From: Bacteroidales bacterium
GTDB taxonomy: Bacteria; Bacteroidota; Bacteroidia; Bacteroidales; UBA932
NCBI GenBank assembly: GCA_017465225.1
Contig: JAFTWQ010000026.1
Span: 62,001-126,000 of the forward strand
Direction of reading: 5' to 3'
DNA: 64,000 nucleotides
The position numbers were made by a program, and so were the translations under genes. Under the pieces are notes generated by a model. The model was not told the DNA's origin and made no database searches. It was given only the letters and a program-made list of their open reading frames with translations. Shown piece after piece: positions 1 through 64,000 of this stretch (positions within the stretch are counted from its first letter, which is position 1; every line of letters begins with the position of its first letter).

Positions 1-1936
1 CGATTTCCACATAGAAGATATGTCCGCCGCCGGTGAGTGCGTGGTATGGTCCTTCGATCTCGGCCTTGTGCTTCGGAGTACACTTGTAGTATACCGGCAC
101 ATGGTTCGAATTGGTGTAGTAGTCCTTGTCGGTCACGCCCGGGATGATGCCGAACTTCTTCTTGTCACCGCGTGTGAAACGGCCTGCAAGGCCTTCTGCC
201 GGGGTTGCGAGCACGCTGTAGTTGTGCTTGTATGTCTCGCAGAACTCGTTGATCTTGCTTCTCATGAATGTCACGATGCGGAGTCCAAGCTCCTGAGCCT
301 CTGCCGACTCGCCATGATGCTTTCCGACGAGGGCGATGAGGGTCTCTGCAAGTCCGATGAATCCGATACCTAGGGTTCCGTGGTTGATCACAGCCTCGAT
401 TGTGTCATTTTCAGCAAGCTTCTCGCTGTCGAGCCAGAGTGCTCCCATAAGGAGAGGGAACTGCTTCTTGAGGGCTGTCTTCTGGAAGTTGAATCTCTCG
501 TTGAGCTGCTTTGCTGCGATCTCGAGGGCCCAGTCAAGCTTCTTGAAGAACTCGTGGATCCTGTCCTCCTGATTCTCTATGCCCATGCACTCGATCGCGA
601 GCTTCACGATATTGATCGTGGTGAACGAAAGGTTGCCTCGTCCGATGGATGTCTTAGGTCCGAACCTGTTCTCGAACACGCGTGTGCGGCATCCCATTGT
701 AGCAACCTCGTACTGATATCTCTTCGGATCGTCCGGTGTCCACAGCTCGTGGTGGTTGAACGGAGCGTCGAGGTTCACGAAGTTAGGGAAGAAACGTCGT
801 GCCGATACCTTGCATGCGAACTTGTAGAGGTCGTAGTTGCGGTCTTCAGGAAGATAGCTTACGCCTCTCTTCTTCTTCCAGATCTGGATAGGGAAGATGG
901 CGGTCGAGCCGTTGCCTACGCCTTCGTATGTGGTGTTGAGGAGCTCGCGGATCACGCAGCGGCCCTCTGCCGATGTGTCGGTACCATAGTTGATCGAGCT
1001 GAACACAACCTGGTTTCCACCGCGTGAGTGGATAGAGTTCATGTTGTGAACGAATGCCTCCATAGACTGATGAACGCGGCTTACGGTCATGTTGATCGCA
1101 TGCTGGATCACGCGGTCGTCGCCCTGGATGCCGACGAGGTCACGTCTGAGATAGTCATCGATAGGGGCATCATAAAGGCGGGCATAGCTTTCGCCGTTGA
1201 TCTCGCCGATCTTGTCAAGCTCTTCCTGGAAGGTCTTCCTTACGAACGGAGCCATGTAGAAGTCGAAGGCAGGGATCGCCTGACCTCCGTGCATCTCGTT
1301 CTGCACTGTCTCCATCGAGATACATCCGAGGATGCTGGCAGTCTCAATGCGCTTTGCAGGGCGTGACTCGCCATGGCCGGCATAGAAACCTTCCTCGAGG
1401 ATCTTGTCGAGCGGGTGCTGGATGCATGTAAGGCTCTTGGTAGGGTAGTAGTCCTTGTCATGGATATGGATGTAGTTGTTCTTCACAGCCTCCTTCACAT
1501 CCTCTGACAGCAGGCACTCGTCCACATATGATTTTGTGGATTCGGAAGCGAACTTCATCATCATTCCTGCAGGAGTGTCAGCGTTCATGTTGGCGTTCTC
1601 GCGGGTGATCTCGGTGGCCTGCGCGTCGATGATCTCCTGGAATATCTCGCGCGACTTCGCCTTGCGGGCGAGGTTACGCTGGTTACGGTATGCGATGTAT
1701 TTCTTTGCGACCTCCTTGCGCGGACTGTTCATGAGCTCATACTCGACCTGATCCTGGATGTCTTCAACGCTCATGTTGTCGACATTGATCTTAGAGATGG
1801 CAGAAGCGATCTCCGCCGCAAGTACGATGTCCTCTCCCTCCTCGGTCACATTCATTGCCTTGAGGATGGCGTCAACGATCTTCCTGTTGTCAAATATCAC
1901 GACTCTTCCGTCGCGCTTCACTACATGCTTTACCAT
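1..1936 (-). CDS. nrdD: Anaerobic ribonucleoside-triphosphate reductase (NrdD), 3' end outside window
   Basis: Glycyl-radical enzyme that reduces NTPs to dNTPs without oxygen. Translating the minus strand from the ATG at 1936 gives about 645 uninterrupted codons, starting MVKHVVKRDGRVVIFDNR, an ATP-cone domain (about residues 1-90). The catalytic barrel follows, with stretches such as SRGGNQVVFSSINYGTD, GNGSTAIFPIQIW and NLSFTTINIVKLA. The frame is still open at base 1 (reading HALTGGGHIFYVEI), so the C-terminal zinc cysteines and the glycyl-radical RVxGY loop lie outside the window. A Bacteroidota promoter lies about 100 bp upstream. The activase nrdG would be expected downstream, beyond the edge. 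All plus-strand open frames over this region are shadows. Family assignment is firm. Confidence 0.95.
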   Translation of the reverse strand, partial: MVKHVVKRDGRVVIFDNRKIVDAILKAMNVTEEGEDIVLAAEIASAISKINVDNMSVEDIQDQVEYELMNSPRKEVAKKYIAYRNQRNLARKAKSREIFQEIIDAQATEITRENANMNADTPAGMMMKFASESTKSYVDECLLSEDVKEAVKNNYIHIHDKDYYPTKSLTCIQHPLDKILEEGFYAGHGESRPAKRIETASILGCISMETVQNEMHGGQAIPAFDFYMAPFVRKTFQEELDKIGEINGESYARLYDAPIDDYLRRDLVGIQGDDRVIQHAINMTVSRVHQSMEAFVHNMNSIHSRGGNQVVFSSINYGTDTSAEGRCVIRELLNTTYEGVGNGSTAIFPIQIWKKKRGVSYLPEDRNYDLYKFACKVSARRFFPNFVNLDAPFNHHELWTPDDPKRYQYEVATMGCRTRVFENRFGPKTSIGRGNLSFTTINIVKLAIECMGIENQEDRIHEFFKKLDWALEIAAKQLNERFNFQKTALKKQFPLLMGALWLDSEKLAENDTIEAVINHGTLGIGFIGLAETLIALVGKHHGESAEAQELGLRIVTFMRSKINEFCETYKHNYSVLATPAEGLAGRFTRGDKKKFGIIPGVTDKDYYTNSNHVPVYYKCTPKHKAEIEGPYHALTGGGHIFYVEI

Positions 1937-2043
1937 AAAACTATAAGTGTCAATTCCATAGGGCCTCTCATTGCAAAAGGCTCTTATTTGAGTTATAAAT
2001 CCTGTGGGTTTCCTTTGATGATGTCTGTCCTCTGACAGTAGCA

Positions 2044-2075
2044 CAAATATAAGTCAAATACTTGCAATAATCAAA
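2044..2075 (-). promoter_or_regulatory. nrdD promoter (Bacteroidota type)
   Basis: On the minus strand TTTG (2075-2072) is followed after 20 bp by TATATTTG (2051-2044). This matches the Bacteroidota sigma-ABfr consensus TTTG-N19-21-TAnnTTTG. The predicted start near 2037 leaves a leader of about 100 nt before the nrdD ATG at 1936. Confidence 0.7.
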
Positions 2076-2089
2076 ACAAAGTTATTAAC

Positions 2090-2132
2090 AAAAATAAAAT
2101 GTCTTTGTTAACACATTGGTTAACAAAGACAT
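2090..2132 (-). terminator. Intrinsic terminator after the phosphopantetheinyl transferase gene
   Basis: A perfect 14-bp inverted repeat (arms 2099-2112 and 2119-2132, 6-nt loop) lies just past the PPTase stop. On the minus strand it is followed by TTTTATTTTTG. It also lies upstream of the nrdD promoter, so it insulates the two genes. An additional operator role cannot be excluded. Confidence 0.75.
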
Positions 2133-2168
2133 AGACATTTAATAAATTTTATATTTTCTAAATTGGGT

Positions 2169-2804
2169 TTATCCGACCAGCCATACGAGGACGTGGCGGT
2201 CGAAGATCATGTACTCCAGTTCGAAGTCCTCTTCGTGCTCGTCCTTGTGGATGAATGTGGCTTCCAGCTCGCCCTCCTTCCTGAGGTTGAACTTCTCCAC
2301 TTCGATCTGCTCGGCGAATACGACACGGTTCTGGGACATCCTCTTGAAGATGGCCTCTTTCGCGCACCAGTAGATCGCGAGCTGCTCGTTTCTCTTCTCC
2401 TTCTCGAGATCGTCGATCTCGTCCTCCGAAAGAGCCTTCTTCTCGACAACCGAGAAATCCCTGTCGAGAGACTCGATGTCGATGCCGAGCTCGTCGTCGT
2501 CGCTTATGATGATCGCCACATACTTGTCGGTATGGGTGATGCTGATGTTTGTCACGCTGTTCTCGAGGTAAGGCTTTCCGTTGTCGTGGTGGTTGAGGTA
2601 CATCTTCTCCTCGAACACTTCGTTCAGGAGCGCCCTTACCGCCAGCTTCTGCCTTCTGTGGCTCTCTTCCCTGTAGAGCGAGATTTCTTCAAGTTCGTCT
2701 GTAGGGACCGATACCAGACTCTTAAGCTCCTCTTCGGTCTCCGTTACCTGCCATACGGCGATCTCCGCCTTGTTTTCAAGTTTCTTTCTTAAATATAGTG
2801 CCAT
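2169..2804 (-). CDS. 4'-phosphopantetheinyl transferase superfamily protein
   Basis: Predicted to move the 4'-phosphopantetheine arm of CoA onto a serine of acyl-carrier-type proteins, converting apo to holo form. It is 211 residues, the usual size for the Sfp-like two-half fold. The signature is visible: LGIDIE (metal-binding Asp and Glu) near residue 125, then YWCAKEAIFKR about 40 residues later, matching the W-x-x-KE-A-x-x-K motif. The N-terminal half carries the basic stretch REESHRRQK. The gene is preceded by a roughly 200-nt structured leader or small RNA and followed by a strong terminator, so it looks monocistronic. Whether it serves fatty-acid ACP or a secondary pathway cannot be told. 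Confidence 0.85.
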   Translation of the reverse strand: MALYLRKKLENKAEIAVWQVTETEEELKSLVSVPTDELEEISLYREESHRRQKLAVRALLNEVFEEKMYLNHHDNGKPYLENSVTNISITHTDKYVAIIISDDDELGIDIESLDRDFSVVEKKALSEDEIDDLEKEKRNEQLAIYWCAKEAIFKRMSQNRVVFAEQIEVEKFNLRKEGELEATFIHKDEHEEDFELEYMIFDRHVLVWLVG

Positions 2805-2825
2805 ATATTAATGATGTTCTATGAT

Positions 2826-3037
2826 AGAGTGGAATTCGGGGTGCCTATATACGACAGACCAGTGCGTGCAGACCATGCACACACGCAGAATCCGCCCTCC
2901 TGACCTTCGTCAGAAGTGCTGCCCATAACCATATAAATATTGTTGGACAACGGATCGTCAGACATCTGATCCGCAGAGACTTTCTGTTCTTTTACTATAG
3001 GACTGGGAGGTTCCACTTGTCTTATCTTCTTAAATTT
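2826..3037 (-). ncRNA. Candidate structured RNA or leader upstream of the PPTase gene
   Basis: Transcription should start near 3037, downstream of a -7 box. Three nested long-range pairings close an RNA of about 200 nt: AGTGGAA/TTCCACT (3011-3017 with 2828-2834), CCTATA/TATAGG (2996-3001 with 2844-2849) and ACAGA/TCTGT (2983-2987 with 2854-2858). A symmetric 9x9-nt internal loop separates the first two. Local hairpins fill the interior, including CGGAT...ATCCG and TTGTccAACAA. The rod shape recalls 6S RNA, but I see no T-run terminator at the 3' end, and the PPTase ATG follows about 20 nt later, so a cis-acting leader is equally possible. An overlapping 88-codon minus-strand frame is judged non-coding because its ATG lies upstream of the promoter. 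Confidence 0.4.
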
Positions 3038-3042
3038 CAGCC

Positions 3043-3050
3043 GCAAAGAT
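3043..3050 (-). promoter_or_regulatory. Promoter -7 box for the structured RNA/PPTase transcript
   Basis: TATCTTTG on the minus strand matches TAnnTTTG. Only a weak T-rich -33 element (TTTT) lies about 19 bp upstream. It is the only promoter-like site for the PPTase gene. Confidence 0.5.
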
Positions 3051-3139
3051 ACTAAATGTTTTGATATCTTAAAATTAATTTGCACACCGGAGCCCGATGA
3101 GCGGATTTTTCATTATCTTGCAGACAATAGCGAGAGATT

Positions 3140-4225
3140 ATGATGAAGATTGCATTCCTTTTGATTCCGCTGGTTTATCTGGCGGGGAACGGATATCTGT
3201 ACTGGAGGGTGCTGCAGATGGCGGGGACTTTGCCGGTATGGGTCAGATGTGTCATTTCGGTGCTGTTCTGGTTTGCGGCATTTTCGCTTTTCATGTCCAT
3301 CGGTCTTCGTGATTCGGGCCTTCCCGGAGCCTTCCTGAAGGCCATGTACCTTATGGGCTCGGTGTGGATGGTCTTCCTTCTGTATTCTGTGCTGCTGCTC
3401 ATAGTCTTTGACGTGGCGAGGGCTTTCATACCGTCGCTGGGACCTGGCCTGAAATACGTCCTTCCTGTTACTGCCTGCCTTCTTGTTTACGGCTATGTGA
3501 ATTACAGGAATCCGAAGGTTGAGCACGTCGATATAGCCCTTGACAAGCCTGTGGACGGGATTACGGCGGTCGCCATCAGCGATGTGCATCTTGGCCATGG
3601 TACGGGAGTGCGGGCCTTGAAGAGGTATGTGGATCTGATAAACGGGCAGAATCCGGATGTGGTGTTCATTGCCGGAGACCTCATCGACAACAGCGTCGAG
3701 CCCCTGCTGAACGAGCCTTTTGCCGAGGCGCTGGATGGCCTGAAGGCTCCTATGGGCATATATATGGTCCCGGGCAATCATGAATTCATCAGCGGAATCG
3801 AGGCGTGTGAGGCGTTCCTTGCTGGGACGAGGGTCCGTCTTCTGCGTGACGATGTCGAGTCTCTGCCATGCGGCCTTCAGGTCATCGGACGTGACGACCG
3901 TTCCAATCCGCGCCGTCTTTCCCTCGAGGAACTGCTCGAAAAGGCCGATACATCGCGTCCTGTTCTGGTGCTTGACCATCAGCCGTACGGGCTTGCGCAT
4001 GCGGATTCGCTCGGCATAGACATGCAGGTCAGCGGACATACCCACCGGGGACAGATATGGCCGCTGAACTGGCTGACAGACGCAATCTATGAGCAGAGCC
4101 ATGGCTATCGCAAGTGGGAGAATGCCCATATCTATGTCTCCAGCGGACTCTCGCTATGGGGTCCTCCTTTCCGCATCGGAACCCGAAGCGACATGGTTGT
4201 GTTAAAAATCTTGCATGAGGAGTGA
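3140..4225 (+). CDS. Membrane-anchored metallophosphoesterase (YaeI-like)
   Basis: Calcineurin-like phosphoesterase attached to the inner membrane. The first 125 residues hold four hydrophobic segments (about 5-20, 35-52, 68-92 and 105-120). The catalytic domain follows with all metal-binding motifs: SDVHLGH (D-x-H), AGDLIDN (GD), PGNHE, LDHQPYG and SGHTHRGQIWP. YaeI-type members hydrolyse phosphodiesters, including lipid head groups; the substrate here is unknown. The length of 361 fits multi-TM members of the family. ATGs at 3140 and 3143 are both possible starts. The gene stands alone, with a possible weak promoter close upstream. Confidence 0.85.
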   Translation: MMKIAFLLIPLVYLAGNGYLYWRVLQMAGTLPVWVRCVISVLFWFAAFSLFMSIGLRDSGLPGAFLKAMYLMGSVWMVFLLYSVLLLIVFDVARAFIPSLGPGLKYVLPVTACLLVYGYVNYRNPKVEHVDIALDKPVDGITAVAISDVHLGHGTGVRALKRYVDLINGQNPDVVFIAGDLIDNSVEPLLNEPFAEALDGLKAPMGIYMVPGNHEFISGIEACEAFLAGTRVRLLRDDVESLPCGLQVIGRDDRSNPRRLSLEELLEKADTSRPVLVLDHQPYGLAHADSLGIDMQVSGHTHRGQIWPLNWLTDAIYEQSHGYRKWENAHIYVSSGLSLWGPPFRIGTRSDMVVLKILHEE

Positions 4226-4256
4226 TGATTTTAAACCATAATACCATTTAAATTAT

Positions 4257-4264
4257 TATATTTG
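4257..4264 (+). promoter_or_regulatory. mdh promoter -7 box
   Basis: TATATTTG matches TAnnTTTG and lies 48 bp before the mdh ATG. No good TTTG -33 element sits at the expected distance. Confidence 0.55.
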
Positions 4265-4311
4265 CCAAGATTTGGAACTAAATGTTAACATTATAGAATA
4301 ATTGAACAATT

Positions 4312-5298
4312 ATGAACTTTTTGACTAACGACAAGCTCGTGATCGTGGGCGCTGGTGGCGCTATCGGTTCTAATATGGCTCAGACTGCTCTTATGCTCGG
4401 CCTTACTCCTAACATCTGCCTTTATGACATCTATGGTCCAGGCGTGAACGGTGTTGCAGAGGAACTCTATCACTGCGCATTCGAGGGTGCCAACATCACT
4501 TGGACAACTGATCCTGAAGTTGCTTTCACAGGTGCTAAGTACATCATCTCATCAGGTGGTGCTCCTCGTAAGGAGGGTATGACCCGTGAGGACCTTCTCA
4601 AGGGTAACTGCCAGATCGCTGCTGAGTTCGGTGACAACATCAGGAAGTATTGCCCGGACGTGAACCACGTTGTAGTTATCTTCAACCCTGCTGACGTTAC
4701 AGCTCTCACAGCTCTCATCCGTTCAGGTCTCAAGCCAAGCCAGCTTACTTCACTCGCTGCTCTCGACTCTACACGTCTCCAGTCAGCAATCGCTAAGGAG
4801 CTCGGCGTACCACAGTACAAGGTTGAGAACGCACGTACTTACGGTGGACACGGTGAGGCTATGGCAGTGTTCGCATCAAAGATCACAGTTGACGGCAAGC
4901 CTCTCGCAGAGTACAACATTCCTGAGGACAGATGGGCAGAGATCAAGCACGCAACTATCCAGGGTGGCTCGAACATCATCAAGCTCCGTGGCCGTTCATC
5001 ATTCCAGAGCCCTGCTTATCAGTCAGTTCTTATGATCCAGGCAGCTATGGGCGGTCCTGAGTTCAACTGGCCTGCAGGATGCTATGTGAACACAGAGAAG
5101 TATCAGAATGTTCTCATGGCTATGCCTACAGTGATCGACGCTACAGGCGTTCACTTCGGTGAGGTAGAAGGAACAGCAGAGGAGATCGCTGCTCTTGATG
5201 CATCTTACGCACACCTCCAGGTTATGCGTGACGAGATCATCAACCTCGGCATCATCCCGCCAGTGGCAGAGTGGAAGACTATCAATCCTAACCTCTAA
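4312..5298 (+). CDS. mdh: Malate dehydrogenase
   Basis: Cytoplasmic NAD-dependent enzyme interconverting malate and oxaloacetate. In anaerobic Bacteroidales it works in the reductive branch toward fumarate, succinate and propionate. The 328 residues begin with the Rossmann motif VGAGGAIGSN and contain GGAPRKEGMTREDLLKGN, NPADVTA, LDSTRLQ and the catalytic-histidine segment TYGGHGEAMAVF. It matches the long Bacteroidota-type form rather than the E. coli form. Codon choice (GCT, CTC, TAC, AAG) is strongly biased, like pgk and unlike most neighbours, which indicates high expression. It is monocistronic, with its own promoter and a strong terminator beyond a repeat element. Confidence 0.93.
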   Translation: MNFLTNDKLVIVGAGGAIGSNMAQTALMLGLTPNICLYDIYGPGVNGVAEELYHCAFEGANITWTTDPEVAFTGAKYIISSGGAPRKEGMTREDLLKGNCQIAAEFGDNIRKYCPDVNHVVVIFNPADVTALTALIRSGLKPSQLTSLAALDSTRLQSAIAKELGVPQYKVENARTYGGHGEAMAVFASKITVDGKPLAEYNIPEDRWAEIKHATIQGGSNIIKLRGRSSFQSPAYQSVLMIQAAMGGPEFNWPAGCYVNTEKYQNVLMAMPTVIDATGVHFGEVEGTAEEIAALDASYAHLQVMRDEIINLGIIPPVAEWKTINPNL

Positions 5299-5303
5299 AA
5301 AGG

Positions 5304-5401
5304 GATAGCCGGTCGAGCCGGCTATGACGGAAGTCGTCATTCCGACTCTAGACTCGTCATTCTGACTCTAGACTCGTCATTCCCGACCTGATCGGGAATC
5401 T
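5304..5401. repeat. REP/BIME-like element: two inverted palindromic cores with tandem 20-bp units
   Basis: A minus-oriented core (ATAGCCGG-TCGAG-CCGGCTAT, 5305-5325, then GACG) and a plus-oriented core (5375-5401, CGTCATTCCCGACCTGATCG...) flank two 20-bp direct repeats (5335-5354 and 5355-5374, each containing GACTCTAGACT). The same core occurs at 17910-17992 and inside trmN6 at 6474-6500. Differences between copies fall at paired stem positions. It lies between the mdh stop and the mdh terminator, so it is transcribed. Confidence 0.75.
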
Positions 5402-5407
5402 AAAATC

Positions 5408-5456
5408 AATAAAAGTGCAAAATTTTTCAAAAAAGTTTTGCACTTTTATTTTTTGT
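5408..5456 (+). terminator. mdh terminator
   Basis: A perfect 15-bp inverted repeat (5408-5422 with 5436-5450; arm AATAAAAGTGCAAAA) is followed by TTTTTTG. Its 3' arm also carries the TTTG -33 element of the following tRNA promoter. Confidence 0.85.
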
Positions 5457-5467
5457 GCCTATATTTG
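5437..5467 (+). promoter_or_regulatory. tRNA-Pro promoter overlapping the mdh terminator
   Basis: TTTG (5437-5440), a 19-bp spacer and TATATTTG (5460-5467) form a full Bacteroidota promoter about 28 bp before the tRNA. The -33 box lies within the mdh terminator stem. Confidence 0.7.
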
Positions 5468-5494
5468 CAGTCCCAAATGAAAGGGAACACTAAT

Positions 5495-5568
5495 CGGGGT
5501 GTGGCGCAGTTGGCTAGCGCATCTGGTTTGGGACCAGAGGGTCCTGTGTTCGAGTCACAGTACCCCGA
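5495..5568 (+). tRNA. tRNA-Pro (anticodon TGG)
   Basis: A 74-nt cloverleaf. Acceptor CGGGGTG pairs with TACCCCG, then discriminator A. The D arm is GCGC...GCGC with AGTTGGCTA, the anticodon arm is CTGG-TTTGGGA-CCAG, giving anticodon TGG, and the T arm is CTGTG-TTCGAGT-CACAG. CCA is not encoded. It is followed at once by a terminator. Confidence 0.95.
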
Positions 5569-5572
5569 CAAG

Positions 5573-5601
5573 GCGGAAGCAGAAATGCTTCCGCTTTTTT
5601 T
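5573..5601 (+). terminator. tRNA-Pro terminator
   Basis: Stem GCGGAAGC (5573-5580), loop AGAAAT, stem GCTTCCGC (5587-5594), then seven T. The last three T plus the following G form the TTTG -33 box of the lolD promoter. Confidence 0.9.
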
Positions 5602-5629
5602 GTGCTTTGGCGGTTGGTTTGTATATTTG
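5599..5629 (+). promoter_or_regulatory. lolD promoter overlapping the tRNA terminator
   Basis: TTTG (5599-5602), a 19-bp spacer and TATATTTG (5622-5629) lie 16 bp before the lolD ATG. The -33 box coincides with the end of the terminator T-run. Confidence 0.7.
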
Positions 5630-5645
5630 TAAAAATTGTACGGAG

Positions 5646-6296
5646 ATGATACAGGCAAAAGGAATAGAGAAGTCTTTCGGTGCGCTGAAGGTGCTGAAGG
5701 GAGTGAGCTTTGAGGTAGGGAAGTCGGAAGTGGTTTCGATCATGGGCGCTTCAGGTGCCGGCAAGTCGACTCTTCTCCAGATTCTGGGCACATTGTCGAC
5801 TCCCGACGCGGGAACCCTCGTCATAGACGGAGTGGATGTGATGTCGCTGGGCAGCAAGTCGCTTGCCGAGTTCCGCAACCGCAAGATCGGTTTCGTATTT
5901 CAGTTCCATCATCTTCTTCCGGAATTCACCGCTCTGGAGAATGTCATGATTCCGGCATTCATCGCCGGCAGGTCTAAAAAGGATGCTGAATCGGCTGCAA
6001 AAGCCCTTCTTGCCGACCTCGGACTGGCTGAAAGATTCACTCACAAGCCATCGGAACTTTCGGGAGGAGAGCAGCAGAGAGTAGCCATCGCGCGTGCCCT
6101 GATCAACAGACCGTCAGTCCTTTTTGCAGACGAGCCCTCCGGCAATCTTGATTCGAAAACCAAGGAAGAACTGCATAAACTGTTCTTCGAACTCCGTGAC
6201 AAATACGGCCAGACCATAGTCATCGTTACTCATGATCCTGATCTGGCAAAAATGTGTGACAGGTCATTATATATGGTAGACGGGCAGTTTGTGTAA
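5646..6296 (+). CDS. lolD: Lipoprotein-releasing ABC transporter ATPase LolD
   Basis: ATPase subunit predicted to power release of outer-membrane lipoproteins from the inner membrane with LolC/E-type permeases, which are not in this window. It has 216 residues: Walker A GASGAGKS at 34-41, signature [15 protein letters not shown] near 138, Walker [14 protein letters not shown] near 157 and the H-loop IVTHD near 195. The open frame extends upstream through the tRNA, but the ATG at 5646 begins a normal LolD N-terminus ([12 protein letters not shown]) and follows the promoter. The stop overlaps the start of the next gene (TGTAATGG), which implies translational coupling. Other MacB/LolD-type MFS-less exporters share this fold, so the substrate is inferred. 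Confidence 0.85.
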
Positions 6297-7096
6297 TGGG
6301 TGTCTTTCAGTTCAAGAGGTTCAATGTCGTGAATGAGCGCAGCGCCATGAAGGTGAATACCGATGGCGTGCTGCTTGGTGCGGCCATGACCATAAGGCCG
6401 GACGACAGGAGGCTTCTGGACATCGGGACAGGAACAGGTACGATTGCTCTTATGGCGGCGCAGAGGGCGCTGGGGATCCCCGGTCAAGCCGGGGATGACG
6501 AGCCGGTGACCGGGGATGACAAGCCAGTGACCGGGGATGACGAGCCGGTGACCGGAGGTGACGTCATGATTGATGCGATCGACATCGATGAGCCGTCCGC
6601 AACAGAGGCTGCTGAAAACTTCAAGGCTTCGCCATGGTCGGATCATCTTCATGTCCATAATCTGTCGCTTCAGGAATTCGCAGAGACCGGATCGGAAAAA
6701 TATGACCTGATCTTCTCCAACCCACCATATTTCGAGGACTCCCTGACGGCTCCTGACGAGAGGAAAAGCACGGCCAGACACACTTCTGACGGGCTTTCGT
6801 ACAGGGATATCTTTGAATTTGCTGCAGAAAGACTGACCGGCAGCGGCCGTGTCGCCCTCGTGCTTCCGGCAGATCAGGAAGCTCCGCTCTGCAGGTATGC
6901 AAGGATGTGCGGACTCCATCTTTTCCGTATCCTGCGTATACGCACGGTCGAGCGCAAGGCTCCGATCCGTATCATAGCCGAATTCTCGAGAGAAAGGTGC
7001 CAGACTCCTTCAGACGGGACACTTACAATAATGAATAAGGGAAAGTATACCCAAGAGTATCTTTCCCTCACACATGATTTCTATCTTTTCGCCTGA
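6296..7096 (+). CDS. tRNA1(Val) adenine-N6-methyltransferase (TrmN6-like) with repeat-derived insertion
   Basis: Class I SAM methyltransferase of the YfiC/TrmN6 family, which methylates A37 of tRNA1(Val). It has N-terminal FKRFNVVNERSAMKVNTDG, SAM motif I LLDIGTGTG (40-48), acidic strand IDAIDID (92-98) and catalytic SNPPYF near 140. Between motif I and the acidic strand sit about 28 extra residues (61-88, IPGQAGDDEPVTG with 7-residue repeats). They are encoded by a palindromic core plus three 21-bp tandem units. The insertion keeps frame and lies in a surface loop between beta1 and beta2 of the Rossmann fold, so activity is probably kept. The start overlaps the lolD stop. Confidence 0.85.
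   Translation: MGVFQFKRFNVVNERSAMKVNTDGVLLGAAMTIRPDDRRLLDIGTGTGTIALMAAQRALGIPGQAGDDEPVTGDDKPVTGDDEPVTGGDVMIDAIDIDEPSATEAAENFKASPWSDHLHVHNLSLQEFAETGSEKYDLIFSNPPYFEDSLTAPDERKSTARHTSDGLSYRDIFEFAAERLTGSGRVALVLPADQEAPLCRYARMCGLHLFRILRIRTVERKAPIRIIAEFSRERCQTPSDGTLTIMNKGKYTQEYLSLTHDFYLFA
6474..6567. repeat. Palindromic repeat and 21-bp tandem units inside trmN6
   Basis: A core palindrome (GATCCCCGG-TCAAG-CCGGGGATGACG, from 6475) has the minus orientation of the intergenic family at 5304 and 17910. It runs into three 21-bp units starting CGGGGATGAC (6490-6510, 6511-6531, 6532-6552) and a partial fourth. 21 is divisible by three, so each unit adds seven residues without breaking the reading frame. 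Confidence 0.85.
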
Positions 7097-7570
7097 CTAT
7101 TTGTTCTCACCAGGTCTTGAATGCAGTCTTCTGATATGCTGCCTTCTGAACTTTTCCTCCGCGACAAAAATCTTTGCGACCTTCTTGTCGGTCAGGATCT
7201 TGCGGTATTTCTCTACAGAGTCGTCGCGGATTTCATTCTGTTTTTCCAGGGCGTCCAGATATCTGTCCAGGCATTTGCTTATCTCCTTGTCCGCCTTGTT
7301 CTCGTTCAGAGCCTTCTCAAGCTCCATATATGAAGCGAATGTCTCATGCATTGCCTTGTCCAGCTCTTCGCTGACCTGGTTGTATATCGGCCAGAATTTC
7401 TGGGCTTCATCCGGTGTCAGTCCGATTTCCATGGTCAGGAATGCTATCTTTTCGCTCTGCATCCTTTCTTTCCAGTCACTCTTGTTGCCAAACTGTGCTG
7501 AAACCTTTATGCTGCTTGCCAGAAGAATAACCGATACTGACAGCAGTACTGTTAAAAACCTGTTCTTCAT
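7097..7570 (-). CDS. Spy/CpxP-like periplasmic protein of an ECF sigma operon
   Basis: A 157-residue secreted protein: signal peptide (about 1-26, ending KVSAQ), then an all-helical charged domain. FLTMEIGLTPDEAQKFWPIYNQ resembles the LTxxQ repeat of Spy/CpxP periplasmic chaperones, and the helices that follow are rich in Lys, Glu and Arg. It lies 7 bp after the anti-sigma-like gene and ends the operon. Envelope-stress sensing or chaperone function is inferred from family and operon. Confidence 0.6.
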   Translation of the reverse strand: MKNRFLTVLLSVSVILLASSIKVSAQFGNKSDWKERMQSEKIAFLTMEIGLTPDEAQKFWPIYNQVSEELDKAMHETFASYMELEKALNENKADKEISKCLDRYLDALEKQNEIRDDSVEKYRKILTDKKVAKIFVAEEKFRRQHIRRLHSRPGENK

Positions 7571-7577
7571 GATATAC

Positions 7578-7976
7578 CTATTTTGACAATTCTATTTCTT
7601 CAAGAGTTACTCCCGAGTAGATGAGATAGTTTATGATATCTTCATTAGCGATCTCGGCATCGGCGATCTCGTCTCCGTATTCCATCTCATATCCGACAGT
7701 ATTCATCATGTCTCCGGAAAATACCAGATAATCTTCCTGGGTCATCATTTCCGGCGATGAGGTCTTCTGAAGGAAGAGTGTGCCTACAGTCAGAAGGAAT
7801 ATGAACATTGCAGCCATGGAAATGTAAGGCACGAGTCTTCCTGCCAGGCTGATGCTTTTTGCCTGATATGGTGCGGCATTCGCCTTGAATGCCTCGAAAT
7901 AGCCTTCGGGAACGCTGTAAGGCGTCTCCTTCAAGTACGGCTTTTCGCTCAATATGTCCCTGTTATTCTTTTCCAT
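7578..7976 (-). CDS. Putative anti-sigma or membrane partner of the ECF sigma factor
   Basis: About 132 residues from ATG 7976 (a GTG at 7991 is the longer option). It has a cytoplasmic N-terminus containing PYSVPEGYFEAFKAN, a motif often seen in small Bacteroidota proteins encoded after ECF sigma genes, and one transmembrane segment near residues 47-66 (YISMAAMFIFLLTVGTLFL). An acidic C-terminus outside the membrane ends YSGVTLEEIELS. It lies 41 bp downstream of the sigma gene. It lacks a zinc anti-sigma HxxxCxxC motif, so the anti-sigma role is inferred from position only. Confidence 0.5.
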   Translation of the reverse strand: MEKNNRDILSEKPYLKETPYSVPEGYFEAFKANAAPYQAKSISLAGRLVPYISMAAMFIFLLTVGTLFLQKTSSPEMMTQEDYLVFSGDMMNTVGYEMEYGDEIADAEIANEDIINYLIYSGVTLEEIELSK

Positions 7977-8017
7977 ATATCTATTAGACACTATTTTATG
8001 TGAATGGTTTATTTTTA

Positions 8018-8557
8018 TCAGAATAATTTCTGGAGGTCGGATTTCACTTTGTTGTAGGCGTGGTGGTATGATGCCTTGAGGGCTCCGACCGATGTGTCCG
8101 TTATCTCCGAGATGTCTTCATATTTCATTTCATCGAAGTACCGGAGACTGAAGACGATCCTCTGCTTTTCGGGAAGACGCTGTATCGCCTTGTGGAGCTC
8201 GCGCTGGAGTTCGTCTCCGTTGAAATATGCGTCCTCGTCTATCTTCCTTTCCAGAATCCCGCTTGCGGAGTCCAGCGATATGAATGCTTTGACCTTCTGC
8301 TTGCGGAGGTAATTAAGTACTTCGTTAGTGGCGATCCTGTACAGCCATGTGTAGAGCCTGGCTTCCTGACGGAATGTAGGCAGAGCGGTCCAGATCTTGA
8401 TGAATATGTCCTGAAGGAGGTCGTTGGAGTCGTCATGAGAACAGAGGAAACGGCGGACATGCCAGTAGAGCCTTTCGGTGTATGCATCCACGATGCCATT
8501 GAAAGCCTCCTCCTGCCTGCCGCAGCTGTACAGTTCTATGATCTTGTCGTCCGTCAC
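8018..8557 (-). CDS. ECF-type RNA polymerase sigma factor
   Basis: A 179-residue sigma-70 family factor. Region 2 reads DAYTERLYWHVRRFLCSHDDSNDLLQDIFIKIW with the promoter-melting helix after it (TWLYRIATNEVLNYLRK). Region 4 reads LPEKQRIVFSLRYFDEMKYEDISEI...SVGALKASYHHAYNKVK, a helix-turn-helix. The open frame continues upstream over the lepA promoter and into lepA, but no ATG lies near. The GTG at 8557 is the best start, placed about 37 bp after a -7 box and giving normal family length. First gene of an operon with the putative anti-sigma and Spy-like genes; autoregulation is likely but not shown. Confidence 0.85.
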   Translation of the reverse strand: MTDDKIIELYSCGRQEEAFNGIVDAYTERLYWHVRRFLCSHDDSNDLLQDIFIKIWTALPTFRQEARLYTWLYRIATNEVLNYLRKQKVKAFISLDSASGILERKIDEDAYFNGDELQRELHKAIQRLPEKQRIVFSLRYFDEMKYEDISEITDTSVGALKASYHHAYNKVKSDLQKLF

Positions 8558-8593
8558 GTTAAATAAGACACTTAAATCGACTGATGGATTAAA

Positions 8594-8601
8594 CAAAAAT
8601 A
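8594..8601 (-). promoter_or_regulatory. -7 box for the ECF sigma operon
   Basis: TATTTTTG on the minus strand matches TAnnTTTG and lies about 37 bp before the GTG start. No clear -33 element. Confidence 0.45.
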
Positions 8602-8622
8602 GGGAAAAAAATCTTAATTTAC

Positions 8623-8630
8623 TATCTTTG
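8623..8630 (+). promoter_or_regulatory. lepA promoter -7 box
   Basis: TATCTTTG lies 20 bp before the lepA ATG. No TTTG is present at the -33 position. Confidence 0.5.
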
Positions 8631-8650
8631 CACCGATTATACACTTTTAG

Positions 8651-10438
8651 ATGAAGAACACAAGAAACTTTTGCATCATCGCGCATATCGACCATGGAAA
8701 AAGTACCCTCGCAGACAGAATGCTCGAGGTTACCGACACTTTGAACGCGCGTGATATGGAGAACCAGGTCCTTGACTCCATGGACCTTGAGAAGGAGAAA
8801 GGCATTACTATCAAGAGCCACGCGATCCAGATGGACTATGTATATAAAGGTGAGAAATACACTCTCAACCTTATCGACACTCCGGGCCACGTGGACTTTT
8901 CATATGAGGTGTCTCGTGCCATCGCATCATGCGAGGGCGCTCTGCTCGTCGTTGATGCGACACAGGGTATCCAGGCGCAGACAATCTCAAACCTCTACCT
9001 TGCCATCGAGCATGATCTCGAGATCATTCCGGTGCTGAACAAGATCGATGTCGAGTCGGCGATGGTCGACGTAGTGACCGATCAGGTGGTGGATCTTATC
9101 GGATGCAAGCCGGAGGATATTCTCCTCGCTTCTGCAAAGACCGGCGAGGGCGTCAAGGATATCCTTGATGCCATCATCGAGAGGATCCCGGCTCCTGCAG
9201 GAGATCCGGAAGCTCCTCTCCAGGCCCTTATCTTCGACTCTGTGTTCAACTCATTCAGAGGAATCATCGCATATTTCAAGGTTGTCAACGGCTCTATTAA
9301 GAAAGGTGACAAGGTCAAGTTCTTCAATACCGGAAAGGAATATGATGCGGATGAGATCGGTGTCCTGAAAATGAAGATGCATCCGCGTGACGAGATACCT
9401 TGCGGCAGTGTAGGATATATCATTTCCGGCATCAAGTCGGCTGTCGAGGTAAAGGTCGGTGATACCATCACCCATCTTTCAAGGCCATGCCAGCAGGCTA
9501 TCGCCGGATTCGAGGAGGTGAAGCCTATGGTCTTCGCGGGTATGTATCCTGTCGAGACTGACCAGTACGAGGAGCTTCGTGCTTCGCTTGAGAAGTTCCA
9601 GCTCAATGACGCATCGTTTGTATTCGAGCCCGAGTCGTCTCTCGCGCTGGGATTCGGTTTCCGTTGCGGTTTCCTCGGTCTTCTCCATCTTGAGATCGTG
9701 CAGGAACGTCTTTACAGGGAATTCAACATGGACGTCATCACGACAGTCCCTAACGTTTCATATAAGGTATATACCACACAGGGCGAGGTCCTCGACGTGC
9801 ATAATCCGTCTGGACTTCCTGCGCCGACCCTTATCGACAAGATCGAAGAGCCATATATCAGGGCACAGGTCATCTCGAGGTCGGATTACTACGGCCCTAT
9901 CATGAAACTCTGCCTTGACAAGAGGGGAGTGCTGATCAATCAGCATTATCTTACTGCAGACCGTCTGGAACTTACATATGAAATGCCTCTTTCGGAGATC
10001 GTGTTCGACTTCTACGACAAGCTGAAATCTATTTCCAAAGGTTATGCTTCATTCGATTATCATGTGATCGGATTCAAGGAGGCGAAGCTCGTGAAGCTCG
10101 ATATCCTTCTGAACGGTGACCAGGCCGATGCGCTTTCATCGCTGATCCATGCTGACCATGCATATGATTTCGGACGCAGAATGTGCGAGAAACTCAAGGA
10201 ACTAATCCCTCGTCAGCAGTTCGATATCGCAATCCAGGCGGCTGTAGGAGCAAAGATCATCGCACGTGAGACCGTGAAGGCTGTGAGAAAGGATGTGACT
10301 GCTAAGTGTTATGGCGGTGACATCACCCGTAAGAGAAAGCTCCTCGAGAAACAGAAGCAGGGTAAGAAGAGGATGCGCCAGATCGGTACGGTCGAAGTTC
10401 CGCAGAGCGCGTTCATGGCGGTACTCAAGCTTGACTAG
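8651..10438 (+). CDS. lepA: Elongation factor 4 (back-translocating GTPase LepA)
   Basis: Ribosome-associated translational GTPase of 595 residues, the standard length. The G domain starts with AHIDHGKST (11-19) and contains DTPGH (G3) and NKID (G4). EF-G-like domains follow. The LepA-specific C-terminal domain includes [41 protein letters not shown] and the ending [13 protein letters not shown]. It is monocistronic, with its own -7 box and terminator, and divergent from the ECF sigma operon. Confidence 0.97.
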
Positions 10439-10444
10439 AAAAAC

Positions 10445-10479
10445 AAAAAAAGGGAAACCGTCACGGCTTCCCTTTTTTG
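10445..10479 (+). terminator. lepA terminator
   Basis: Hairpin AGGGAA-a-CCG-TCA-CGG-c-TTCCCT flanked by an A-run and followed by TTTTTTG. The symmetric A/T flanks would let it work on either strand. Confidence 0.85.
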
Positions 10480-10682
10480 TACCTCTTTCTGAATGAGGTC
10501 TTTCTTCCGGATCCAAGGAATTGCACACATTTTTCTTAGAAATACGGATCCGTAGAAAGAGACGAATAAGATTCTTAACCGAAGGCAAAGATGAGGAATC
10601 CCGCTGTTCCCTTGGTTGTCGCTTTTGTTGTTTTTGTTGTTGTTTTACATGTTGTAGGGCCTTCTGGGGCAGTTTTGATATA
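10480..10682. other. Gene-free spacer with hairpins between lepA and the MenA-like gene
   Basis: I see no gene. A small hairpin (ACCTC...GAGGT, about 10481-10499) is followed by an imperfect inverted repeat around two GGATCC sites (about 10500-10515 with 10545-10562). A T/G-rich tract (TTGTTGTTTTTGTTGTTG) comes after. No convincing TAnnTTTG box is present, so the promoter of the downstream gene is unknown. Confidence 0.4.
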
Positions 10683-11414
10683 ATGGAACCGAAAATGATA
10701 GTTTTCTCTGAAACAAATGATCTGAAGTCATTGCCTCTTTCTTTGTCGGGCGTGATCCTCGGAATTATGCTTGCCGTAGCTGATTATAATGTGAACTGGA
10801 TGGCAGCATCAGCTCTGGTTCTTTCCGCTGTTCTCATACATATGTATATGGCTTCGGAAAGCAGGTGGTTCCTTCTGGCGTCCGTGGCTTCTTCCGTGCT
10901 GACCGTATATCTGTCATATGGAAAAGTCTTCTGCCTTGAATCGCTGATCCTGCTGCTTTTTGCCTATTTCGTGCTCCGTCTCTCGAAGGGAGCCGGAAAC
11001 TCCGGCAGAATCGTGGACGGAGTCGTGACAGGACTTGTAAATGGACCTGTAGCCCTTCTGGGCGCATATTTCGTATGTTCACATACATTCGGTTCGTGGG
11101 TTCTTCTCCTTCCGGCCCTCTCGATCGGACTGCTTTGCGTGGCTGCGCATGGGACTGAAGACGGTTACGGACGCATAGCTTTGTCTATGCTTGTGATTTC
11201 GGGTCTGGGACTCATGGTGGCATTCTCATTTATGCGTATGTTTGATCCGATGCATTTCCTTTATGTCCTGACCATACCTTTCTTTGTGCTGTCCCTTATA
11301 AGATTATACAAGAAAAAAGGACAGGCGTCCGACAATATGAAGTCTTCGCTCGTCCTTTATATCTTTGCACTTGCCGTTCTGACCGGCATTGGCTTTACAG
11401 CCTATCTTTTCTAG
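10683..11414 (+). CDS. MenA/UbiA-like integral membrane protein lacking the Asp-rich motifs
   Basis: A 243-residue protein with about eight hydrophobic helices. Several stretches line up with MenA (DHNA polyprenyltransferase): PLSLSGVILGIMLA at the start, GPVALLGAYFVCSHTFGSWVLLLPALSIGLLCVAA in the middle, and the final LYIFALAVLTGIGF. The prenyl-diphosphate-binding NDxxD and the second DxxxD motif are absent; positions expected to hold them read MYMASESRW and HGTEDGYGR. It is also shorter than MenA (about 300). So it is probably a diverged, non-prenylating relative, or only topologically similar. The open frame begins at 10521, but the upstream part is Cys/Arg-rich and atypical, so ATG 10683 is chosen. 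Confidence 0.5.
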   Translation: MEPKMIVFSETNDLKSLPLSLSGVILGIMLAVADYNVNWMAASALVLSAVLIHMYMASESRWFLLASVASSVLTVYLSYGKVFCLESLILLLFAYFVLRLSKGAGNSGRIVDGVVTGLVNGPVALLGAYFVCSHTFGSWVLLLPALSIGLLCVAAHGTEDGYGRIALSMLVISGLGLMVAFSFMRMFDPMHFLYVLTIPFFVLSLIRLYKKKGQASDNMKSSLVLYIFALAVLTGIGFTAYLF

Positions 11415-11419
11415 AGATT

Positions 11420-11662
11420 TTACGGAACTGGGTCGTATCCGCTTCCTCCCCATGGATGGCAGCGGAGGATTCTTCGTACAGTCAGGTAAAGGCCTTTGAA
11501 CGGGCCATGCTTCCTGAAAGCCTCAAGTGCGTATTGCGAACATGTGGGGGTGAATCTGCAGCTCGGCTGCTTGAGAGGCGAGATGCATACCTGGTAGAAT
11601 CTGATCAGCAGGATGAAGGGTGCTGATGCCACCTTCTTTATGATCTGAACGAAGCTATTCAT
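11420..11662 (-). CDS. yidD: Membrane protein insertion efficiency factor YidD
   Basis: An 80-residue inner-membrane-associated protein thought to assist YidC. The family signature is complete: [37 protein letters not shown], then [17 protein letters not shown]. It overlaps the 3' end of rnpA by 8 bp, the usual rnpA-yidD arrangement. Its 3' end faces the MenA-like gene with 5 bp between. Confidence 0.93.
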
Positions 11663-12017
11663 TGATCTTTTCTATGATCTTGCCGATGGATGCGTAGATC
11701 TCCTCGTAGCCGAGGATCTCTTTGGTGGAATATGTGAAAAGCACATCCAGACCGCCTTCGACGGTCAGGTTGTGCTTCTGCTTTCTATAGCTTTCGCGTA
11801 TTCTTCTCTTCAGGAGATTGCGCTTTACCGCGCGCTTGAAGAACTTTTTGGGAACAGACACAAGTATCCTGTTCTCTTCCTTTCCAGTACCTTTGTAGAA
11901 CCTGTAGCTTATGCCAGACACACTGCCACGCTTGCCTTTGGCAAGAAGCTCTTCAATGCTGGTCTTGCCGCACAATCTTTCTTTTTTAGGAAGAGTATTA
12001 CCGGTCTGCAGTTCCAC
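11655..12017 (-). CDS. rnpA: Ribonuclease P protein component
   Basis: Small basic protein that binds RNase P RNA and helps mature tRNA 5' ends. Core motif: [22 protein letters not shown], with [20 protein letters not shown] at the N-terminus. Two starts are possible: ATG 12056, which overlaps hemD by 38 bp, or GTG 12017, directly after the hemD stop. GTG 12017 gives a typical N-terminus ([14 protein letters not shown]) and about 120 residues, so I prefer it. Order hemD-rnpA-yidD suggests one transcript. Confidence 0.9.
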
Positions 12018-12018
12018 T

Positions 12019-12759
12019 TCAGTTCTTTGAGAGGTAGATCTCGAGTGCTTTTGCAACGGATGGAGCCTCGACGGTAGGTGCCGAGATCTCGATGGTGAGC
12101 CCTGCCTCCTCCATTGCTCCTACGATCGATCTTCCGTACGACACGAACTTTATGTCACCCTGCTTGAATTCAGGCTGATTCTCGAAGAGAGACTTCACGT
12201 CTGCCGGGTTGAAGAAGACGATCATGTCATATGAATGAAGGTCGACATCCTTGATGTCCTGGGAAACAGGCTTTACGAACACCGCTGTCTCGAAATCGTA
12301 TTTCTGTGTCTCGAATGCCTTTGTCACGGCATCCTTTAAAGATGATTCAGCTGTAGCGATGAGGAATTTCTCGCCCTTGTGCTTCGTTCCGATAAGTCCG
12401 ATGATCGAATCAGGCTTTCCGTCTCCGAAGAAGATCTTTCTTTTTCTGTAGACGATGTGCTTCTGGAGATAGTTTGCAACTGCTTCGGTAGTGCAGAAAT
12501 ACTTCATGGTTTCAGGCACCTTGACGCGCAGCTCTTCGCAGAGCTGGAAGAATGCGTCGATAGTGGATCTTGCTGAAAATACGATTGCAGTATGGTCGAG
12601 AATGTTGATTCTCTGTGCGCGGAACTCCCTGGAAGTCAGGGGCTCTATCTTGAAAAAGGGCTTGAAGTCGAAGTTGACTCCGAACTTTTCTGCAATGCTG
12701 GTATATGGCGAAGCCGTCATCGGCTGCTGCTGTGAAATCAGGATGTTCTTAACACTCAT
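12019..12759 (-). CDS. hemD: Uroporphyrinogen-III synthase
   Basis: 246 residues. Cyclizes hydroxymethylbilane to uroporphyrinogen III in tetrapyrrole synthesis. HemD is poorly conserved, but the bilobed pattern is present: N-terminal ILISQQQP...SPYTSIAEKFGVNFDFKPFFKIEPL, the hinge segment DHTAIVFSARSTIDAFF and the second-lobe DMIVFFNPADVKSLFE near the C-terminus. The flanking DUF4271, rnpA and yidD genes match the usual Bacteroidota neighbourhood. The ATG is 6 bp after the DUF4271 stop. Confidence 0.85.
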   Translation of the reverse strand: MSVKNILISQQQPMTASPYTSIAEKFGVNFDFKPFFKIEPLTSREFRAQRINILDHTAIVFSARSTIDAFFQLCEELRVKVPETMKYFCTTEAVANYLQKHIVYRKRKIFFGDGKPDSIIGLIGTKHKGEKFLIATAESSLKDAVTKAFETQKYDFETAVFVKPVSQDIKDVDLHSYDMIVFFNPADVKSLFENQPEFKQGDIKFVSYGRSIVGAMEEAGLTIEISAPTVEAPSVAKALEIYLSKN

Positions 12760-12765
12760 TCTAAC

Positions 12766-13386
12766 CTATAAAATTAAGGCTGAAGCCACCAAAGCCCCAG
12801 TCGGAAAAATTTCGAGGGCGCAAAGGTACAAAAAAGCTGTGAATATAGAACAGCCGGAAGCAAAAATTTGAAATTTTCTTAAGAGTGCGACTGCATATAT
12901 GGCTGCTGATACCCAAAGCATTGCGCTCCTGATGATGTCGGCATCGAGGCCGATGAACGACATTATCCCTCCCATGGCGAGAAGAACAAGCGTCAGGATT
13001 ATGAAGAATGTAAGGGCAGACTTGTCTCCGATCTTGTATATCTTGCTTTCTCTTCCCTTTGGACGGAAGAGGTTTGCAGCGATCACTCTGACGATGAAAT
13101 ATGCGATGAAGATGCCTATGATGATGGCGAGCCTGAGGTTCTCGTCAAGTCCTTCAAGGAAGGCGGGCCTGTAAAGTGCGGTAGCGTCTGCGACCAGGCA
13201 GAACGGTATGAACATGGAAAGCGCAAGCCTGTCGCGGTCGTTGCTGAGTTTCACGCTGGCTTCGAGATTGACGCTTTCCTTCCAGCGTATGATACAGGCC
13301 AGAAGTGACTGATATATGGCGACCAGCCTCTTCAGCAGGGTGATGCAGATGAGTACGGATATGAGTGCGAGAATGTTGAACAGCAT
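12766..13386 (-). CDS. DUF4271 integral membrane protein
   Basis: 206 residues with about six transmembrane helices and short charged loops (for example RPKGRESKIYKIGD). It fits the Bacteroidota-specific DUF4271 family, typically encoded next to hemD. Function unknown. Transcribed with hemD, rnpA and yidD; its ATG is 1 bp from the stop of the eIF1-like gene upstream. Confidence 0.7.
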   Translation of the reverse strand: MLFNILALISVLICITLLKRLVAIYQSLLACIIRWKESVNLEASVKLSNDRDRLALSMFIPFCLVADATALYRPAFLEGLDENLRLAIIIGIFIAYFIVRVIAANLFRPKGRESKIYKIGDKSALTFFIILTLVLLAMGGIMSFIGLDADIIRSAMLWVSAAIYAVALLRKFQIFASGCSIFTAFLYLCALEIFPTGALVASALIL

Positions 13387-13387
13387 G

Positions 13388-13732
13388 TCAGTTTCCCCTT
13401 TTGGCCTTGTAGCCCATTTCCTTCAGAAGAGCGGTCACACGGTCGCGGAAATCGCCCTGGATGGTGATTTCGCCGTCTTTGGCGCTTCCTCCGACTCCGC
13501 ATTTCACTTTCAGCGTCCTTCCCAGTCCGGCAAGGTCGTCAGCGGTGCCGACGAAACCTGTGACCAGCGTTACCTGCTTGCCTGCGCGTCCTTTCCTGTC
13601 TATCGACACGATAAGGTTCTGCTTCGAGGGTTCGAGAGTAGCTTCTTCTTCAACGGTCTCTTCCTCGTATGTGAAATCCGGATTTGTCGAAAAGACCACT
13701 CCGAGCCTTTTCTTCCAGTCGTTTTCTGCCAT
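13388..13732 (-). CDS. SUI1/YciH family translation factor (eIF1-like)
   Basis: 114 residues. An acidic N-terminal tail (YEEETVEEEATLEP) precedes the SUI1 fold: IVSIDRKGRAGKQVTLVTGF, LKVKCGVGGSAKDGEITIQGDFRDRV, LLKEMGYKAKRGN. Bacterial members are thought to influence start-site fidelity on the 30S subunit, but their role is uncertain. It heads the tightly packed run to DUF4271 and hemD. A -7 box TATATTTG on the minus strand (13771-13764) lies about 32 bp upstream. Confidence 0.85.
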   Translation of the reverse strand: MAENDWKKRLGVVFSTNPDFTYEEETVEEEATLEPSKQNLIVSIDRKGRAGKQVTLVTGFVGTADDLAGLGRTLKVKCGVGGSAKDGEITIQGDFRDRVTALLKEMGYKAKRGN

Positions 13733-13759
13733 ATGCCTGACTCTGCTCTAAAATTTATT

Positions 13760-13792
13760 TTTGCAAATATAAGCATATTAGTTGTATATTTG
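13760..13792 (+). promoter_or_regulatory. Promoter of the DUF2723 gene
   Basis: TTTG (13760-13763), a 21-bp spacer and TATATTTG (13785-13792). Transcription should start near 13799, which supports ATG 13819 over the upstream TTG 13798. The opposing -7 box of the eIF1-like gene (13764-13771) lies between the two elements, so the divergent promoters are interlocked. Confidence 0.7.
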
Positions 13793-13818
13793 TAAGTTTG
13801 AAAAATGAAAATCGTATA

Positions 13819-16800
13819 ATGATGAATAATAAGAATTTCACACTTTGGAACAGGATTACAGCTGTCGTGGTTTCATTGATAGCGGCTGTCACCTATCTCG
13901 TCACCATCGAGCCGACAGCTTCGTTCTGGGACTGCGGCGAGTTCATCGCTTCATCTTACAAGCTTGAAGTGGGTCACCCTCCAGGAAACCCTGTGTTCCA
14001 GCTTTTCGCAAGACTTTTCACGATGTTCGGAGACAACATGCACGCGGCTGTCGCTGTGAATGCGTTCAGCGCGATATGTTCCGCTCTCACGATATTCTTC
14101 CTTTACCTGACCATAGTCTTCCTCGCCAAAAGGCTTCTGAGGCCTTCCGAGGACGGTACATACAGCGTCGGAAAGGCGATAGCGATCTTCGGCTCAGGCG
14201 CAGTAGGAGCGCTTGCATATACATTCAGCGACACATTCTGGTTCTCTGCCGTCGAGGGAGAGGTCTATGCCATGTCATCACTGATCACGGCCCTTGTATT
14301 CTGGGCCATGACGAAATGGTATGAGCAGGCGGACCAGCCGTATGCGAACAGATGGATCGTGCTCATCTCCTTCCTCATGGGTCTTTCGATCGGTATCCAC
14401 CTCCTCAACCTCCTTGCTATTCCGGCCCTCGTGTTCATGTATTATTACAAGCAGAGGGAAAACGGCCATTACAGCCTCTGGGAGTATGTGAAGATATTCC
14501 TTGTGTCGGTGGTGATCCTTGCCGTGATCCTCTTCGGAATCATACCTTATCTTCCGAAGTTCGCGGCATATGTCGACCTGTTCTTCGTGAACAGGCTCGG
14601 TCTTCCTTTCAACAGCGGTGCGGCCTTCTTCATGGCGGCCCTTCTCGCTGTATGCTTCTTGGGAATGTTCCGTACGATGAAGCAGCAGAAGGTGTTCGCA
14701 AATACCGTCCTGCTCTGCTTCACCATGATCGTGATCGGTTTCTCGCTATTCACAATCGTGATCATCAGATCAAGCGCGAAGACCCCTACCAACGAGTACC
14801 AGCCTGACAATCCGTTCACTCTCGTGCGCTATCTCGGCCGCGAGCAGTACGGAAGCAACCCTCTTGTGTACGGCCAGTATTTCGACTCTCCATATGAGAT
14901 CGAGGAGACCACATACTGGGCTCCGATGGGCGACAAGTATATGAAGGCAGAAGGACCTGGAGAGGTGAAGTACACAGACGGAAAGATGCTTTTCCCACGC
15001 ATGTGGAGCGGAAGCAGCGCCAGCCATATCGCTTTCTACAAGTCATATATGGGCAACGGCGGACAGGTGGTGCCTGGAGCCGAGCACAAGAAGCCGACAT
15101 TCCTCCAGAATCTGACATTCTTCTTCGACTATCAGCTGAACTGGATGTACTGGAGATATTTCATGTGGAACTTTGCCGGTCGTCAGAACGACATCCACAG
15201 CCCTTCCCCTGGCGATCCTTTCATCGGTAACTGGGAAAGCGGCATCGGCATCATCGACGGACTCCGTCTCGGCGACCAGTCTGATGCGCCGGGCTATCTG
15301 AAGGATAATAAAGGAAAGAACCATTATTACATGCTTCCTCTCCTTCTCGGCATCATCGGCATCTTCTTCCAGTTCGGACGTGACAAGAGAGGCTGCTGGC
15401 TCACCTTCCTCATGTTCTTCATGACTGGCATCGCCATCGTGATATATCTCAACCAGCCGCCTTATCAGGTGCGTGAGCGTGACTATGCATATGCGGGCTC
15501 ATTCTATTCGTTCTCGATATGGATAGGTCTTGCCGTGGCTGCGGTCTACAGCTGGATCGCTGATTCAGGCCGATTCAAGGGTGCCCGCCGCGAGAGCGTC
15601 GCTTCTGCAGCTGTTGCTGCAGTGATGCTTGGCGTTCCTGCGCTCATGGCAGCCGAGAACTGGGATGACCATGACAGGAGCAACCGTTATACAGCGGTCG
15701 AGATGGCGAAGAACTATCTCAATTCCGTAGGTCCGAACGGCATTCTCGTGACACATGGTGATAATGACACATTCCCGCTCTGGTATGCCCAGGAGGTCGA
15801 AAATGTGCGTACTGATGTGCGTATCGCCAATACCTCCCTCCTCGGTACAGACTGGCATATCGACCAGATGAAGTATGCCGTGAACGAGTCTTCTCCGCTT
15901 GACCTGACTGTCGGTCCGAAGCAGTACCTCTATGGAACGAATGAATTCATATATATATATGACACGCGCGACACAACCTTCCTGCTTTCCGATGTCATGC
16001 GCATCTTCAAGCATCCGGAGGCAAAGCTTCCTCTTTCAAACGGAAAGATGGTTGACTACATCATGTCCCGCAAGTTCATCATTCCTGTGAACAAGGAGAA
16101 CGTCCTTAAATATGGTATCCTCGACGAGAAGTATGCGGATATGATTCCGGATCAGATCACCCTGACCATTCCGAAGGACAAGGATTATCTGACCAAGCCG
16201 GAGCTTTTCATGCTCGACCTTCTGTCGAACTATCAGTGGGACCGTCCTATCAACCTCCTCAGCATGGGCGGTGACATCAATATCGGTATCAAGGAATATC
16301 TCATGTATGAGGGATTCTCATACAAGTTCGTTCCTGTAAAGAACAGGATGAAGAGTACCGAAATCGGATTTGCCGATCCGGAGGATCTCTACTATAAGAT
16401 GAAGAACGTCTTCAAGTGGGATGCCCTCAAGAGGACTGACTATTTCGTTGACTATCAGAACTATTACACATTCTGCGGTGTGCTCTCGCAGAGGGGTCTC
16501 TTTGTGAATGTAGCCAAGGAGATGCTCAAGATAGGCGATACCGCACGTGCGGTGGAGATGCTCGACATGTGTCAGGAATGTGTTCCTGCGGAGAATTATC
16601 CTCTCGACCTGACTTACCTAGGATTCTCGAACGAGTATATGGTCATCGACATGATCGAGACATATTATGATGCCGGTGCGGACGAGAAGGCTCTCGACCT
16701 TGCAAGGAGATTCACAGACGAGCTCTTCGTGTCGACAGGATTCTTCCTTGACAACTACGATTTCGCCAAGAAGGAGTTCGAGTCATGCTACAGCTGCATC

Positions 16801-16896
16801 TCATATATAGCGGAAGTCGCGGACCACTTCGGCGACAAGGAATTCGCTTCAGAGATCCGCGACAGGTTCAATGCTATGCTTGAAATTGAAGAATAG
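13819..16896 (+). CDS. DUF2723 membrane glycosyltransferase (PMT-like)
   Basis: About 1025 residues. The N-terminal half is a multi-helix membrane domain with the family signature YLVTIEPTASFWDCGEFIASSY near residue 30, then VGHPPGNPVFQL. The C-terminal part is soluble, with helical repeats near the end. DUF2723 proteins are Bacteroidota relatives of protein O-mannosyltransferases and are proposed to transfer a sugar from a lipid carrier to secreted proteins, consistent with general O-glycosylation in this phylum. Substrate is inferred. The stop abuts the convergent methyltransferase stop with no gap. Confidence 0.85.
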   Translation: MMNNKNFTLWNRITAVVVSLIAAVTYLVTIEPTASFWDCGEFIASSYKLEVGHPPGNPVFQLFARLFTMFGDNMHAAVAVNAFSAICSALTIFFLYLTIVFLAKRLLRPSEDGTYSVGKAIAIFGSGAVGALAYTFSDTFWFSAVEGEVYAMSSLITALVFWAMTKWYEQADQPYANRWIVLISFLMGLSIGIHLLNLLAIPALVFMYYYKQRENGHYSLWEYVKIFLVSVVILAVILFGIIPYLPKFAAYVDLFFVNRLGLPFNSGAAFFMAALLAVCFLGMFRTMKQQKVFANTVLLCFTMIVIGFSLFTIVIIRSSAKTPTNEYQPDNPFTLVRYLGREQYGSNPLVYGQYFDSPYEIEETTYWAPMGDKYMKAEGPGEVKYTDGKMLFPRMWSGSSASHIAFYKSYMGNGGQVVPGAEHKKPTFLQNLTFFFDYQLNWMYWRYFMWNFAGRQNDIHSPSPGDPFIGNWESGIGIIDGLRLGDQSDAPGYLKDNKGKNHYYMLPLLLGIIGIFFQFGRDKRGCWLTFLMFFMTGIAIVIYLNQPPYQVRERDYAYAGSFYSFSIWIGLAVAAVYSWIADSGRFKGARRESVASAAVAAVMLGVPALMAAENWDDHDRSNRYTAVEMAKNYLNSVGPNGILVTHGDNDTFPLWYAQEVENVRTDVRIANTSLLGTDWHIDQMKYAVNESSPLDLTVGPKQYLYGTNEFIYIYDTRDTTFLLSDVMRIFKHPEAKLPLSNGKMVDYIMSRKFIIPVNKENVLKYGILDEKYADMIPDQITLTIPKDKDYLTKPELFMLDLLSNYQWDRPINLLSMGGDINIGIKEYLMYEGFSYKFVPVKNRMKSTEIGFADPEDLYYKMKNVFKWDALKRTDYFVDYQNYYTFCGVLSQRGLFVNVAKEMLKIGDTARAVEMLDMCQECVPAENYPLDLTYLGFSNEYMVIDMIETYYDAGADEKALDLARRFTDELFVSTGFFLDNYDFAKKEFESCYSCISYIAEVADHFGDKEFASEIRDRFNAMLEIEE

Positions 16897-17832
16897 CTAT
16901 CTGGCAAGTCTTACAAATACACTCAACGGCAGATTCTTGCCATAAGAGTCACGTAATACAAGTTCCCCGAAATCGAGGGACTTGTATGCGTTTTTAAGGC
17001 AGAATGCCTGCTTCACGATGGTCTCTCCGAGCACGGCCGAATAGCCGTTTGAATAGAGGTTGAGGACCATGAAACTGTCCTGTGGAGCGAGGATCGCCGC
17101 CACGCACTGGAGCATCTCGTTGAGGCACTCGTCGAGCTTCCACTTCTCGCCGTCTGGACCATGTCCGTATGCCGGCGGATCGAGGATGATTCCCTGATAT
17201 GTGTTGCCTCTCTTTGCCTCTCTGCGTGCGAATTTCAGTGCATCTTCAACGATCCATCTGATGTTGTCCAGACGGCTTGCCTCCATGTTTCCACGGGCCC
17301 ATGTAACTACCTGACGCACAGAGTCAAGATGGGTCACGTCGGCTCCCGCTGCCTTTGCTGCGAGGGAAGCGGCTCCTGTATATGCGAAGAGGTTGAGGAC
17401 CTTCGGCTTCGGCTTGCCTTCAGCCTCTGCCTTCTCCACCAGCGCCTTTGTCTGTCTGTAGATATATTCCCAGTTTGATGACTGCTCGGGGAAGACGCCC
17501 ACATGCTTGAAGGAAGTAAGTCCGAGCCTGAGCGAGAAGTTCAGGCCTTCCTGCTCGCCGTTGTAGCGGATGTACCACTGGTCATCCATCTTCCTCTTGC
17601 GCTCCCATGTACCGCTGTCCTCCTTGCCGGCCTTGCCGAATCCAGCTCCCGTCTTGAAGCGGGTGTGGATCATCTTGTTCCATTCTCCGTCAGAGAGGGA
17701 CTTGTCCCACAGAGCCTTCGGCTCGGGGCGTGCCATGATGAACGGGCCGAATCTTTCGAGCTTCTCGAAATTGCCGGAATCAATGAGTTCATAGTCTTTC
17801 CAGAATGCGCCAGGGCTTTCAATAGTCATCAT
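16897..17832 (-). CDS. Class I SAM-dependent rRNA methyltransferase (RlmI/RlmK-like)
   Basis: 311 residues. N-terminal half with WYIRYNGEQEGLNFSLRLGLTSFKHVGVFPEQ, then the Rossmann domain: motif I VLNLFAYTGAASLAAKAAGA, acidic VTHLDSVRQVVTWARGN and the catalytic loop GIILDPPAYGHGPDG. This matches the YccW/RlmI/RlmL-C group that methylates cytosine or guanine in 23S rRNA. The PUA domain of RlmI is not evident, so the exact target base is unknown. A -7 box lies about 20 bp upstream. Confidence 0.8.
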   Translation of the reverse strand: MMTIESPGAFWKDYELIDSGNFEKLERFGPFIMARPEPKALWDKSLSDGEWNKMIHTRFKTGAGFGKAGKEDSGTWERKRKMDDQWYIRYNGEQEGLNFSLRLGLTSFKHVGVFPEQSSNWEYIYRQTKALVEKAEAEGKPKPKVLNLFAYTGAASLAAKAAGADVTHLDSVRQVVTWARGNMEASRLDNIRWIVEDALKFARREAKRGNTYQGIILDPPAYGHGPDGEKWKLDECLNEMLQCVAAILAPQDSFMVLNLYSNGYSAVLGETIVKQAFCLKNAYKSLDFGELVLRDSYGKNLPLSVFVRLAR

Positions 17833-17851
17833 AATTCGTTGAAAATTTGCG

Positions 17852-17859
17852 CAAAGATA
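17852..17859 (-). promoter_or_regulatory. -7 box of the rRNA methyltransferase gene
   Basis: TATCTTTG on the minus strand, 20 bp before the ATG, matches TAnnTTTG. No -33 element was identified. Confidence 0.45.
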
Positions 17860-17889
17860 CTTATTTTCTTGTATTTCGCCGAAAATTGC

Positions 17890-17897
17890 TAAATTTG
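17890..17897 (+). promoter_or_regulatory. Probable pgk promoter -7 box
   Basis: TAAATTTG matches TAnnTTTG, with a near-match TTTC at 17865-17868 (21-bp spacing). It is the only such site before pgk. If used, the 5' leader is about 130 nt and contains the whole repeat element at 17910-17992. Confidence 0.45.
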
Positions 17898-17909
17898 CTC
17901 GGTTTTAGG

Positions 17910-17992
17910 AATTGCCGGTCAGGCCGGCAATGACGTCATCCCCGGTGGAATCATCCATGGCAATGACGTCATCCCCGACCTGATCGGGGATC
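17910..17992. repeat. REP/BIME-like element in the pgk leader
   Basis: A minus-oriented core (ATTGCCGG-TCAGG-CCGGCAAT-GACG, from 17911) and a plus-oriented core (17966-17992, CGTCATCCCCGACCTGATCG...) are separated by a spacer with a 17-bp direct repeat (17928-17944 and 17961-17977). The plus core is nearly identical to that at 5375-5401; the differing bases pair with each other in the stem. Confidence 0.75.
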
Positions 17993-18032
17993 TGAAATTT
18001 GAAATTTTATAACAAAAACAACCATACAGATT

Positions 18033-19283
18033 ATGCAACAGTTTATTGACACTTACGATTTCGCCGGCAAGAAAGCAATTGTCCGCGTTGACTTCAACGT
18101 TCCACTCAACGAGAAGATGGAGATTACTGACGATACACGTATCCGCGCAGCTATCCCAACCCTCAAGAAGGTACTTGAGAAGGGTGGTGCTGTCATCGTT
18201 ATGTCTCACCTAGGACGTCCGAAGGGAGTTACAGAGAAATTCTCTCTCAAGCATATCCTCGGCCGCGTTGAGGAGCTCCTCGGAGCACCTGTGAAATTCG
18301 CTGACGACTGTCAGGCTGCTGACGCTCAGGTAGCTGCCCTCAAGATGGGCGAGTGCCTCGTTCTCGAGAACCTCCGTTTCTATGCAGAGGAGGAAGGCAA
18401 GCCAAGAGGCGAGTTCGCTACTGACGAGGAGAAGAAGGCTGCAAAGGCAGTTGTAAAGGAGAACCAGAAGGAGTTCGTGAAGAAGCTCGCTTCTTACGCT
18501 GACTGCTACATCAACGATGCATTCGGTACAGCTCACCGTGCTCACGCTTCTACAGCCCTCATCGCTGACTACTTCCCTAACGACAAGATGTTCGGTTATG
18601 TGATGGAAGGCGAGATCAAGGCTATCGACCACGTTCTCAAGACTCCTGAGCACCCTGTAACCGCTATCGTAGGTGGTGCAAAGGTATCTTCAAAGATCAC
18701 TATCATCGAGAAGCTTTTCGACGCAGTTGACAACATGATCATCGGCGGCGGTATGGTATATACATTCAAGAAGGCTCAGGGTGGCAAGATCGGCCGCTCG
18801 CTCTGCGAGGACGATCAGATGCAGCTCGCTCTTGATACACTCAAGAAGGCTGAGGAGAAGGGCGTGAAGATCTATCTCTCTAAGGAGGTTGTGATCGCTG
18901 ACGATTTCTCTAACGACGCTAACACCAAGATCTGCCTCAACTCTGAGATTCCTGACGGTTGGGAAGGTATGGACGCAGCTCCAAGCACTCTCGCAATGTG
19001 GGAGGAGGTTCTCATGAAGTCAAAGACCATCCTCTGGAACGGTCCTGTAGGCGTATTTGAGATCCCTGCATTCGCAAAGGGTACAAACCGTATCGCTGAG
19101 ATCCTTGCAAAGGCTACTGCAGAGAACGGCGCATTCACCCTCGTTGGTGGTGGTGACTCTGTTGCAGCAGTTACCCAGATGGGCTTCGCTGACAAGGTAA
19201 GCTACGTATCTACAGGTGGTGGTGCAATGCTCGAGTACCTTGAGGGCAAGGAGCTTCCAGGCATCGCTGCTATCCGCAAGTAA
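18033..19283 (+). CDS. pgk: Phosphoglycerate kinase
   Basis: 416 residues. Glycolytic enzyme making ATP from 1,3-bisphosphoglycerate. Motifs: [13 protein letters not shown] near 15, [52 protein letters not shown] and GGGDSVAAV near the end. Codon use is strongly biased, as in mdh, fitting high expression. It has its own terminator, and its leader carries a palindromic repeat pair. Confidence 0.97.
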
Positions 19284-19308
19284 TGAACTGAACACCAGTT
19301 ATTATATG

Positions 19309-19337
19309 GAGGTCCGGATTTCCGGACCTCTTTTTTG
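19309..19337 (+). terminator. pgk terminator
   Basis: Perfect stem GAGGTCCGG-ATTT-CCGGACCTC (19309-19330) followed by TTTTTTG. Confidence 0.9.
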
Positions 19338-19343
19338 TAGTTT

Positions 19344-19376
19344 TTTGGAGGAATCCACGTCTAAATGTTATCTTTG
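19344..19376 (+). promoter_or_regulatory. lgt promoter
   Basis: TTTG (19344-19347), a 21-bp spacer and TATCTTTG (19369-19376), 21 bp before ATG 19398. The upstream ATG at 19365 lies within the promoter and cannot be the start. Confidence 0.65.
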
Positions 19377-19397
19377 CATGATTTAAAAAGAAAGACT

Positions 19398-20279
19398 ATG
19401 TTTGAAACATTGGTGGTAAACTGGCATGTAAATCCGGAGATATTCAGCATCGGACCGGTTTCGCTCAGGTGGTATTCGCTGCTTTTCATCTCGGGATTCA
19501 TCCTCGGATGGTTCATCTTCAAGTGGTTCTTCAAGAGGGAAGGAGTTCCCGAGACTCTTCTTGATCCGCTTCTCTATACGCTTCTGATCGGTACTATTGT
19601 CGGAGCCCGTCTGGGCCATTGCCTCTTCTATCAGCCGGACTATTATCTCGGCAGCTGGCAGGGGTTCTGGGAGATATTCATGCCATGGAAAGGCGGACTC
19701 GCCAGTCATGGAGGAACTATAGCCTTGTTCATTGCAATGTGGTGGTTTGCAAGGCATTATGGCAGAAAGTACGACTTCGATTTCGTATGGATTCTTGACC
19801 ATCTTGCGATTGCCGTATGCTTCGCCGCTACATTCATCCGTCTCGGCAATCTCTTCAATTCTGAAATCTACGGAGATGTCACAAATCTTCCATGGGGATT
19901 CATCTTCGAGCTTCGTGGTGAGACGGAGCCAAAGCATCCGACACAGCTTTACGAGGCCCTCAGCTACTTCCTGCTGGGTATCTTCCAGATATTGATGTAC
20001 AGGTACAGACTTGACAAGCTTTACAGAGGATTCTTCATCGGAACATTCTTCATCGGATGCTTCGGAATGCGTTTCCTCATCGAGTTCATCAAGGAGCCTC
20101 AGGTGGGATTCGAGCAGGATATGGTCCTGAACATGGGACAGTGGCTCAGCATCCCGTTCGTGCTTCTGGGCATAGGTTTCCTTATCTACAGTTACGTCAA
20201 GAAGCAGCCGGCAAGGATAGTGCATCCGGAAAAGAAGAAGGCTGCTCCTACCCATTACGCAAAAAGCATAGCTAAATAA
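19398..20279 (+). CDS. lgt: Prolipoprotein diacylglyceryl transferase
   Basis: Inner-membrane enzyme that moves diacylglycerol from phosphatidylglycerol to the lipobox cysteine of prelipoproteins, of which this window encodes many. 293 residues with seven hydrophobic helices. N-terminal ISIGPVSLRWYSLLFISGF-type segment, GARLGHCLFY with the conserved His region, the Lgt signature FIRLGNLFNSEIYGD near 155 and HPTQLYEAL. The gene overlaps the next start codon by 1 bp. Confidence 0.93.
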   Translation: MFETLVVNWHVNPEIFSIGPVSLRWYSLLFISGFILGWFIFKWFFKREGVPETLLDPLLYTLLIGTIVGARLGHCLFYQPDYYLGSWQGFWEIFMPWKGGLASHGGTIALFIAMWWFARHYGRKYDFDFVWILDHLAIAVCFAATFIRLGNLFNSEIYGDVTNLPWGFIFELRGETEPKHPTQLYEALSYFLLGIFQILMYRYRLDKLYRGFFIGTFFIGCFGMRFLIEFIKEPQVGFEQDMVLNMGQWLSIPFVLLGIGFLIYSYVKKQPARIVHPEKKKAAPTHYAKSIAK

Positions 20280-20821
20280 TGGAAAATCAGAGAATTGCCG
20301 AGGTGCTTGCCTTCCTTGAGAAGCATGGCCTCGGCTATAAGCTTCATACCCATCCGCCCCTTCCAACCATCGAGCTGGCCCTCGAGTACTGGAAGGAGAT
20401 AGATTCCGTACATTGCAAGAACCTTTTCTTCCGAAATCATAAGGGAAACAGGCATTACCTTGTAGTCTTCGAGTGCCATAAGGAGCTGGCTATCCACTCC
20501 CTTGAGCACATGCTCAGGCAGGGCAAACTGTCGTTTGCATCGGCAGAGCGCATGGAGCGCTGTCTGGGTCTTCTTCCGGGTTCGGTCTCTCCGCTAGGAC
20601 TGATCCATGACCTTGAGTCTGAAGAACTTACAAAGGAACATTTCCCTAACGGACACAGGGTCAAGCTCTTCCTTGACCAGGATCTGAAGGATGCGGAAAG
20701 AATCAGTTTCCATCCATGTGACAACACTGCCAGCGTTGTGCTTTCCAATGCCGATTTCATGAGATTCCTTGAAATCTGGGGAGGAGAATACGAGTGGCTG
20801 GACGTTACTGCCGAAGTGTAA
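20279..20821 (+). CDS. YbaK/ProX-type aminoacyl-tRNA deacylase
   Basis: 180 residues of the YbaK/EbsC fold, which hydrolyses mischarged aminoacyl-tRNA, typically Ala-tRNA-Pro or Cys-tRNA-Pro. Seen: TIELALEYWKEIDSVHCKNLFFRNHKGNRHYLVVF, a conserved lysine segment, and FASAERMERCLGLLPGSVSPLGLIHD, the glycine-rich loop. It resembles the free-standing prolyl-tRNA editing protein (PrdX/ProX). Translationally coupled to lgt (TAATG). Its 3' end overlaps the convergent araC gene by 17 bp. Confidence 0.8.
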   Translation: MENQRIAEVLAFLEKHGLGYKLHTHPPLPTIELALEYWKEIDSVHCKNLFFRNHKGNRHYLVVFECHKELAIHSLEHMLRQGKLSFASAERMERCLGLLPGSVSPLGLIHDLESEELTKEHFPNGHRVKLFLDQDLKDAERISFHPCDNTASVVLSNADFMRFLEIWGGEYEWLDVTAEV

Positions 20822-21743
20822 GCAGGGTCTTCCGCAGCTTCTGCCTGTATTTCAAAGGCGATATCCCGGTGTGTTTCCTGAAGAATTTTCCGAACGAAGA
20901 CTGATCGGAAAAAGACATCATTTCCGCGATCTGCTGCAGGGTCAGTCCCGGATCACGCAGCAGTCTCGAAGCTTCTTCCACTCTCATTGAAGCTATGACC
21001 GTTCCGAGTGTCACTCTGGTCTTCTCCTTAACAATGAGGGAAAGATATTGCTTTGATATACAGAGCTTTTCGGCATAGAATCCCACGCTTGTCTCCTGAC
21101 GTATGTTTTGTGTGAGCAGGGATGAAAGCTCCTTCATGATGGAGTCGGAACGTTTCATGTCAGGGTTGTGTGACGGCGCACCTTTTCCGTATGTCCTCCA
21201 CATCATGTCGGCCATGTCCGTCAGCAGGATATAGAAATATGCATAATTGATTTCTTCGGCAAAGTGATGGTCCTTGTTCGACAGGGATGTGATCATGTTG
21301 CTGATGTCCTTATGGAGGGTCTCGATGTCCCTGCGGTCCATTATCGCACCTCCGATTCCGTGGTCTATGGTGAACTTGAAATCCGGCGGGAAAGGGTTCC
21401 TGTTCTGGAAGATGTCCTGTACGACTCCCTTGTCGGTAGCGGTCGCCATCGCGTGGAAATCAGCATCATAGCGTATCTCATATATGTCAGCCCATGTGGG
21501 CAGATTGACATATGTGTCTTTGCGGAATGATAACCTTTCGCCGTTTATGACAAGATCCATCGTTCCGTCGAGGATGATGATCACAAGATGGTATTTCGGC
21601 CTTCTCGGCTTTGAGTATGTCACATGCCCTTCTCCCTTTATCTCGCAGGCAAAGATATAGTCTTCGATATATCCGACGCGGGATACATTTTTTTCGCCGA
21701 ACAGGACGGCTGGCTTGCCGATTTTATTCCGTTTTTCGCTCAT
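20805..21743 (-). CDS. AraC-family transcriptional regulator beside the efflux operon
   Basis: 312 residues from ATG 21743. The N-terminal half is a beta-rich, cupin-like sensing domain (YHLVIIILDGTMDLVINGERLSF). The C-terminal AraC domain carries two helix-turn-helix units: VGFYAEKLCISKQYLSLIVKEKT and LTLQQIAEMMSFSDQSSFGKFFRKHTGISPLKYRQ. It diverges from the tolC-MFP-RND operon, and the shared spacer has 21-bp-spaced direct repeats, so it probably controls the pump. The effector is unknown. A longer frame starting at 21803 would run through the operators and is rejected. Confidence 0.85.
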   Translation of the reverse strand: MSEKRNKIGKPAVLFGEKNVSRVGYIEDYIFACEIKGEGHVTYSKPRRPKYHLVIIILDGTMDLVINGERLSFRKDTYVNLPTWADIYEIRYDADFHAMATATDKGVVQDIFQNRNPFPPDFKFTIDHGIGGAIMDRRDIETLHKDISNMITSLSNKDHHFAEEINYAYFYILLTDMADMMWRTYGKGAPSHNPDMKRSDSIMKELSSLLTQNIRQETSVGFYAEKLCISKQYLSLIVKEKTRVTLGTVIASMRVEEASRLLRDPGLTLQQIAEMMSFSDQSSFGKFFRKHTGISPLKYRQKLRKTLLTLRQ

Positions 21744-21746
21744 TTT

Positions 21747-21821
21747 GATACTTTTGACTTTCAAAGGTAAGTAAATTAGAATTACAAACCAAAAGTATAG
21801 CATTTCAGACCAAAAATATAG
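21747..21821. promoter_or_regulatory. Candidate AraC-type operators in the divergent spacer
   Basis: The 13-bp direct repeat ACCAAAANTATAG occurs at 21788-21800 and 21809-21821, a 21-bp period (two helical turns), as expected for AraC-family half-sites. An inverted partial copy (CAAAAGTATC on the minus strand, 21756-21747) sits just upstream of the regulator's own ATG, which would allow autoregulation. Confidence 0.6.
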
Positions 21822-21844
21822 TATGGATGGCGTGAATTTTGTTG

Positions 21845-21852
21845 TAATTTTG
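21845..21852 (+). promoter_or_regulatory. Efflux operon -7 box
   Basis: TAATTTTG matches TAnnTTTG. No TTTG lies 19-21 bp upstream; that place is taken by the end of the second operator half-site. This fits activator-dependent transcription. Confidence 0.5.
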
Positions 21853-21876
21853 CGCCTTGAAAATCAGTGTATTAAA

Positions 21877-23409
21877 ATGATGAAAAAAACAGTGGTAACT
21901 ACGGTGATTCTTGCAGGAACGCTGCTCGCGTCATTCTCGGCTTCGGCGCAGTATAAGACAAAAGATGCGCCAGAGAATGGACAGAACCCTGAAGTCCAGG
22001 CTATCCTGGAGCAGGCCGAGGCGGCGGAGACCCCTGTCGTGATCACTTTGGAACAGGCGCTCGAGATTGCCTTGAGCGAAAATGTGTCGGTAAAGGTTGC
22101 CGACATGGAGATTGAAAGGACAGGATTTGCCAAGAAAGGCTCATACGCTGCCCTTTTCCCGCAGATTGACGCTTCCGGTGCATATCAGAGGACGATCAAG
22201 AAGCAGGTGATGTATATGGATTTTGATATGAGTTCGCTCGGCGGTCTGGGAGGCGGCACAGGTGAAGGCGGTGAGACCGAACTTCCTGATGGCGTAGAGA
22301 TTCCCGACGGTGTCGAGATACCCGACTCAGAATCTGGTTCCGGCGGTGGAATGCCTGACGGAATGGAGGTAGGACGTTGGAATACATGGTCAGGCGGTGT
22401 CACAGCTGCCATGCCTCTGGTGAACGCCCAGCTTTGGAAGAGCATCAGGATTTCAGGCCTTGACGTGGAACTCGCTGTCGAGAAGGCTCGTTCTTCAAGG
22501 CTCGAGACTGTGACCCAGGTGAAGAACGCATATTTCGCGACCCTCCTTGCGAAGGAGGCTTTCAATGTATACAAGGATGTGTACGAGAATGCCGTAAGCA
22601 ACTACGACGAGGCGAAGAAGAAGTTCGACGCAGAGAAGATTTCCGAGATGGAGCTCCTCAGGGCGAAGACTACAGTCGCTAACGCAATCCCTAATGTGTA
22701 CAATGCCGAGAGCTCTATCATTCTTTCATTGTGGCAGCTCAAGGCGGTCCTCGGTGTGGATCTGGACATGAATCTTGACATCGCCGGACAGCTTGCGGAT
22801 TATGCGGACCATATGCTGTATGACATGCATCAGCATGACAGCCTCGACCTTGACCGCAATACAACGATGAAGCAGCTCGCAATACAGTCTGAGATGCTTG
22901 CAGAGACCATCAAGCTTCAGAAGTATGCGAACATCCCGTCGCTCGCTCTTGCATTCAACTTCAGCATGAATGCCATGACTAATGACTTCAATTTCAGCGA
23001 GTACCGCTGGACTCCGTATTCATATGTGGGCCTCAGCCTCAATATTCCGATCTTCGCAGGCGGAAAGCGCTATCAGGCCATCCGTCAGGCAAAGAACCAG
23101 TATCAGCAGGTCCAGCTCCAGACAGAGAACACAGAGCGTCAGCTCAAGATCGCTATCCGTCAGAGCCTGACAACAATGGAGACCAACATGAAGAGCTACT
23201 ATGCTGCTCAGGATGCGGTAGCATCGGCAGCGAAGGGCTACAGCATCGCCGAGAAGGCATATCAGGTGGGACGAAGCACTCTCATCGAGCTCAATGACGC
23301 GCAGCTTGCCCTTACACAGGCTCAGCTTGCGGAGTCGCAGGCCATCTATAATTTCGTGATCGCAAAGGCTCAGCTCGAGCAGACCCTCGGTCAGGATTTC
23401 ATCGAATAA
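21877..23409 (+). CDS. TolC-like outer membrane efflux protein
   Basis: Outer-membrane channel of a tripartite pump, about 510 residues. Signal peptide 1-27 (ending SASAQ). Two OEP repeats with long helices, for example the VTQVKNAYFATLLAKEA region and AEKAYQVGRSTLIELNDAQLALTQAQLAE near the C-terminus. An acidic Gly/Pro-rich insert at about residues 123-167 contains tandem PDGVEI units and lies where an outer loop is expected. The ATG at 21877 follows the -7 box by 25 bp. First gene of the operon. Confidence 0.88.
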   Translation: MMKKTVVTTVILAGTLLASFSASAQYKTKDAPENGQNPEVQAILEQAEAAETPVVITLEQALEIALSENVSVKVADMEIERTGFAKKGSYAALFPQIDASGAYQRTIKKQVMYMDFDMSSLGGLGGGTGEGGETELPDGVEIPDGVEIPDSESGSGGGMPDGMEVGRWNTWSGGVTAAMPLVNAQLWKSIRISGLDVELAVEKARSSRLETVTQVKNAYFATLLAKEAFNVYKDVYENAVSNYDEAKKKFDAEKISEMELLRAKTTVANAIPNVYNAESSIILSLWQLKAVLGVDLDMNLDIAGQLADYADHMLYDMHQHDSLDLDRNTTMKQLAIQSEMLAETIKLQKYANIPSLALAFNFSMNAMTNDFNFSEYRWTPYSYVGLSLNIPIFAGGKRYQAIRQAKNQYQQVQLQTENTERQLKIAIRQSLTTMETNMKSYYAAQDAVASAAKGYSIAEKAYQVGRSTLIELNDAQLALTQAQLAESQAIYNFVIAKAQLEQTLGQDFIE

Positions 23410-23424
23410 TAAAAGAACAGATAT

Positions 23425-24456
23425 ATGAAGACTATTTTCAGGATTATGCCGTTGGCGGTAGCAGCAGCCATTGCTGCCGGATGCGGTAACACTGGCAGCA
23501 AGACTGCAGAACAGACAGCGGTGGCTGAAGAAATCATCCCTACCGTGTCAGTAGAAGAGGTTTCAGTACGCGAAGTGCCTCAGGAAGAGACATATACATC
23601 TACAATCCAGGCATATGTGAAGAACAATATCGCCCCTCAGACAGCAGGCCGTATCAGCAGGATCCTTGTTGATGTAGGCGACAATGTGAAGAAGGGACAG
23701 GTTGTTGCGGAGATGGACCAGACCCAGCTCGCGCAGGCTGAACTTCAGATGAAGAACAATGAGGTTGAGTACAACCGCCTCAAGGAGCTCTATGAGGTAG
23801 GCGGTCTTTCAAAGTCGGATCTCGATGCCATCGAGATGGCTTATAACGTAAGCAAGACCCAGTACAACAACCTCAAGGAGAATGCGACTCTCGTATCTCC
23901 GATCAGCGGAGTGATCACAGCCCGCAATTACGATGCAGGCGACATGTACGCGATGAGCGCACCTATCTATACAGTTGAGCAGATCATCCCGGTAAAGCTT
24001 CTCGTGGGTATCTCGGAGACTGATTATTCAAAGGTGAAGAAGGGTGACTCTGTAGAGATTACAGCTGACGCTCTTCCGGGAAAGACTTTCTACGGAAAGA
24101 TCAGGAAGATCTATCCTACAGTGGATCCTGCTACACGTACATTCACAGTCGAGGTTGTGGTTGACAACAACTACGCTACCCTCCGTCCGGGAATGTTCGC
24201 AAGAGCTACAGTAAGATTCGGCGTGAACAACAGCGTGGTTATCCCGGATGTTGCGGTCGTGAAGCAGCAGGGCTCCGGCGAGAGATTCGTATACATCCTC
24301 AACGAGGACGGCACAGTGACATACCAGAAGGTGGTTCTCGGCCGTCGCATGGGTACAGAGTATGAGGTGCTTGAGGGCATCGCTGATGGAGCAAAGGTCG
24401 TTACAGGTGGCCAGATCCGCCTCAAGGACGGCATCAAGGTAACAGTTAACGAATAG
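23425..24456 (+). CDS. RND efflux periplasmic adaptor (MFP) lipoprotein
   Basis: 343 residues. The lipobox AAGC (signal about 1-19) predicts a membrane-anchored lipoprotein. Domain order is that of HlyD/AcrA-type adaptors: lipoyl half (NIAPQTAGRISRILVDVGDNVKKGQVVAEM), alpha-hairpin (about 95-150), second lipoyl half (ATLVSPISGVITARNYDAGD), beta-barrel and membrane-proximal domain. It bridges the RND pump and the TolC channel. 15 bp after tolC and 11 bp before the pump gene. Confidence 0.92.
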   Translation: MKTIFRIMPLAVAAAIAAGCGNTGSKTAEQTAVAEEIIPTVSVEEVSVREVPQEETYTSTIQAYVKNNIAPQTAGRISRILVDVGDNVKKGQVVAEMDQTQLAQAELQMKNNEVEYNRLKELYEVGGLSKSDLDAIEMAYNVSKTQYNNLKENATLVSPISGVITARNYDAGDMYAMSAPIYTVEQIIPVKLLVGISETDYSKVKKGDSVEITADALPGKTFYGKIRKIYPTVDPATRTFTVEVVVDNNYATLRPGMFARATVRFGVNNSVVIPDVAVVKQQGSGERFVYILNEDGTVTYQKVVLGRRMGTEYEVLEGIADGAKVVTGGQIRLKDGIKVTVNE

Positions 24457-24467
24457 TGTAGAACAGT

Positions 24468-27400
24468 ATGAGCATTTACAGAAAAGCGGTAAATAACCCG
24501 GTCACCACCTCGCTTATCTTCATAGCGTTGGCGATCTTCGGTGTATTTTCGCTGATTAACATATCATTGGACAGGTTCCCTAAGTTCGATGCGAACGTCG
24601 TGATGGTCATGTCGTCGTATCCGGGAGCCAGTGCGGAGGATATCGAGACCAACCTTACGAAGGTGCTCGAGAACTCCCTGAACGGTGTGAGCGACCTCAA
24701 GGACCTGAGTTCGACCTCAAAGGAGAACATCTCGCTCATCACGCTTGAATTCATCGAGGGCGTGGACATCGATGTTGCGACAAATGATGTCCGAGACAAG
24801 CTCGATATGGTCAATTCGGTGCTCCCTGACGGAGCCTCGCTTCCTGTGATCTTCAAGTTCAGCGCAGACGACATGCCTATCATGATCATGGCGGCGACGG
24901 CTGACGAGAGCCTCCAGGCCCTCGAGAAGATCCTTGACGACAAGGTGGCAACCCCTCTTGCACGTGTGTCAGGAGTAGGTACCGTGTCGATTGCAGGTGC
25001 TCCGCAGCGTGAGATCCAGGTATATTGCGACCCTAACAAACTCGAGGCATATGGCCTTACAATCGCAGGAATCTCAAGCATCATCGCCCAGGAGAACAGA
25101 AACGTCCCTTCTGGAACAATCGACATAGGATCGAATGCATATGCCCTCCGTGTCGAGAAGGAGTTCGCTGCAGCTGAGGAGATGCTCGACATCGTTGTCG
25201 GTCACTCGAACGGAAAGACAATATATCTCCGTGATGTAGCACGTGTGATCGACGGTGTCGAGGAAAGATACCAGGAGGCATATGTCAACGGAACACAGGG
25301 TGCGCAGATCGTCATCCAGAAGCAGGCTGACGCCAATACCGTGAATGTGATCAAGGGTATCAAGAAGGAGATGAAGAAGATCGAGAAGAATCTTCCTTCG
25401 GATATCGAGATCAGGACGGTAGTGGATGGTTCGGAGAACATCATCAACACTCTCAACTCATTGAAGGAGACCATTGTCGTCACCTTCCTCATCGTGATGC
25501 TCGTCGTTTATCTCTTCCTCGGAAGATGGCGTGCGACATTCATCATCGTGCTTGCGATTCCTATCTCCCTCCTTGCATCGCTGATGTATCTCTGGGCTAC
25601 AGGAAACACATTGAACATCGTCTCGATGTCGGCTCTCTCGATCGCCATCGGTATGGTCGTGGACGACGCCATCGTGGTATTGGAGAACATCTCTACACAT
25701 CTGGAGAGGGGAGCCAAGCCGAAGGAAGCTGCAGTACACGCAACCCAGGAGGTGGGTATCTCGGTAATCGCGTCTACATTGACAATGCTTGCCGTGTTCC
25801 TCCCTCTGACCATGATCAAGGGTATGGCAGGTCTCATGTTCAAGCAGCTCGGATGGATCGTCAGCATCATCATGATCGTGTCTACGATCGGTGCGCTTAC
25901 GCTCATCCCTATGCTCTGCTCGCAGTTCCTGCGCTTCAAGCCGAAGACCGGAAAGATCCATGACCTCATCTTCGGAAACTTCAACAGGTTCATCGACCTG
26001 ATTTCAAGGGGCTACGGACATCTCATCAACTGGTGCGTCGGCCACAGGACCATTGTAGTGATCATTTCTCTTGTCGTATTCATCGGAACCGTGGGACTTA
26101 TCGGCCCTTCCATCAAGACCGAGTTCATGCCGAAGTCAGATGACGGACGTATCACTATCCAGCTCGAGCTTCCTGCCGGAACGGGACAGAATATCACCAG
26201 ATCGATCGCACATGAACTTTATGCAAAGTTCGATGCGGCTATTCCAGAGATGATCAACTGTTCATACTCTCTCGGACAGGCAGATTCTGACAACTCTTTC
26301 GCTGCAATGCAGACCAACGGTACTCATGTGGTTTCATACAACATCAATGTCGGAAGTATGGAAGACCGTGACCGCTCGTCGGCAGACATCGCCGATGTGA
26401 TCCGCGGCATCATCGCCGATTACCCTGAATTCAAGAAGGTAAGGGTAACCGAAGGTGGCGGCGGAATGGGTGGTGCATCCACAGTCGACGTCGAGATCTA
26501 CGGATATGACTTCGAGACCACAGACCGCGTTGCAAAGGATATCCAGACGAAGATGCTTGAGTCCGGAGACTTCTCACAGGTTCTATTGAGCCGTGACGAG
26601 TATACTCCTGAATATCAGGTGGATTTCGACCGCGAGAAGCTTGCTGTGAACGGCCTCAACAGTACTACCGCAGCATCATACCTCAGCGCTGCGATGAACG
26701 GTTCTACACAGTCGTTCTATCGTGAGGACGGTGATGAGTATGACATCCGTGTGCGTTATGCTCCAGAGTACAGGACAAGCATCGAGGACATCGAGAATAT
26801 CATCCTTTATAACAATATGGGAAGAGGCGTAAGGATCAAGGACGTCGGTACCGTTATCGAAACTCTGACTCCTCCTTCTATCCAGAGAAAGAACCGTGAG
26901 AGACTTATCACCGTATCAGGTGTTGTGGCTAACGGAGTTGTCCTTTCGGATGCAGTCACAGATACAGACACGATTCTCGCCGAGACAGACATCCCGTCCG
27001 AGCTTGCTATCGAGATCGGTGGTTCATATGAGGACCAGCAGGATATGTTCGCCGACCTCATCATGCTCCTTGCAATGATCATCATCCTCGTGTATATCGT
27101 GATGGCATCGCAGTTCGAGTCGTTCATGAGTCCGTTCGTGATCATGTTCTCGATTCCGTTCGCATTTGTCGGTGTGCTCCTCGGTCTCTGGATCACAGGA
27201 ACACCTCTCGGAACAATGGGTATGATCGGTATCCTCATCCTTATGGGTATCGTAGTGAAGAATGGTATCGTGCTCATTGACTACACCATCCTCATGCGTG
27301 AGCGTGGCAAGAGCATCGCGGAATCTTCTGTGATCGCTGCTAAGTCCCGTCTCCGTCCTATCCTCATGACTACCTTGACAACCGTCCTCGGTATGATCCC

Positions 27401-27578
27401 TATGGCGATCGGTCAGGGTGAGGGTTCAGAGATGTGGCGTTCACTCGGTATGGTTGTGGCTTGGGGTCTTTCGATCTCGACTCTCGTTACCCTCGTGATC
27501 ATCCCTACCGTATATGCTTCAATGGCTTCATGGCAGGAGCGCCGTGCCGCCCGCAAAGCCGCTAAAAAGAATCTTTAA
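24468..27578 (+). CDS. RND-family efflux pump (AcrB-like)
   Basis: 1036-residue inner-membrane proton-driven transporter. Twelve transmembrane helices with two large periplasmic loops. TM4 motif SIAIGMVVDDAIVVLENI carries the proton-relay Asp pair. N-terminal NPVTTSLIFIALAIFGVFSLINISLDRFPKFD and GLMFKQLGWIVSIIMIVSTIGALTLIPMLCS are typical. It looks like the hydrophobe/drug (HAE) branch rather than the heavy-metal branch, but substrates are unknown. Third gene of the AraC-adjacent operon. Confidence 0.93.
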   Translation: MSIYRKAVNNPVTTSLIFIALAIFGVFSLINISLDRFPKFDANVVMVMSSYPGASAEDIETNLTKVLENSLNGVSDLKDLSSTSKENISLITLEFIEGVDIDVATNDVRDKLDMVNSVLPDGASLPVIFKFSADDMPIMIMAATADESLQALEKILDDKVATPLARVSGVGTVSIAGAPQREIQVYCDPNKLEAYGLTIAGISSIIAQENRNVPSGTIDIGSNAYALRVEKEFAAAEEMLDIVVGHSNGKTIYLRDVARVIDGVEERYQEAYVNGTQGAQIVIQKQADANTVNVIKGIKKEMKKIEKNLPSDIEIRTVVDGSENIINTLNSLKETIVVTFLIVMLVVYLFLGRWRATFIIVLAIPISLLASLMYLWATGNTLNIVSMSALSIAIGMVVDDAIVVLENISTHLERGAKPKEAAVHATQEVGISVIASTLTMLAVFLPLTMIKGMAGLMFKQLGWIVSIIMIVSTIGALTLIPMLCSQFLRFKPKTGKIHDLIFGNFNRFIDLISRGYGHLINWCVGHRTIVVIISLVVFIGTVGLIGPSIKTEFMPKSDDGRITIQLELPAGTGQNITRSIAHELYAKFDAAIPEMINCSYSLGQADSDNSFAAMQTNGTHVVSYNINVGSMEDRDRSSADIADVIRGIIADYPEFKKVRVTEGGGGMGGASTVDVEIYGYDFETTDRVAKDIQTKMLESGDFSQVLLSRDEYTPEYQVDFDREKLAVNGLNSTTAASYLSAAMNGSTQSFYREDGDEYDIRVRYAPEYRTSIEDIENIILYNNMGRGVRIKDVGTVIETLTPPSIQRKNRERLITVSGVVANGVVLSDAVTDTDTILAETDIPSELAIEIGGSYEDQQDMFADLIMLLAMIIILVYIVMASQFESFMSPFVIMFSIPFAFVGVLLGLWITGTPLGTMGMIGILILMGIVVKNGIVLIDYTILMRERGKSIAESSVIAAKSRLRPILMTTLTTVLGMIPMAIGQGEGSEMWRSLGMVVAWGLSISTLVTLVIIPTVYASMASWQERRAARKAAKKNL

Positions 27579-27589
27579 CGTTGAAAAAT

Positions 27590-27883
27590 ATGAAAGGAAT
27601 ATTTATCGCATACGATCAGGCATACAACATGGAGATAGCTGATGTCCTTGAGCAGCTCGGTTGCAGAGGCTTCACCATGTGGCAGGACATCGCCGGCCGC
27701 GGAGGCATCGACGGTGAGCCGCATCTTGGAAGCCATGCGTGGCCGACCATGAACAACGCCATCCTTACATTCGTCCCTGACGAAAAGGTGGATGACATCC
27801 TGGCCCGGCTCAAGGCGATGGACGAGGAGACTCCTGACCTAGGCATCCGCGCCTTTGCCTGGAACATTGAAAAATCATACTAA
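27590..27883 (+). CDS. Small PII-like/CutA-fold protein linked to the efflux operon
   Basis: 97 residues. KGIFIAYDQAYNMEIADVLEQLGCRGFTMWQDIAGRGGIDGEPHLGSHAWPTMNNAILTFVPDEKVDDILARLK has the beta-alpha-beta pattern and size of PII-like ferredoxin-fold proteins; similar small genes follow RND operons in Bacteroidota. The canonical PII T-loop tyrosine and BC-loop motifs are not evident. It may sense a ligand and act on the pump, but that is inference. Start taken as ATG 27590 (a TTG lies at 27581), 11 bp after the pump gene. Confidence 0.6.
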   Translation: MKGIFIAYDQAYNMEIADVLEQLGCRGFTMWQDIAGRGGIDGEPHLGSHAWPTMNNAILTFVPDEKVDDILARLKAMDEETPDLGIRAFAWNIEKSY

Positions 27884-27900
27884 ACCTTTAAGGTATCATT

Positions 27901-27939
27901 ATTGTAAATCCAGTCGCAATTCTTTATATTTGCGACTGG
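27901..27939 (+). promoter_or_regulatory. Thioredoxin promoter embedded in a 10-bp inverted repeat
   Basis: ATTG (27901-27904), a 20-bp spacer and TATATTTG (27925-27932). A perfect inverted repeat CCAGTCGCAA/TTGCGACTGG (27910-27919 and 27930-27939) brackets the -7 box. It could be an operator for a dimeric regulator, or the terminator hairpin of the efflux operon, since A/T-rich sequence follows. Confidence 0.55.
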
Positions 27940-27964
27940 ATTAATTATTTTAATGTTTTTTATT

Positions 27965-28279
27965 ATGGCACATGTTGTTACTGACGCGAATTTCGCGGAG
28001 ACTTTGAATACTGACAAGCCGGTTCTCGTTGATTTCTGGGCTACATGGTGCGGTCCGTGCAAGGCTATCGCTCCTGTTATAGATGAGATTGCTGCAGAGT
28101 ATGAGGGAAAGGCTGTTATCTGCAAGTGCAATGTTGACGATTGCGACGATGTTCCTATGACATATGGCATCAGAAGCGTTCCTACTCTTCTTTTCTTCAA
28201 GAACGGAGAGCTTGTTGACAGGCATGTAGGCGTAATCGCAAAGGCTGACCTTGCGGCAAAGATCGAATCACTCCTCTAA
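27965..28279 (+). CDS. trxA: Thioredoxin
   Basis: 104 residues. Cytoplasmic disulfide reductase with the active site WATWCGPCKAIAP near residue 30 and the cis-proline segment RSVPTLLFFKNGE. ATG 27965 gives a standard thioredoxin N-terminus (MAHVVTDANF); an in-frame ATG at 27953 would add four residues. No signal peptide. The next gene starts 3 bp after the stop. Confidence 0.93.
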   Translation: MAHVVTDANFAETLNTDKPVLVDFWATWCGPCKAIAPVIDEIAAEYEGKAVICKCNVDDCDDVPMTYGIRSVPTLLFFKNGELVDRHVGVIAKADLAAKIESLL

Positions 28280-28282
28280 TTA

Positions 28283-28897
28283 ATGAATATGAAACGTTTT
28301 CTTATGGTGGCCTTCGTTTCGTTGGTCACCCTAATCTGCAGTGTGGGTACTGCAGCCCAGAACCGCTTCGTGGTATCGGGCGGCCTTAATTTCTCGACTT
28401 CAAATGTCAAGGATATAAGCAAGGAAACCATGACTCAGTACCATGCCGGTATCGGTTACAAATGGGACTGGGCTCTCGGATTCTCTTTGCAGCCGTCACT
28501 CCTTTACAGCGTGAAGGGTGCTGCTGCCGGAGATGATATCTCGTCTGTCGATTTTTCGGTAGGATATCTTGAATTCATGCCGTCTTTGCAGTGGGGACCG
28601 GATCTTCTTCTTTTCAGACCATATGTTGACTTGAGCCCGTATGTCGGTTATGGACTTAACACAAAGGCTTCTCTTCCTGAATTCAAGGATGCCTTGAATA
28701 AGTTTGAATATGGTGTCGGCCTCGGTGTGGGAATCGAGATCTGGAGACTTCAGATTGTAGGAAGATATAACTGGAACTTCGGAACGATAGCTTCTACAGT
28801 GAAGGGTGAGAGAGTACTCAACAACTCGTCTATACAGGAGGCTTTCGGAGAGTCGAACCTGGGTGGTATAACACTCACTGCTTCGATCTTGTTCTAA
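28283..28897 (+). CDS. Outer-membrane beta-barrel protein (PorT-like family)
   Basis: 204 residues with a signal peptide (about 1-25, ending GTAAQ). The rest alternates short hydrophobic beta strands with polar turns: FVVSGGLNFSTSN, YHAGIGYKWDWALGFSLQPSLLYS, YVDLSPYVGYGLN, YGVGLGVGIEIWRLQIVGRYNWNFG, and a final strand ending LTASILF with a terminal Phe. This fits the small OMP beta-barrel family (PF13568 type) of Bacteroidota. Role unknown. It sits between trxA and the LOG gene, probably in one transcript. Confidence 0.75.
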   Translation: MNMKRFLMVAFVSLVTLICSVGTAAQNRFVVSGGLNFSTSNVKDISKETMTQYHAGIGYKWDWALGFSLQPSLLYSVKGAAAGDDISSVDFSVGYLEFMPSLQWGPDLLLFRPYVDLSPYVGYGLNTKASLPEFKDALNKFEYGVGLGVGIEIWRLQIVGRYNWNFGTIASTVKGERVLNNSSIQEAFGESNLGGITLTASILF

Positions 28898-28908
28898 TTG
28901 TTCGTCAG

Positions 28909-29442
28909 ATGGATAGGAAGATAGCGGTATACTGCTCCGCAAGTTCTGAAATAGATCCGGAATTCAATAAAGTCGCCCGCGGATTCGTGAGGGCGGCTTC
29001 ATTGCGTGGATATGGCATCGTTACAGGCGGTACGATAAAAGGTACGATGGGAGAGGTCTCTGATGAGCTTCATTCATGCGGCGGATATCATCTCGGTGTG
29101 ATTCCGCATTTCATGAAGCAGTATGTCTATCCGGATCTTTCCGAGGTCATTTGGACCGATACCATGGCCGAGCGGAAGGCTCTTCTGAGAAAGGACACGT
29201 GTGCGGTCGTGGCCCTTCCGGGAGGCGTGGGCACATTGGATGAGGTCATCGAAGTGCTTGCTCTGGTGCATCTGAAGCAGTATTCCGGTAAGATATTCCT
29301 CTTGAACCATGAGGGATTCTATGAGCCGTTGAGAAATCTTCTCCAGCATTATGTGGACATGAAGATGATGAGCGAGGCTACCATGGCGAAGGTATGCTTT
29401 GCAGATACGGCAGAAGATATTTTGGACAGGTTGCAGGACTAG
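28909..29442 (+). CDS. LOG family protein (nucleoside 5'-monophosphate phosphoribohydrolase)
   Basis: 177 residues of the lysine-decarboxylase-like/LOG fold. Signatures: GYGIVTGGTIKGTMGEVSDE, the catalytic MAERKALL arginine region and ALPGGVGTLDEVIEV (PGGxGTxxE). The family splits ribose 5-phosphate from nucleotides such as AMP or cytokinin nucleotides, in bacteria probably as salvage or housecleaning. The true substrate is unknown. 11 bp after the beta-barrel gene, 3 bp before the prenyl synthase gene. Confidence 0.85.
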   Translation: MDRKIAVYCSASSEIDPEFNKVARGFVRAASLRGYGIVTGGTIKGTMGEVSDELHSCGGYHLGVIPHFMKQYVYPDLSEVIWTDTMAERKALLRKDTCAVVALPGGVGTLDEVIEVLALVHLKQYSGKIFLLNHEGFYEPLRNLLQHYVDMKMMSEATMAKVCFADTAEDILDRLQD

Positions 29443-29445
29443 ATT

Positions 29446-30432
29446 ATGGATATAAAGTCTATCAGAGAATATATGGGGGCCGACTGGACGGCCGTACAGG
29501 AACGCATCGGTTCGGCATTGCGCAGCGACATAAATCTGCTGAATGCGACCAATGAGTCCATCCTGTCCCATTCCGGAAAGCAGATGAGGCCGCTTCTGTC
29601 CCTCATCATGGCACGTGCGTGCTCGGGAGGCCGGGAGGCATCCGATGCGACTGTACGCTATGCAGCCGCATCCGAGCTCCTTCACAATGCGACCCTACTT
29701 CATGACGATGTCGCCGATGACAGCGACCAGCGCAGGGGAGTGCCGACGATAATGTCTCTGATGGGTCCTGCAGTATCGGTTCTTGTCGGTGATTACTGGC
29801 TTGTGAAGGCTGTGGAGCTTGTGCTTGATGCCTCTGACGGTGACATGAGGGTCATCAGACTGTTTTCCAAGACTCTCAGCGATCTTGCGGAAGGTGAGAT
29901 GCTCCAGCTTCAGAAGGCGCAGAGCTGCGATACTGATATCCAGGATTATCTGAGGATCATATACAATAAGACTGCTTCTCTTTTTGAGGCTGCATGCGTG
30001 TCTGCCGCTATTTCTGTGGATGCATGTCCTGAATACGAGAAGGCGGCGAAGGATTATGCCGTAGCTCTCGGTCTGGCATTCCAGATCAAGGATGACATAC
30101 TTGATTACGCCGGCACCGAGTCTGTCGGAAAGCCGCTGGGAGTGGATATCCTGGAACAGAAGATGACAATGCCTCTTCTCGGAGCTTTTGTGAATGCAGG
30201 TCCGTCGGAGGAGGAACGCATCAGGGTAGTGGTCAGAAACATTGTAGACCATCCTGAAGGCAGGAATGAGATAGTGTCGTTCGTGAAGGATAACGGAGGA
30301 CTTGAATATGCTGTGGATCAGCTGGATAAGTACGTCGCACAGGCTGTAGAGGCTCTGAAGGTCCTTCCGGAATCAAAGGAAAAGGAAATGCTTGTGGAAC
30401 TTGCATATTTCACGGCAAGAAGGGCGATGTGA
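29446..30432 (+). CDS. Trans-polyprenyl diphosphate synthase
   Basis: 328 residues. Condenses isopentenyl diphosphate units onto an allylic primer; the long-chain product would supply menaquinone side chains. First Asp-rich motif LLHDDVADDSDQRRG near 84-98, second KDDILDYAG near 220, plus SGKQMRPLL and LAEGEMLQL. Octaprenyl/solanesyl type is likely, but chain length cannot be read from sequence. The last codons overlap the holB start (ATGTGATG). Confidence 0.88.
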   Translation: MDIKSIREYMGADWTAVQERIGSALRSDINLLNATNESILSHSGKQMRPLLSLIMARACSGGREASDATVRYAAASELLHNATLLHDDVADDSDQRRGVPTIMSLMGPAVSVLVGDYWLVKAVELVLDASDGDMRVIRLFSKTLSDLAEGEMLQLQKAQSCDTDIQDYLRIIYNKTASLFEAACVSAAISVDACPEYEKAAKDYAVALGLAFQIKDDILDYAGTESVGKPLGVDILEQKMTMPLLGAFVNAGPSEEERIRVVVRNIVDHPEGRNEIVSFVKDNGGLEYAVDQLDKYVAQAVEALKVLPESKEKEMLVELAYFTARRAM

Positions 30433-31487
30433 TGAGATTTGCGGATGTCATAGGAAATGCCGATGTGGCAAAGGCGCTGGTGTCCATGGCGGATACCGGC
30501 AGGGTGGCGCATGCCATGCTCATGTATGAGAATGAGGGCTGCGGTGCTCTTGCACTTGCCCTGGCATATGTCCAGTATCTCAACTGCAGCAATCCTCATG
30601 ACGGTGATTCATGCGGAGAATGTCCGTCATGCCGTCAGATGTCGAAGCTGATCCATCCTGACGTGCATTATGTGTTCCCGGTGAACAAGGGCCCGAAGAG
30701 CACCGATGAAAAGCCGACCTCCGAGTCATATGTGAAATATTGGAGGGAACTTGCGACAGCAAATCCGTATTTCGTCGAGGCTGACCTTCAGAGAGCCATC
30801 GGAATCGAGAGCAAGAACGGTCTTATCGCTGTGGCCGAGGCCCGCTCGATCATCAGCAAGCTTTCATTGACCGCCGTCGCTGACGGATATAAGGCGGTGA
30901 TCTTCTATCTGCCGGAAAAGATGAACCAGGAGACGGCCAACAGACTTCTGAAAATGGTCGAGGAACCGCCTGAAAAGACGCTTTTCATATTTATCACCCA
31001 TGCTCCGGAGAAGGTGCTCCAGACCATTTTCTCCCGTTGCCAGAGCATCAGGGTCATGCCTCTGACCAAGGATGAGGCAGAGAGAGTGAAGGCGTTGAAT
31101 CCTTTTGATGACCGTGAGGAATACAATCTGTTCATGGATCTGTTTGCAGACCTGATGAATGCGATTGCCGCCCGTGACCTCATGGCCGCACTCGAATGCG
31201 GGGAAGTCATGGCCGCATTGGAGTCGCGCGAAAAGCAGAAAGCTTTTTGTAACTTTGCGGGCGAATGTATAAGAAAGATATTCATGATCCAGCAGAAGAT
31301 GCCTCAGATTGCAGGTGTTGCTGAAGAGGAGCATGACTTCTATGTCAATATGGCGGGAAGATGCGGCAAGGGCTTCTGCACGAGATCGATTGCAAATATT
31401 GAGAAGGTCGTGTCCATGATCGACAGGAACGTAAGTTCGAAGATCCTGTTCTGTGACCTTGTCAACCGTATGTTTTTAAGCCTATGA
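30432..31487 (+). CDS. holB: DNA polymerase III delta' subunit family protein
   Basis: 351 residues. Clamp-loader delta' type AAA-like protein: zinc-binding CGECPSCRQM near 64-73, VIFYLPEKMNQETANRLLKMVEEPPEKTLFIFIT with the sensor region, and IFSRCQSIRVMPL, the SRC motif. The P-loop position is degenerate (YENEGCGALAL), as expected for delta'. Starts at ATG 30432, overlapping the prenyl synthase stop. Overlaps ricT by 4 bp (ATGA). Confidence 0.85.
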   Translation: MRFADVIGNADVAKALVSMADTGRVAHAMLMYENEGCGALALALAYVQYLNCSNPHDGDSCGECPSCRQMSKLIHPDVHYVFPVNKGPKSTDEKPTSESYVKYWRELATANPYFVEADLQRAIGIESKNGLIAVAEARSIISKLSLTAVADGYKAVIFYLPEKMNQETANRLLKMVEEPPEKTLFIFITHAPEKVLQTIFSRCQSIRVMPLTKDEAERVKALNPFDDREEYNLFMDLFADLMNAIAARDLMAALECGEVMAALESREKQKAFCNFAGECIRKIFMIQQKMPQIAGVAEEEHDFYVNMAGRCGKGFCTRSIANIEKVVSMIDRNVSSKILFCDLVNRMFLSL

Positions 31488-32734
31488 ATGAATCAAAGAG
31501 ATATGACTGTTCGCGTGGCTGCACTGTAGAGCGTGCCGAATCAGGAGAGGTGGAGTGCAACTACCGTCAGGGATGCTGCAAGCTGGAGGTATATGACTGG
31601 CTTCAGGGAGTCAATCAGGAACAGTACAAGGACTATTTCGAGGTCCGTTTCAAGAATACCCGCAAGGGAATATATCGCAATGGCTCCGGTCAGAGCGTGA
31701 AGACCGGCGACCTCGTGATCGTCGAGGCAGCCAACGGCCATGATCTCGGCATCGTGACCCTCGAAGGCCCTATCGTAGGCCGTCAGATGAAGTGCAAGAG
31801 GATCAATCCGGATACATTCGAGTTCAAGAGGATCTACCGCAAGGCCAAGCTTTTCGATATCGAGAGATGGCAGGAGGCGATCGCGCGTGAGCATGAGACC
31901 ATGATCCGTTCGCGTCAGATAGCTGCCGAGCTGGGTCTCGAGATGAAGATCGGCGACGTGGAGTTCCAGGGAGACGGCACCAAGGCCATTTTCTATTACA
32001 TCGCGGACGGACGTGTCGATTTCCGCCAGCTGATCAAGGTCTTTGCCGAGGAATTCCGCATCAGGATCGAGATGAAGCAGATCGGAGCGCGCCAGGAGGC
32101 AGGCCTCATCGGAGGTCTGGGTGTATGCGGACGCGAACTCTGCTGCTCGAACTATATTTCGAGCTTCCAGTCCATCACGACTTCAGCGGCCCGCTGCCAG
32201 GACCTTTCTCTCAATCCCCAGAAGCTTGCAGGCCAGTGCGGAAAGCTCAAGTGCTGTCTCAATTATGAGACTGCCGCATATATGGATGCCCAGTCACGTA
32301 TTCCGAAGGTGCATAATCCTCTCGAGTTCCAGGATGGCCTTGCATATCTCATGAAGACCGATATCCTTCGCGAGATCATGTACTTCTCATATGACCCTCA
32401 ATCGCTTGCAAATCTTTATCCTCTCTATGCCGAGGATGTGTGGGATATCATCAGGATGAACCGTAACGGTGAGAAGCCTGAATCTCTGAAGAGAGATACG
32501 GAACCTGTTGCTCCTGAATTTGTTACGGCTGTGGGAGATGATGCCATCAACCGTTTTGACGAGGCCCGCAAGCGCAAGAAAAAGAAGAAGTCGCGCGGCG
32601 GAAACGGCGAGCAGAAGCCGGCCGAGAACAATGGGGAAAAGCGTCAGGGCGGTCACAGGAATCATAAAGGCGGCAACCGCAACGGAGGCAATCGCCGTGG
32701 CGATCGTCCTAAAAAGGATGCCCCTTCAGAATAG
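31484..32734 (+). CDS. PSP1/RicT-like protein with basic C-terminal tail
   Basis: 416 residues. PSP1 (YaaT/RicT) domain around 60-330, with two cysteine clusters, CGRELCCSNY near 218-227 and CGKLKCCLNY near 252-261, like the Fe-S-binding cysteines of B. subtilis RicT, which works in a Y-complex that tunes RNase Y. No RicA/RicF partner is visible here. An additional N-terminal CSRGC...CNYRQGCC cluster may bind metal. The last 60 residues are Lys/Arg/Gly/Asn-rich (KRKKKKKSRGG..., GGNRNGGNRRGD), an RNA-binding-type tail. Translationally coupled to holB. Confidence 0.8.
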   Translation: MNESKRYDCSRGCTVERAESGEVECNYRQGCCKLEVYDWLQGVNQEQYKDYFEVRFKNTRKGIYRNGSGQSVKTGDLVIVEAANGHDLGIVTLEGPIVGRQMKCKRINPDTFEFKRIYRKAKLFDIERWQEAIAREHETMIRSRQIAAELGLEMKIGDVEFQGDGTKAIFYYIADGRVDFRQLIKVFAEEFRIRIEMKQIGARQEAGLIGGLGVCGRELCCSNYISSFQSITTSAARCQDLSLNPQKLAGQCGKLKCCLNYETAAYMDAQSRIPKVHNPLEFQDGLAYLMKTDILREIMYFSYDPQSLANLYPLYAEDVWDIIRMNRNGEKPESLKRDTEPVAPEFVTAVGDDAINRFDEARKRKKKKKSRGGNGEQKPAENNGEKRQGGHRNHKGGNRNGGNRRGDRPKKDAPSE

Positions 32735-32750
32735 TCCTTGATAGTTTGCT

Positions 32751-32778
32751 GTCATCCTGAGCGTCAGCGAAGGATCTT
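32751..32778. repeat. Dispersed palindromic repeat, family B copy
   Basis: GTCATCCTGAGCG...AGCGAAGGATCTT, capable of an ATCCT/AGGAT hairpin. Further copies occur at 52519-52545 (inverted), 52556-52582 and 55558-55584. It occupies most of the ricT-trmB spacer. Confidence 0.75.
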
Positions 32779-32788
32779 TACATGTATT

Positions 32789-33613
32789 ATGGGAAAAGAT
32801 AAATTAAGAAAATTCAAGGAGAACGAGACTTTCAGATGTCTTGTCCAGCCGGCTACGTCGGAGGTGCTGAAATGCGACCATCCTCTCAAGGGCAATTGGG
32901 GCAGGGATTTCTTCGGCAATGACAATCCTATTGTGCTCGAGCTCGGTTGCGGAAAGGGTGACTATACTGTTGATCTTGCCGAGCGCAATCCTGCATGCAA
33001 CTACATAGGTGTGGACATCAAGGGAGCCCGTCTCTGGAAGGGTGCAAAATATGCTGAGGAACATGGACTTAAGAATGTCGGATTCCTCCGCACCCGCATT
33101 GAATTCATCGAGTCTCTCTTCGCTCCCGGCGAGGTTTCTGAAATATGGATCACATTCGCAGATCCGCAGATCGGCCGCGAGAAGAAGCGTCTTACGGCTC
33201 CTCTTTTCATGTCCCGTTACCGCAATTTCCTTTGCGAGGGCGGAATCATCCATCTCAAGACAGACAGCCGTTATCTCCATGAGTATTCTCTTGCCATGGC
33301 TCAGCAGAACGGTCTCCGCGTGCTTGCAGCCGCTACGGATATCTATGGTGACGACAGGGAAAGGCTTTATGAGAGCGAACTTTCGTCAATCTGCGGCCGT
33401 GCAGCTGTGGATGCCCTTTTCGAGGTACAGACATTCTATGAGTCCCAGTATCTTGCGCAGGGTTTCCCGATCACATACCTCTCTTTCCTTGCCGACCATG
33501 CCGGCGACTACATCTCTCCTGAATGGGACGAAGATACATGGAAAGACGAAGGACATCATTTCGTCATCCCTTCCGGCCTTCCGGTCGCTTCGAAGTTCTA
33601 TCCTGGCGCATAG
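32789..33613 (+). CDS. trmB: tRNA (guanine-N7-)-methyltransferase
   Basis: 274 residues. Makes m7G46 in tRNA. SAM motif VLELGCGKGDYTVDLAERNP near 53, IGVDIKGARLWKGAKYAEE, and the catalytic segment EIWITFADPQIGREKKRL, the Bacteroidota variant of the PDPWPKxRH motif. About 60 residues longer at the N- and C-termini than E. coli TrmB. ATG 32789 gives MGKDKLRKFKENETF; an earlier in-frame codon would read through the repeat. Converges with miaA across a bidirectional terminator. Confidence 0.9.
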   Translation: MGKDKLRKFKENETFRCLVQPATSEVLKCDHPLKGNWGRDFFGNDNPIVLELGCGKGDYTVDLAERNPACNYIGVDIKGARLWKGAKYAEEHGLKNVGFLRTRIEFIESLFAPGEVSEIWITFADPQIGREKKRLTAPLFMSRYRNFLCEGGIIHLKTDSRYLHEYSLAMAQQNGLRVLAAATDIYGDDRERLYESELSSICGRAAVDALFEVQTFYESQYLAQGFPITYLSFLADHAGDYISPEWDEDTWKDEGHHFVIPSGLPVASKFYPGA

Positions 33614-33654
33614 TTTTTCGCTGGCGCTTATAGTGCTGTGACTCAACGACTTAT

Positions 33655-33692
33655 AAAAACCTCGTGCTCCCTTTTGGCGGCAGGAGGTTTTA
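33655..33692. terminator. Bidirectional terminator between trmB and miaA
   Basis: AAAACCTC (33656-33663) pairs with GAGGTTTT (33684-33691), with TGC/GCA pairing inside the loop. It is enclosed by an outer 9-bp inverted repeat CGCTGGCGC/GCGCCAGCG (33619-33627 and 33720-33728). It serves two convergent genes. Confidence 0.6.
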
Positions 33693-33731
33693 GGATTATG
33701 TTGGCTATCAATGAGTTGGGCGCCAGCGGAT

Positions 33732-34919
33732 TTATTGCACTTCTGTCCAGTGGATGCGGATGCCTTTGCGTTCCATGCCGCGGAACCATGTCATCTGGCG
33801 TTTTGCGAACTGATGGATGGCGGTGGCGAGCTGGGCGCGCATTTCTTCGAATGTGAGCTGGCCGATGAGGTATAGGGTCACGAATTTGTATTCGAGTCCA
33901 TAGTATATGAGGTCATCAGCAGGAATCGGCTTGTGCCCGGGAGCCAGCGCAGGATGTGTTCCGTCGATCAGACCTTTTATTTCTTCCACCATGCCTTCTT
34001 CCAGACGGGCGTCGAGGCGTCTGTCGATCTTGGCGTTGCGGACTTCGCGTGAGACCAGGGTCCCTATATAGTATGTGTTCTTCGGGAGGAAGCTGGTTCG
34101 CTGGACAGGGTGTCCGGACTCATATATCGCTATCTCCAGGGCGCGGATCAGACGTTTGCGGGTGTCGTAGTCTGTAGTGTTGTGGAGAGGCTTGAGGGAG
34201 GCCAGCTGTGCGATGAGTTCATCGTCTGATTTTTTCTCGAGTTCGGCGCGGAGTTCCGGATTCGGCGGCACTTCCGGCAGGGAGTAGCCGCAGGTGGCCG
34301 CTTCGATGTACAGGCCGCTTCCGCCGCAAAGGATCGGGATGCCGCCTCTGTCCACTATGTCCTTGTATGCCTTCTCGAAGTCGCGCTGATATTCGAATAT
34401 GTTGTATTTTTCTCCGGCATCCACTATGTCCATCAGGTGATATGGAATCTCCTCATATTCAGCGAGATCCTTTCCCGTACCGATGTCCATGCCCTTGTAG
34501 ACCTGGCGGGAGTCGGCGGAGATTATTTCAGCGCCGGCACCTTGGCTGGTGCCAGCAGCGAAAAGAACCCCTCCCACTCCTTCGTCGTGGGCCCCTCCCC
34601 CTGCGGCCAGGGGGGTAGCACGCTTTTCGCTTGCTGACACCGCCCACGGTGCATTGCTCAGGCAGGAAACCTGGTCATTGTATTGTCCTTGATCGCTACA
34701 TTCTGCCTGCTTCTTCATAGCATATCTGGCGAGGAGGTGGTTGATCTGGCGGGCGAGGTGGACGGCATAGCGGGTCTTCCCGGATGCTGTAGGGCCAAGG
34801 ACGCAAATGAGGTCGATTTCTCCTGCGAGGTATTTGTCCAGGATCTCCTTGACATTGATTTCTTCGGCAGGAGGCAGCTCGGCCATAGGTGGTATCGGGG
34901 TGAACGGTTTCTTTGCCAT
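33732..34919 (-). CDS. miaA: tRNA dimethylallyltransferase with about 67-residue insertion
   Basis: 395 residues, against about 300-310 usual. Prenylates A37 of tRNAs reading UNN codons. P-loop GPTASGKT (42-49), AEIISADSRQVYKGMDIGTGKD, DIVDAGEKYNIFEYQRDF, GGSGLYIEA, RKRLIRALEI and TSFLPKNTYYIG are intact. Between the P-loop helix (ending ARQIN, 60) and AEIISADSRQVY (from 130) lie about 67 extra residues. Much of this is encoded by a palindromic element with 12-bp terminal inverted repeats. The frame stays open, so the protein is probably made with an extra loop, but loss of function is possible. A -7 box TATATTTG lies at 34947-34940. Confidence 0.88.
   Translation of the reverse strand: MAKKPFTPIPPMAELPPAEEINVKEILDKYLAGEIDLICVLGPTASGKTRYAVHLARQINHLLARYAMKKQAECSDQGQYNDQVSCLSNAPWAVSASEKRATPLAAGGGAHDEGVGGVLFAAGTSQGAGAEIISADSRQVYKGMDIGTGKDLAEYEEIPYHLMDIVDAGEKYNIFEYQRDFEKAYKDIVDRGGIPILCGGSGLYIEAATCGYSLPEVPPNPELRAELEKKSDDELIAQLASLKPLHNTTDYDTRKRLIRALEIAIYESGHPVQRTSFLPKNTYYIGTLVSREVRNAKIDRRLDARLEEGMVEEIKGLIDGTHPALAPGHKPIPADDLIYYGLEYKFVTLYLIGQLTFEEMRAQLATAIHQFAKRQMTWFRGMERKGIRIHWTEVQ
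34536..34651. repeat. Palindromic MITE-like insertion inside miaA
   Basis: AGCAGCGAAAAG (34554-34565) and CTTTTCGCTTGCT (34623-34635) form terminal inverted repeats of an 82-bp element that itself contains CCCAC/GTGGG and CCCCC/GGGGG hairpins. It is flanked by two more hairpins: GGCACC-TTGGCT-GGTGCC (34536-34553) and CACCG-CCCA-CGGTG (about 34638-34651). Composition is far more GC-rich than the gene around it. Confidence 0.75.
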
Positions 34920-34960
34920 AGTGGTGCTATGTTTAAATGCAAATATATGAGAAAAAGCAT

Positions 34961-34968
34961 TACATTTG
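34961..34968 (+). promoter_or_regulatory. smpB promoter -7 box
   Basis: TACATTTG matches TAnnTTTG, 27 bp before the smpB ATG; no clear -33. The divergent miaA -7 box (34940-34947) is 14 bp away. Confidence 0.5.
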
Positions 34969-34995
34969 CATTCTTGAAACGCAAATTATTGGATT

Positions 34996-35445
34996 ATGCC
35001 GAAAGCAAAGAGCAGTGTAGAGATAAAGAACAGGAGGGCTTCGTTTGACTATGAGTTCATCGAGACCTTCCAGGCGGGAATCGTGCTTACGGGTACGGAG
35101 ATAAAGTCCATCAGGGCCGGTAAGGCTTCATTGGTGGATGCTTTCTGTTATTTCAACAACAATGAGCTGTATGTGAAGAACATGCATGTGGCGGAGTACT
35201 GGTGGGGAAGCTGGGGAAAGCATGATCCTCGTCGCGAGCGTAAGCTTCTGCTTACAAGAAAGGAGCTGAACAAGCTCAGCAGGGCAGTGAAGGAGAAGGG
35301 ACTGACGATCGTCGGTGTGAAGCTTTATGTGGCTGATAACGGTTATGCGAAGCTGCTCATCGCTCTGGCACGTGGTAAGAAGGAGTATGACAAGCGTGCT
35401 TCCATCAAGGAGAAGGATCTCCGACGTGAGATGGAAAGGATGTAA
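34996..35445 (+). CDS. smpB: SsrA-binding protein SmpB
   Basis: 149 residues, normal length. Binds tmRNA for ribosome rescue. Motifs: [33 protein letters not shown]-type segment ([23 protein letters not shown]) and the basic C-terminal tail with [22 protein letters not shown]. The final ATG-TAA codons form part of the 21-bp palindrome shared with metK. Confidence 0.96.
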
Positions 35446-35486
35446 ACAAAAATCGGAGACCAGACGGTCTCCGATTTTTGTTTACA
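35441..35486. terminator. Bidirectional smpB/metK terminator with 21-bp perfect arms
   Basis: Arms 35441-35461 and 35466-35486 are perfect inverse complements around a 4-nt AGAC loop. The core is AATCGGAGACC/GGTCTCCGATT with A- and T-runs on the outside, so it terminates both converging genes. Both stop codons (35443-35445 and 35484-35482) lie inside the arms. Confidence 0.92.
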
Positions 35487-36801
35487 TCCCGAATGCTTCC
35501 TTGATCATGTCTACCGAGTCGAGGAGCTCCCAGCCGAAGAACTGGACGAGTTCCTGGACAAACTTTCCGTCGCGTTTTACCATTACGGTGGCCTTGTATG
35601 GGTCGCGGCCTACGTGGCCGTATGATGCTGTAGGCTCATAGATAGGCTTCTTGAGGCCGAACTTCTCTATGATCTTTGCCGGACGGAGATCGAAGAGTGT
35701 CTCGATCTTCTTGGCGATCTCTGCGTCAGTGAGTCCGTTAGCAGCTGTTCCATAGGTGTTTACGAAGATGCTGAGCGGGCGTGCGACTCCGATGGCGTAT
35801 GATACCTGAACGAGCATTTCGCGTGCGACTCCGGCAGCAACCATGTTCTTTGCGATGTATCTTGCCGCATATGCTGCAGAGCGGTCAACCTTCGAAGGGT
35901 CCTTTCCTGAGAATGCTCCACCGCCGTGAGCGCCCTTTCCGCCGTATGTGTCAACGATGATCTTGCGTCCTGTGAGACCTGTGTCTCCGTGAGGTCCGCC
36001 GATGACGAACTTGCCTGTAGGATTTACATGAAGGATGTGGTCGCCCTTGAAGAGCGCAGCGGTCTCAGGTGCGAGGGTTTCGATGAGCATAGGGAGGAGG
36101 ATGTTCTGCACGTCCTCGCGGATCTTGGCCTGCATTGCCTCGTCTACTCTCTTCTGACCGTACTGAGCGCAGCCGTCAGCGTAGCTCATGTTGCCGAGCG
36201 AAGCTGGAGTGAATTCGTCATGCTGGGTCGAGATCACGATCGTATGCACTCGTACAGGCTCATTTGTCTGGCCGTCATACTCGATTGTGAACTGTGACTT
36301 CGAGTCCGGACGGAGGTATGGCATGAGCTCCGGCTTCTGCTTGCGGATCTTTGCGAGCATGAGGAGTGCCTGATGCGAGAGCGCGAGCGGGAGAGGCATG
36401 TATTCCTCTGTGTCGCGGCATGCATATCCGAACATCATTCCCTGGTCGCCGGCTCCCTGTGCGTCGGCGTCCTCACCTACGACACCGCGGTTGATGTCCA
36501 CGCTCTGCTCGTGAAGAGCCGAGAGGATACCGCATGAATTGCCGTCGAACATGTACTCGGCCTTGTTGTAGCCGATCTTGTTGATGACACGGCGTACGGT
36601 CTTAGGGATGTCTACATATGCATCTTCAGAGCGTACCTCGCCGCCTACTACCACGAGACCTGTGCTGCAGAATGTCTCGCATGCTACCTTCGATTCAGGG
36701 TCCTGACGGAGGAATTCGTCAAGGATAGCGTCTGAAATCTGGTCAGATACCTTGTCTGGGTGTCCCTCTGACACCGATTCTGATGTAAATAAATAATTCA
36801 T
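35482..36801 (-). CDS. metK: S-adenosylmethionine synthetase
   Basis: About 439 residues from ATG 36801 (a TTG at 36810 is less likely). Makes SAM from methionine and ATP. Motifs: [18 protein letters not shown] near the start, [12 protein letters not shown] near 120, [21 protein letters not shown], and [23 protein letters not shown]. The leader holds a SAM-II-type riboswitch and an intrinsic terminator, implying feedback control by its product. Confidence 0.97.
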
Positions 36802-36826
36802 ATTCTTCAATGTTTCCTATTATTCA

Positions 36827-36854
36827 AAACAAAAGCCCCACATAAATGCGGAGC
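36827..36854 (-). terminator. Intrinsic terminator in the metK leader
   Basis: On the minus strand GCTCCGCA-TTTA-TGTGGGGC is followed by TTTTGTTTTG. It lies between the riboswitch and the metK ATG, so it would act as a conditional attenuator. A second stem (GGTCA...TGACC, about 36894-36914) lies between the aptamer and the terminator and could act as an intermediary. Confidence 0.65.
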
Positions 36855-36914
36855 CGTCACAAAAACACAAAACATTGATATGAAAGCGGTCACCGTGGCC
36901 CGATGACCTTATAG

Positions 36915-36965
36915 TCAACATTTTAGCATTTTTTAAAGTGGTTGCAAGCAGCCAAATCTCTCCAC
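36915..36965 (-). promoter_or_regulatory. SAM-II-type riboswitch upstream of metK
   Basis: On the minus strand GTGG pairs with CCAC to close P1 around AGATTTGG...CTTGCAA. The conserved tail TTTAAAAAATGCTAAAA follows. This matches the SAM-II layout (GAUUU, UUGCAA, then GCUAAA forming the pseudoknot). It sits 20-30 nt after the predicted transcription start of metK. The gene makes the ligand, which supports the call. Confidence 0.8.
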
Positions 36966-36984
36966 ATTTTCCTTATTCGGGCGG

Positions 36985-37014
36985 CAAAGATAGACATTTT
37001 TTCCAAGATGCAAA
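36985..37014 (-). promoter_or_regulatory. metK promoter
   Basis: On the minus strand TTTG (37014-37011), an 18-bp spacer and TATCTTTG (36992-36985). The start near 36978 places the riboswitch at the very 5' end of the transcript. Confidence 0.6.
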
Positions 37015-37097
37015 CAATTATAGCAGTAAATAGTTAAATAATTGTTTCATAGGAGCTAAATTTAGCTTCAAAATTTCATAACGTCATCAAAATGTAG

Positions 37098-37105
37098 TAT
37101 CTTCG
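37098..37105 (+). promoter_or_regulatory. Possible -7 box of the Oar-type receptor gene
   Basis: TATCTTCG differs from TAnnTTTG at one base and lies 36 bp before the ATG. The 37015-37097 stretch is AT-rich with nothing else recognisable. Confidence 0.35.
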
Positions 37106-37140
37106 CAAGATAAAAACCTTATTATTTTAACTAATACGTT

Positions 37141-40100
37141 ATGAAACAAACAATTAAGTGTCTTATTGCTGCTTTTGCGGCAATGCTTATGAGCGTAGCT
37201 GCCTTTGCGCAGGTGACTACATCAGCTCTGGGTGGACGTGTTGTTGACGCTAACGGTGAGCCTATCATCGGTGCTGCGGTTGTTGCAACCCACGAACCTT
37301 CGGGTACCGTTTATGGCGTAGTGACAAACAACGACGGTCGTTATGCCATCAACGGTATGCGTTCCGGCGGTCCATACAAGGTGGAATTCTCTTGCCTTGG
37401 ATACCAGTCTCTCGCTTACACAGATGTGACTCTTCAGCTCGCTGAGACTACAGCTCTCAACGGAGAACTGAACGAGGATTCTGAGATGCTCGGTGAAGCA
37501 ATGGTTATTGCTGCCGCTGCATCAAAGTTCGCTGCAGAGAAGACAGGTGCCGCTACCAACATTTCCGGTTCACAGATCACTTCTCTTCCGACTGTAAGCA
37601 GAAGCATCACTGACGTGACAAGACTTTCTCCTTACGGTGGAAACGGAATGAGCTTCGCCGGTTCGGACGGACGTACCGCAAACTTCACAGTCGACGGTGC
37701 GAACTTCAATAACAACTTCGGTCTTAACGACGGCCTTCCTGGTGGCGGATCTCCTATTTCAATTGACGCTATCGAGGAAATGCAGGTTGTTATCTCTCCT
37801 TATGATGTACGTCAGACCAACTTCATCGGTGGTGGTGTGAACGCGATCACCAAGTCAGGTACAAACAAGTTCAGAGGTACAGCATATGTATACCATCAGA
37901 ATCAGGACCTTCACGGTGACACAGTTGCCGGAACCCAGATCGATGGTGCACGTGCGAAGGATATGAACACAACTTATGGTTTCACTCTCGGTGGCCCTAT
38001 CATCAAGAACAAACTCTTCTTCTTCGTCAATGCTGAGCTTACCAAGAAGCCTTCAGTCGTGAACCGTTGGAGAGGTACTTCTGTAATTGATGAAAACGGC
38101 AATGGCGTCGGTGACGCTGACAACTATATCTCGCGTACAACTCTTGCTGATCTCGAGAGAGTCTCGAAGTTTGTAAAGGATAAGTATGGTTATGATACAG
38201 GTTCATGGACAGATTTCCCTGCTGACGAAAGCAACAGAAAGATCCTTGCACGTATCGACTGGAACATCAATGACAACCACAAGCTCGCATTGCGTTACAA
38301 CCATACATTGAACAGACGCTGGAGCTCTCCTAACGGAACTTCAATGGACGGTGGTTCACGTCTTGCAAGCTACCGTATGTCAAAGAACTCGATGTCTTAT
38401 GTTAACTCTATGTATTCACAGGACAACCTTGTGAACTCATTGTCATTGGATCTTAACAGCCGTTTCTCTGACAATCTGTCAAATCAGCTCCTCGTGACAT
38501 ATTCGCAGCTTGACGATGTTCGAGGTACAACTTCTGATATGTTCCCATTCATCGACATCAAGAAGGACGGTGACAACTACCTTTCTCTCGGATACGAGCT
38601 CTTTACCTTGAACAACGGTGTGCACAATACTGTAGCAACATTCAAGGATGACCTCACTTATTATGCAGGTAACCATAAGGTAGTATTCGGTCTGAGCGCA
38701 GAGTATCAGATGGCTGACAACGTTTATATGCGTAATGGTACAGGTTATTACAGATACAACAGCGTAGATGACTTCATCAATGGCGCAGCTCCTGAAGTAG
38801 TGGCTCTTACTTATGGTTACAACGGTGAGGAGAAGCCAGCAGCCAGGGTACGTTTCTACAAGGCCGGTCTTTATGCACAGGACGACTGGAACGTAAATGA
38901 TAACTTCAAGCTGAGCTATGGTCTCCGTCTTGACGGTCTGTTCTTCAATAATGCAGACGTTGTTACCAACAATGCAATTCTTGCGCTTGACTATTATGAT
39001 GACAACGGAAATGTCCGTCACATCGATACAGGTAAGTGGCCTTCAGCAAACGTGACAGTTTCTCCACGTGTCGGCTTCAGCTGGAATGCTCTCGGTGACA
39101 ACTCTCTCAAGGTTCGCGGAGGTACAGGTCTCTTCTCAGGACGTATTCCTCTCGTGTTCTTCACAAACATGCCAACCAACAGCGGATCAGTTCAGTATAA
39201 GGCTGCTCTCGGACCTTCAGGTGACAAGGTTGATATGAACAACTTCGCAGGCGGACTTGTTGTGGACGAGAACGGCAACCCTACAATCGCCGCTCTTCGT
39301 GACAAGCTCGTTTCGCTCGGTTATCCTTACTCTTATTCACCAAAGGACGGAGTCGTCCCTTCTTCTATCGCAGCAGTAGATCCTAAGTTCAAGATGCCAC
39401 AGGTATGGAAGACATCTTTGGCTATCGATTACAACTTCCCTACATCATTCCCATTCTCTATCACAGCAGAGGGTATCTTCAACAAGACAGTCAATGCTGT
39501 ATGTGCTTCTGACTGGAGCTTGCTTCCACCAGAGGGATTCCCTAAGTTCAATGGTGCTGACAATCGTCCTATCTTCCCTGAGGGCTACCGTCAGGGCAAG
39601 AAGGCTATCGTTCTTGAGAACACTTCAAAGGGATACGGATGGTCTGGTAACGTAACTGTAAGAATGCAGCCTATCGAAGGCTTGTCATTGATGGCGGCTT
39701 ATACTCATACTGTAAGCAAGGAGGTTACCGGTATGCCAGGTTCGGATGCCGAGTCTGCAATGTACTACGTTCCTACCGTTTCAGGTATCAACAGAACAGG
39801 TCTCCACAACTCTCAGTATGTTACTCCAGACCGTGTTGTTGCTTCAGCAACTCATTCAGATAAGTCTGGTAATCATTTCAGCTTCATTTATGAGGCATGG
39901 AGAGGTGGCTATAACTACTCATACATGCTTACAAATGATATGAATGGTGATACATACACTTACGATTCGATGTATATCCCTACCGATGAGCAGGTGAAGA
40001 ACGGTGAGTTCAGATTCGTATCTGCTGATGACGCAAACCGTTTCCTTGATTATGTTCACACAGACAAATATCTCAGCAAGAACCAGGGCAAGTATGCTGA

Positions 40101-40446
40101 AGCTTACAGCGTATATTCTCCATGGGTTCACAGAGTTGACTTCAGCTACAAGCATGATTTCAAGGTGAATATCGGCAAGTCTACCAACACATTGCAGCTT
40201 TGCTTCGATATGAAGAACATCCTTAATATGTTCAATTCTAGCTGGGGCGTTTCTAAGCAGCTTAATCTTGATGTATTTTCAACTGGCGAGGCTCGTATCC
40301 TTAAGTATGAGGGTATGGACAATGAGGGTTATCCTACATTCTCTACAGTCAAGGGCATCGATGGAAACACTCAGAGATTTGCTTACAACCACGCTCTCGG
40401 ACAGTGCTGGTATGCTTCTATCGGTATCAAATACTTGTTTAATTAA
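37141..40446 (+). CDS. Oar-type TonB-dependent outer membrane receptor
   Basis: 1101 residues. Signal peptide 1-23 (SVAAFAQ), carboxypeptidase-regulatory-like domain (about 28-115, GGRVVDANGEPIIGAAVVATHEPSGTVYG), plug (about 120-235, with FTVDGANFNNNFGLNDGLPGGGSPISIDAIEEMQVVISPYDVRQTNFIGGG), then a large beta-barrel ending in GIKYLFN. This is the Oar branch, which lacks a SusD partner. Ligand unknown. A lipoprotein gene starts 12 bp downstream, so the two are probably co-expressed and could work together at the surface. Confidence 0.88.
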   Translation: MKQTIKCLIAAFAAMLMSVAAFAQVTTSALGGRVVDANGEPIIGAAVVATHEPSGTVYGVVTNNDGRYAINGMRSGGPYKVEFSCLGYQSLAYTDVTLQLAETTALNGELNEDSEMLGEAMVIAAAASKFAAEKTGAATNISGSQITSLPTVSRSITDVTRLSPYGGNGMSFAGSDGRTANFTVDGANFNNNFGLNDGLPGGGSPISIDAIEEMQVVISPYDVRQTNFIGGGVNAITKSGTNKFRGTAYVYHQNQDLHGDTVAGTQIDGARAKDMNTTYGFTLGGPIIKNKLFFFVNAELTKKPSVVNRWRGTSVIDENGNGVGDADNYISRTTLADLERVSKFVKDKYGYDTGSWTDFPADESNRKILARIDWNINDNHKLALRYNHTLNRRWSSPNGTSMDGGSRLASYRMSKNSMSYVNSMYSQDNLVNSLSLDLNSRFSDNLSNQLLVTYSQLDDVRGTTSDMFPFIDIKKDGDNYLSLGYELFTLNNGVHNTVATFKDDLTYYAGNHKVVFGLSAEYQMADNVYMRNGTGYYRYNSVDDFINGAAPEVVALTYGYNGEEKPAARVRFYKAGLYAQDDWNVNDNFKLSYGLRLDGLFFNNADVVTNNAILALDYYDDNGNVRHIDTGKWPSANVTVSPRVGFSWNALGDNSLKVRGGTGLFSGRIPLVFFTNMPTNSGSVQYKAALGPSGDKVDMNNFAGGLVVDENGNPTIAALRDKLVSLGYPYSYSPKDGVVPSSIAAVDPKFKMPQVWKTSLAIDYNFPTSFPFSITAEGIFNKTVNAVCASDWSLLPPEGFPKFNGADNRPIFPEGYRQGKKAIVLENTSKGYGWSGNVTVRMQPIEGLSLMAAYTHTVSKEVTGMPGSDAESAMYYVPTVSGINRTGLHNSQYVTPDRVVASATHSDKSGNHFSFIYEAWRGGYNYSYMLTNDMNGDTYTYDSMYIPTDEQVKNGEFRFVSADDANRFLDYVHTDKYLSKNQGKYAEAYSVYSPWVHRVDFSYKHDFKVNIGKSTNTLQLCFDMKNILNMFNSSWGVSKQLNLDVFSTGEARILKYEGMDNEGYPTFSTVKGIDGNTQRFAYNHALGQCWYASIGIKYLFN

Positions 40447-40458
40447 TTGAAAATCAAT

Positions 40459-43455
40459 ATGAAACTTAGAAATATCGTAGCTTCTTTTCTGGCTGTGGTT
40501 GCAATGTCTGTAAGCTGTGTTGATGAGCTTTCAGGCGACCTTGGCTCGATAAAGCTTGATAAGTCGACGATTGTGATGCCTGAGCAGGGAGGTTCTGCGA
40601 CTATCACGATCAATGCAATGACTGACTGGTCTGTCGATGCTGCTACAGTTCCTGAAGGTGTGACTGTCACTCCGATGTCAGGTAAGGCAGGTGAGACTAA
40701 GATGACTATTTCTACTGCAGGCGGTAGTCTTAACGATATCGCTTCTGATATTGTTATCCTTGTAGGCAAGCAGAAGCAGTTCATCAAATTCTATCAGCCG
40801 GGTGACCCTTCTCTGAAGCCTCAGTTCGATGAGTTTACTGCAGGTGACTACTGGATCATGTGTCAGGAAGCCGGTGAGTGGTTCGCGCTCAAGAGCACTG
40901 GCTGTACAATTGATGACAGCGGTTCTTATAACTATCTTTATAGCGTACCTGCTGTTGTTGGTGAGAATGGAACTCTTTCAAGTACAGCTTCAAACATCTT
41001 TACTTTCGAGGCTGTTGAAGGCGGTTTCATCATCAAGGACCCTGCTGGCGGATATCTCTATCAGGTTGCGAAGTATAATAACTTCTACCTTACATCCGAC
41101 AAGGCTCAGGCATCAGTATGGGCAGTAAACCAGATTTCTGCTGATGAGTTCATGCTCGAGATTTCTGATCTCAGCAAGTGGATGCAGTACAGCACATCAT
41201 ATGACTCGGCAGGAGCTTATGCGACAGCTCAGGAGGGTGCTACTCTTCCTAAGCTCGTGAAGGCAGAAGAGCCGGCTGTAGAGCCTTTCATTATCGAGAC
41301 TACAGAATTCACTCTGCCGATCGAGGCTGGTGAACTTCTCATTCCGGTAGAGTACAACGGTACAGATATTCACGTAGGCGAACTTCCTTCATGGCTGAAA
41401 TTCTATGGATACCATGATGGCAGCATCAAGTTTGAATATGAGGAGAATACCGGCGGAAAGCGTGAGGCAAAGGTGATTCTCACTACATGTATGGAAGATG
41501 GCAACGAGTTTGACGTAGAACTTACTTTCACACAGACCGGCTCAATCCAGGACATGACAGTCGCAGACTTCCTCGCAGCTGAAGAGGGCGCAGCTCTTTA
41601 CAAGCTTACAGGTAAGGTTGCAAATATCAAGAGCGACGTATACGGAAACTTCGACCTCGTTGATGCGACTGGCTCTGTATATGTATACGGTCTTACAGCA
41701 ACTCAGGTAGAGAAGAATGACAAGTCTTTCGGAAGCCTCGGTATCAAGGAAGGTGACATCGTTACCCTCATCGGTACAAGGACTTCATACAATGACACTC
41801 CTCAGGTCGGTGGCCCGGCATATTATGTGAGCCACGAGGGACATACAGAGGCTACTGTTGCAGAATTCCTTGCAGCTGCAGAGGGTGATGCATGGTACAA
41901 GCTTTCAGGAAAGGTCGCAAACCTTCAGGCAGGTGACTACGGCAACTTCGACCTCGTTGATGAGACAGGTTCTGTTTATGTATACGGTCTTACTGCAGCT
42001 CCGGTAGCAAAGAACGACAAGTCGTTCCCAACTCTCGGCGTGAAGGACGGTGATATCGTTACCCTTATCGGTAAGAGGACTTCATACAAGGACACTCCAC
42101 AGGTAGGCGGTCCTGCTTACTATATCTCTCATGAGGCTGGTGCTGCAGTTGAGTATTCACTCGACGGAAAGCAGTGGGTCGCTGAGATGGATGGAATGCA
42201 GGTACTCTTCGATTTCGGTCTTGCAGAAGAGGGTATGCTTGCTATCGCGCTTCCTACAATGGATGGCACAGGCTTCGGACTCCATATGGCAGGTATCTAT
42301 GAAATCCAGAAGACAGATGCAACATCAGGTGTCGTTTCAGTTCTTCAGTATGACTGGGAAAACGATGAGACATACGGTGAGTTTGAAATGCCGTATTCAG
42401 AGCTTGCCGAGGCATCGGTGAAGATGGCTTGCGAAACAGTGTTCGGCGTATCTGAGCCTGTAGCTTTCACAGCTGTAGAGAATCCATATGAGATTCAGGT
42501 GGATGGCAGCGGTGCAGCAGGTGAAGTTCCGGATGGAGATTATTGGTTCATTGAGCCGACTAACCAGAAGGTGATGACTCCGCTCGGAGAGACTGCTTCA
42601 TATGGCCGTCCTTCATCGGCAGATGCGATAAATGGTGCAAGTACAGCAAAGAATGCATTCACTCTTACATATGATCCTGATTGGTCTTGTTATACTATCC
42701 AGGACAGCTATGGAAGGTATCTGTATCAGGGTATGCAGGCTGATGGCGTGACTCCATATAAGACCATAAGTCTTGCAACATCTCTTCCTGCAGCTGATGA
42801 TGAGAATATGGCTTATTATATGTGGACTGTATACAATAATGGAGACGGAACATATGACGTATACAATTGTGCTTCATATTACTCTATCACATATTCTGCA
42901 AGTTACAACAACTGGGAGATCTATGATCCTTACGAAGCAGATTTCTCAAATCTCTTCCCATCACTCGTGAAGGCTGATAATCCGGTTGAGGAGCCTGAGC
43001 CTGAGGAATCAGAGGTGCTTACTCTTACTAATGCAGAGATTTGTGCTGCTTTGACATCCAGCTCGACATCGTATGCTACTTATACGATTGAATCAGCTTC
43101 AGGTGACTGGACAGTAAATGCATCTCAACTCAAGAGTAATACATTCCTTCAGTGCCGCGGAAAGAAAGGTGGTTATATCAAGACCCCTGAGTTTGATAAG
43201 GACATCAAGTCTGTAACTATCCATTTCACAACTGCAAAGTCTGTCTATTCAGGTAATACATATTGCGTATTCCCTTCTACATGGACAGCTCCTACAGCGG
43301 ATGCTGCATATCCGGAAGACGGAAATGTAGGAAAGGCTGTGACTGATGGTTCATATAGCTTGACAATTCCAGTAGATGCAGGTAACAAGCAGGTGTATAT
43401 TTCCATTATCGGAACATATGCGTATTATCTTGACCACATTGATGTTGCGTTCTAA
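40459..43455 (+). CDS. Multidomain surface lipoprotein: BACON and tandem OB-fold domains
   Basis: About 998 residues from ATG 40459. Lipobox AMSVSC-VDE predicts a lipoprotein. Order: BACON (about 25-115), a GDYWIM...LYQ...LVKAEE domain (120-275), a second BACON-like domain (275-362), two OB-fold-like repeats (363-459 and 461-559; VADFLAA...YKLTGKVANI...GNFDLVDATGSVYVYGL), a middle domain, a second GDYWFIE...LYQ...LVKAD domain (about 685-840) and a C-terminal jelly-roll-like domain (850-998). No catalytic motif seen. The OB repeats resemble those of the lipoprotein at 48103. Probably a substrate-binding partner of the receptor upstream. Confidence 0.75.
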   Translation: MKLRNIVASFLAVVAMSVSCVDELSGDLGSIKLDKSTIVMPEQGGSATITINAMTDWSVDAATVPEGVTVTPMSGKAGETKMTISTAGGSLNDIASDIVILVGKQKQFIKFYQPGDPSLKPQFDEFTAGDYWIMCQEAGEWFALKSTGCTIDDSGSYNYLYSVPAVVGENGTLSSTASNIFTFEAVEGGFIIKDPAGGYLYQVAKYNNFYLTSDKAQASVWAVNQISADEFMLEISDLSKWMQYSTSYDSAGAYATAQEGATLPKLVKAEEPAVEPFIIETTEFTLPIEAGELLIPVEYNGTDIHVGELPSWLKFYGYHDGSIKFEYEENTGGKREAKVILTTCMEDGNEFDVELTFTQTGSIQDMTVADFLAAEEGAALYKLTGKVANIKSDVYGNFDLVDATGSVYVYGLTATQVEKNDKSFGSLGIKEGDIVTLIGTRTSYNDTPQVGGPAYYVSHEGHTEATVAEFLAAAEGDAWYKLSGKVANLQAGDYGNFDLVDETGSVYVYGLTAAPVAKNDKSFPTLGVKDGDIVTLIGKRTSYKDTPQVGGPAYYISHEAGAAVEYSLDGKQWVAEMDGMQVLFDFGLAEEGMLAIALPTMDGTGFGLHMAGIYEIQKTDATSGVVSVLQYDWENDETYGEFEMPYSELAEASVKMACETVFGVSEPVAFTAVENPYEIQVDGSGAAGEVPDGDYWFIEPTNQKVMTPLGETASYGRPSSADAINGASTAKNAFTLTYDPDWSCYTIQDSYGRYLYQGMQADGVTPYKTISLATSLPAADDENMAYYMWTVYNNGDGTYDVYNCASYYSITYSASYNNWEIYDPYEADFSNLFPSLVKADNPVEEPEPEESEVLTLTNAEICAALTSSSTSYATYTIESASGDWTVNASQLKSNTFLQCRGKKGGYIKTPEFDKDIKSVTIHFTTAKSVYSGNTYCVFPSTWTAPTADAAYPEDGNVGKAVTDGSYSLTIPVDAGNKQVYISIIGTYAYYLDHIDVAF

Positions 43456-43479
43456 CATAATACGTTTACAAAATATTTT

Positions 43480-43511
43480 CAGGCGGCCTTCGGGTCGCCT
43501 GATTTTGTTTT
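43480..43511 (+). terminator. Terminator after the BACON/OB-fold lipoprotein
   Basis: Stem AGGCGGCC-TTCG-GGTCGCCT (43481-43500), closed by an outer C-G pair and followed by ATTTTGTTTT. The T-run supplies the -33 box of the next promoter. Confidence 0.85.
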
Positions 43512-43534
43512 AAAATAATGTATGCATATCTTTG
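43504..43534 (+). promoter_or_regulatory. Promoter of the modular lipoprotein/Omp28 operon
   Basis: TTTG (43504-43507, in the terminator T-run), a 19-bp spacer and TATCTTTG (43527-43534), 28 bp before the next ATG. Confidence 0.7.
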
Positions 43535-43561
43535 TAAAGATAATGCAAAGAAAATCTTGAT

Positions 43562-45526
43562 ATGAAGAGAATGCTTTATATGGCAGGCCTGATCGTGGCT
43601 TCGCTGCTTATGTGGGGATGTGACAAGCCGCAGCCGGAACCAGTCGGTCCGCAAGAGCCCGAAGCTGATTTTGTGCTTGAGGTGTCGGATGTCACTTCGA
43701 CCTCGTGTCATTTCTCTGTTCAGCCGAAGGATGAGACAATGTCGTATGTGGTGATGCTTGTCGACAAGGCGGACTTTGATGCGTTTGAGGATGAGTACAA
43801 GTATCAGGACAGCGACCTGGAATGGTTCCGTAGAAAGGCTTTGGAGGAAGAGAAGGATCTGTCCACTTGGCTGAAGGACTTCCTGCATGTGGGGCCGTTT
43901 GAAAATGATGAGGCAGGTCTTATGCCCGGCACTTCGTATTATCTGTATGCATATGGCCTTGACTACGAGGGATATTTTACGACAGGTGTCACAAAGATCG
44001 CCTTTACCACTCCGGAGATAGTGATGTCGGATGTGACATTCGACATACAGGTGAGCGATGTAGGCCTTACCGGCGCAAAGGTCAGCGTCACAGCAAGCAG
44101 GAAGGATGCATTGTTCTTTGTCAATGTGTTCTCTGTCGCAGAATATGAGCAGTGGGGAGGAGATGAGACGGCATATGCCAGCCATGCAGCCGCCCTTGTT
44201 GACTATTATATAAAGATGGGCCAGACGCTTGATGCGATGGTGACGAATCTGGGAAGCATCGGAACGGAGGAACTCGTGTTCAATGACCTTACGGACAATA
44301 CCGAGTACATCGCGTACGCAGTAGGAATCGATGAGAATTTCTTTGTGAATTCCGAGCCGGGATCTGTCAGATTCACCACCAGGAAGGCAGTCCAGTCGTC
44401 AAATACCTTTGAGGTTGACATTCAGGAGACTACATTCTGTACGGTAAAAGGCACTGTGACCCCGTCAAATGACGATCCTTTCGTCTGTGTGGTGCAGGCG
44501 AAGAACCAGTTCGCAGAATACGAGTCGGAGTCCGACATCATGTATGATATAGTAAATACATATCTGAAATGGGATTTGCTGGACGGTATCCTCTATGCCG
44601 GTGAAGTCGTAAATCTTGAAGATATATCCTCATTGTCTCCGGAAACCGAATATGAGGTGTTCTGCTTCGGCTGGGACGAGGCTCCTACAACTCCTCTTAC
44701 GAGGGTTTCATTTACTACAAAGGCGGCAGGTGGACGTCCGCAGAATCAGAACTTCACTTTCACGATTTCTGACGTGATGCACAACAAGGCGACCGTGAAC
44801 ATTACTCCTGAACTCGGCCTTTATTATTTCTTTGACTGCATGTCCGTGGCGCAGCTTAATGAATATGTGGCTGCGGACGGGTCCGAAGATGAGGCTATAT
44901 GCAGATTCATTGACGAGAGGATAGATTATGGCGCAGAGTTCTTCGGCTGTACAAGAACGGAGTACCTTGAGGATATGGGCGGCGTGATGGGCAAGCAGAA
45001 ATGGACTTTCACAGATCTCGAGGAAGATACCGAATATGTGATTGTGGCCGCATCAGTGAATATGAACACCGGACTGATCTCATACAGGAAAGGATTCATG
45101 AGCGAGGTCTTCCGCACCACGATACTCATAGAGAGCAACGCCGCAATCGAGTTCGTCGTTGACAGATATTATGACGGAACAGAGCTCGCGGAGCTTGATC
45201 CGGCGCAGTTCGGCAGATGCAAGGGTATGGTCATGGTGCCGTATTCGATCGTTCCGAATGCGGATGCGGCACATTGGAGGACAACATTTGCCTATGGCGA
45301 GTTCAAGAGCTGGGCGGGAAGGGACGATGTCCTGTTCGAGCTCGACTATAAGTGCGACAACGACAAGACCGAGGGATTTGCCGTAGTTCATTATGACCAG
45401 GTAGTGTCGTTCCTTGGCATAGCCGAGGATGCATCCGGCCATACCGGTCCTTTCACAATCCTTGAATTCAAGGCAGAGTACGGCGGAGCATCGCCTGCAC
45501 AGGATTTCATTGATTCCTTAAAGTAG
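43562..45526 (+). CDS. Surface lipoprotein with fibronectin-like repeats (paralogue of the gene at 46396)
   Basis: 654 residues. Lipobox LLMWGC-DKPQPEPVGPQEPEAD, with an acidic, proline-rich linker after the cysteine. Then at least four repeated beta-sandwich units of about 110-130 residues, each starting near FxxxxSDVTxTxxxxxVxP and ending in an LxPxTxYxxxAxGxDxxF...FTT strand pair (for example LMPGTSYYLYAYGLDYEGYFTTGVTKIAFTT). I recognise no enzyme motif. First gene of an operon with the Omp28-type gene; the third gene is a related protein. Probable adhesin or binding protein. Confidence 0.6.
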   Translation: MKRMLYMAGLIVASLLMWGCDKPQPEPVGPQEPEADFVLEVSDVTSTSCHFSVQPKDETMSYVVMLVDKADFDAFEDEYKYQDSDLEWFRRKALEEEKDLSTWLKDFLHVGPFENDEAGLMPGTSYYLYAYGLDYEGYFTTGVTKIAFTTPEIVMSDVTFDIQVSDVGLTGAKVSVTASRKDALFFVNVFSVAEYEQWGGDETAYASHAAALVDYYIKMGQTLDAMVTNLGSIGTEELVFNDLTDNTEYIAYAVGIDENFFVNSEPGSVRFTTRKAVQSSNTFEVDIQETTFCTVKGTVTPSNDDPFVCVVQAKNQFAEYESESDIMYDIVNTYLKWDLLDGILYAGEVVNLEDISSLSPETEYEVFCFGWDEAPTTPLTRVSFTTKAAGGRPQNQNFTFTISDVMHNKATVNITPELGLYYFFDCMSVAQLNEYVAADGSEDEAICRFIDERIDYGAEFFGCTRTEYLEDMGGVMGKQKWTFTDLEEDTEYVIVAASVNMNTGLISYRKGFMSEVFRTTILIESNAAIEFVVDRYYDGTELAELDPAQFGRCKGMVMVPYSIVPNADAAHWRTTFAYGEFKSWAGRDDVLFELDYKCDNDKTEGFAVVHYDQVVSFLGIAEDASGHTGPFTILEFKAEYGGASPAQDFIDSLK

Positions 45527-45535
45527 ATCTGATAC

Positions 45536-46396
45536 ATGAAGAAGTTTCTTTCATTGCTTGCGGCAGCAGCCGTATTGTTCATATCATGCTCGGAGAAACC
45601 TCACGAAGGACCGGATGCCGGCGGAGATGCAGTCATTCCGGAACTTCCGGCAGACCCTCAGCCCGGCAGCACGGATTTCTCACACAGGATACTCCTGCTT
45701 CAGCATACCGGCACAGCATGCCCTAACTGTCCTCAGCTGATGGCGCCCCTCAAGGCTCTGGCGGAGGACGATGCATATGCGGATAAATATCAGCACGTTG
45801 CATCCCATTCGTATAATTCTGACGATCCGGCATATTCTACAGCCGCATCCAATCTCTCGCAGGCATTCTGCAGCGGATACTACCCTGAACTCACATTCAA
45901 TCTTACGAAGGAAAACACAGGCACTTCGCTGGCGGTCGACGTGATAAAGTCGCATATAGACAATCTGCATCAGGACGCTGCAGATGCTGGCATAGCCGCC
46001 TCTGTCCGTCAGACAGGCTCCAGCCTTGGAGTGAATGTCCAGGTAAAGGCCGCGAAGGAGAACAAGTACCGCATAGCTGTGTGGGTCCTTGAGGACGGAA
46101 TCAGGGCAAAGCAGGATGGAGCGTTCGACGACTGGATGAATACACACAGCAATGCGATAAGGGTAATGGCCGGAAAGACTCTCAATATGCGCATATATGG
46201 GGAGAATGTCGATGTCCTCAAGAAGGGAGAGACTGCGGAGAAATCCTTCGTGATCGCTTTGGACGACAGCTGGAATGCGGAGAACTGCAAGGTCATGGTT
46301 CTGGTCAATGCCGCAACGGATGACGGCAGGTACAATCTGGCGAACTGCGCGATATGTCCGATAGGAGAGTCTGTATCATATAAATACAATCAGTGA
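45536..46396 (+). CDS. Omp28-like lipoprotein with thioredoxin-like CPNC motif
   Basis: 286 residues. Lipobox LFISC-SEKPHEGPDAGGD. Near residue 55 comes HRILLLQHTGTACPNCPQLMAPLKALAE, a thioredoxin-like CxxC site, as in the Omp28-related family of Bacteroidota. The rest is a beta-rich domain (YRIAVWVLEDGIRAKQDGAF...NAIRVMAG, FVIALDDSWNAENCKVMVLVNA) typical of these proteins. A redox role at the cell surface is possible but not shown. Sits between two related modular lipoproteins; TGATG overlap with the next gene. Confidence 0.7.
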   Translation: MKKFLSLLAAAAVLFISCSEKPHEGPDAGGDAVIPELPADPQPGSTDFSHRILLLQHTGTACPNCPQLMAPLKALAEDDAYADKYQHVASHSYNSDDPAYSTAASNLSQAFCSGYYPELTFNLTKENTGTSLAVDVIKSHIDNLHQDAADAGIAASVRQTGSSLGVNVQVKAAKENKYRIAVWVLEDGIRAKQDGAFDDWMNTHSNAIRVMAGKTLNMRIYGENVDVLKKGETAEKSFVIALDDSWNAENCKVMVLVNAATDDGRYNLANCAICPIGESVSYKYNQ

Positions 46397-47949
46397 TGAA
46401 AAGTGTCAGAGATTTCTTTGTGATTCTTGTGGCCGCTTTTGTGGCTCTTGCATGCGAGCCGCAGAAGGACCCAGCCAAGGTTGACGGTAAATTTGAAATA
46501 GAGGTTTATGACCTTCATTCAAGTCACTGCAAGGTTAAGATCGTTCCTTCTGATCCGGATGCTCCTTATTTCTGCGGAGTGGCGACAGAAGAATACCTGT
46601 CGACCTTCGGTCCGTTGGATGACATGCATGCCACAGCGACCAATTTCATAGAGACAATGCTGCTGGAGAACAGCGACTTGTCAATAAGCGAACTCATGAA
46701 GACCGGGGTGTATGAGCGTGAGGTCACAGGACTTCAGCCGGAACAGTCGTTTGTTGTCTTTGTCTGCTATACAGGTGAAATGGGTGAAATCATATCGGAT
46801 GTGGAATCCCTGACGACGGTTACCCCGGCTCTGGAACAGGTTGACAATTATTTTGAGATAGAGATCGACCAGATAACAGCAACTTCGGCGATGCTGTTCA
46901 TCACTCCATCGACTGACGACGAGTATGTGTGGCTTGAGTTCCCGGAGTTCGTCTACAAGGATATGACAATGGACGAACTTGCGACTTTCCTGGAGAAGAA
47001 CTACAAGCCGTTCTTCGGCCTCCATACGAATACCGGTGAGATGGTGCATTCCTTTGACGGAGTTCTCGACCCGGACACCGAATATATGATAATCGTTTTC
47101 GGATATGACGGAGGATTCACGACACCGCTTGCTACAAAGAAGTTCAGGACTCTTGAGCCTAATGACCCGAAGGATGTGACGTTCGGAATAGAATTGGGCA
47201 CTTTGACCCCGCGCAGCGCCAATGTCACATTCAAGCCATCAGACGCAAGCGTTGCATACCTTGCGATCGTTACCGATGAAGCACGTCTTCTGAAACAGGG
47301 AGGAACTGATGCGGATGCGGTCAAGAAGCTCATTGACAGTCAGATAAGACAGGCGATCGTATTCGGTGATTGCGAAGACCGGGCTGAATTCGCGAAGTAT
47401 TACGCGCATCGTGGCGAGCAGACCGGAGCGTTCTCCATCAAACCTGGCGAAAAGCATTATGCGTGTGCTGTCTGTGTCGACAAGGATGGAAACTTCGCAT
47501 CGGAAGTCGCGATTAAAGAGTTTGACGCTCCTTCGGAGAATGCTACGGATGCTGCAGTGAGCGCTTCGTTGCTTAAATATTTTGATGGTGACGCCCTGGC
47601 TGCTGCCGATCCGGACATGTATGGGGAATTTGCCGGATGGGCGGTGGTACGCCTGAAGTTCGCTCTGGAAAATTCCGCATCGAATGCAGTGTATACGATC
47701 TATCCTGAGCAGATTCTTGAGGAAGAGGGCATCACTGATGAGGAAATACGTGCCATTCTCCTTGATGACGAGTATCTGGGAACATATACCTTCATCGCAG
47801 AAGGCGTGACTGAGGTGCAGCTTGAATGGGGATGCGGATATAGATTGTTCGCCATACCTTTTGATGCTGACGAAAATGCCGGAGAACTCTATTCTCTTGA
47901 CATTCCTGCATTGGATAAAAATGGGGCAGCTCCGGTATCCGAATATTGA
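46396..47949 (+). CDS. Surface lipoprotein with fibronectin-like repeats
   Basis: 517 residues from ATG 46396. Lipobox VALAC-EPQKDPAKVD. Three or so beta-sandwich repeats of the same type as the protein at 43562 (FEIEVYDLHSSHCKVKIVPSDPDAPYFCGVA; FEIEIDQITATSAMLFITPSTDDEYVWLEF; FGIELGTLTPRSANVTFKPSDASVAYLAIV), each followed by a helical stretch and an ExxYxxxVxxYD strand. The two proteins look like duplicates that have diverged. No catalytic motif. Last gene before a terminator. Confidence 0.6.
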   Translation: MKSVRDFFVILVAAFVALACEPQKDPAKVDGKFEIEVYDLHSSHCKVKIVPSDPDAPYFCGVATEEYLSTFGPLDDMHATATNFIETMLLENSDLSISELMKTGVYEREVTGLQPEQSFVVFVCYTGEMGEIISDVESLTTVTPALEQVDNYFEIEIDQITATSAMLFITPSTDDEYVWLEFPEFVYKDMTMDELATFLEKNYKPFFGLHTNTGEMVHSFDGVLDPDTEYMIIVFGYDGGFTTPLATKKFRTLEPNDPKDVTFGIELGTLTPRSANVTFKPSDASVAYLAIVTDEARLLKQGGTDADAVKKLIDSQIRQAIVFGDCEDRAEFAKYYAHRGEQTGAFSIKPGEKHYACAVCVDKDGNFASEVAIKEFDAPSENATDAAVSASLLKYFDGDALAAADPDMYGEFAGWAVVRLKFALENSASNAVYTIYPEQILEEEGITDEEIRAILLDDEYLGTYTFIAEGVTEVQLEWGCGYRLFAIPFDADENAGELYSLDIPALDKNGAAPVSEY

Positions 47950-47970
47950 TACTGATAAACTGTTTTACTT

Positions 47971-48003
47971 CAGACGGTCTCAAAAAGGCCGTCTGATTTT
48001 ATT
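47971..48003 (+). terminator. Terminator of the modular lipoprotein operon
   Basis: CAGACGG (47971-47977) pairs with CCGTCTG (47989-47995), followed by ATTTTATTTT. Confidence 0.8.
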
Positions 48004-48012
48004 TTACTCTTC

Positions 48013-48043
48013 ATTGCTCATAACGGAAAATTCATTATTTTTG
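48013..48043 (+). promoter_or_regulatory. Promoter of the nuclease operon
   Basis: ATTG (48013-48016, one mismatch to TTTG), a 19-bp spacer and TATTTTTG (48036-48043), 60 bp before ATG 48103. Confidence 0.55.
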
Positions 48044-48102
48044 TAAGTTCAAGGGAACTGTCCTTAAGACATTAGGCATTAACAATTTATATGGATTTCA
48101 TT

Positions 48103-50223
48103 ATGGAATTGAGAAGATTTATCTTTGGAGTCATTGCTTCCATGGCGATTTTTGCTGCCTGCGAGCAGGAGGAGCAGAATCTGGGAACTCCAAACCTTAC
48201 CCTCAGCGTGACTGAGATGACCTTTGACGAGGCTGGCGGAAACCAGACCTTGACATTGAATGCGACCCGTGACTGGATGGTCGAGACCAATGCGGACTGG
48301 GTGGTCGTAAACCCTGAATCAGGCTCGGCATCAGCTGATGACCAGACAGTTACGGTGACTGTCCTTGAGAACTCCGGCATGGACCGTGAGGTTGACCTCA
48401 AGTTCACGATCGGCATGAAGAGCAAGTACCTGACCGTATCGCAGGCAGGACCTGGCGGATCGGCAGAGGCTCTTGTGGTATATTACAATGACTATGACAA
48501 GGTCGAGGCTGAAAAAACCTATGGTTCAGGATCAAGCTGGCCATATCTCGATCAGTTCGACGGCTGGATGAATGAGACTGGAACAGGCGCTGCGAATGTG
48601 GAATATTCATACAGCGGAATGTCTGCCCGTGCAAACTCCACATCAAACAGCAACTATTCTGACTATCCGGGATCAGGCAAGAACAACATGTTCTTCGGAA
48701 AGTCGGCATATCTCGCGACAAAGAACATCGCTCTTGGCGGTGCTACCGATTTCACTCTTACATTCGGTACAGAGAAGTACTCACAGGATAACGGAAGCGT
48801 GTTTACAAAGTCCGAGTATCATATCTTTGTCAGCAACGATGCTGCAAAGTGGGTGGAGATTACAGATTACACATTTGCGGGCGAAGGCACAGAAGGCCGC
48901 TGGAACATCGCTACTGCTGATTTCTCGGTTCCTGCCGGCACAGAGAATCTTTCCATCTGCATCAAGGTGGATGTTGCAAGTTCATACCGTATGGACGACT
49001 TCAAGCTTGTCATCTCAGATGGCGGTGCGACAGTTGATTTCTCAAAGGGCGTGGAGATGGATTTCACAGCTGGCGGCAGCACAGGCGGCGGCTCGACAAC
49101 TGCACCGGAATCAAAGGGCAAGAAGACCGTTGAGGAGTTCATCGCTGCAGCGGACAATTCAAACTACTATGAACTTACCGGAAAGGTTTCCGGCTTCAAT
49201 CCGACATACTGCAGCTTTGACCTTACGGATGATTCAGGAAAGATCTATGTATATTCGGTTCTTGATGCAAGCAAGGCCGAATGGACTGACAAGATCTCAA
49301 ACGGCGGAACGATCACAATCTACGGAAAGTACCTCTACTATGAGCAGAAGTCCCAGCATGAGGTCGTGGATGCATACATCGTAAGCTTCAAGGCTGACGG
49401 AAGCGGTTCGACAGGAGGAAACGAGAGCGAAAAGCCGGAGTCTCTTATCAAGGCTACCGTTGCAGACTTCCTCGCGGCTCCGGAAAGCTCTGACACATGG
49501 TATGAACTCACCGGCGAGATCACATCCATCGTTTCCGGAAATGCATATGGAAACCTTCATATCAATGACGGCACAGGCGAAGTCTATATCTATGGCCTTA
49601 CAAACGGCTGGGTTGGATATAATGACAAGTCATTCAACAGCATCGGCCTCAAGGTAGGCGACACAGTGACCCTCGGTACCCTCAGGGGCTCCTACAACGG
49701 TGAGCCGCAGGGAGGCGGAAGCAAGGTTCCTGCATACTATATCAGCCATGTTCCAGGCGAAGGCGGATCGACCGGAGGTGGAGACGTTTCTGACGCTTCA
49801 TGGTCATATACATTCGCGGAAGGAGACCTTGGTTCTACAGGCTCATTGCTCGAAAACGTCACTTTGAACGGCGTTACATGGACATTTGTGATGAATGATG
49901 CTGATTTCCTCGGATATGATTCGCAGAATGGCCGTGGCCTCCAGATGGGAAAGAAAGCTGATCCGGCTTCATCTATCTCTCTGTCAACTGACGGCATCAG
50001 CGGAACAATCAAGAAGATGGTGATCAATACATCAGGCGCTTCAGGTACTGATGCAACGCTTGTAGTCAAGGTCGGCGGCTCGGAATTCGGTTCGCCGGTC
50101 AAGACAACCAACTCTGCTGCCGATTATGTGTTTGAAGGTTCGGCTTCAGGCAAGATCGAGCTCAACTGGACTCTTTCTGCGGCAGCTGTCTATATCAAGA
50201 GCATAGCAGTATATACAGAATAA
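48103..50223 (+). CDS. BACON/jelly-roll/tandem OB-fold surface lipoprotein of the nuclease operon
   Basis: 706 residues. Lipobox FAAC-EQEEQN; the acidic residues after the cysteine resemble the Bacteroidota surface-export signal. Order: BACON (about 30-115; LTLSVTEMTFDEAGGNQTLTLNATRDW), a jelly-roll-like domain (125-312; ending FSVPAGTENLSICIKVDVASSYRMDDFKL), two OB-fold-like domains (about 336-432 and 447-549; VADFLAAP...WYELTGEI...YGNLHINDGTGEVYIYGL) and a C-terminal jelly-roll (560-706). Such OB domains accompany extracellular nucleases, so nucleic-acid binding is plausible. The stop overlaps the nuclease gene start (TAATG), so the two are translated together. Confidence 0.75.
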   Translation: MELRRFIFGVIASMAIFAACEQEEQNLGTPNLTLSVTEMTFDEAGGNQTLTLNATRDWMVETNADWVVVNPESGSASADDQTVTVTVLENSGMDREVDLKFTIGMKSKYLTVSQAGPGGSAEALVVYYNDYDKVEAEKTYGSGSSWPYLDQFDGWMNETGTGAANVEYSYSGMSARANSTSNSNYSDYPGSGKNNMFFGKSAYLATKNIALGGATDFTLTFGTEKYSQDNGSVFTKSEYHIFVSNDAAKWVEITDYTFAGEGTEGRWNIATADFSVPAGTENLSICIKVDVASSYRMDDFKLVISDGGATVDFSKGVEMDFTAGGSTGGGSTTAPESKGKKTVEEFIAAADNSNYYELTGKVSGFNPTYCSFDLTDDSGKIYVYSVLDASKAEWTDKISNGGTITIYGKYLYYEQKSQHEVVDAYIVSFKADGSGSTGGNESEKPESLIKATVADFLAAPESSDTWYELTGEITSIVSGNAYGNLHINDGTGEVYIYGLTNGWVGYNDKSFNSIGLKVGDTVTLGTLRGSYNGEPQGGGSKVPAYYISHVPGEGGSTGGGDVSDASWSYTFAEGDLGSTGSLLENVTLNGVTWTFVMNDADFLGYDSQNGRGLQMGKKADPASSISLSTDGISGTIKKMVINTSGASGTDATLVVKVGGSEFGSPVKTTNSAADYVFEGSASGKIELNWTLSAAAVYIKSIAVYTE

Positions 50224-51419
50224 TGACAAGATTCATTTCAATATCCAAGGTTGCAGCGGTCGTGATGGCCTTCTGCACCTTGGCTGTATCTTCCTGTGCG
50301 AAGCCGGTGGAGGAAAAGGATGTCCTTGAGGTGTCCGTGAAGACTCCTTCCGTGGCTTCGGGCAAGGGACAGATGTTCGTGAATGTCAGGTGCAATACAT
50401 CGTGGACTCTTATCCTTATGGATGCTGAAGACGACTCGGACATAGACTGGGCCAGCCTGAACATCGACTCGGGAAAGGGCAACATGAGCAATGTGATCCT
50501 TTCATATCAGGTCAATGACTCAGAGGACAGCCGCAGGCTCAAGATCGTTCTCGACAATGGCAGCAGGTGGACATCATGTATGGTTGAACAGGCAGGATCG
50601 GGCCAGCAGCCAGAGCCGGAACCGGATCCGGTTCCGCAGCCTGATACGGACCTGGCCAAGGTGTCATGGCTGGAACTTCCCGCTATGGACAATCCTGACC
50701 TCGGCTATTACAGCTACAGCTTCGAGATGAACGGGAAGGAGTACCGCAATTATTCATTCGGCTGGAGCCAGAAGGACCTTGTGGCGCTCTGGATGGCATA
50801 TCCGCTCTGCTCGATGTATACCAACAAGACCGTCAGCCGTACCGATGCATGGGCATATGACCCTATTCTCGGACCGGAATATTCTCCCGCTCCTTTCGGC
50901 GGATACGGCGGCTCGTATGCAAGAGGCCATCAGGTCCCATCTGCCGACAGGCTCTGCAGCTACAATGCCAATGTCCAGACCTTCTATGGATCGAACATGA
51001 CGCCTCAGCTCAATGCCCATAACGAGGGCATCTGGCAGACACTGGAAAGCAAGGTGCGTACCCTGGCCAATACATCCGACACTACATATGTGGTGACCGG
51101 ATGTGTTGTCGACGGCAGCACTACATTCACCCAGGATTCCGACGGAAAGAAGATGACCGTGCCTGTGGGCTACTACAAGGTCCTTCTCCGTTACAGCAAG
51201 TCTTCGACCATAAGCACATGGGCGGCGATGGCGTTCTATACCGAACACAAGAGCTATAGCGGCAGCACTTCTCTCAGAAGCCTGGCCATGTCGGTGGATG
51301 AGCTTGAGGAAATGCTCGGGATGGATTTCTTCGTGAATCTTCCTGCAAAGCTCGGTGAGGAACGTGCTGCGGCATTGGAAGCCGAAGACCCTCTGACAAA
51401 CTCCATCTGGGGTCTGTAA
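50223..51419 (+). CDS. DNA/RNA non-specific endonuclease lipoprotein
   Basis: 398 residues. Lipobox AVSSC-AKPVEEKD places it on a membrane, probably the outer surface. A BACON-like N-terminal domain (about 30-125) and a Pro/Glu linker (PEPEPDPVPQPD) precede the beta-beta-alpha-metal nuclease domain (about 150-390). Catalytic signature YARGHQVPSADR (general-base His near residue 236, the DRGH position) and the metal-site segment NMTPQLNAHNEGIWQ. This family cuts single- and double-stranded DNA and RNA. Coupled to the OB-fold lipoprotein upstream; the EEP nuclease follows 17 bp later. Confidence 0.9.
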   Translation: MTRFISISKVAAVVMAFCTLAVSSCAKPVEEKDVLEVSVKTPSVASGKGQMFVNVRCNTSWTLILMDAEDDSDIDWASLNIDSGKGNMSNVILSYQVNDSEDSRRLKIVLDNGSRWTSCMVEQAGSGQQPEPEPDPVPQPDTDLAKVSWLELPAMDNPDLGYYSYSFEMNGKEYRNYSFGWSQKDLVALWMAYPLCSMYTNKTVSRTDAWAYDPILGPEYSPAPFGGYGGSYARGHQVPSADRLCSYNANVQTFYGSNMTPQLNAHNEGIWQTLESKVRTLANTSDTTYVVTGCVVDGSTTFTQDSDGKKMTVPVGYYKVLLRYSKSSTISTWAAMAFYTEHKSYSGSTSLRSLAMSVDELEEMLGMDFFVNLPAKLGEERAAALEAEDPLTNSIWGL

Positions 51420-51436
51420 AACAGAAATTCAAATCA

Positions 51437-52513
51437 ATGAAAAGGATATTATATACCCTGACAGCCCTGGTGCTTTTCTGCACCTGCGCTTATGCCCAGA
51501 AGGGCGAAAAGAACTATGTCATCGGATTCTACAACCTTGAGAATCTGTTCGACACATACGATGACCCTGCAAAGAATGACGAGGAGTTCCTTCCGGAAGG
51601 AAAGAACAAATGGACTGAAGCAAAGTATCAGAAGAAGCTTCAGAACATGGCCAAGGTCATAAGGTCCATGAAGGAGGAAAACGGTGCATGGCATGCTCTG
51701 CTCGGTGTTTCCGAGATCGAGAACAGGCTTGTGCTAGAGGATCTTGTCATGGAGCCGCAGATCGCTGAAGCCAATTATCAGATCGTGCATTATGACGGAC
51801 CGGACAGACGTGGAGTGGACGTTGCTCTGCTCTATAAGCCGGAGGTGTTCAGATTCATTGAAAGCGAATCTATTCCGTTCACATTCGAGGGCAGCTCGAT
51901 CGACTGGATCCAGACGCAGGAGGAAAGGGACTATTTCCGTACCCGTGACATACTCATGGTGCATGGAACCATCGACGGCGAGCATTTCGCGATATATGTA
52001 GCCCATCTTCCATCGCGTGCAGGCGGAAAGAAGGGCGGCAATCAGCTTCGCGACCGTGGCGGCGAGATCATGTATGAGCATGCGATGAAGATGCAGGAGA
52101 AATACCCCGGAATCAAGATCGTGTGCATGGGTGACATGAACGACAACCCTACAGACACATCGATGGCCGAGTATCTCCACGGCAGGGAGTTTAAGGAAGA
52201 TGTTACTGACAAGGACTTCTTCTCTCCGTTCACTTCAATGCTCAAGGCTGGATTCGGCTCGCTCGCATATCAGGGAGTATGGAGCATATATGACCTCCTT
52301 CTGGTCAACAATGCCCTTGCAAACCCTCAGGAGGGCACTTTCGGCCTTCGTCAGCTTCACAAGAAGGGTTACTATGGACGTATCTATAACCCTAAATTCC
52401 TGACCAACCAGAAAGGCCAGTACAAGGGTACTCCGTTCAGGACTTTCTCTAACGGAGCCTTCATCGGAGGCTATAGCGACCATTATCCGACTTACATCGT
52501 AATCACTAAATAG
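51437..52513 (+). CDS. Secreted endonuclease/exonuclease/phosphatase family protein
   Basis: 358 residues with a type I signal peptide (1-20, CTCAYAQ), so soluble and periplasmic or exported. DNase-I-like fold: GFYNLENLFDTYDDP (metal-binding Asn/Glu), GVSEIENRLVLEDL (catalytic Glu), FAIYVAHLPSRAGGK, VCMGDMNDNPTD (D-x-N) and GGYSDHYPTYIVI (SDH). The family cleaves phosphodiester bonds in DNA, RNA or nucleotides. Following a surface nuclease, a role in trimming the products is plausible. Confidence 0.9.
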   Translation: MKRILYTLTALVLFCTCAYAQKGEKNYVIGFYNLENLFDTYDDPAKNDEEFLPEGKNKWTEAKYQKKLQNMAKVIRSMKEENGAWHALLGVSEIENRLVLEDLVMEPQIAEANYQIVHYDGPDRRGVDVALLYKPEVFRFIESESIPFTFEGSSIDWIQTQEERDYFRTRDILMVHGTIDGEHFAIYVAHLPSRAGGKKGGNQLRDRGGEIMYEHAMKMQEKYPGIKIVCMGDMNDNPTDTSMAEYLHGREFKEDVTDKDFFSPFTSMLKAGFGSLAYQGVWSIYDLLLVNNALANPQEGTFGLRQLHKKGYYGRIYNPKFLTNQKGQYKGTPFRTFSNGAFIGGYSDHYPTYIVITK

Positions 52514-52518
52514 AAAAA

Positions 52519-52582
52519 AGATTCTTCGCTGACGCTCAGAATGACAGTGTTTATTGTCATCCTGAACGAAGTGAAGGATCTT
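52519..52582. repeat. Two inverted family B repeats forming a long hairpin
   Basis: An inverted copy (52519-52545, AAGATTCTTCGCTGACGCTC...) and a direct copy (52556-52582, GTCATCCTGAACGAAGTGAA...) face each other across about 10 nt. Together they can form a stem of more than 20 bp in the spacer between the EEP nuclease and the TonB receptor, which may limit read-through or protect upstream mRNA. Confidence 0.75.
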
Positions 52583-52597
52583 CATAACTAGAATCAA

Positions 52598-55552
52598 ATG
52601 ATGAAGAAAACATTACTATTCATTGCGGCGATGCTTTGCTCACTGTCCCTCTTCGCACAGAAAAGCGACTGGGGAGGCGTGAAGGGTACGGTCGTGAACC
52701 GTGCCGGCAGGGCTCCGGTTCCTGCTGCCGCAATCACACTCTCCCAGGGAGGCGAGACCGTGGCTTCCGCCGTGTCTGACGCCGAAGGAAAGTTCCTTAT
52801 CGAGGCGCTTCCGAACGGCATGTATGATATGACCATCAAGGCTGTCGGCTTCCTGGATGCAAATGTGAATGTGACCGTCGAAGGCTATGTGAAGGACCTT
52901 ATCTTCGTAGGTATGGTCATGGAACAGGTTGTCACCGATGTCGATGATTCTAACTTCGCGGAGTTCGATATGGACGATTCAGGCTTTGAAGATGCTCCTT
53001 CGATCCTTTTCGACAGCAACGATCCGTTCACCAACATCGCGAGCTTCGGCTTCAGCAACATCCGTTTCAAGAACAGGGGATACACAAATGAATCCCAGGA
53101 CGTGTACCTCAGCGGCATAAGGATGAACGATGCCATCACAGGCTATTCTCCATATTCCCTCTGGAGCGGTCTCAACGAGGCCATGAGGAGCAAGGAGACC
53201 ACCATTGGAAACGAGGTGTCTGACTATGGCTACGGCGGATACAACGGAGTGACGAACATCCATGCTATGCCTTCAAGCGTCCGCACAGGCTGGCGTTTCA
53301 GCGCACTTACCAACAGCGCCCTTTACCGTCTCCGCCTTATGGCTACATATGCTTCCGGCGAGCTTGACAACGGCTGGTCATATGCATTCAACGTTTCTGC
53401 CCGTATCGGTGGAAATGACTGGGTGAAAGGAGTCTACTACCGTAACTTCGCATATTATGCCGGCGTCGAGAAGAAATTCGGAGACATCCATCGCATCGGC
53501 CTTGTGACCTTTGCGGCTCCGGGCCAGCGTGGCGCGCAGAACGCATCTACCCAGGAGGTGTATGACCTTATGGGGGACAATATGTACAACAGCAACTGGG
53601 GTTATCAGAACGGCAAGGTCCGCAACTCCCGTGTCCGCAAGACATTCGAGCCTGTGACCATCCTGAAGTACACCGTGACCCCTTCTGACAATGTCGAGGC
53701 TTCCGCTACATTGCTCTGGCGTACCGGAAAGAACGGATATACCGCAATGGACTGGTATGACGCAGCTGACCCGCGTCCGGACTATTACCGCAATCTTCCT
53801 AGCTACTACTGGATGGACAACAAGGACTACGGAAGATTGAATTTCGAGAAGGCGGCATGGGCAAAGGATGCATGGATCAACGATATCCCTGAATACACTC
53901 ATCTGAACTGGGACCGTCTCTACAACGTCAACTGGAACAATTACGATGCTGACGGACTCCGCCGCTCTAAATATGCGGTCGAGGAGCGTCGCGTCGATCA
54001 GAACGACATCAATCTCAACGCAAGCGTCAAGTGGATGGCGTCAAAGATCTTCACCCTTACCGGTGGTGTGAACTATAAATGGAACCGCACGGAATATTAC
54101 AAGAAGATGGATGATCTTCTCGGCGGTGACTATTATCTGAACATCGACCAGTTCGCGGAGCGTGATTTCGCTTCGTCTCCTACAATGGTGCAGAACGACC
54201 TTGATTATTTCCTTGAGCATGGTGAGGCAAAGGCCCTTAAGGAAGGCGACAAATACGGATATGACTATTATGCCCATGTCCGCAATGCCAATGTATGGGC
54301 AAACGGCGCTCTCGATCTCGGAGGATTCAAGGCCAACCTTGCATTGGAGGCGGGATATGCGAAGTTCTGGAGGGAAGGTCTCGTGAGGAAGGGCCTCTTT
54401 GCAGGACTCGACGAGAATGGAAACGAGATGATGTATGAGGGCAAGGTGCTTACCACATACGATGAAAAGACAGGCAAGGCCCTCACTTCAAAAGGAAATT
54501 CTGAAATTGCAGACTTCCTTACATATTCAGCGAAGCTCGGACTTCAGTATCATTTCGAGGGTGGACACAGGATCTATGCAAACGGAGCATATTTCAATGA
54601 TGCCCCTACATTTGCGCAGTCGTTCATCTCTCCACGTACAAGAAACTCGCTGGTTCCGAACCTGACTACAGTGAAGACAGCCTCTGCCGATCTCAACTAT
54701 CAGTACAGCAACAACGGCTATAACTTCCGTATCACAGGATTCTGGACCAATATCGCTGACCAGACCGACATGATGAGCTTCTATGATGACTCGCAGAACT
54801 CATTCGTGAACTTTGCCATGAACGGAATCGACCAGAGGCATCTCGGTCTCGAGATGGGCTTCAAGATCCCGCTTCCTGTGCAGGGCCTTTCTGTTGCCGG
54901 AGCGCTCAGTTGGGGTGAGTACATATATACATCCACTCCTCGCATGACCATGACGGTCGACAACAGTGCAGAGCTTGTATACGATGACCAGCCTGTACCT
55001 TACTGGGCCAGCAGCCCTGTCTACAGGAAGACAGTAATGGACGGCGAAACCGTCTATGAGACAGACCTTAACGGAGATCCTGTTGTCGAAAGGTACCAGA
55101 AACATTATGTTCCTTCAACTCCTCAGCTTGCAGCTGACCTCGGACTCAACTACAGGACAAACTCGTACTGGTTCTTCGAACTTCATGCGCAGTATTTCGC
55201 GAAGTCATATCTTGACATGAACCCTCTCTACAGGACTGACTGGATCGTGGCCGGTCCGGACTGGAACATCACTCCTGTAGAGGTGGAGGACCTTACAGGT
55301 CAGGAATGTTTCGCTCCTGCATTCCTGCTCAATGCGAGCATCGGAAAATCATGGTACATCGACCGCAAGTACAACTTCGGATTCTCTCTCAACCTTCAGA
55401 ACATCACCAACAACCGCAACGTGAGGACCGGAGGATATGAAGGAACCCGTCTTGCCGACAGCGAGACCATGGAGAGATACTACAAGTTCGATTCGAAGTA
55501 TTTCTACATGCAGGGATTCAACTACATGCTGAACCTTTATTTCAGATTCTAG
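52598..55552 (+). CDS. TonB-dependent receptor of the nuclease locus
   Basis: 984 residues. Signal peptide 1-20 (SLSLFAQ), carboxypeptidase-regulatory-like domain (about 25-110), plug (about 125-240; NIRFKNRGYTNESQDVYLSGIRMND with a positive-inside GYGGYNGVTNIHA stretch) and a large barrel ending FNYMLNLYFRF with terminal Phe. It is distinct from the Oar-type receptor upstream and has no SusD gene beside it. A DUF5689 lipoprotein gene follows. Given the two nucleases upstream, oligonucleotides or nucleosides are candidate ligands, by inference only. Confidence 0.88.
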   Translation: MMKKTLLFIAAMLCSLSLFAQKSDWGGVKGTVVNRAGRAPVPAAAITLSQGGETVASAVSDAEGKFLIEALPNGMYDMTIKAVGFLDANVNVTVEGYVKDLIFVGMVMEQVVTDVDDSNFAEFDMDDSGFEDAPSILFDSNDPFTNIASFGFSNIRFKNRGYTNESQDVYLSGIRMNDAITGYSPYSLWSGLNEAMRSKETTIGNEVSDYGYGGYNGVTNIHAMPSSVRTGWRFSALTNSALYRLRLMATYASGELDNGWSYAFNVSARIGGNDWVKGVYYRNFAYYAGVEKKFGDIHRIGLVTFAAPGQRGAQNASTQEVYDLMGDNMYNSNWGYQNGKVRNSRVRKTFEPVTILKYTVTPSDNVEASATLLWRTGKNGYTAMDWYDAADPRPDYYRNLPSYYWMDNKDYGRLNFEKAAWAKDAWINDIPEYTHLNWDRLYNVNWNNYDADGLRRSKYAVEERRVDQNDINLNASVKWMASKIFTLTGGVNYKWNRTEYYKKMDDLLGGDYYLNIDQFAERDFASSPTMVQNDLDYFLEHGEAKALKEGDKYGYDYYAHVRNANVWANGALDLGGFKANLALEAGYAKFWREGLVRKGLFAGLDENGNEMMYEGKVLTTYDEKTGKALTSKGNSEIADFLTYSAKLGLQYHFEGGHRIYANGAYFNDAPTFAQSFISPRTRNSLVPNLTTVKTASADLNYQYSNNGYNFRITGFWTNIADQTDMMSFYDDSQNSFVNFAMNGIDQRHLGLEMGFKIPLPVQGLSVAGALSWGEYIYTSTPRMTMTVDNSAELVYDDQPVPYWASSPVYRKTVMDGETVYETDLNGDPVVERYQKHYVPSTPQLAADLGLNYRTNSYWFFELHAQYFAKSYLDMNPLYRTDWIVAGPDWNITPVEVEDLTGQECFAPAFLLNASIGKSWYIDRKYNFGFSLNLQNITNNRNVRTGGYEGTRLADSETMERYYKFDSKYFYMQGFNYMLNLYFRF

Positions 55553-55557
55553 CGCTT

Positions 55558-55584
55558 GTCATCCTGAGCGTAGCGAAGGATCTT
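55558..55584. repeat. Family B repeat before the DUF5689 gene
   Basis: A single copy (GTCATCCTGAGCGTAGCGAA...) occupies the receptor-DUF5689 spacer, ending 3 bp before the ATG at 55588. It is in the same orientation as those at 32751 and 52556. Confidence 0.8.
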
Positions 55585-55587
55585 AAA

Positions 55588-56637
55588 ATGAATATTATGA
55601 AGAGAGTATATACATTAATCATTGCTGCAGCGGCGCTCTTCGCAGGATGCGAGGAGTTCCAGCCTGTGTTCACAGGCAAATATCCCGATCCCCAGGAGCA
55701 GTACATCTATACTGACGCAGACTTCGGAAAGTTCACATCCATCGCTGATGTGAAGGCGATGTATGCCGAGAACGGCAATAAGCCGTATGTGGTGGAGAAG
55801 AACTGCGTGATCAAAGGCCAGGTGACCACATCCGACCAGGTCGGCAACCTTTACAAGAGCCTTTACATCCAGGACGAGACAGCCGGAATCGAGATAAAGA
55901 TCGGAAAGAACGGCCTTTACAACGAGTACAAGCTCGGACAGTGGCTCTATATAGACTGCTCCGGCCTTACAGTCGGCGACTACAACGGCATGATCAATAT
56001 CGGCTATGAGGACCCGACAGGGGAGTATGAGACCGGTTATCTCGAGCATGCATACATCATTGACCAGCATGTGTTCAAGGGCGAGTATGGCGATCCTGTA
56101 CAGCCTGTCGTGATCACTGAAGCTGACCTTCACAAGGAGGTCAATCTCGGCCGTCTTGTGACAATCAAGGACCTGAAGTATGACAACCATATCTTCATCC
56201 TTGCATATGTAGATCCTAACGGAAACAGGAAGGACTATAACAACAACGGCATCTTCATCGATGAGGAAGGTCCGGACAATTACGGAGTGACCACATGGGC
56301 ATGTTCGGAGCAGAAATGGAAGGAATACCTTCTTGCCGGCAATTTCGACAGCGTCGAGGCGGCAGGAACAACAGTCGGTGAGCTGCTCAGGACTACCGGC
56401 ATCGGATCCATGGCATATTCGGTGAGCCAGTATTTCAGGATGGGCAAGACCGATGTGCAGGTGCGTTCGAGCGGATATGCGCGCTTCGCGGACACAGAGA
56501 TCCCGCAGGATGTGCTTGACGGCAAGGCTACCGTATCTTTCACCGGCATCCTTACCGAGTACAAAGGTGCAGCCCAGTTCACCCTCATCGACCTTGACGG
56601 CGTCAGAAAGGCCGACGGAACCCCTTGGTATGAATAA
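55588..56637 (+). CDS. DUF5689 domain lipoprotein
   Basis: 349 residues. Lipobox LFAGC-EEFQPVFTG. DUF5689 region about 45-250: VVEKNCVIKGQVTTSDQVGNLYKSLYIQDETAGIEIKIG is an OB-fold-like unit with the typical IKGxVTTSDxxGNxYKxLYIQD signature. LGRLVTIKDLKY, QYFRMGKTDVQVR and VSFTGILTEYKGAAQFTLIDLDGV complete it. The family is found beside TonB receptors and nucleases in Bacteroidota; its function is not established. The stop region overlaps an ATG of the next frame (ATGAATAA). Confidence 0.85.
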   Translation: MNIMKRVYTLIIAAAALFAGCEEFQPVFTGKYPDPQEQYIYTDADFGKFTSIADVKAMYAENGNKPYVVEKNCVIKGQVTTSDQVGNLYKSLYIQDETAGIEIKIGKNGLYNEYKLGQWLYIDCSGLTVGDYNGMINIGYEDPTGEYETGYLEHAYIIDQHVFKGEYGDPVQPVVITEADLHKEVNLGRLVTIKDLKYDNHIFILAYVDPNGNRKDYNNNGIFIDEEGPDNYGVTTWACSEQKWKEYLLAGNFDSVEAAGTTVGELLRTTGIGSMAYSVSQYFRMGKTDVQVRSSGYARFADTEIPQDVLDGKATVSFTGILTEYKGAAQFTLIDLDGVRKADGTPWYE

Positions 56638-56650
56638 AACAACCCGAAAT

Positions 56651-58657
56651 ATGAAAAAAATACTACTGATTACAGCAATCATCATGGCAGCGGTATCCTG
56701 CAACACAAACAATCCTTTCCTCACAGGATGGGACACACCTTACGGAATTCCAGACTTTACCCAGATCCAGGAGAAACATTACATCCCTGCAATCGAGATG
56801 GGTATCCGTCAGCAGCAGGGAGAGATCGATGCTATCATCGCCAATCCTGATGCACCTACATTCGAGAATGTCGTCGAGGCTTACGAGCGTTCTGGCGCCA
56901 TCCTTGACCGTGTCTCAATGGTGCTTTTCAACATCTCCGAGTCTGATGCGACCGAGTCGCTTCAGAAGATCGTCGAGGAGGCTCTCCCTCTCATCTCTGT
57001 CCACAGCGACAATATCTTCATGAACCCTTATTTCTTCAAGAAGGTCGAGGCTCTCTACAGCCAGATCGATGAACTCGGTCTCAATCAGGAGCAGAAGATG
57101 ACCCTCAAGAAGCTCTACAATGCGTTTGTGAAGAACGGTATCGCCCTTGGCGAGGCCGAGCAGGCACGTATGCGTGAGATCAACATGGAGCTTTCATCTC
57201 TCGGAAACACATTCGGAAACAACCTTCTCGCCGAGAACAACGCATTTGCGGAGGAGTTCGGTGTGTCTGTTTCTGAGTATGGCGAGGCTATGGCAGCGAC
57301 AGAGGACCGTGCTGTCCGTGAGAAGATGTTCAAGGCTTATGCATCACGCGGAAACAACGACAACGAGTATGACAACAAGGAGCTTATAGTGAAGATGATG
57401 GCTCTCCGCATCGAGAAGGCCAACCTTCTTGGATATGACACTCCTGCAGCTATGATCCTTGCCGACAAGATGGCAGGCGATCCTCAGACTGTGGATACAT
57501 TCCTTTCAAGCATCATGGCTCCGGCAGTGGAGAAGGCAAAGGAGGAGATCGCTGACATGCAGCTTGTCATGGACGAGGACATCAAGGCAGGCCTTCTTCC
57601 TGAAGGCAGCGTGATCGAGCCATGGGACTGGGCATATTACACAGAGAAAGTGCGCAAGGCAAAGTACGCCCTCGACGAGGAGCAGACAAAGCCGTACTTC
57701 CAGATGGAGAATGTACGTCAGGGTGTGTTCGACCTTACTACAAAGCTCTTCGGCCTTCAGTATGAGAAGCTTGAGGATATTCCGGTGTATCATCCGGAGG
57801 TGGAGGGATTCAAGGTCACTGACGCCGACGGCTCCCTTATCGGAGTGATCCTTACCGACTATTTCCCGCGCAGCACAAAGAGAGGCGGTGCATGGATGAC
57901 CAACTTCGTGAACCAGGAGGTTCTTGACGGCGAAGACATCCGTCCTGTCATCGTGAACGTCGGAAACTTCGCAAAGCCTACAGAGGATAAGCCTTCGCTT
58001 CTTACCCTCGACCAGGTGGAGACTCTTTTCCATGAGTTCGGACATGCGCTTCACGGACTTTTGAGCCAGTGTACATACAAGAGCGTGAGCGGTACATCAG
58101 TGGCACGTGACTTCGTCGAGCTCCCTTCACAGATCATGGAGAACTGGGCATTCCAGAAGGAGGTCCTTGCAGGCTATGCACGTCATTATGAGACCGGCGA
58201 GGTCATTCCGGATTCGCTCGTAGCGAAGATCGAGGCTGCTGCAAACTTCAACCAGGGCTTCATGACCACCGAGCTTGCTGCTGCATCGATCCTTGACATG
58301 AAATGGCATGAGCTTACTTCTGCCGAGGGACTCGACCCTATGGCATTCGAGGAAGCTGCATGCAAGGAGATGGGCCTCATCGACGAGATCATCCCACGCT
58401 ACCGCAGCACATATTTCGCCCATATCTTCAGCGGCGGATACAGTGCAGGCTATTACAGCTACCTCTGGGCAGAGGTGCTTGACAAGGATGCATTCGAGCT
58501 CTTCATGCAGAAGGGAATCTTCGACAAGGAGACTGCGATGTCATTCCGCCGCAATGTCCTCGAGATGGGCGGCAGCGACGAACCTATGGATCTCTACCGC
58601 CGTTTCCGTGGCGCAGATCCGGATTCTGGCGCGCTTCTTCGCGGACGCGGACTTTAA
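56651..58657 (+). CDS. M3-family metallopeptidase lipoprotein (Dcp-like)
   Basis: 668 residues from ATG 56651; an earlier ATG at 56630 overlaps the DUF5689 stop. Lipobox MAAVSC-NTNN, so envelope-attached, unlike cytoplasmic Dcp. Zinc site VETLFHEFGHALHGLLSQC near 460, with the downstream Glu segment (FVELPSQIMENWAF). The C-terminal ending YRRFRGADPDSGALLRGRGL is typical of peptidyl-dipeptidase Dcp. It would release dipeptides from peptides in the periplasm or at the surface. The 3' end overlaps the convergent CotH gene by 4 bp. Confidence 0.9.
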   Translation: MKKILLITAIIMAAVSCNTNNPFLTGWDTPYGIPDFTQIQEKHYIPAIEMGIRQQQGEIDAIIANPDAPTFENVVEAYERSGAILDRVSMVLFNISESDATESLQKIVEEALPLISVHSDNIFMNPYFFKKVEALYSQIDELGLNQEQKMTLKKLYNAFVKNGIALGEAEQARMREINMELSSLGNTFGNNLLAENNAFAEEFGVSVSEYGEAMAATEDRAVREKMFKAYASRGNNDNEYDNKELIVKMMALRIEKANLLGYDTPAAMILADKMAGDPQTVDTFLSSIMAPAVEKAKEEIADMQLVMDEDIKAGLLPEGSVIEPWDWAYYTEKVRKAKYALDEEQTKPYFQMENVRQGVFDLTTKLFGLQYEKLEDIPVYHPEVEGFKVTDADGSLIGVILTDYFPRSTKRGGAWMTNFVNQEVLDGEDIRPVIVNVGNFAKPTEDKPSLLTLDQVETLFHEFGHALHGLLSQCTYKSVSGTSVARDFVELPSQIMENWAFQKEVLAGYARHYETGEVIPDSLVAKIEAAANFNQGFMTTELAAASILDMKWHELTSAEGLDPMAFEEAACKEMGLIDEIIPRYRSTYFAHIFSGGYSAGYYSYLWAEVLDKDAFELFMQKGIFDKETAMSFRRNVLEMGGSDEPMDLYRRFRGADPDSGALLRGRGL

Positions 58658-60684
58658 TCGTTGTTCTTGACGTAACCGTCGAACTTGACCAGACGCTCTT
58701 TGATCGTGTTCTTCATGAACTGCACTTCAGCGTCGTATGAGCCGAGAGCCTGGAAGTTCATGTGGACCTTATAGTCCAGGATCTTCCATCTCTTGAAGTT
58801 CAGTTCCTGAGATTCATGAAGCAGGGCGGCGGTCTCGTCAACATATGCAGGGAGGTCTTTGAGGCCTCCCTTTTCGTATGCCTCCTCCCATATTTCAGCG
58901 AGCATCTTCCTTGCTTCCGGATCCTTCTTCACTATCCTGTCCGTCATCTCCCGGACTGCGTCGCTTGCAGGAGACGGCACGGTGATGTAGATGAAATCAT
59001 TGTTTGCGTTTATAGGATATGACCTGTAGTCATTGTCAAATGAAAGGTCATGGTCCCATGTCGGGCCGGTGTATAGCACTCCGTCCTCGGCATCCTTGTA
59101 CATGTACACGCTCCAGAGGAGGTCGGTGTTGCCGCAGAAATCGCCGATCAGAAGGTTGCGGAGGAAACTTTCTATATCGAGATATTTCCTTAAACCATTG
59201 TCCGGATCAGCAAAGTCCGATCTGTGGGCAGCCGATTCCATCTGATTGAAGAAATTCTCGATATGGCTTCTCTGAGCCTGGGTGCAGTCTTCCTCGTCGG
59301 GATGCTTGATGGTGACAGGCGTTCCCTTCCATGACCAGAAACAATGGGTCTCCTTCCATGCATATGCATCAATCTCAATGAGATAGCCGTCCTTCGCAGG
59401 CACCCTGTCCTTTGCGGCCTCGACCTGGTCGCAGAGCTGATAGCATCCTCTATATTCACCGTTCACTACGAGGTCGACGGGACGGCAGTATGGAGTGAAT
59501 GCGGCTCCGAACAGCCTGCTGACCTTGAATGCTATGATGTTCCTCATCAGGGTCTTGTCGCTGTAATTGCTGATGAGGGTCCATTTCTTTGCCGAAGCAG
59601 GGGCATCCAGCGGACTCTGCTTCTTGTCGAACTTGAGCCTGTAAGGCTTCTTTGGGAACTGGTCCCAGCTTGCGTTTCCGCGTCCTCGCACGCCTGTCTC
59701 GCTTGTTGCAAGCAGGTTGGTACCGTTTTCGGAGATTATATACACATTGCTGGAAATCTCATTCTCCTTCGATACGATGTCCTGAGCGTTAGCGGTATTG
59801 ATGATGACTGTCGGAAGATTCGTTATCTGATAAAGTCTTGAATCGTCTCCCTCGTCTGCATATCCATGAAATTCCAGCTCCGCAAGATTGCACCTGACGT
59901 CGTTAGGGGAAACATACCGGACATATCTGAATCCTCTGGAACAGTAGGTGTCTTCGTAGGTCATCTGCCTCTCCGGAGCCGGCCGCTTGATCATATGTAT
60001 AGGAATGGCGTCGCTGAAGTCCGGCTTGTTCGCACCCTCGATCATGGCCAGCTCCACTCTGCCTGGCTGTGTGATGCGCGGCGAATATCCTACCTTGGTG
60101 ATCACATGCTTCTTTCCCAGATCAAGGCCTACCCATGTGCCTGAACGGTCGTATGAAGCGAAGTAAGTGTCATAGTTACCGTCAAAGACATTGGTCTTGA
60201 TGTTGACCGTTGTGGATTTCTGACTGTTAGAGTAGTCAACAGAATAAACGCTTCCGATGACGGTTCCGGACAGTTTCGCCGGCATCGGCTTCGGCTTTTC
60301 GGCTGTGCTTACCTTTGTGGAGTCTTTTGTCCATATCCTGTTGCCTTCCCTGTCGTATGCCCATCCCCAGAAATAGTATTGAGTCTCGCTCGGAAGTCCG
60401 TCAACGGTAACTTCATGGCTTCCGTCAGAAGGGGTTCCATCCACGCTTATGGCTCTTCCCATTGTCTTGTATGCCGTTTCGCTGTATGTGACACCCCATC
60501 TGGTATATATGTCCAGATCCTCGCCCTTTGCGGAAAGGGTGAGGGTAATGGACTCGGAAGTGCTCCTGACATTTCCTATGGTAAGGGTGATGTCAGGCTT
60601 CTTCGCGTCTTCGGGTTCATGAATGTCCTTGCATCCGCAGACCGCAAGCGTAGCTGATGTCAGTAAAAGGAAAAATCTCTTCAT
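58654..60684 (-). CDS. CotH-kinase domain lipoprotein with FN3 and F5/8C-like domains
   Basis: 676 residues. Lipoprotein signal (lipobox around TLAVCGC, followed by KDIHEPED). A fibronectin-like domain (about 30-130), a coagulation-factor-5/8-like carbohydrate-binding domain (about 145-275; NVFDGNYDTYFASYDRSGTWVGLDLGKK), then a CotH domain (about 290-640) with VRGRGNASWDQFPKKPYRLKFDKK and the catalytic-type WDHDLSFDND. CotH proteins are atypical kinases of spore-coat proteins; in Bacteroidota they are secreted and of unknown role. It follows the GH92 gene by 7 bp, suggesting a function tied to glycan binding. Confidence 0.85.
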   Translation of the reverse strand: MKRFFLLLTSATLAVCGCKDIHEPEDAKKPDITLTIGNVRSTSESITLTLSAKGEDLDIYTRWGVTYSETAYKTMGRAISVDGTPSDGSHEVTVDGLPSETQYYFWGWAYDREGNRIWTKDSTKVSTAEKPKPMPAKLSGTVIGSVYSVDYSNSQKSTTVNIKTNVFDGNYDTYFASYDRSGTWVGLDLGKKHVITKVGYSPRITQPGRVELAMIEGANKPDFSDAIPIHMIKRPAPERQMTYEDTYCSRGFRYVRYVSPNDVRCNLAELEFHGYADEGDDSRLYQITNLPTVIINTANAQDIVSKENEISSNVYIISENGTNLLATSETGVRGRGNASWDQFPKKPYRLKFDKKQSPLDAPASAKKWTLISNYSDKTLMRNIIAFKVSRLFGAAFTPYCRPVDLVVNGEYRGCYQLCDQVEAAKDRVPAKDGYLIEIDAYAWKETHCFWSWKGTPVTIKHPDEEDCTQAQRSHIENFFNQMESAAHRSDFADPDNGLRKYLDIESFLRNLLIGDFCGNTDLLWSVYMYKDAEDGVLYTGPTWDHDLSFDNDYRSYPINANNDFIYITVPSPASDAVREMTDRIVKKDPEARKMLAEIWEEAYEKGGLKDLPAYVDETAALLHESQELNFKRWKILDYKVHMNFQALGSYDAEVQFMKNTIKERLVKFDGYVKNND

Positions 60685-60691
60685 GATACTC

Positions 60692-62797
60692 TTACAAAGA
60701 TATGTTTTTAAAATCTGTTATGACGCTGCCGTCATCCCGGTGAATGACAAATCTCTCGAACAGCGGAGCTCCTTCTGCATATTCTCCGGAAGCCGGGCAT
60801 ACGGGATAGAATCCCAGCGCTGAGAATACATACCATGCCGAAGTCTGGCCGTTGTCCTCGTCTCCGCAGTATCCGTCCGGAGTGGCCTTGTACAGTCTGT
60901 CCATGACCTCCCGTACGCGTTTTTCCGTCTTATGATGCTCTCCAGCCCAGTTGTACAGATAGATCATATGCTGCGCAGGCTGGTTTCCATGGGCATAGTT
61001 TCCCATATTCGCGACCTGCATTTCAGTGATCTCGTGGATGCGGTAGCCGTAATAGCTGTCGTCATATATCGGTGGGACGACGAAGACCGAATCAAGCATC
61101 CGGACGAATTCCTCTTTTCCTCCCATGGCCTCCATCAGGCCTTCGACATCATGGAAGACAGACCATGTGTAGTGCCATGCATTGCCTTCGGTAAACACGC
61201 CTCCCCATTTGTACGGGCTGAACGGCTCCTGGAAGCTGCCGTCAAGATTGCGTCCGCACATCAGCTTGTGCGAAGGATCGAAGACATTCTTCCAGTTGTC
61301 CGAGCTTGATTCCCATTTCTCGATTTCATCAGCCGGACGGCCGAGCTTCTTCGCGATCTGCAGGATGCACCAGTCGTTGTAGGCATATTCCAATGTACGT
61401 GCAACGCTTTCATTGATGCCGACGTCGCATGGGATGTAGCCGAGGGTGTTGTAATATTCATGGCCGAGTCGGCCTGTAGAGCTGATTTCAGGATGGACAT
61501 GCTCTGTGCCGTAGACCAGGCAGTCGTATAGAGTCTGCCAGTCCTTTTCGGGGGTGACTCCGCTAATTATGGCATCAGCAACGACCGAGGCAGAATTGTT
61601 GCCGACCATGCAGTCCCGGTGGCCGGGGCTGGCCCATTCAGGAAGGAAACTGTTCTCTCGCGCGATATTCGCCAGACCCTGCTGTATCTCAGCATTGACT
61701 GAAGGATATACAAGGTTCAGGAGAGGGAAGAGGGCGCGGAAAGTATCCCAGAAACCGGTGTCTGTATAGAGATATCCGTCACATACCTCTCCGTTATACG
61801 GGCTGTAATGGACAATGTCTCCGTCTTCATTTATTTCATAGAACTTGCGAGGGAAAAGTACGCTCCTGTAAAGGCATGAGTAGAATGTCCTGTACTGGTC
61901 TTCTGTGCCTCCGCCCACCTGGATGCGGCCGAGGACGTCGTTCCAGCGTGCCTTTGCTGCGTCACGTACTTCAGTAAAGCATTTGCCCTCAAGCTCCTTG
62001 AAGTTGGTCCAGGCCTGTTCGAGTGATATGAATGAGGATGCTGTCTGGACATTCACCTTTTCCCCACGTGCAGTCTTGAATGTAACAACGGCGAGTGCAT
62101 GGTCGCCTTCGAATTCGGCACCTTCAATGGCCTTCGATGGACCGTCGTATACGGTGTAGCCCTCGACAGGCTTGTCGAACTTCACTACGAACCAGTTGCG
62201 GAAGTTCTCCGGAACGCCGCCGCTGTTCTTTGTGGTATAGCCGATGATGGCGTTCTTCTCCGGGAGTACCTTTATGTATGAGCCTTCGTCATAAGCGTCC
62301 ACGATGATGCCGGATGTCTCGCTTTCCGGGAAAGTGAAGAGGAGGGATGCCGCCCTTTCGGTTGGGGCAATCTCGACATTGATATCGTGGTCAGCGAGGT
62401 AAACCTGATAGTAATATGGCCTGGCGGTCTCGCTGTGATGCGAGAACCAGCTGGCTCTTGCATTCTGGTCAACCTTTTCCGCGTCGCGTACAGGCATTAT
62501 GGCAAACTGACCGTAGTCATTGATCCATGGCGAAGGCTGGTGGGTCTGCTTGAAGCCACGGATGTGATGCGCGTCATAGCGATATGCCCATCCGTCTCCC
62601 ATCTTTCCTGTGACCGGGGTCCAGAAGTTCATTCCCCATGGAAGGGCGATGGCAGGGTAGGTGTTCCCTGTCGAGAAGGAATGCTCGGAGAGCGTTCCGA
62701 CGAGGGTGGAAACATAGTCGGCCGGCTCTGTCACCAGCTCCGGCTCCTGCCTGCAGCCAACCAGCACCAGTGCTGCTATAAGAAGTCGTTTAATCAT
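60692..62797 (-). CDS. GH92 family alpha-1,2-mannosidase lipoprotein
   Basis: 701 residues. Lipobox LVLVGC-RQEPELV. GH92 calcium-dependent exo-mannosidase: YVSTLVGTLSEHSFSTGNTYPAIALPWGMNFWTP, GFKQTHQPSPWINDYGQF, FWDTFRALFPLLNL, EGNAWHYTWSVFHDVEGL and QTSAWYVFSALGFYPVCPASGEY. It removes alpha-mannose from N-glycans or yeast mannan. Surface or periplasmic by its lipid anchor. Its start codon can pair with the stop region of the upstream GH125 gene. Operon: GH125-GH92-CotH. Confidence 0.93.
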   Translation of the reverse strand: MIKRLLIAALVLVGCRQEPELVTEPADYVSTLVGTLSEHSFSTGNTYPAIALPWGMNFWTPVTGKMGDGWAYRYDAHHIRGFKQTHQPSPWINDYGQFAIMPVRDAEKVDQNARASWFSHHSETARPYYYQVYLADHDINVEIAPTERAASLLFTFPESETSGIIVDAYDEGSYIKVLPEKNAIIGYTTKNSGGVPENFRNWFVVKFDKPVEGYTVYDGPSKAIEGAEFEGDHALAVVTFKTARGEKVNVQTASSFISLEQAWTNFKELEGKCFTEVRDAAKARWNDVLGRIQVGGGTEDQYRTFYSCLYRSVLFPRKFYEINEDGDIVHYSPYNGEVCDGYLYTDTGFWDTFRALFPLLNLVYPSVNAEIQQGLANIARENSFLPEWASPGHRDCMVGNNSASVVADAIISGVTPEKDWQTLYDCLVYGTEHVHPEISSTGRLGHEYYNTLGYIPCDVGINESVARTLEYAYNDWCILQIAKKLGRPADEIEKWESSSDNWKNVFDPSHKLMCGRNLDGSFQEPFSPYKWGGVFTEGNAWHYTWSVFHDVEGLMEAMGGKEEFVRMLDSVFVVPPIYDDSYYGYRIHEITEMQVANMGNYAHGNQPAQHMIYLYNWAGEHHKTEKRVREVMDRLYKATPDGYCGDEDNGQTSAWYVFSALGFYPVCPASGEYAEGAPLFERFVIHRDDGSVITDFKNISL

Positions 62798-62926
62798 AGT
62801 GGAATCATATTGTTAGTGGAGCGTAACCAATTGATATACAACGATCTGCTACAACCCACGTGCCGTCAAAGGGGAGCACGTGGGTGTGGTCAATGTGTTG
62901 ATATTCAGATGATTGCATTCCACTAT
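62796..62926 (-). promoter_or_regulatory. Nested inverted repeats between GH125 and GH92
   Basis: Outer repeat ATAGTGGAAT/ATTCCACTAT (62796-62805 with 62917-62926) joins the GH92 start codon to the GH125 stop codon. Inner hairpin ACCCACGTGC/GCACGTGGGT (62854-62863 with 62876-62885, 12-nt loop) lies between. No T-run and no TAnnTTTG box are seen, so this is probably an RNA structure within an operon rather than a terminator plus promoter. Confidence 0.55.
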
Positions 62927-64000
62927 ATTATATTGTTCAATACGTGTAATCTTCCGTCATCGATGATCTTCAGGATGAGTTCTCCGAAGAGGGTGTTCTG
63001 CCATGCGAACCATTCGCGGGTGAAGACCTCGGCGTTGTCCTTGTGGAAGGACTCGTGCATGAAGCCCGTACCTGCATCGGTGGTCATAAGCTGGCAGATG
63101 CATTCGCGTATCTCGTCGTCGGAGTCAGATGTGAATGCCTTCATCATGATGCTCATCGGCCATACCACTTCCGACATGATGTGCGGCCCGCCGATGCCTT
63201 CGCCTGCAGTTCCGCGATGGAAATAAGGATTTGCTTCGCTCCATACGAACTTCCTGGTATTCTGATATATAGGGTCATCGGCTGGGACGTCCCCGAGATA
63301 GCTCATTGCAAGAAGCGACGGCACATTAGCGTCGTCCATGAGGAACTGGCTGCCGAAGCCGTCCACCTCATAGGCATAGATCTTTCCATATTCAGGGTGC
63401 TCATATACTGCATGCTCCTTAAGTGCCTGCTCGACCTCAGACGCAAGGTCAAGGCACTCCTGGGCGAGCGCGGTGTCATTGTTCACCTCGCGGAGGATCT
63501 CGGCAGCCTTGCGCAGCGATGTGACAGCCATGAAATTTGACGGCACGAGGAACTCGAATGTGGTCGCGTCGTCCGACGGGCGGAATGCCGAGGCTATGAG
63601 GCCGACCGGATTGACAGGGTTGCCCTTGCCCACGACGCACTTGGTGTCAAGCTGGCGGTCTGTGACGCGCAGGAAGCGGTAGCTTCCGTGTCCGTCCTTG
63701 CGCTGCTGCTCCTTGAGCGTTGCCACAATCTTGCCTATGGCCTCATGCCATACTGCATCAAATATGCTATCGTCGCCACATTTCTTCCAGTATTCATACG
63801 CAAGGCGGATAGGGTAGCAGTGCGAGTCGATCTCCCATTTGCGTTCGAAGACATATGGATCAGCCACAGGCCAGTCGGTCTTGTCGGCAGCGCCTATGGG
63901 CTCCACATTGAATGCATTGGCGTAGGGGTCAATGCATATGCATTTGAACTGCCTGCGGATCACGCCTGCAATCATCTTCCTGAGTTCAGAATCTTCGTTT
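62923..64000 (-). CDS. GH125 exo-alpha-1,6-mannosidase, 5' end outside window
   Basis: The frame is open to base 64000 (upstream codons read NEDSELRK before the internal Met at 63975), so the true start lies outside. About 359 codons are visible of a family of roughly 430-480. GH125 (formerly DUF1237): GVIRRQFKCICIDPYANAFN, FERKWEIDSHCYPIRLAYEYW, YAYEVDGFGSQFLMDDANVPSLLAMSYLG, GIGGPHIMSEVVWPMSIMMKAF and FTREWFAWQNTLFGELIL. Metal-independent inverting mannosidase that trims alpha-1,6-mannose. Paired with GH92, it points to degradation of N-glycan or fungal mannan backbones. Confidence 0.93.
   Translation of the reverse strand, partial: NEDSELRKMIAGVIRRQFKCICIDPYANAFNVEPIGAADKTDWPVADPYVFERKWEIDSHCYPIRLAYEYWKKCGDDSIFDAVWHEAIGKIVATLKEQQRKDGHGSYRFLRVTDRQLDTKCVVGKGNPVNPVGLIASAFRPSDDATTFEFLVPSNFMAVTSLRKAAEILREVNNDTALAQECLDLASEVEQALKEHAVYEHPEYGKIYAYEVDGFGSQFLMDDANVPSLLAMSYLGDVPADDPIYQNTRKFVWSEANPYFHRGTAGEGIGGPHIMSEVVWPMSIMMKAFTSDSDDEIRECICQLMTTDAGTGFMHESFHKDNAEVFTREWFAWQNTLFGELILKIIDDGRLHVLNNII

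What the first reader, a model, noticed from the sequence alone, without database searches (positions are those of the whole stretch)
48013..56637. Candidate extracellular nucleic-acid utilization locus
In sequence: one promoter is followed by a BACON/OB-fold lipoprotein translationally coupled to a DNA/RNA non-specific endonuclease lipoprotein, then a secreted DNase-I-fold enzyme, a TonB-dependent receptor and a DUF5689 (OB-like) lipoprotein. This mirrors a polysaccharide utilization locus, with binding, cutting and import parts, but for nucleic acids. Known: NUC-family enzymes cut DNA and RNA, and EEP enzymes cleave phosphodiesters. Inference: the receptor imports the oligonucleotides or nucleosides released, for carbon, nitrogen or phosphate scavenging.
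Basis: partly seen in the sequence, partly recalled or inferred. Interest (0 to 1): 0.75.

Follow-up and report, generated by a model that had tools for sequence, protein, structure and literature searches.

The report
DNA-uptake operon with surface nucleases
This Bacteroides-like bacterium carries an operon whose outer-membrane receptor and partner lipoprotein are relatives of a gene pair that a duck pathogen needs for taking up DNA, here joined to two DNA-cutting enzymes, which points to a widespread but little-studied way for this phylum to import DNA.

Summary
The genes are as described: one operon of BACON/OB lipoprotein, NUC-type nuclease, EEP nuclease, TonB-dependent receptor and DUF5689 lipoprotein. 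Linkage is strongly conserved. Of 296 genomes of the class, 72 have the receptor; all 72 have a strong DUF5689 match, none of the other 224 does, and the genes are adjacent in 70. EEP is next door in most sampled loci, usually divergent.

Clean deletions of the receptor (04915) or DUF5689 gene (04920) abolish natural transformation there (PMC8459023). So the cargo is most likely DNA itself, not only nucleosides. That paper found receptor homologues only in Flavobacteriaceae; here it is in about half of 247 genomes of the window's order, and in named Bacteroides and Prevotella records.

In the window's family the module forms one operon with a surface nuclease; relatives that lost receptor plus DUF5689 can keep the nucleases. 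Whether this clade uses DNA as food, genes or both is open. EEP is a candidate for the unidentified strand-degrading nuclease.

The parts
47970..47996 (+). intrinsic terminator of the upstream operon; marks the 5' limit of the unit
   Evidence: 11-pair stem with T tail
48014..48043 (+). promoter-like TTG-N19-TATTTTTG of Bacteroidetes type
   Evidence: weak, loose pattern found 13 times in 64 kb; consensus recalled
48091..50223 (+). gene A: BACON plus two OB-like repeats, lipoprotein (by eye); candidate surface DNA-binding subunit
   Evidence: PF13004, sub-threshold OB PF01336; in L141, L142 (other genera of the family) and L082 (family f18) the same-place gene carries a DUF5689 domain, E 1.7e-23 to 6.7e-29; OB repeats against DUF5689 by hhalign prob 37 and 59
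50223..51419 (+). gene B: DNA/RNA non-specific endonuclease (NUC family), lipoprotein (by eye)
   Evidence: PF01223 E=1.4e-34; PDB relatives EXOG, Anabaena-type and Serratia nucleases; R234 G235 H236, N258, N267, E275 invariant in 13 of 13; their catalytic role is recalled
51437..52513 (+). gene C: EEP-fold nuclease with a Sec-type signal (by eye), core member of the module
   Evidence: PF19580 E=4.7e-95; N33, E93, E95, H190, D233, N235, D348, H349 invariant in 18 of 18 incl. Riemerella; catalytic role recalled
52511..52597 (+). spacer hairpin (REP-like), related copy at 55559-55584
   Evidence: -32.2 kcal/mol, z=-5.4; repeat found twice in the window, 0 expected
52598..55552 (+). gene D: TonB-dependent receptor of the Riemerella RS04915 clade
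   Evidence: A1 profile hits the Riemerella receptor at 667.5 bits; 28% identity E=2e-99; Plug in 26 of 41 relatives; tree
55588..56637 (+). gene E: DUF5689 lipoprotein, constant partner of the receptor
   Evidence: PF18942 E=1e-44; 32% over 149 aa to the Riemerella DUF5689 protein, E=3e-16; 72 of 72 co-occurrence
56651..58657 (+). M3 peptidase (Dcp-like) lipoprotein, co-oriented follower; genus-specific neighbour, probably not part of the function (an in-frame ATG at 56630 is also possible)
   Evidence: PF01432; start choice; clustered in 12 loci of the genus, none of 29 loci outside it
37141..43452 (+). Oar/SusC-like receptor (OMP_b-brl_4, 37141-40443) and BACON-OB lipoprotein (40459-43452): possible second receptor pair of the neighbourhood
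   Evidence: a relative of this receptor (29-73% identity) lies upstream of the BACON-OB/NUC genes in 9 of 20 same-genus stretches, many of which end before that place, incl. L131 and L132 without full receptor D

Best explanation
The locus is a TonB-powered DNA-uptake module. Its core (EEP nuclease, receptor D, DUF5689 lipoprotein E) is the version, in the window's order, of the R. anatipestifer RS04910-04915-04920 set, of which the receptor and the DUF5689 protein are needed for natural transformation. Proposed working: extracellular DNA is caught by the OB/DUF5689-type lipoproteins A and E; nuclease B trims it at the surface; E hands DNA to receptor D, which imports it across the outer membrane with TonB energy; in the periplasm EEP enzyme C degrades DNA or one strand; the product feeds nucleotide scavenging and/or, with the tandem-HHH protein, ComEC and DprA, transformation. 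Shown: gene content, homology, linkage, co-inheritance, conserved active-site residues. Shown elsewhere (Riemerella): receptor and DUF5689 gene essential for transformation, tonB mutants impaired. Inferred: DNA as cargo here, direction and order of steps, surface location, the role of EEP, and the purpose in this clade.
For: Riemerella locus: recA, dinB, sdh genes (by eye), comEC, two genes, EEP<>receptor-DUF5689 in one stretch; counting tags by fives from RecA RS04870 and ComEC RS04895 makes them RS04910, 04915, 04920 (inference, another strain), the last two with markerless deletions below detection. That genome has one DUF5689 match, this one. Pairwise: receptor 28% E=2e-99, EEP 27% E=4e-57, DUF5689 32%/149 aa E=3e-16. 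Class survey: 72/72 against 0/224, adjacent in 70/72. In 29 non-genus loci three families recur widely: receptor 29, DUF5689 28, EEP 25; the next in at most 4. Lower-scoring receptor paralogues: EEP in 0 of 14 loci. Named records: B. finegoldii NUC, fimbrillin-like, receptor, DUF5689, EEP on one strand; Prevotella receptor, DUF5689, OB protein, NUC; Flammeovirga EEP, receptor, DUF5689; Aureibacter receptor, two DUF5689 genes, endonuclease I. In the genus, 9 of 9 genomes without full receptor lack a DUF5689 match above 62 bits. TonB mutants lower transformation in Riemerella (PMC8383284). DUF5689 is fused to a PLD-type nuclease downstream in L085. Own genome holds ComEC, DprA and a tandem-HHH protein.
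Against: No experiment in this organism. Identity to Riemerella is only 27-32%. Genomes of the genus without full receptor keep ComEC and DprA (9 of 9) and mostly a tandem-HHH protein (5 of 7 examined, against 7 of 8 with receptor), so competence genes do not track the receptor. ComEC is short in this genus (open frames of 351-406 aa in 23 of 24 other genomes, the 24th split over two contigs; matches end around position 220-250 of 270). A surface nuclease would destroy transforming DNA, which argues for feeding. F. johnsoniae was not transformable under the tested conditions although, per PMC8459023, it has the homologues. M949_1556, to whose family the Riemerella DUF5689 protein belongs, was reported for antigenicity/LPS and pathogenicity, so its loss may be pleiotropic. 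EEP is not among the markerless deletions listed for Riemerella. L049 has a receptor with neither partner; 4 of 29 and 4 of 20 sampled loci lack a detected adjacent EEP.
Confidence: 0.68

Rival explanations
1. Nutritional nucleic-acid utilisation locus: surface nucleases cut DNA/RNA and the receptor imports oligonucleotides, nucleotides or nucleosides for carbon, nitrogen or phosphate; transformation plays no part.
For: Two nucleases with conserved active-site residues in one operon with receptor and lipoproteins; a nuclease cassette with its own Oar/SusC-like receptor persists in L131 and L132, which lost full receptor D and DUF5689; receptors of the NUC single-operon form make one clade.
Against: The nuclease cassette persists, so by inference works, without receptor D and DUF5689; that pair is the transformation-essential one in Riemerella and stands without NUC nearby in most other sampled lineages. 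No nucleoside-salvage family among the proteins scanned.
Confidence: 0.2
2. Receptor and DUF5689 lipoprotein are envelope-maintenance or surface-glycan proteins; loss blocks transformation in Riemerella only indirectly.
For: The Riemerella DUF5689 protein scores 590.8 bits (cut-off 475) for the NCBIfam M949_1556 family, a gene reported for LPS antigenicity and pathogenicity (passages).
Against: Both clean deletions fall below detection, while deletion of another TonB-linked receptor gene (RS09840) changed nothing and of the lipoprotein acyltransferase gene (RS08100) lowered the frequency about tenfold (names); conserved nuclease neighbours; DUF5689 fused to a PLD nuclease or to BACON beside NUC.
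Confidence: 0.08
3. Ordinary run of unrelated secreted lipoproteins without joint function.
For: The region has several BACON/OB/Fn3-like lipoprotein genes in series.
Against: Order conserved in 15 of 15 same-genus loci and core triplet across the class.
Confidence: 0.02

Closest known systems
R. anatipestifer RA0C_RS04915/RA0C_RS04920 natural-transformation pair (PMC8459023)
   Same: Receptor with CarboxypepD_reg domain followed by a DUF5689 lipoprotein, EEP gene beside them; same receptor clade, apart from four paralogues used as outgroup.
   Different: There EEP is divergent, no NUC nuclease was seen in the 19.5 kb fetched, the DUF5689 protein has a choice-of-anchor J tail, and comEC is close by. 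In the window all genes are one operon with NUC and a BACON/OB lipoprotein, and comEC is on another contig.
Polysaccharide utilisation locus (SusC/SusD)
   Same: Surface lipoproteins plus enzymes plus TonB-dependent receptor in one operon.
   Different: No SusD, no SusC signature in receptor D, no carbohydrate enzyme among the operon's proteins.
NUC non-specific nucleases (Serratia nuclease, Anabaena NucA, EXOG)
   Same: Gene B is a member: PF01223 and conserved residues. The pneumococcal DNA-entry nuclease EndA is of the same superfamily (recalled).
   Different: Lipoprotein with a BACON-like N-terminal region, linked to a DNA-uptake receptor.

Membership tests
Riemerella-type DNA-uptake receptor/DUF5689 pair | Receptor homologous to RS04915 and nearer to it than to Riemerella's other receptors | tested here: met
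   667.5 bits for the RS04915 counterpart; the next Riemerella receptor matches in two pieces of 199 and 141 bits; printed support 0.947 for the joint clade against four paralogues
Riemerella-type DNA-uptake receptor/DUF5689 pair | DUF5689 lipoprotein immediately downstream on the same strand | tested here: met
   window 55588-56637; 70 of 72 class genomes
Riemerella-type DNA-uptake receptor/DUF5689 pair | Both genes needed for natural transformation or DNA uptake | not testable with these tools
   shown only in R. anatipestifer (PMC8459023)
Riemerella-type DNA-uptake receptor/DUF5689 pair | Inner-membrane and cytoplasmic partners present: ComEC, DprA, tandem-HHH protein | tested here: inconclusive
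   present in the own genome, but ComEC is a short form and the three also occur in relatives without full receptor
Riemerella-type DNA-uptake receptor/DUF5689 pair | C-terminal choice-of-anchor J / DUF5017 tail on the DUF5689 protein (variable, so not defining: short forms also in L047, L081, L082, L114) | tested here: not met
   window protein is 349 aa with DUF5689 only; lengths of the short forms; Riemerella tail
Polysaccharide utilisation locus (SusCD) | SusD-family lipoprotein next to a SusC-family receptor | tested here: not met
   no SusD or SusC family match for the operon's proteins
NUC non-specific endonuclease PF01223 | Domain match and RGH / Asn / Glu active site | tested here: met
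EEP nucleases, PF19580 | Domain match and conserved Asn/Glu/Asp/His active-site residues | tested here: met
   activity not testable here

The most novel reading that the evidence does not exclude
Bacteroidota widely share an outer-membrane DNA importer that is a TonB-dependent receptor with an OB-like DUF5689 lipoprotein, in place of type IV pili; the EEP enzyme beside it is the unidentified periplasmic nuclease that makes single strands for ComEC, which in the three cases examined lacks a detectable Lactamase_B domain; and in one clade of the window's order this machine was re-wired with a surface nuclease into a DNA-eating operon.
Probability: 0.35. Interest if true: 0.88.

Novelty: new variant of a known kind. 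Interest (0 to 1): 0.72.

Why it matters
How Bacteroidota, common in the gut and in the sea, get DNA across the outer membrane is largely unknown (general knowledge). A two-gene unit known to be needed for transformation in one duck pathogen turns out to be spread over the class, always co-occurring in the sample, with a third partner that supplies a candidate for the unidentified strand-degrading nuclease. That makes both gene acquisition and DNA feeding in these bacteria directly testable by gene removal in laboratory strains.

Tried and rejected
Plain PUL reading: rejected as membership because SusD and SusC signatures are absent. Anti-phage defence: only a weak 18.7-bit PADLOC match on DUF5689. 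Structured RNA in 43000-60000: no Rfam match. Solved-structure relatives of DUF5689 or EEP by profile: none useful; the receptor profile gives only weak matches, to OprC in the barrel and to N-terminal-domain proteins. ComEC adjacency as a general rule: rejected. Over the 72 genomes (71 with ComEC), reading that table beside, only one has it within 10 kb of the receptor (G269), two more at about 26 and 32 kb (G197, G042). Similarity of gene A to the Riemerella DUF5689 protein as a whole: none by BLASTP; only the OB part resembles DUF5689, weakly. OB/BACON genes as specific to nucleic acids: not upheld, since a similar gene follows an Oar/SusC-like receptor upstream. Chance linkage: rejected.

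The receptor threshold (500 bits) and the DUF5689 threshold (80 bits) were set after seeing the tables; matches in the other genomes end at 64.9 bits. 33 of 296 genomes have only such weak matches and were counted as negative. Gene calling kept only the longest non-overlapping ATG frames, so a gene can be missed (NUC of L132 was seen by tblastn but not). The plasmid search gave 6 records; I examined the best 4 and not the two weakest.
Full report
What is there. The operon is real and complete. Genes A to E run on one strand from 48091 to 56637 between a terminator at 47970-47996 and the next co-oriented gene, an M3 peptidase. Pfam gives BACON, Endonuclease_NS, Exo_endo_phos_3, CarboxypepD_reg and DUF5689. 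A and B overlap as TAATG. The receptor assignment, uncertain from the window protein alone, rests on relatives: 26 of 41 match the TonB Plug domain at E<=1, best 2e-9. Active-site residues are conserved: RGH, Asn and Glu in 13 of 13 aligned NUC proteins, the EEP residues in 18 of 18.

Which organism. The tools name no taxon for the window. Its LepA is nearest, among plasmid-collection records, to Phocaeicola, Bacteroides and Parabacteroides (76-77%) and Prevotella (74%), with Riemerella at 72.5%. I therefore take the window's order to be Bacteroidales and its class Bacteroidia; this is inference.

Linkage in the genus. Among the 25 genomes of the genus (the own one and 15 others) have a full receptor at 57-100% identity. 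In all 15 others NUC, EEP, receptor and DUF5689 stand in that order on one strand; a further genome, L140, agrees. Nine of the 25 lack the full receptor (G019 has only a weak piece), and none of these nine has a DUF5689 match above 62 bits. Four of the nine keep an EEP of 51-55% identity. Their loci look like natural deletions: in L132 EEP adjoins the M3 peptidase with receptor and DUF5689 gone; L133 has NUC-EEP-M3; L131 has a 530 aa receptor remnant and no DUF5689; L134 is cut off by its contig. So receptor and DUF5689 are absent together while nucleases can stay.

Linkage across the class. A receptor profile (A1) over 296 genomes of the class gives two tiers: 72 genomes with a match of at least 500 bits, and paralogues of lower score. 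DUF5689 over the same sample: all 72 first-tier genomes have a match of at least 80 bits, and none of the other 224 does; the DUF5689 gene lies downstream on the same strand within 3 kb in 70 of 72, the exceptions being G114, where it is on another contig, and G139, a receptor fragment with DUF5689 on another contig. Genomes are not independent, but families f25, f41, f50 and f56 contain both states and still agree. In 29 loci outside the genus three families recur widely: receptor 29, DUF5689 28, EEP 25, the next ones in at most 4 loci. EEP is mostly divergent from the receptor. Of 14 fetched paralogue loci none has EEP or a clear DUF5689 partner of its own; the stretch of L105 runs into the same genome's first-tier locus, and L116 has an 18-bit match.

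The window's order. With a wider profile (A3) 125 of 247 genomes match at E<=1e-100, 121 of them with at least 650 bits by my count of the table. I fetched 20 of these, chosen for score and contig room: DUF5689 follows the receptor in 20 of 20, EEP is adjacent in 16 of 20, 13 of them divergent. Against: L049 (G025) has a receptor of 952 bits and neither partner in its 14.6 kb contig. NUC is joined in one operon in the window's family, including two further genera (L141, L142), and in L081 and L082; these receptors form one clade with printed support 1.0. NUC lies close in another arrangement in L098, L114 and L159. Among the 25 first-tier class loci NUC is near in 4 of 5 of the window's order and 0 of 20 others. 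In L141, L142 and L082 gene A carries a DUF5689 domain, with a BACON match in the first two, so A is probably a second DUF5689/OB-type lipoprotein.

Named records. A protein search of the plasmid collection found six records with receptor D relatives. Bacteroides finegoldii (L162) has NUC, a fimbrillin-like gene, receptor, DUF5689 and EEP on one strand; Prevotella sp. oral taxon 299 (L163) has receptor, DUF5689, an OB protein and NUC; Flammeovirga (L164) has EEP, receptor and two DUF5689 genes, the last annotated as endonuclease; Aureibacter (L165) has receptor, two DUF5689 genes and an endonuclease I. So 4 of the 4 examined join receptor, DUF5689 and at least one nuclease; two weaker records were not examined.

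What it corresponds to. DUF5689 led to one paper in the library that also names TonB-dependent receptors: a transposon screen in Riemerella anatipestifer (PMC8459023; I read the outline, sections 18, 20 and 21 and passages). RA0C_RS04915 (CarboxypepD_reg outer-membrane protein) and RA0C_RS04920 (DUF5689) are each essential for natural transformation by markerless deletion. I fetched the locus from R. anatipestifer CCUG25054, a different strain record, by an exact match to a published comEC primer. Beside comEC stand, after two genes, an EEP gene divergent from a 935 aa receptor followed by a 469 aa DUF5689 protein; tag numbering by fives makes them RS04910, 04915 and 04920 (inference). The window's receptor profile picks this receptor with 667.5 bits; the next one gives two pieces of 199 and 141 bits. 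In the parts I read the paper names no EEP nuclease (its two 'endonuclease' occurrences are cloning enzymes), calls the strand-degrading protein unidentified, and states that receptor homologues were found only in Flavobacteriaceae; the surveys here do not agree with that limit.

How it may work. TonB dependence in Riemerella: tonBA and tonBB mutants transform less, though the authors ascribe tonBB to iron (PMC8383284, outline and passages). In L121 comEC, folC, TonB, ExbD, ExbB, one further gene, DUF5689 and receptor<>EEP sit in one run (TonB match weak; folC, ExbD and ExbB read by eye). ComEC there, in Riemerella (389 aa frame from its first ATG) and in the own genome shows no Lactamase_B match, the domain proposed to degrade one strand (PMC6299819, passages), which leaves room for EEP; a DUF4131 match was found only in the L121 protein. 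The own genome also has DprA and an anchored tandem-HHH protein like the Riemerella candidate; that this candidate is RS02645 is inference. Against a transformation role in this clade: short ComEC throughout the genus, ComEC retained where the receptor is lost, and a surface nuclease. The fairest reading is a DNA importer that in this clade serves feeding, transformation or both.

Rivals and limits. A mutant of the M949_1556 gene, whose NCBIfam family includes the Riemerella DUF5689 protein, was described for antigenicity and pathogenicity (passages and reference titles only); pleiotropy is therefore possible. F. johnsoniae was not transformable under the tested conditions (PMC7965970, passages). 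Structure prediction could not be run. Literature searches for a newer account found none in the listings; subscription journals are mostly missing there, so this does not show that none exists.

Noticed in passing
window 37141-43452: Oar/SusC-like receptor (OMP_b-brl_4) with a BACON-OB lipoprotein; a relative of this receptor lies upstream of the BACON-OB/NUC genes in several same-genus loci, including L131 and L132 that lack full receptor D.
   Followed up: partly
window 52511-52597 and 55559-55584: Related REP-like repeats in the spacers before and after the receptor gene; the first folds very stably (z=-5.4), the second does not (z=-0.8).
   Followed up: partly
L129 14211-18410: A cas9-like gene (1400 aa, recognised by eye) lies two genes beyond the DUF5689 gene of the Riemerella DNA-uptake locus.
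   Followed up: no
L085 11148-13373; similar genes in L096 and L097: In L085 a DUF5689 domain is fused to a PLD-type nuclease with a T9SS tail, in a gene following the module; clustered relatives occur in L096 and L097.
   Followed up: partly
L122 5516-6619 and same-genus genomes: ComEC is consistently short in this genus (open frames of 351-406 aa in 23 of 24 other genomes, cut within the Competence domain).
   Followed up: partly
L131 7172-8761: Receptor remnant of 530 aa with the N-terminal regulatory domain in a genome without DUF5689.
   Followed up: no
L164, L165 (plasmid records): The receptor module, with DUF5689 and nucleases, is annotated on large plasmids of Flammeovirga and Aureibacter.
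   Followed up: partly
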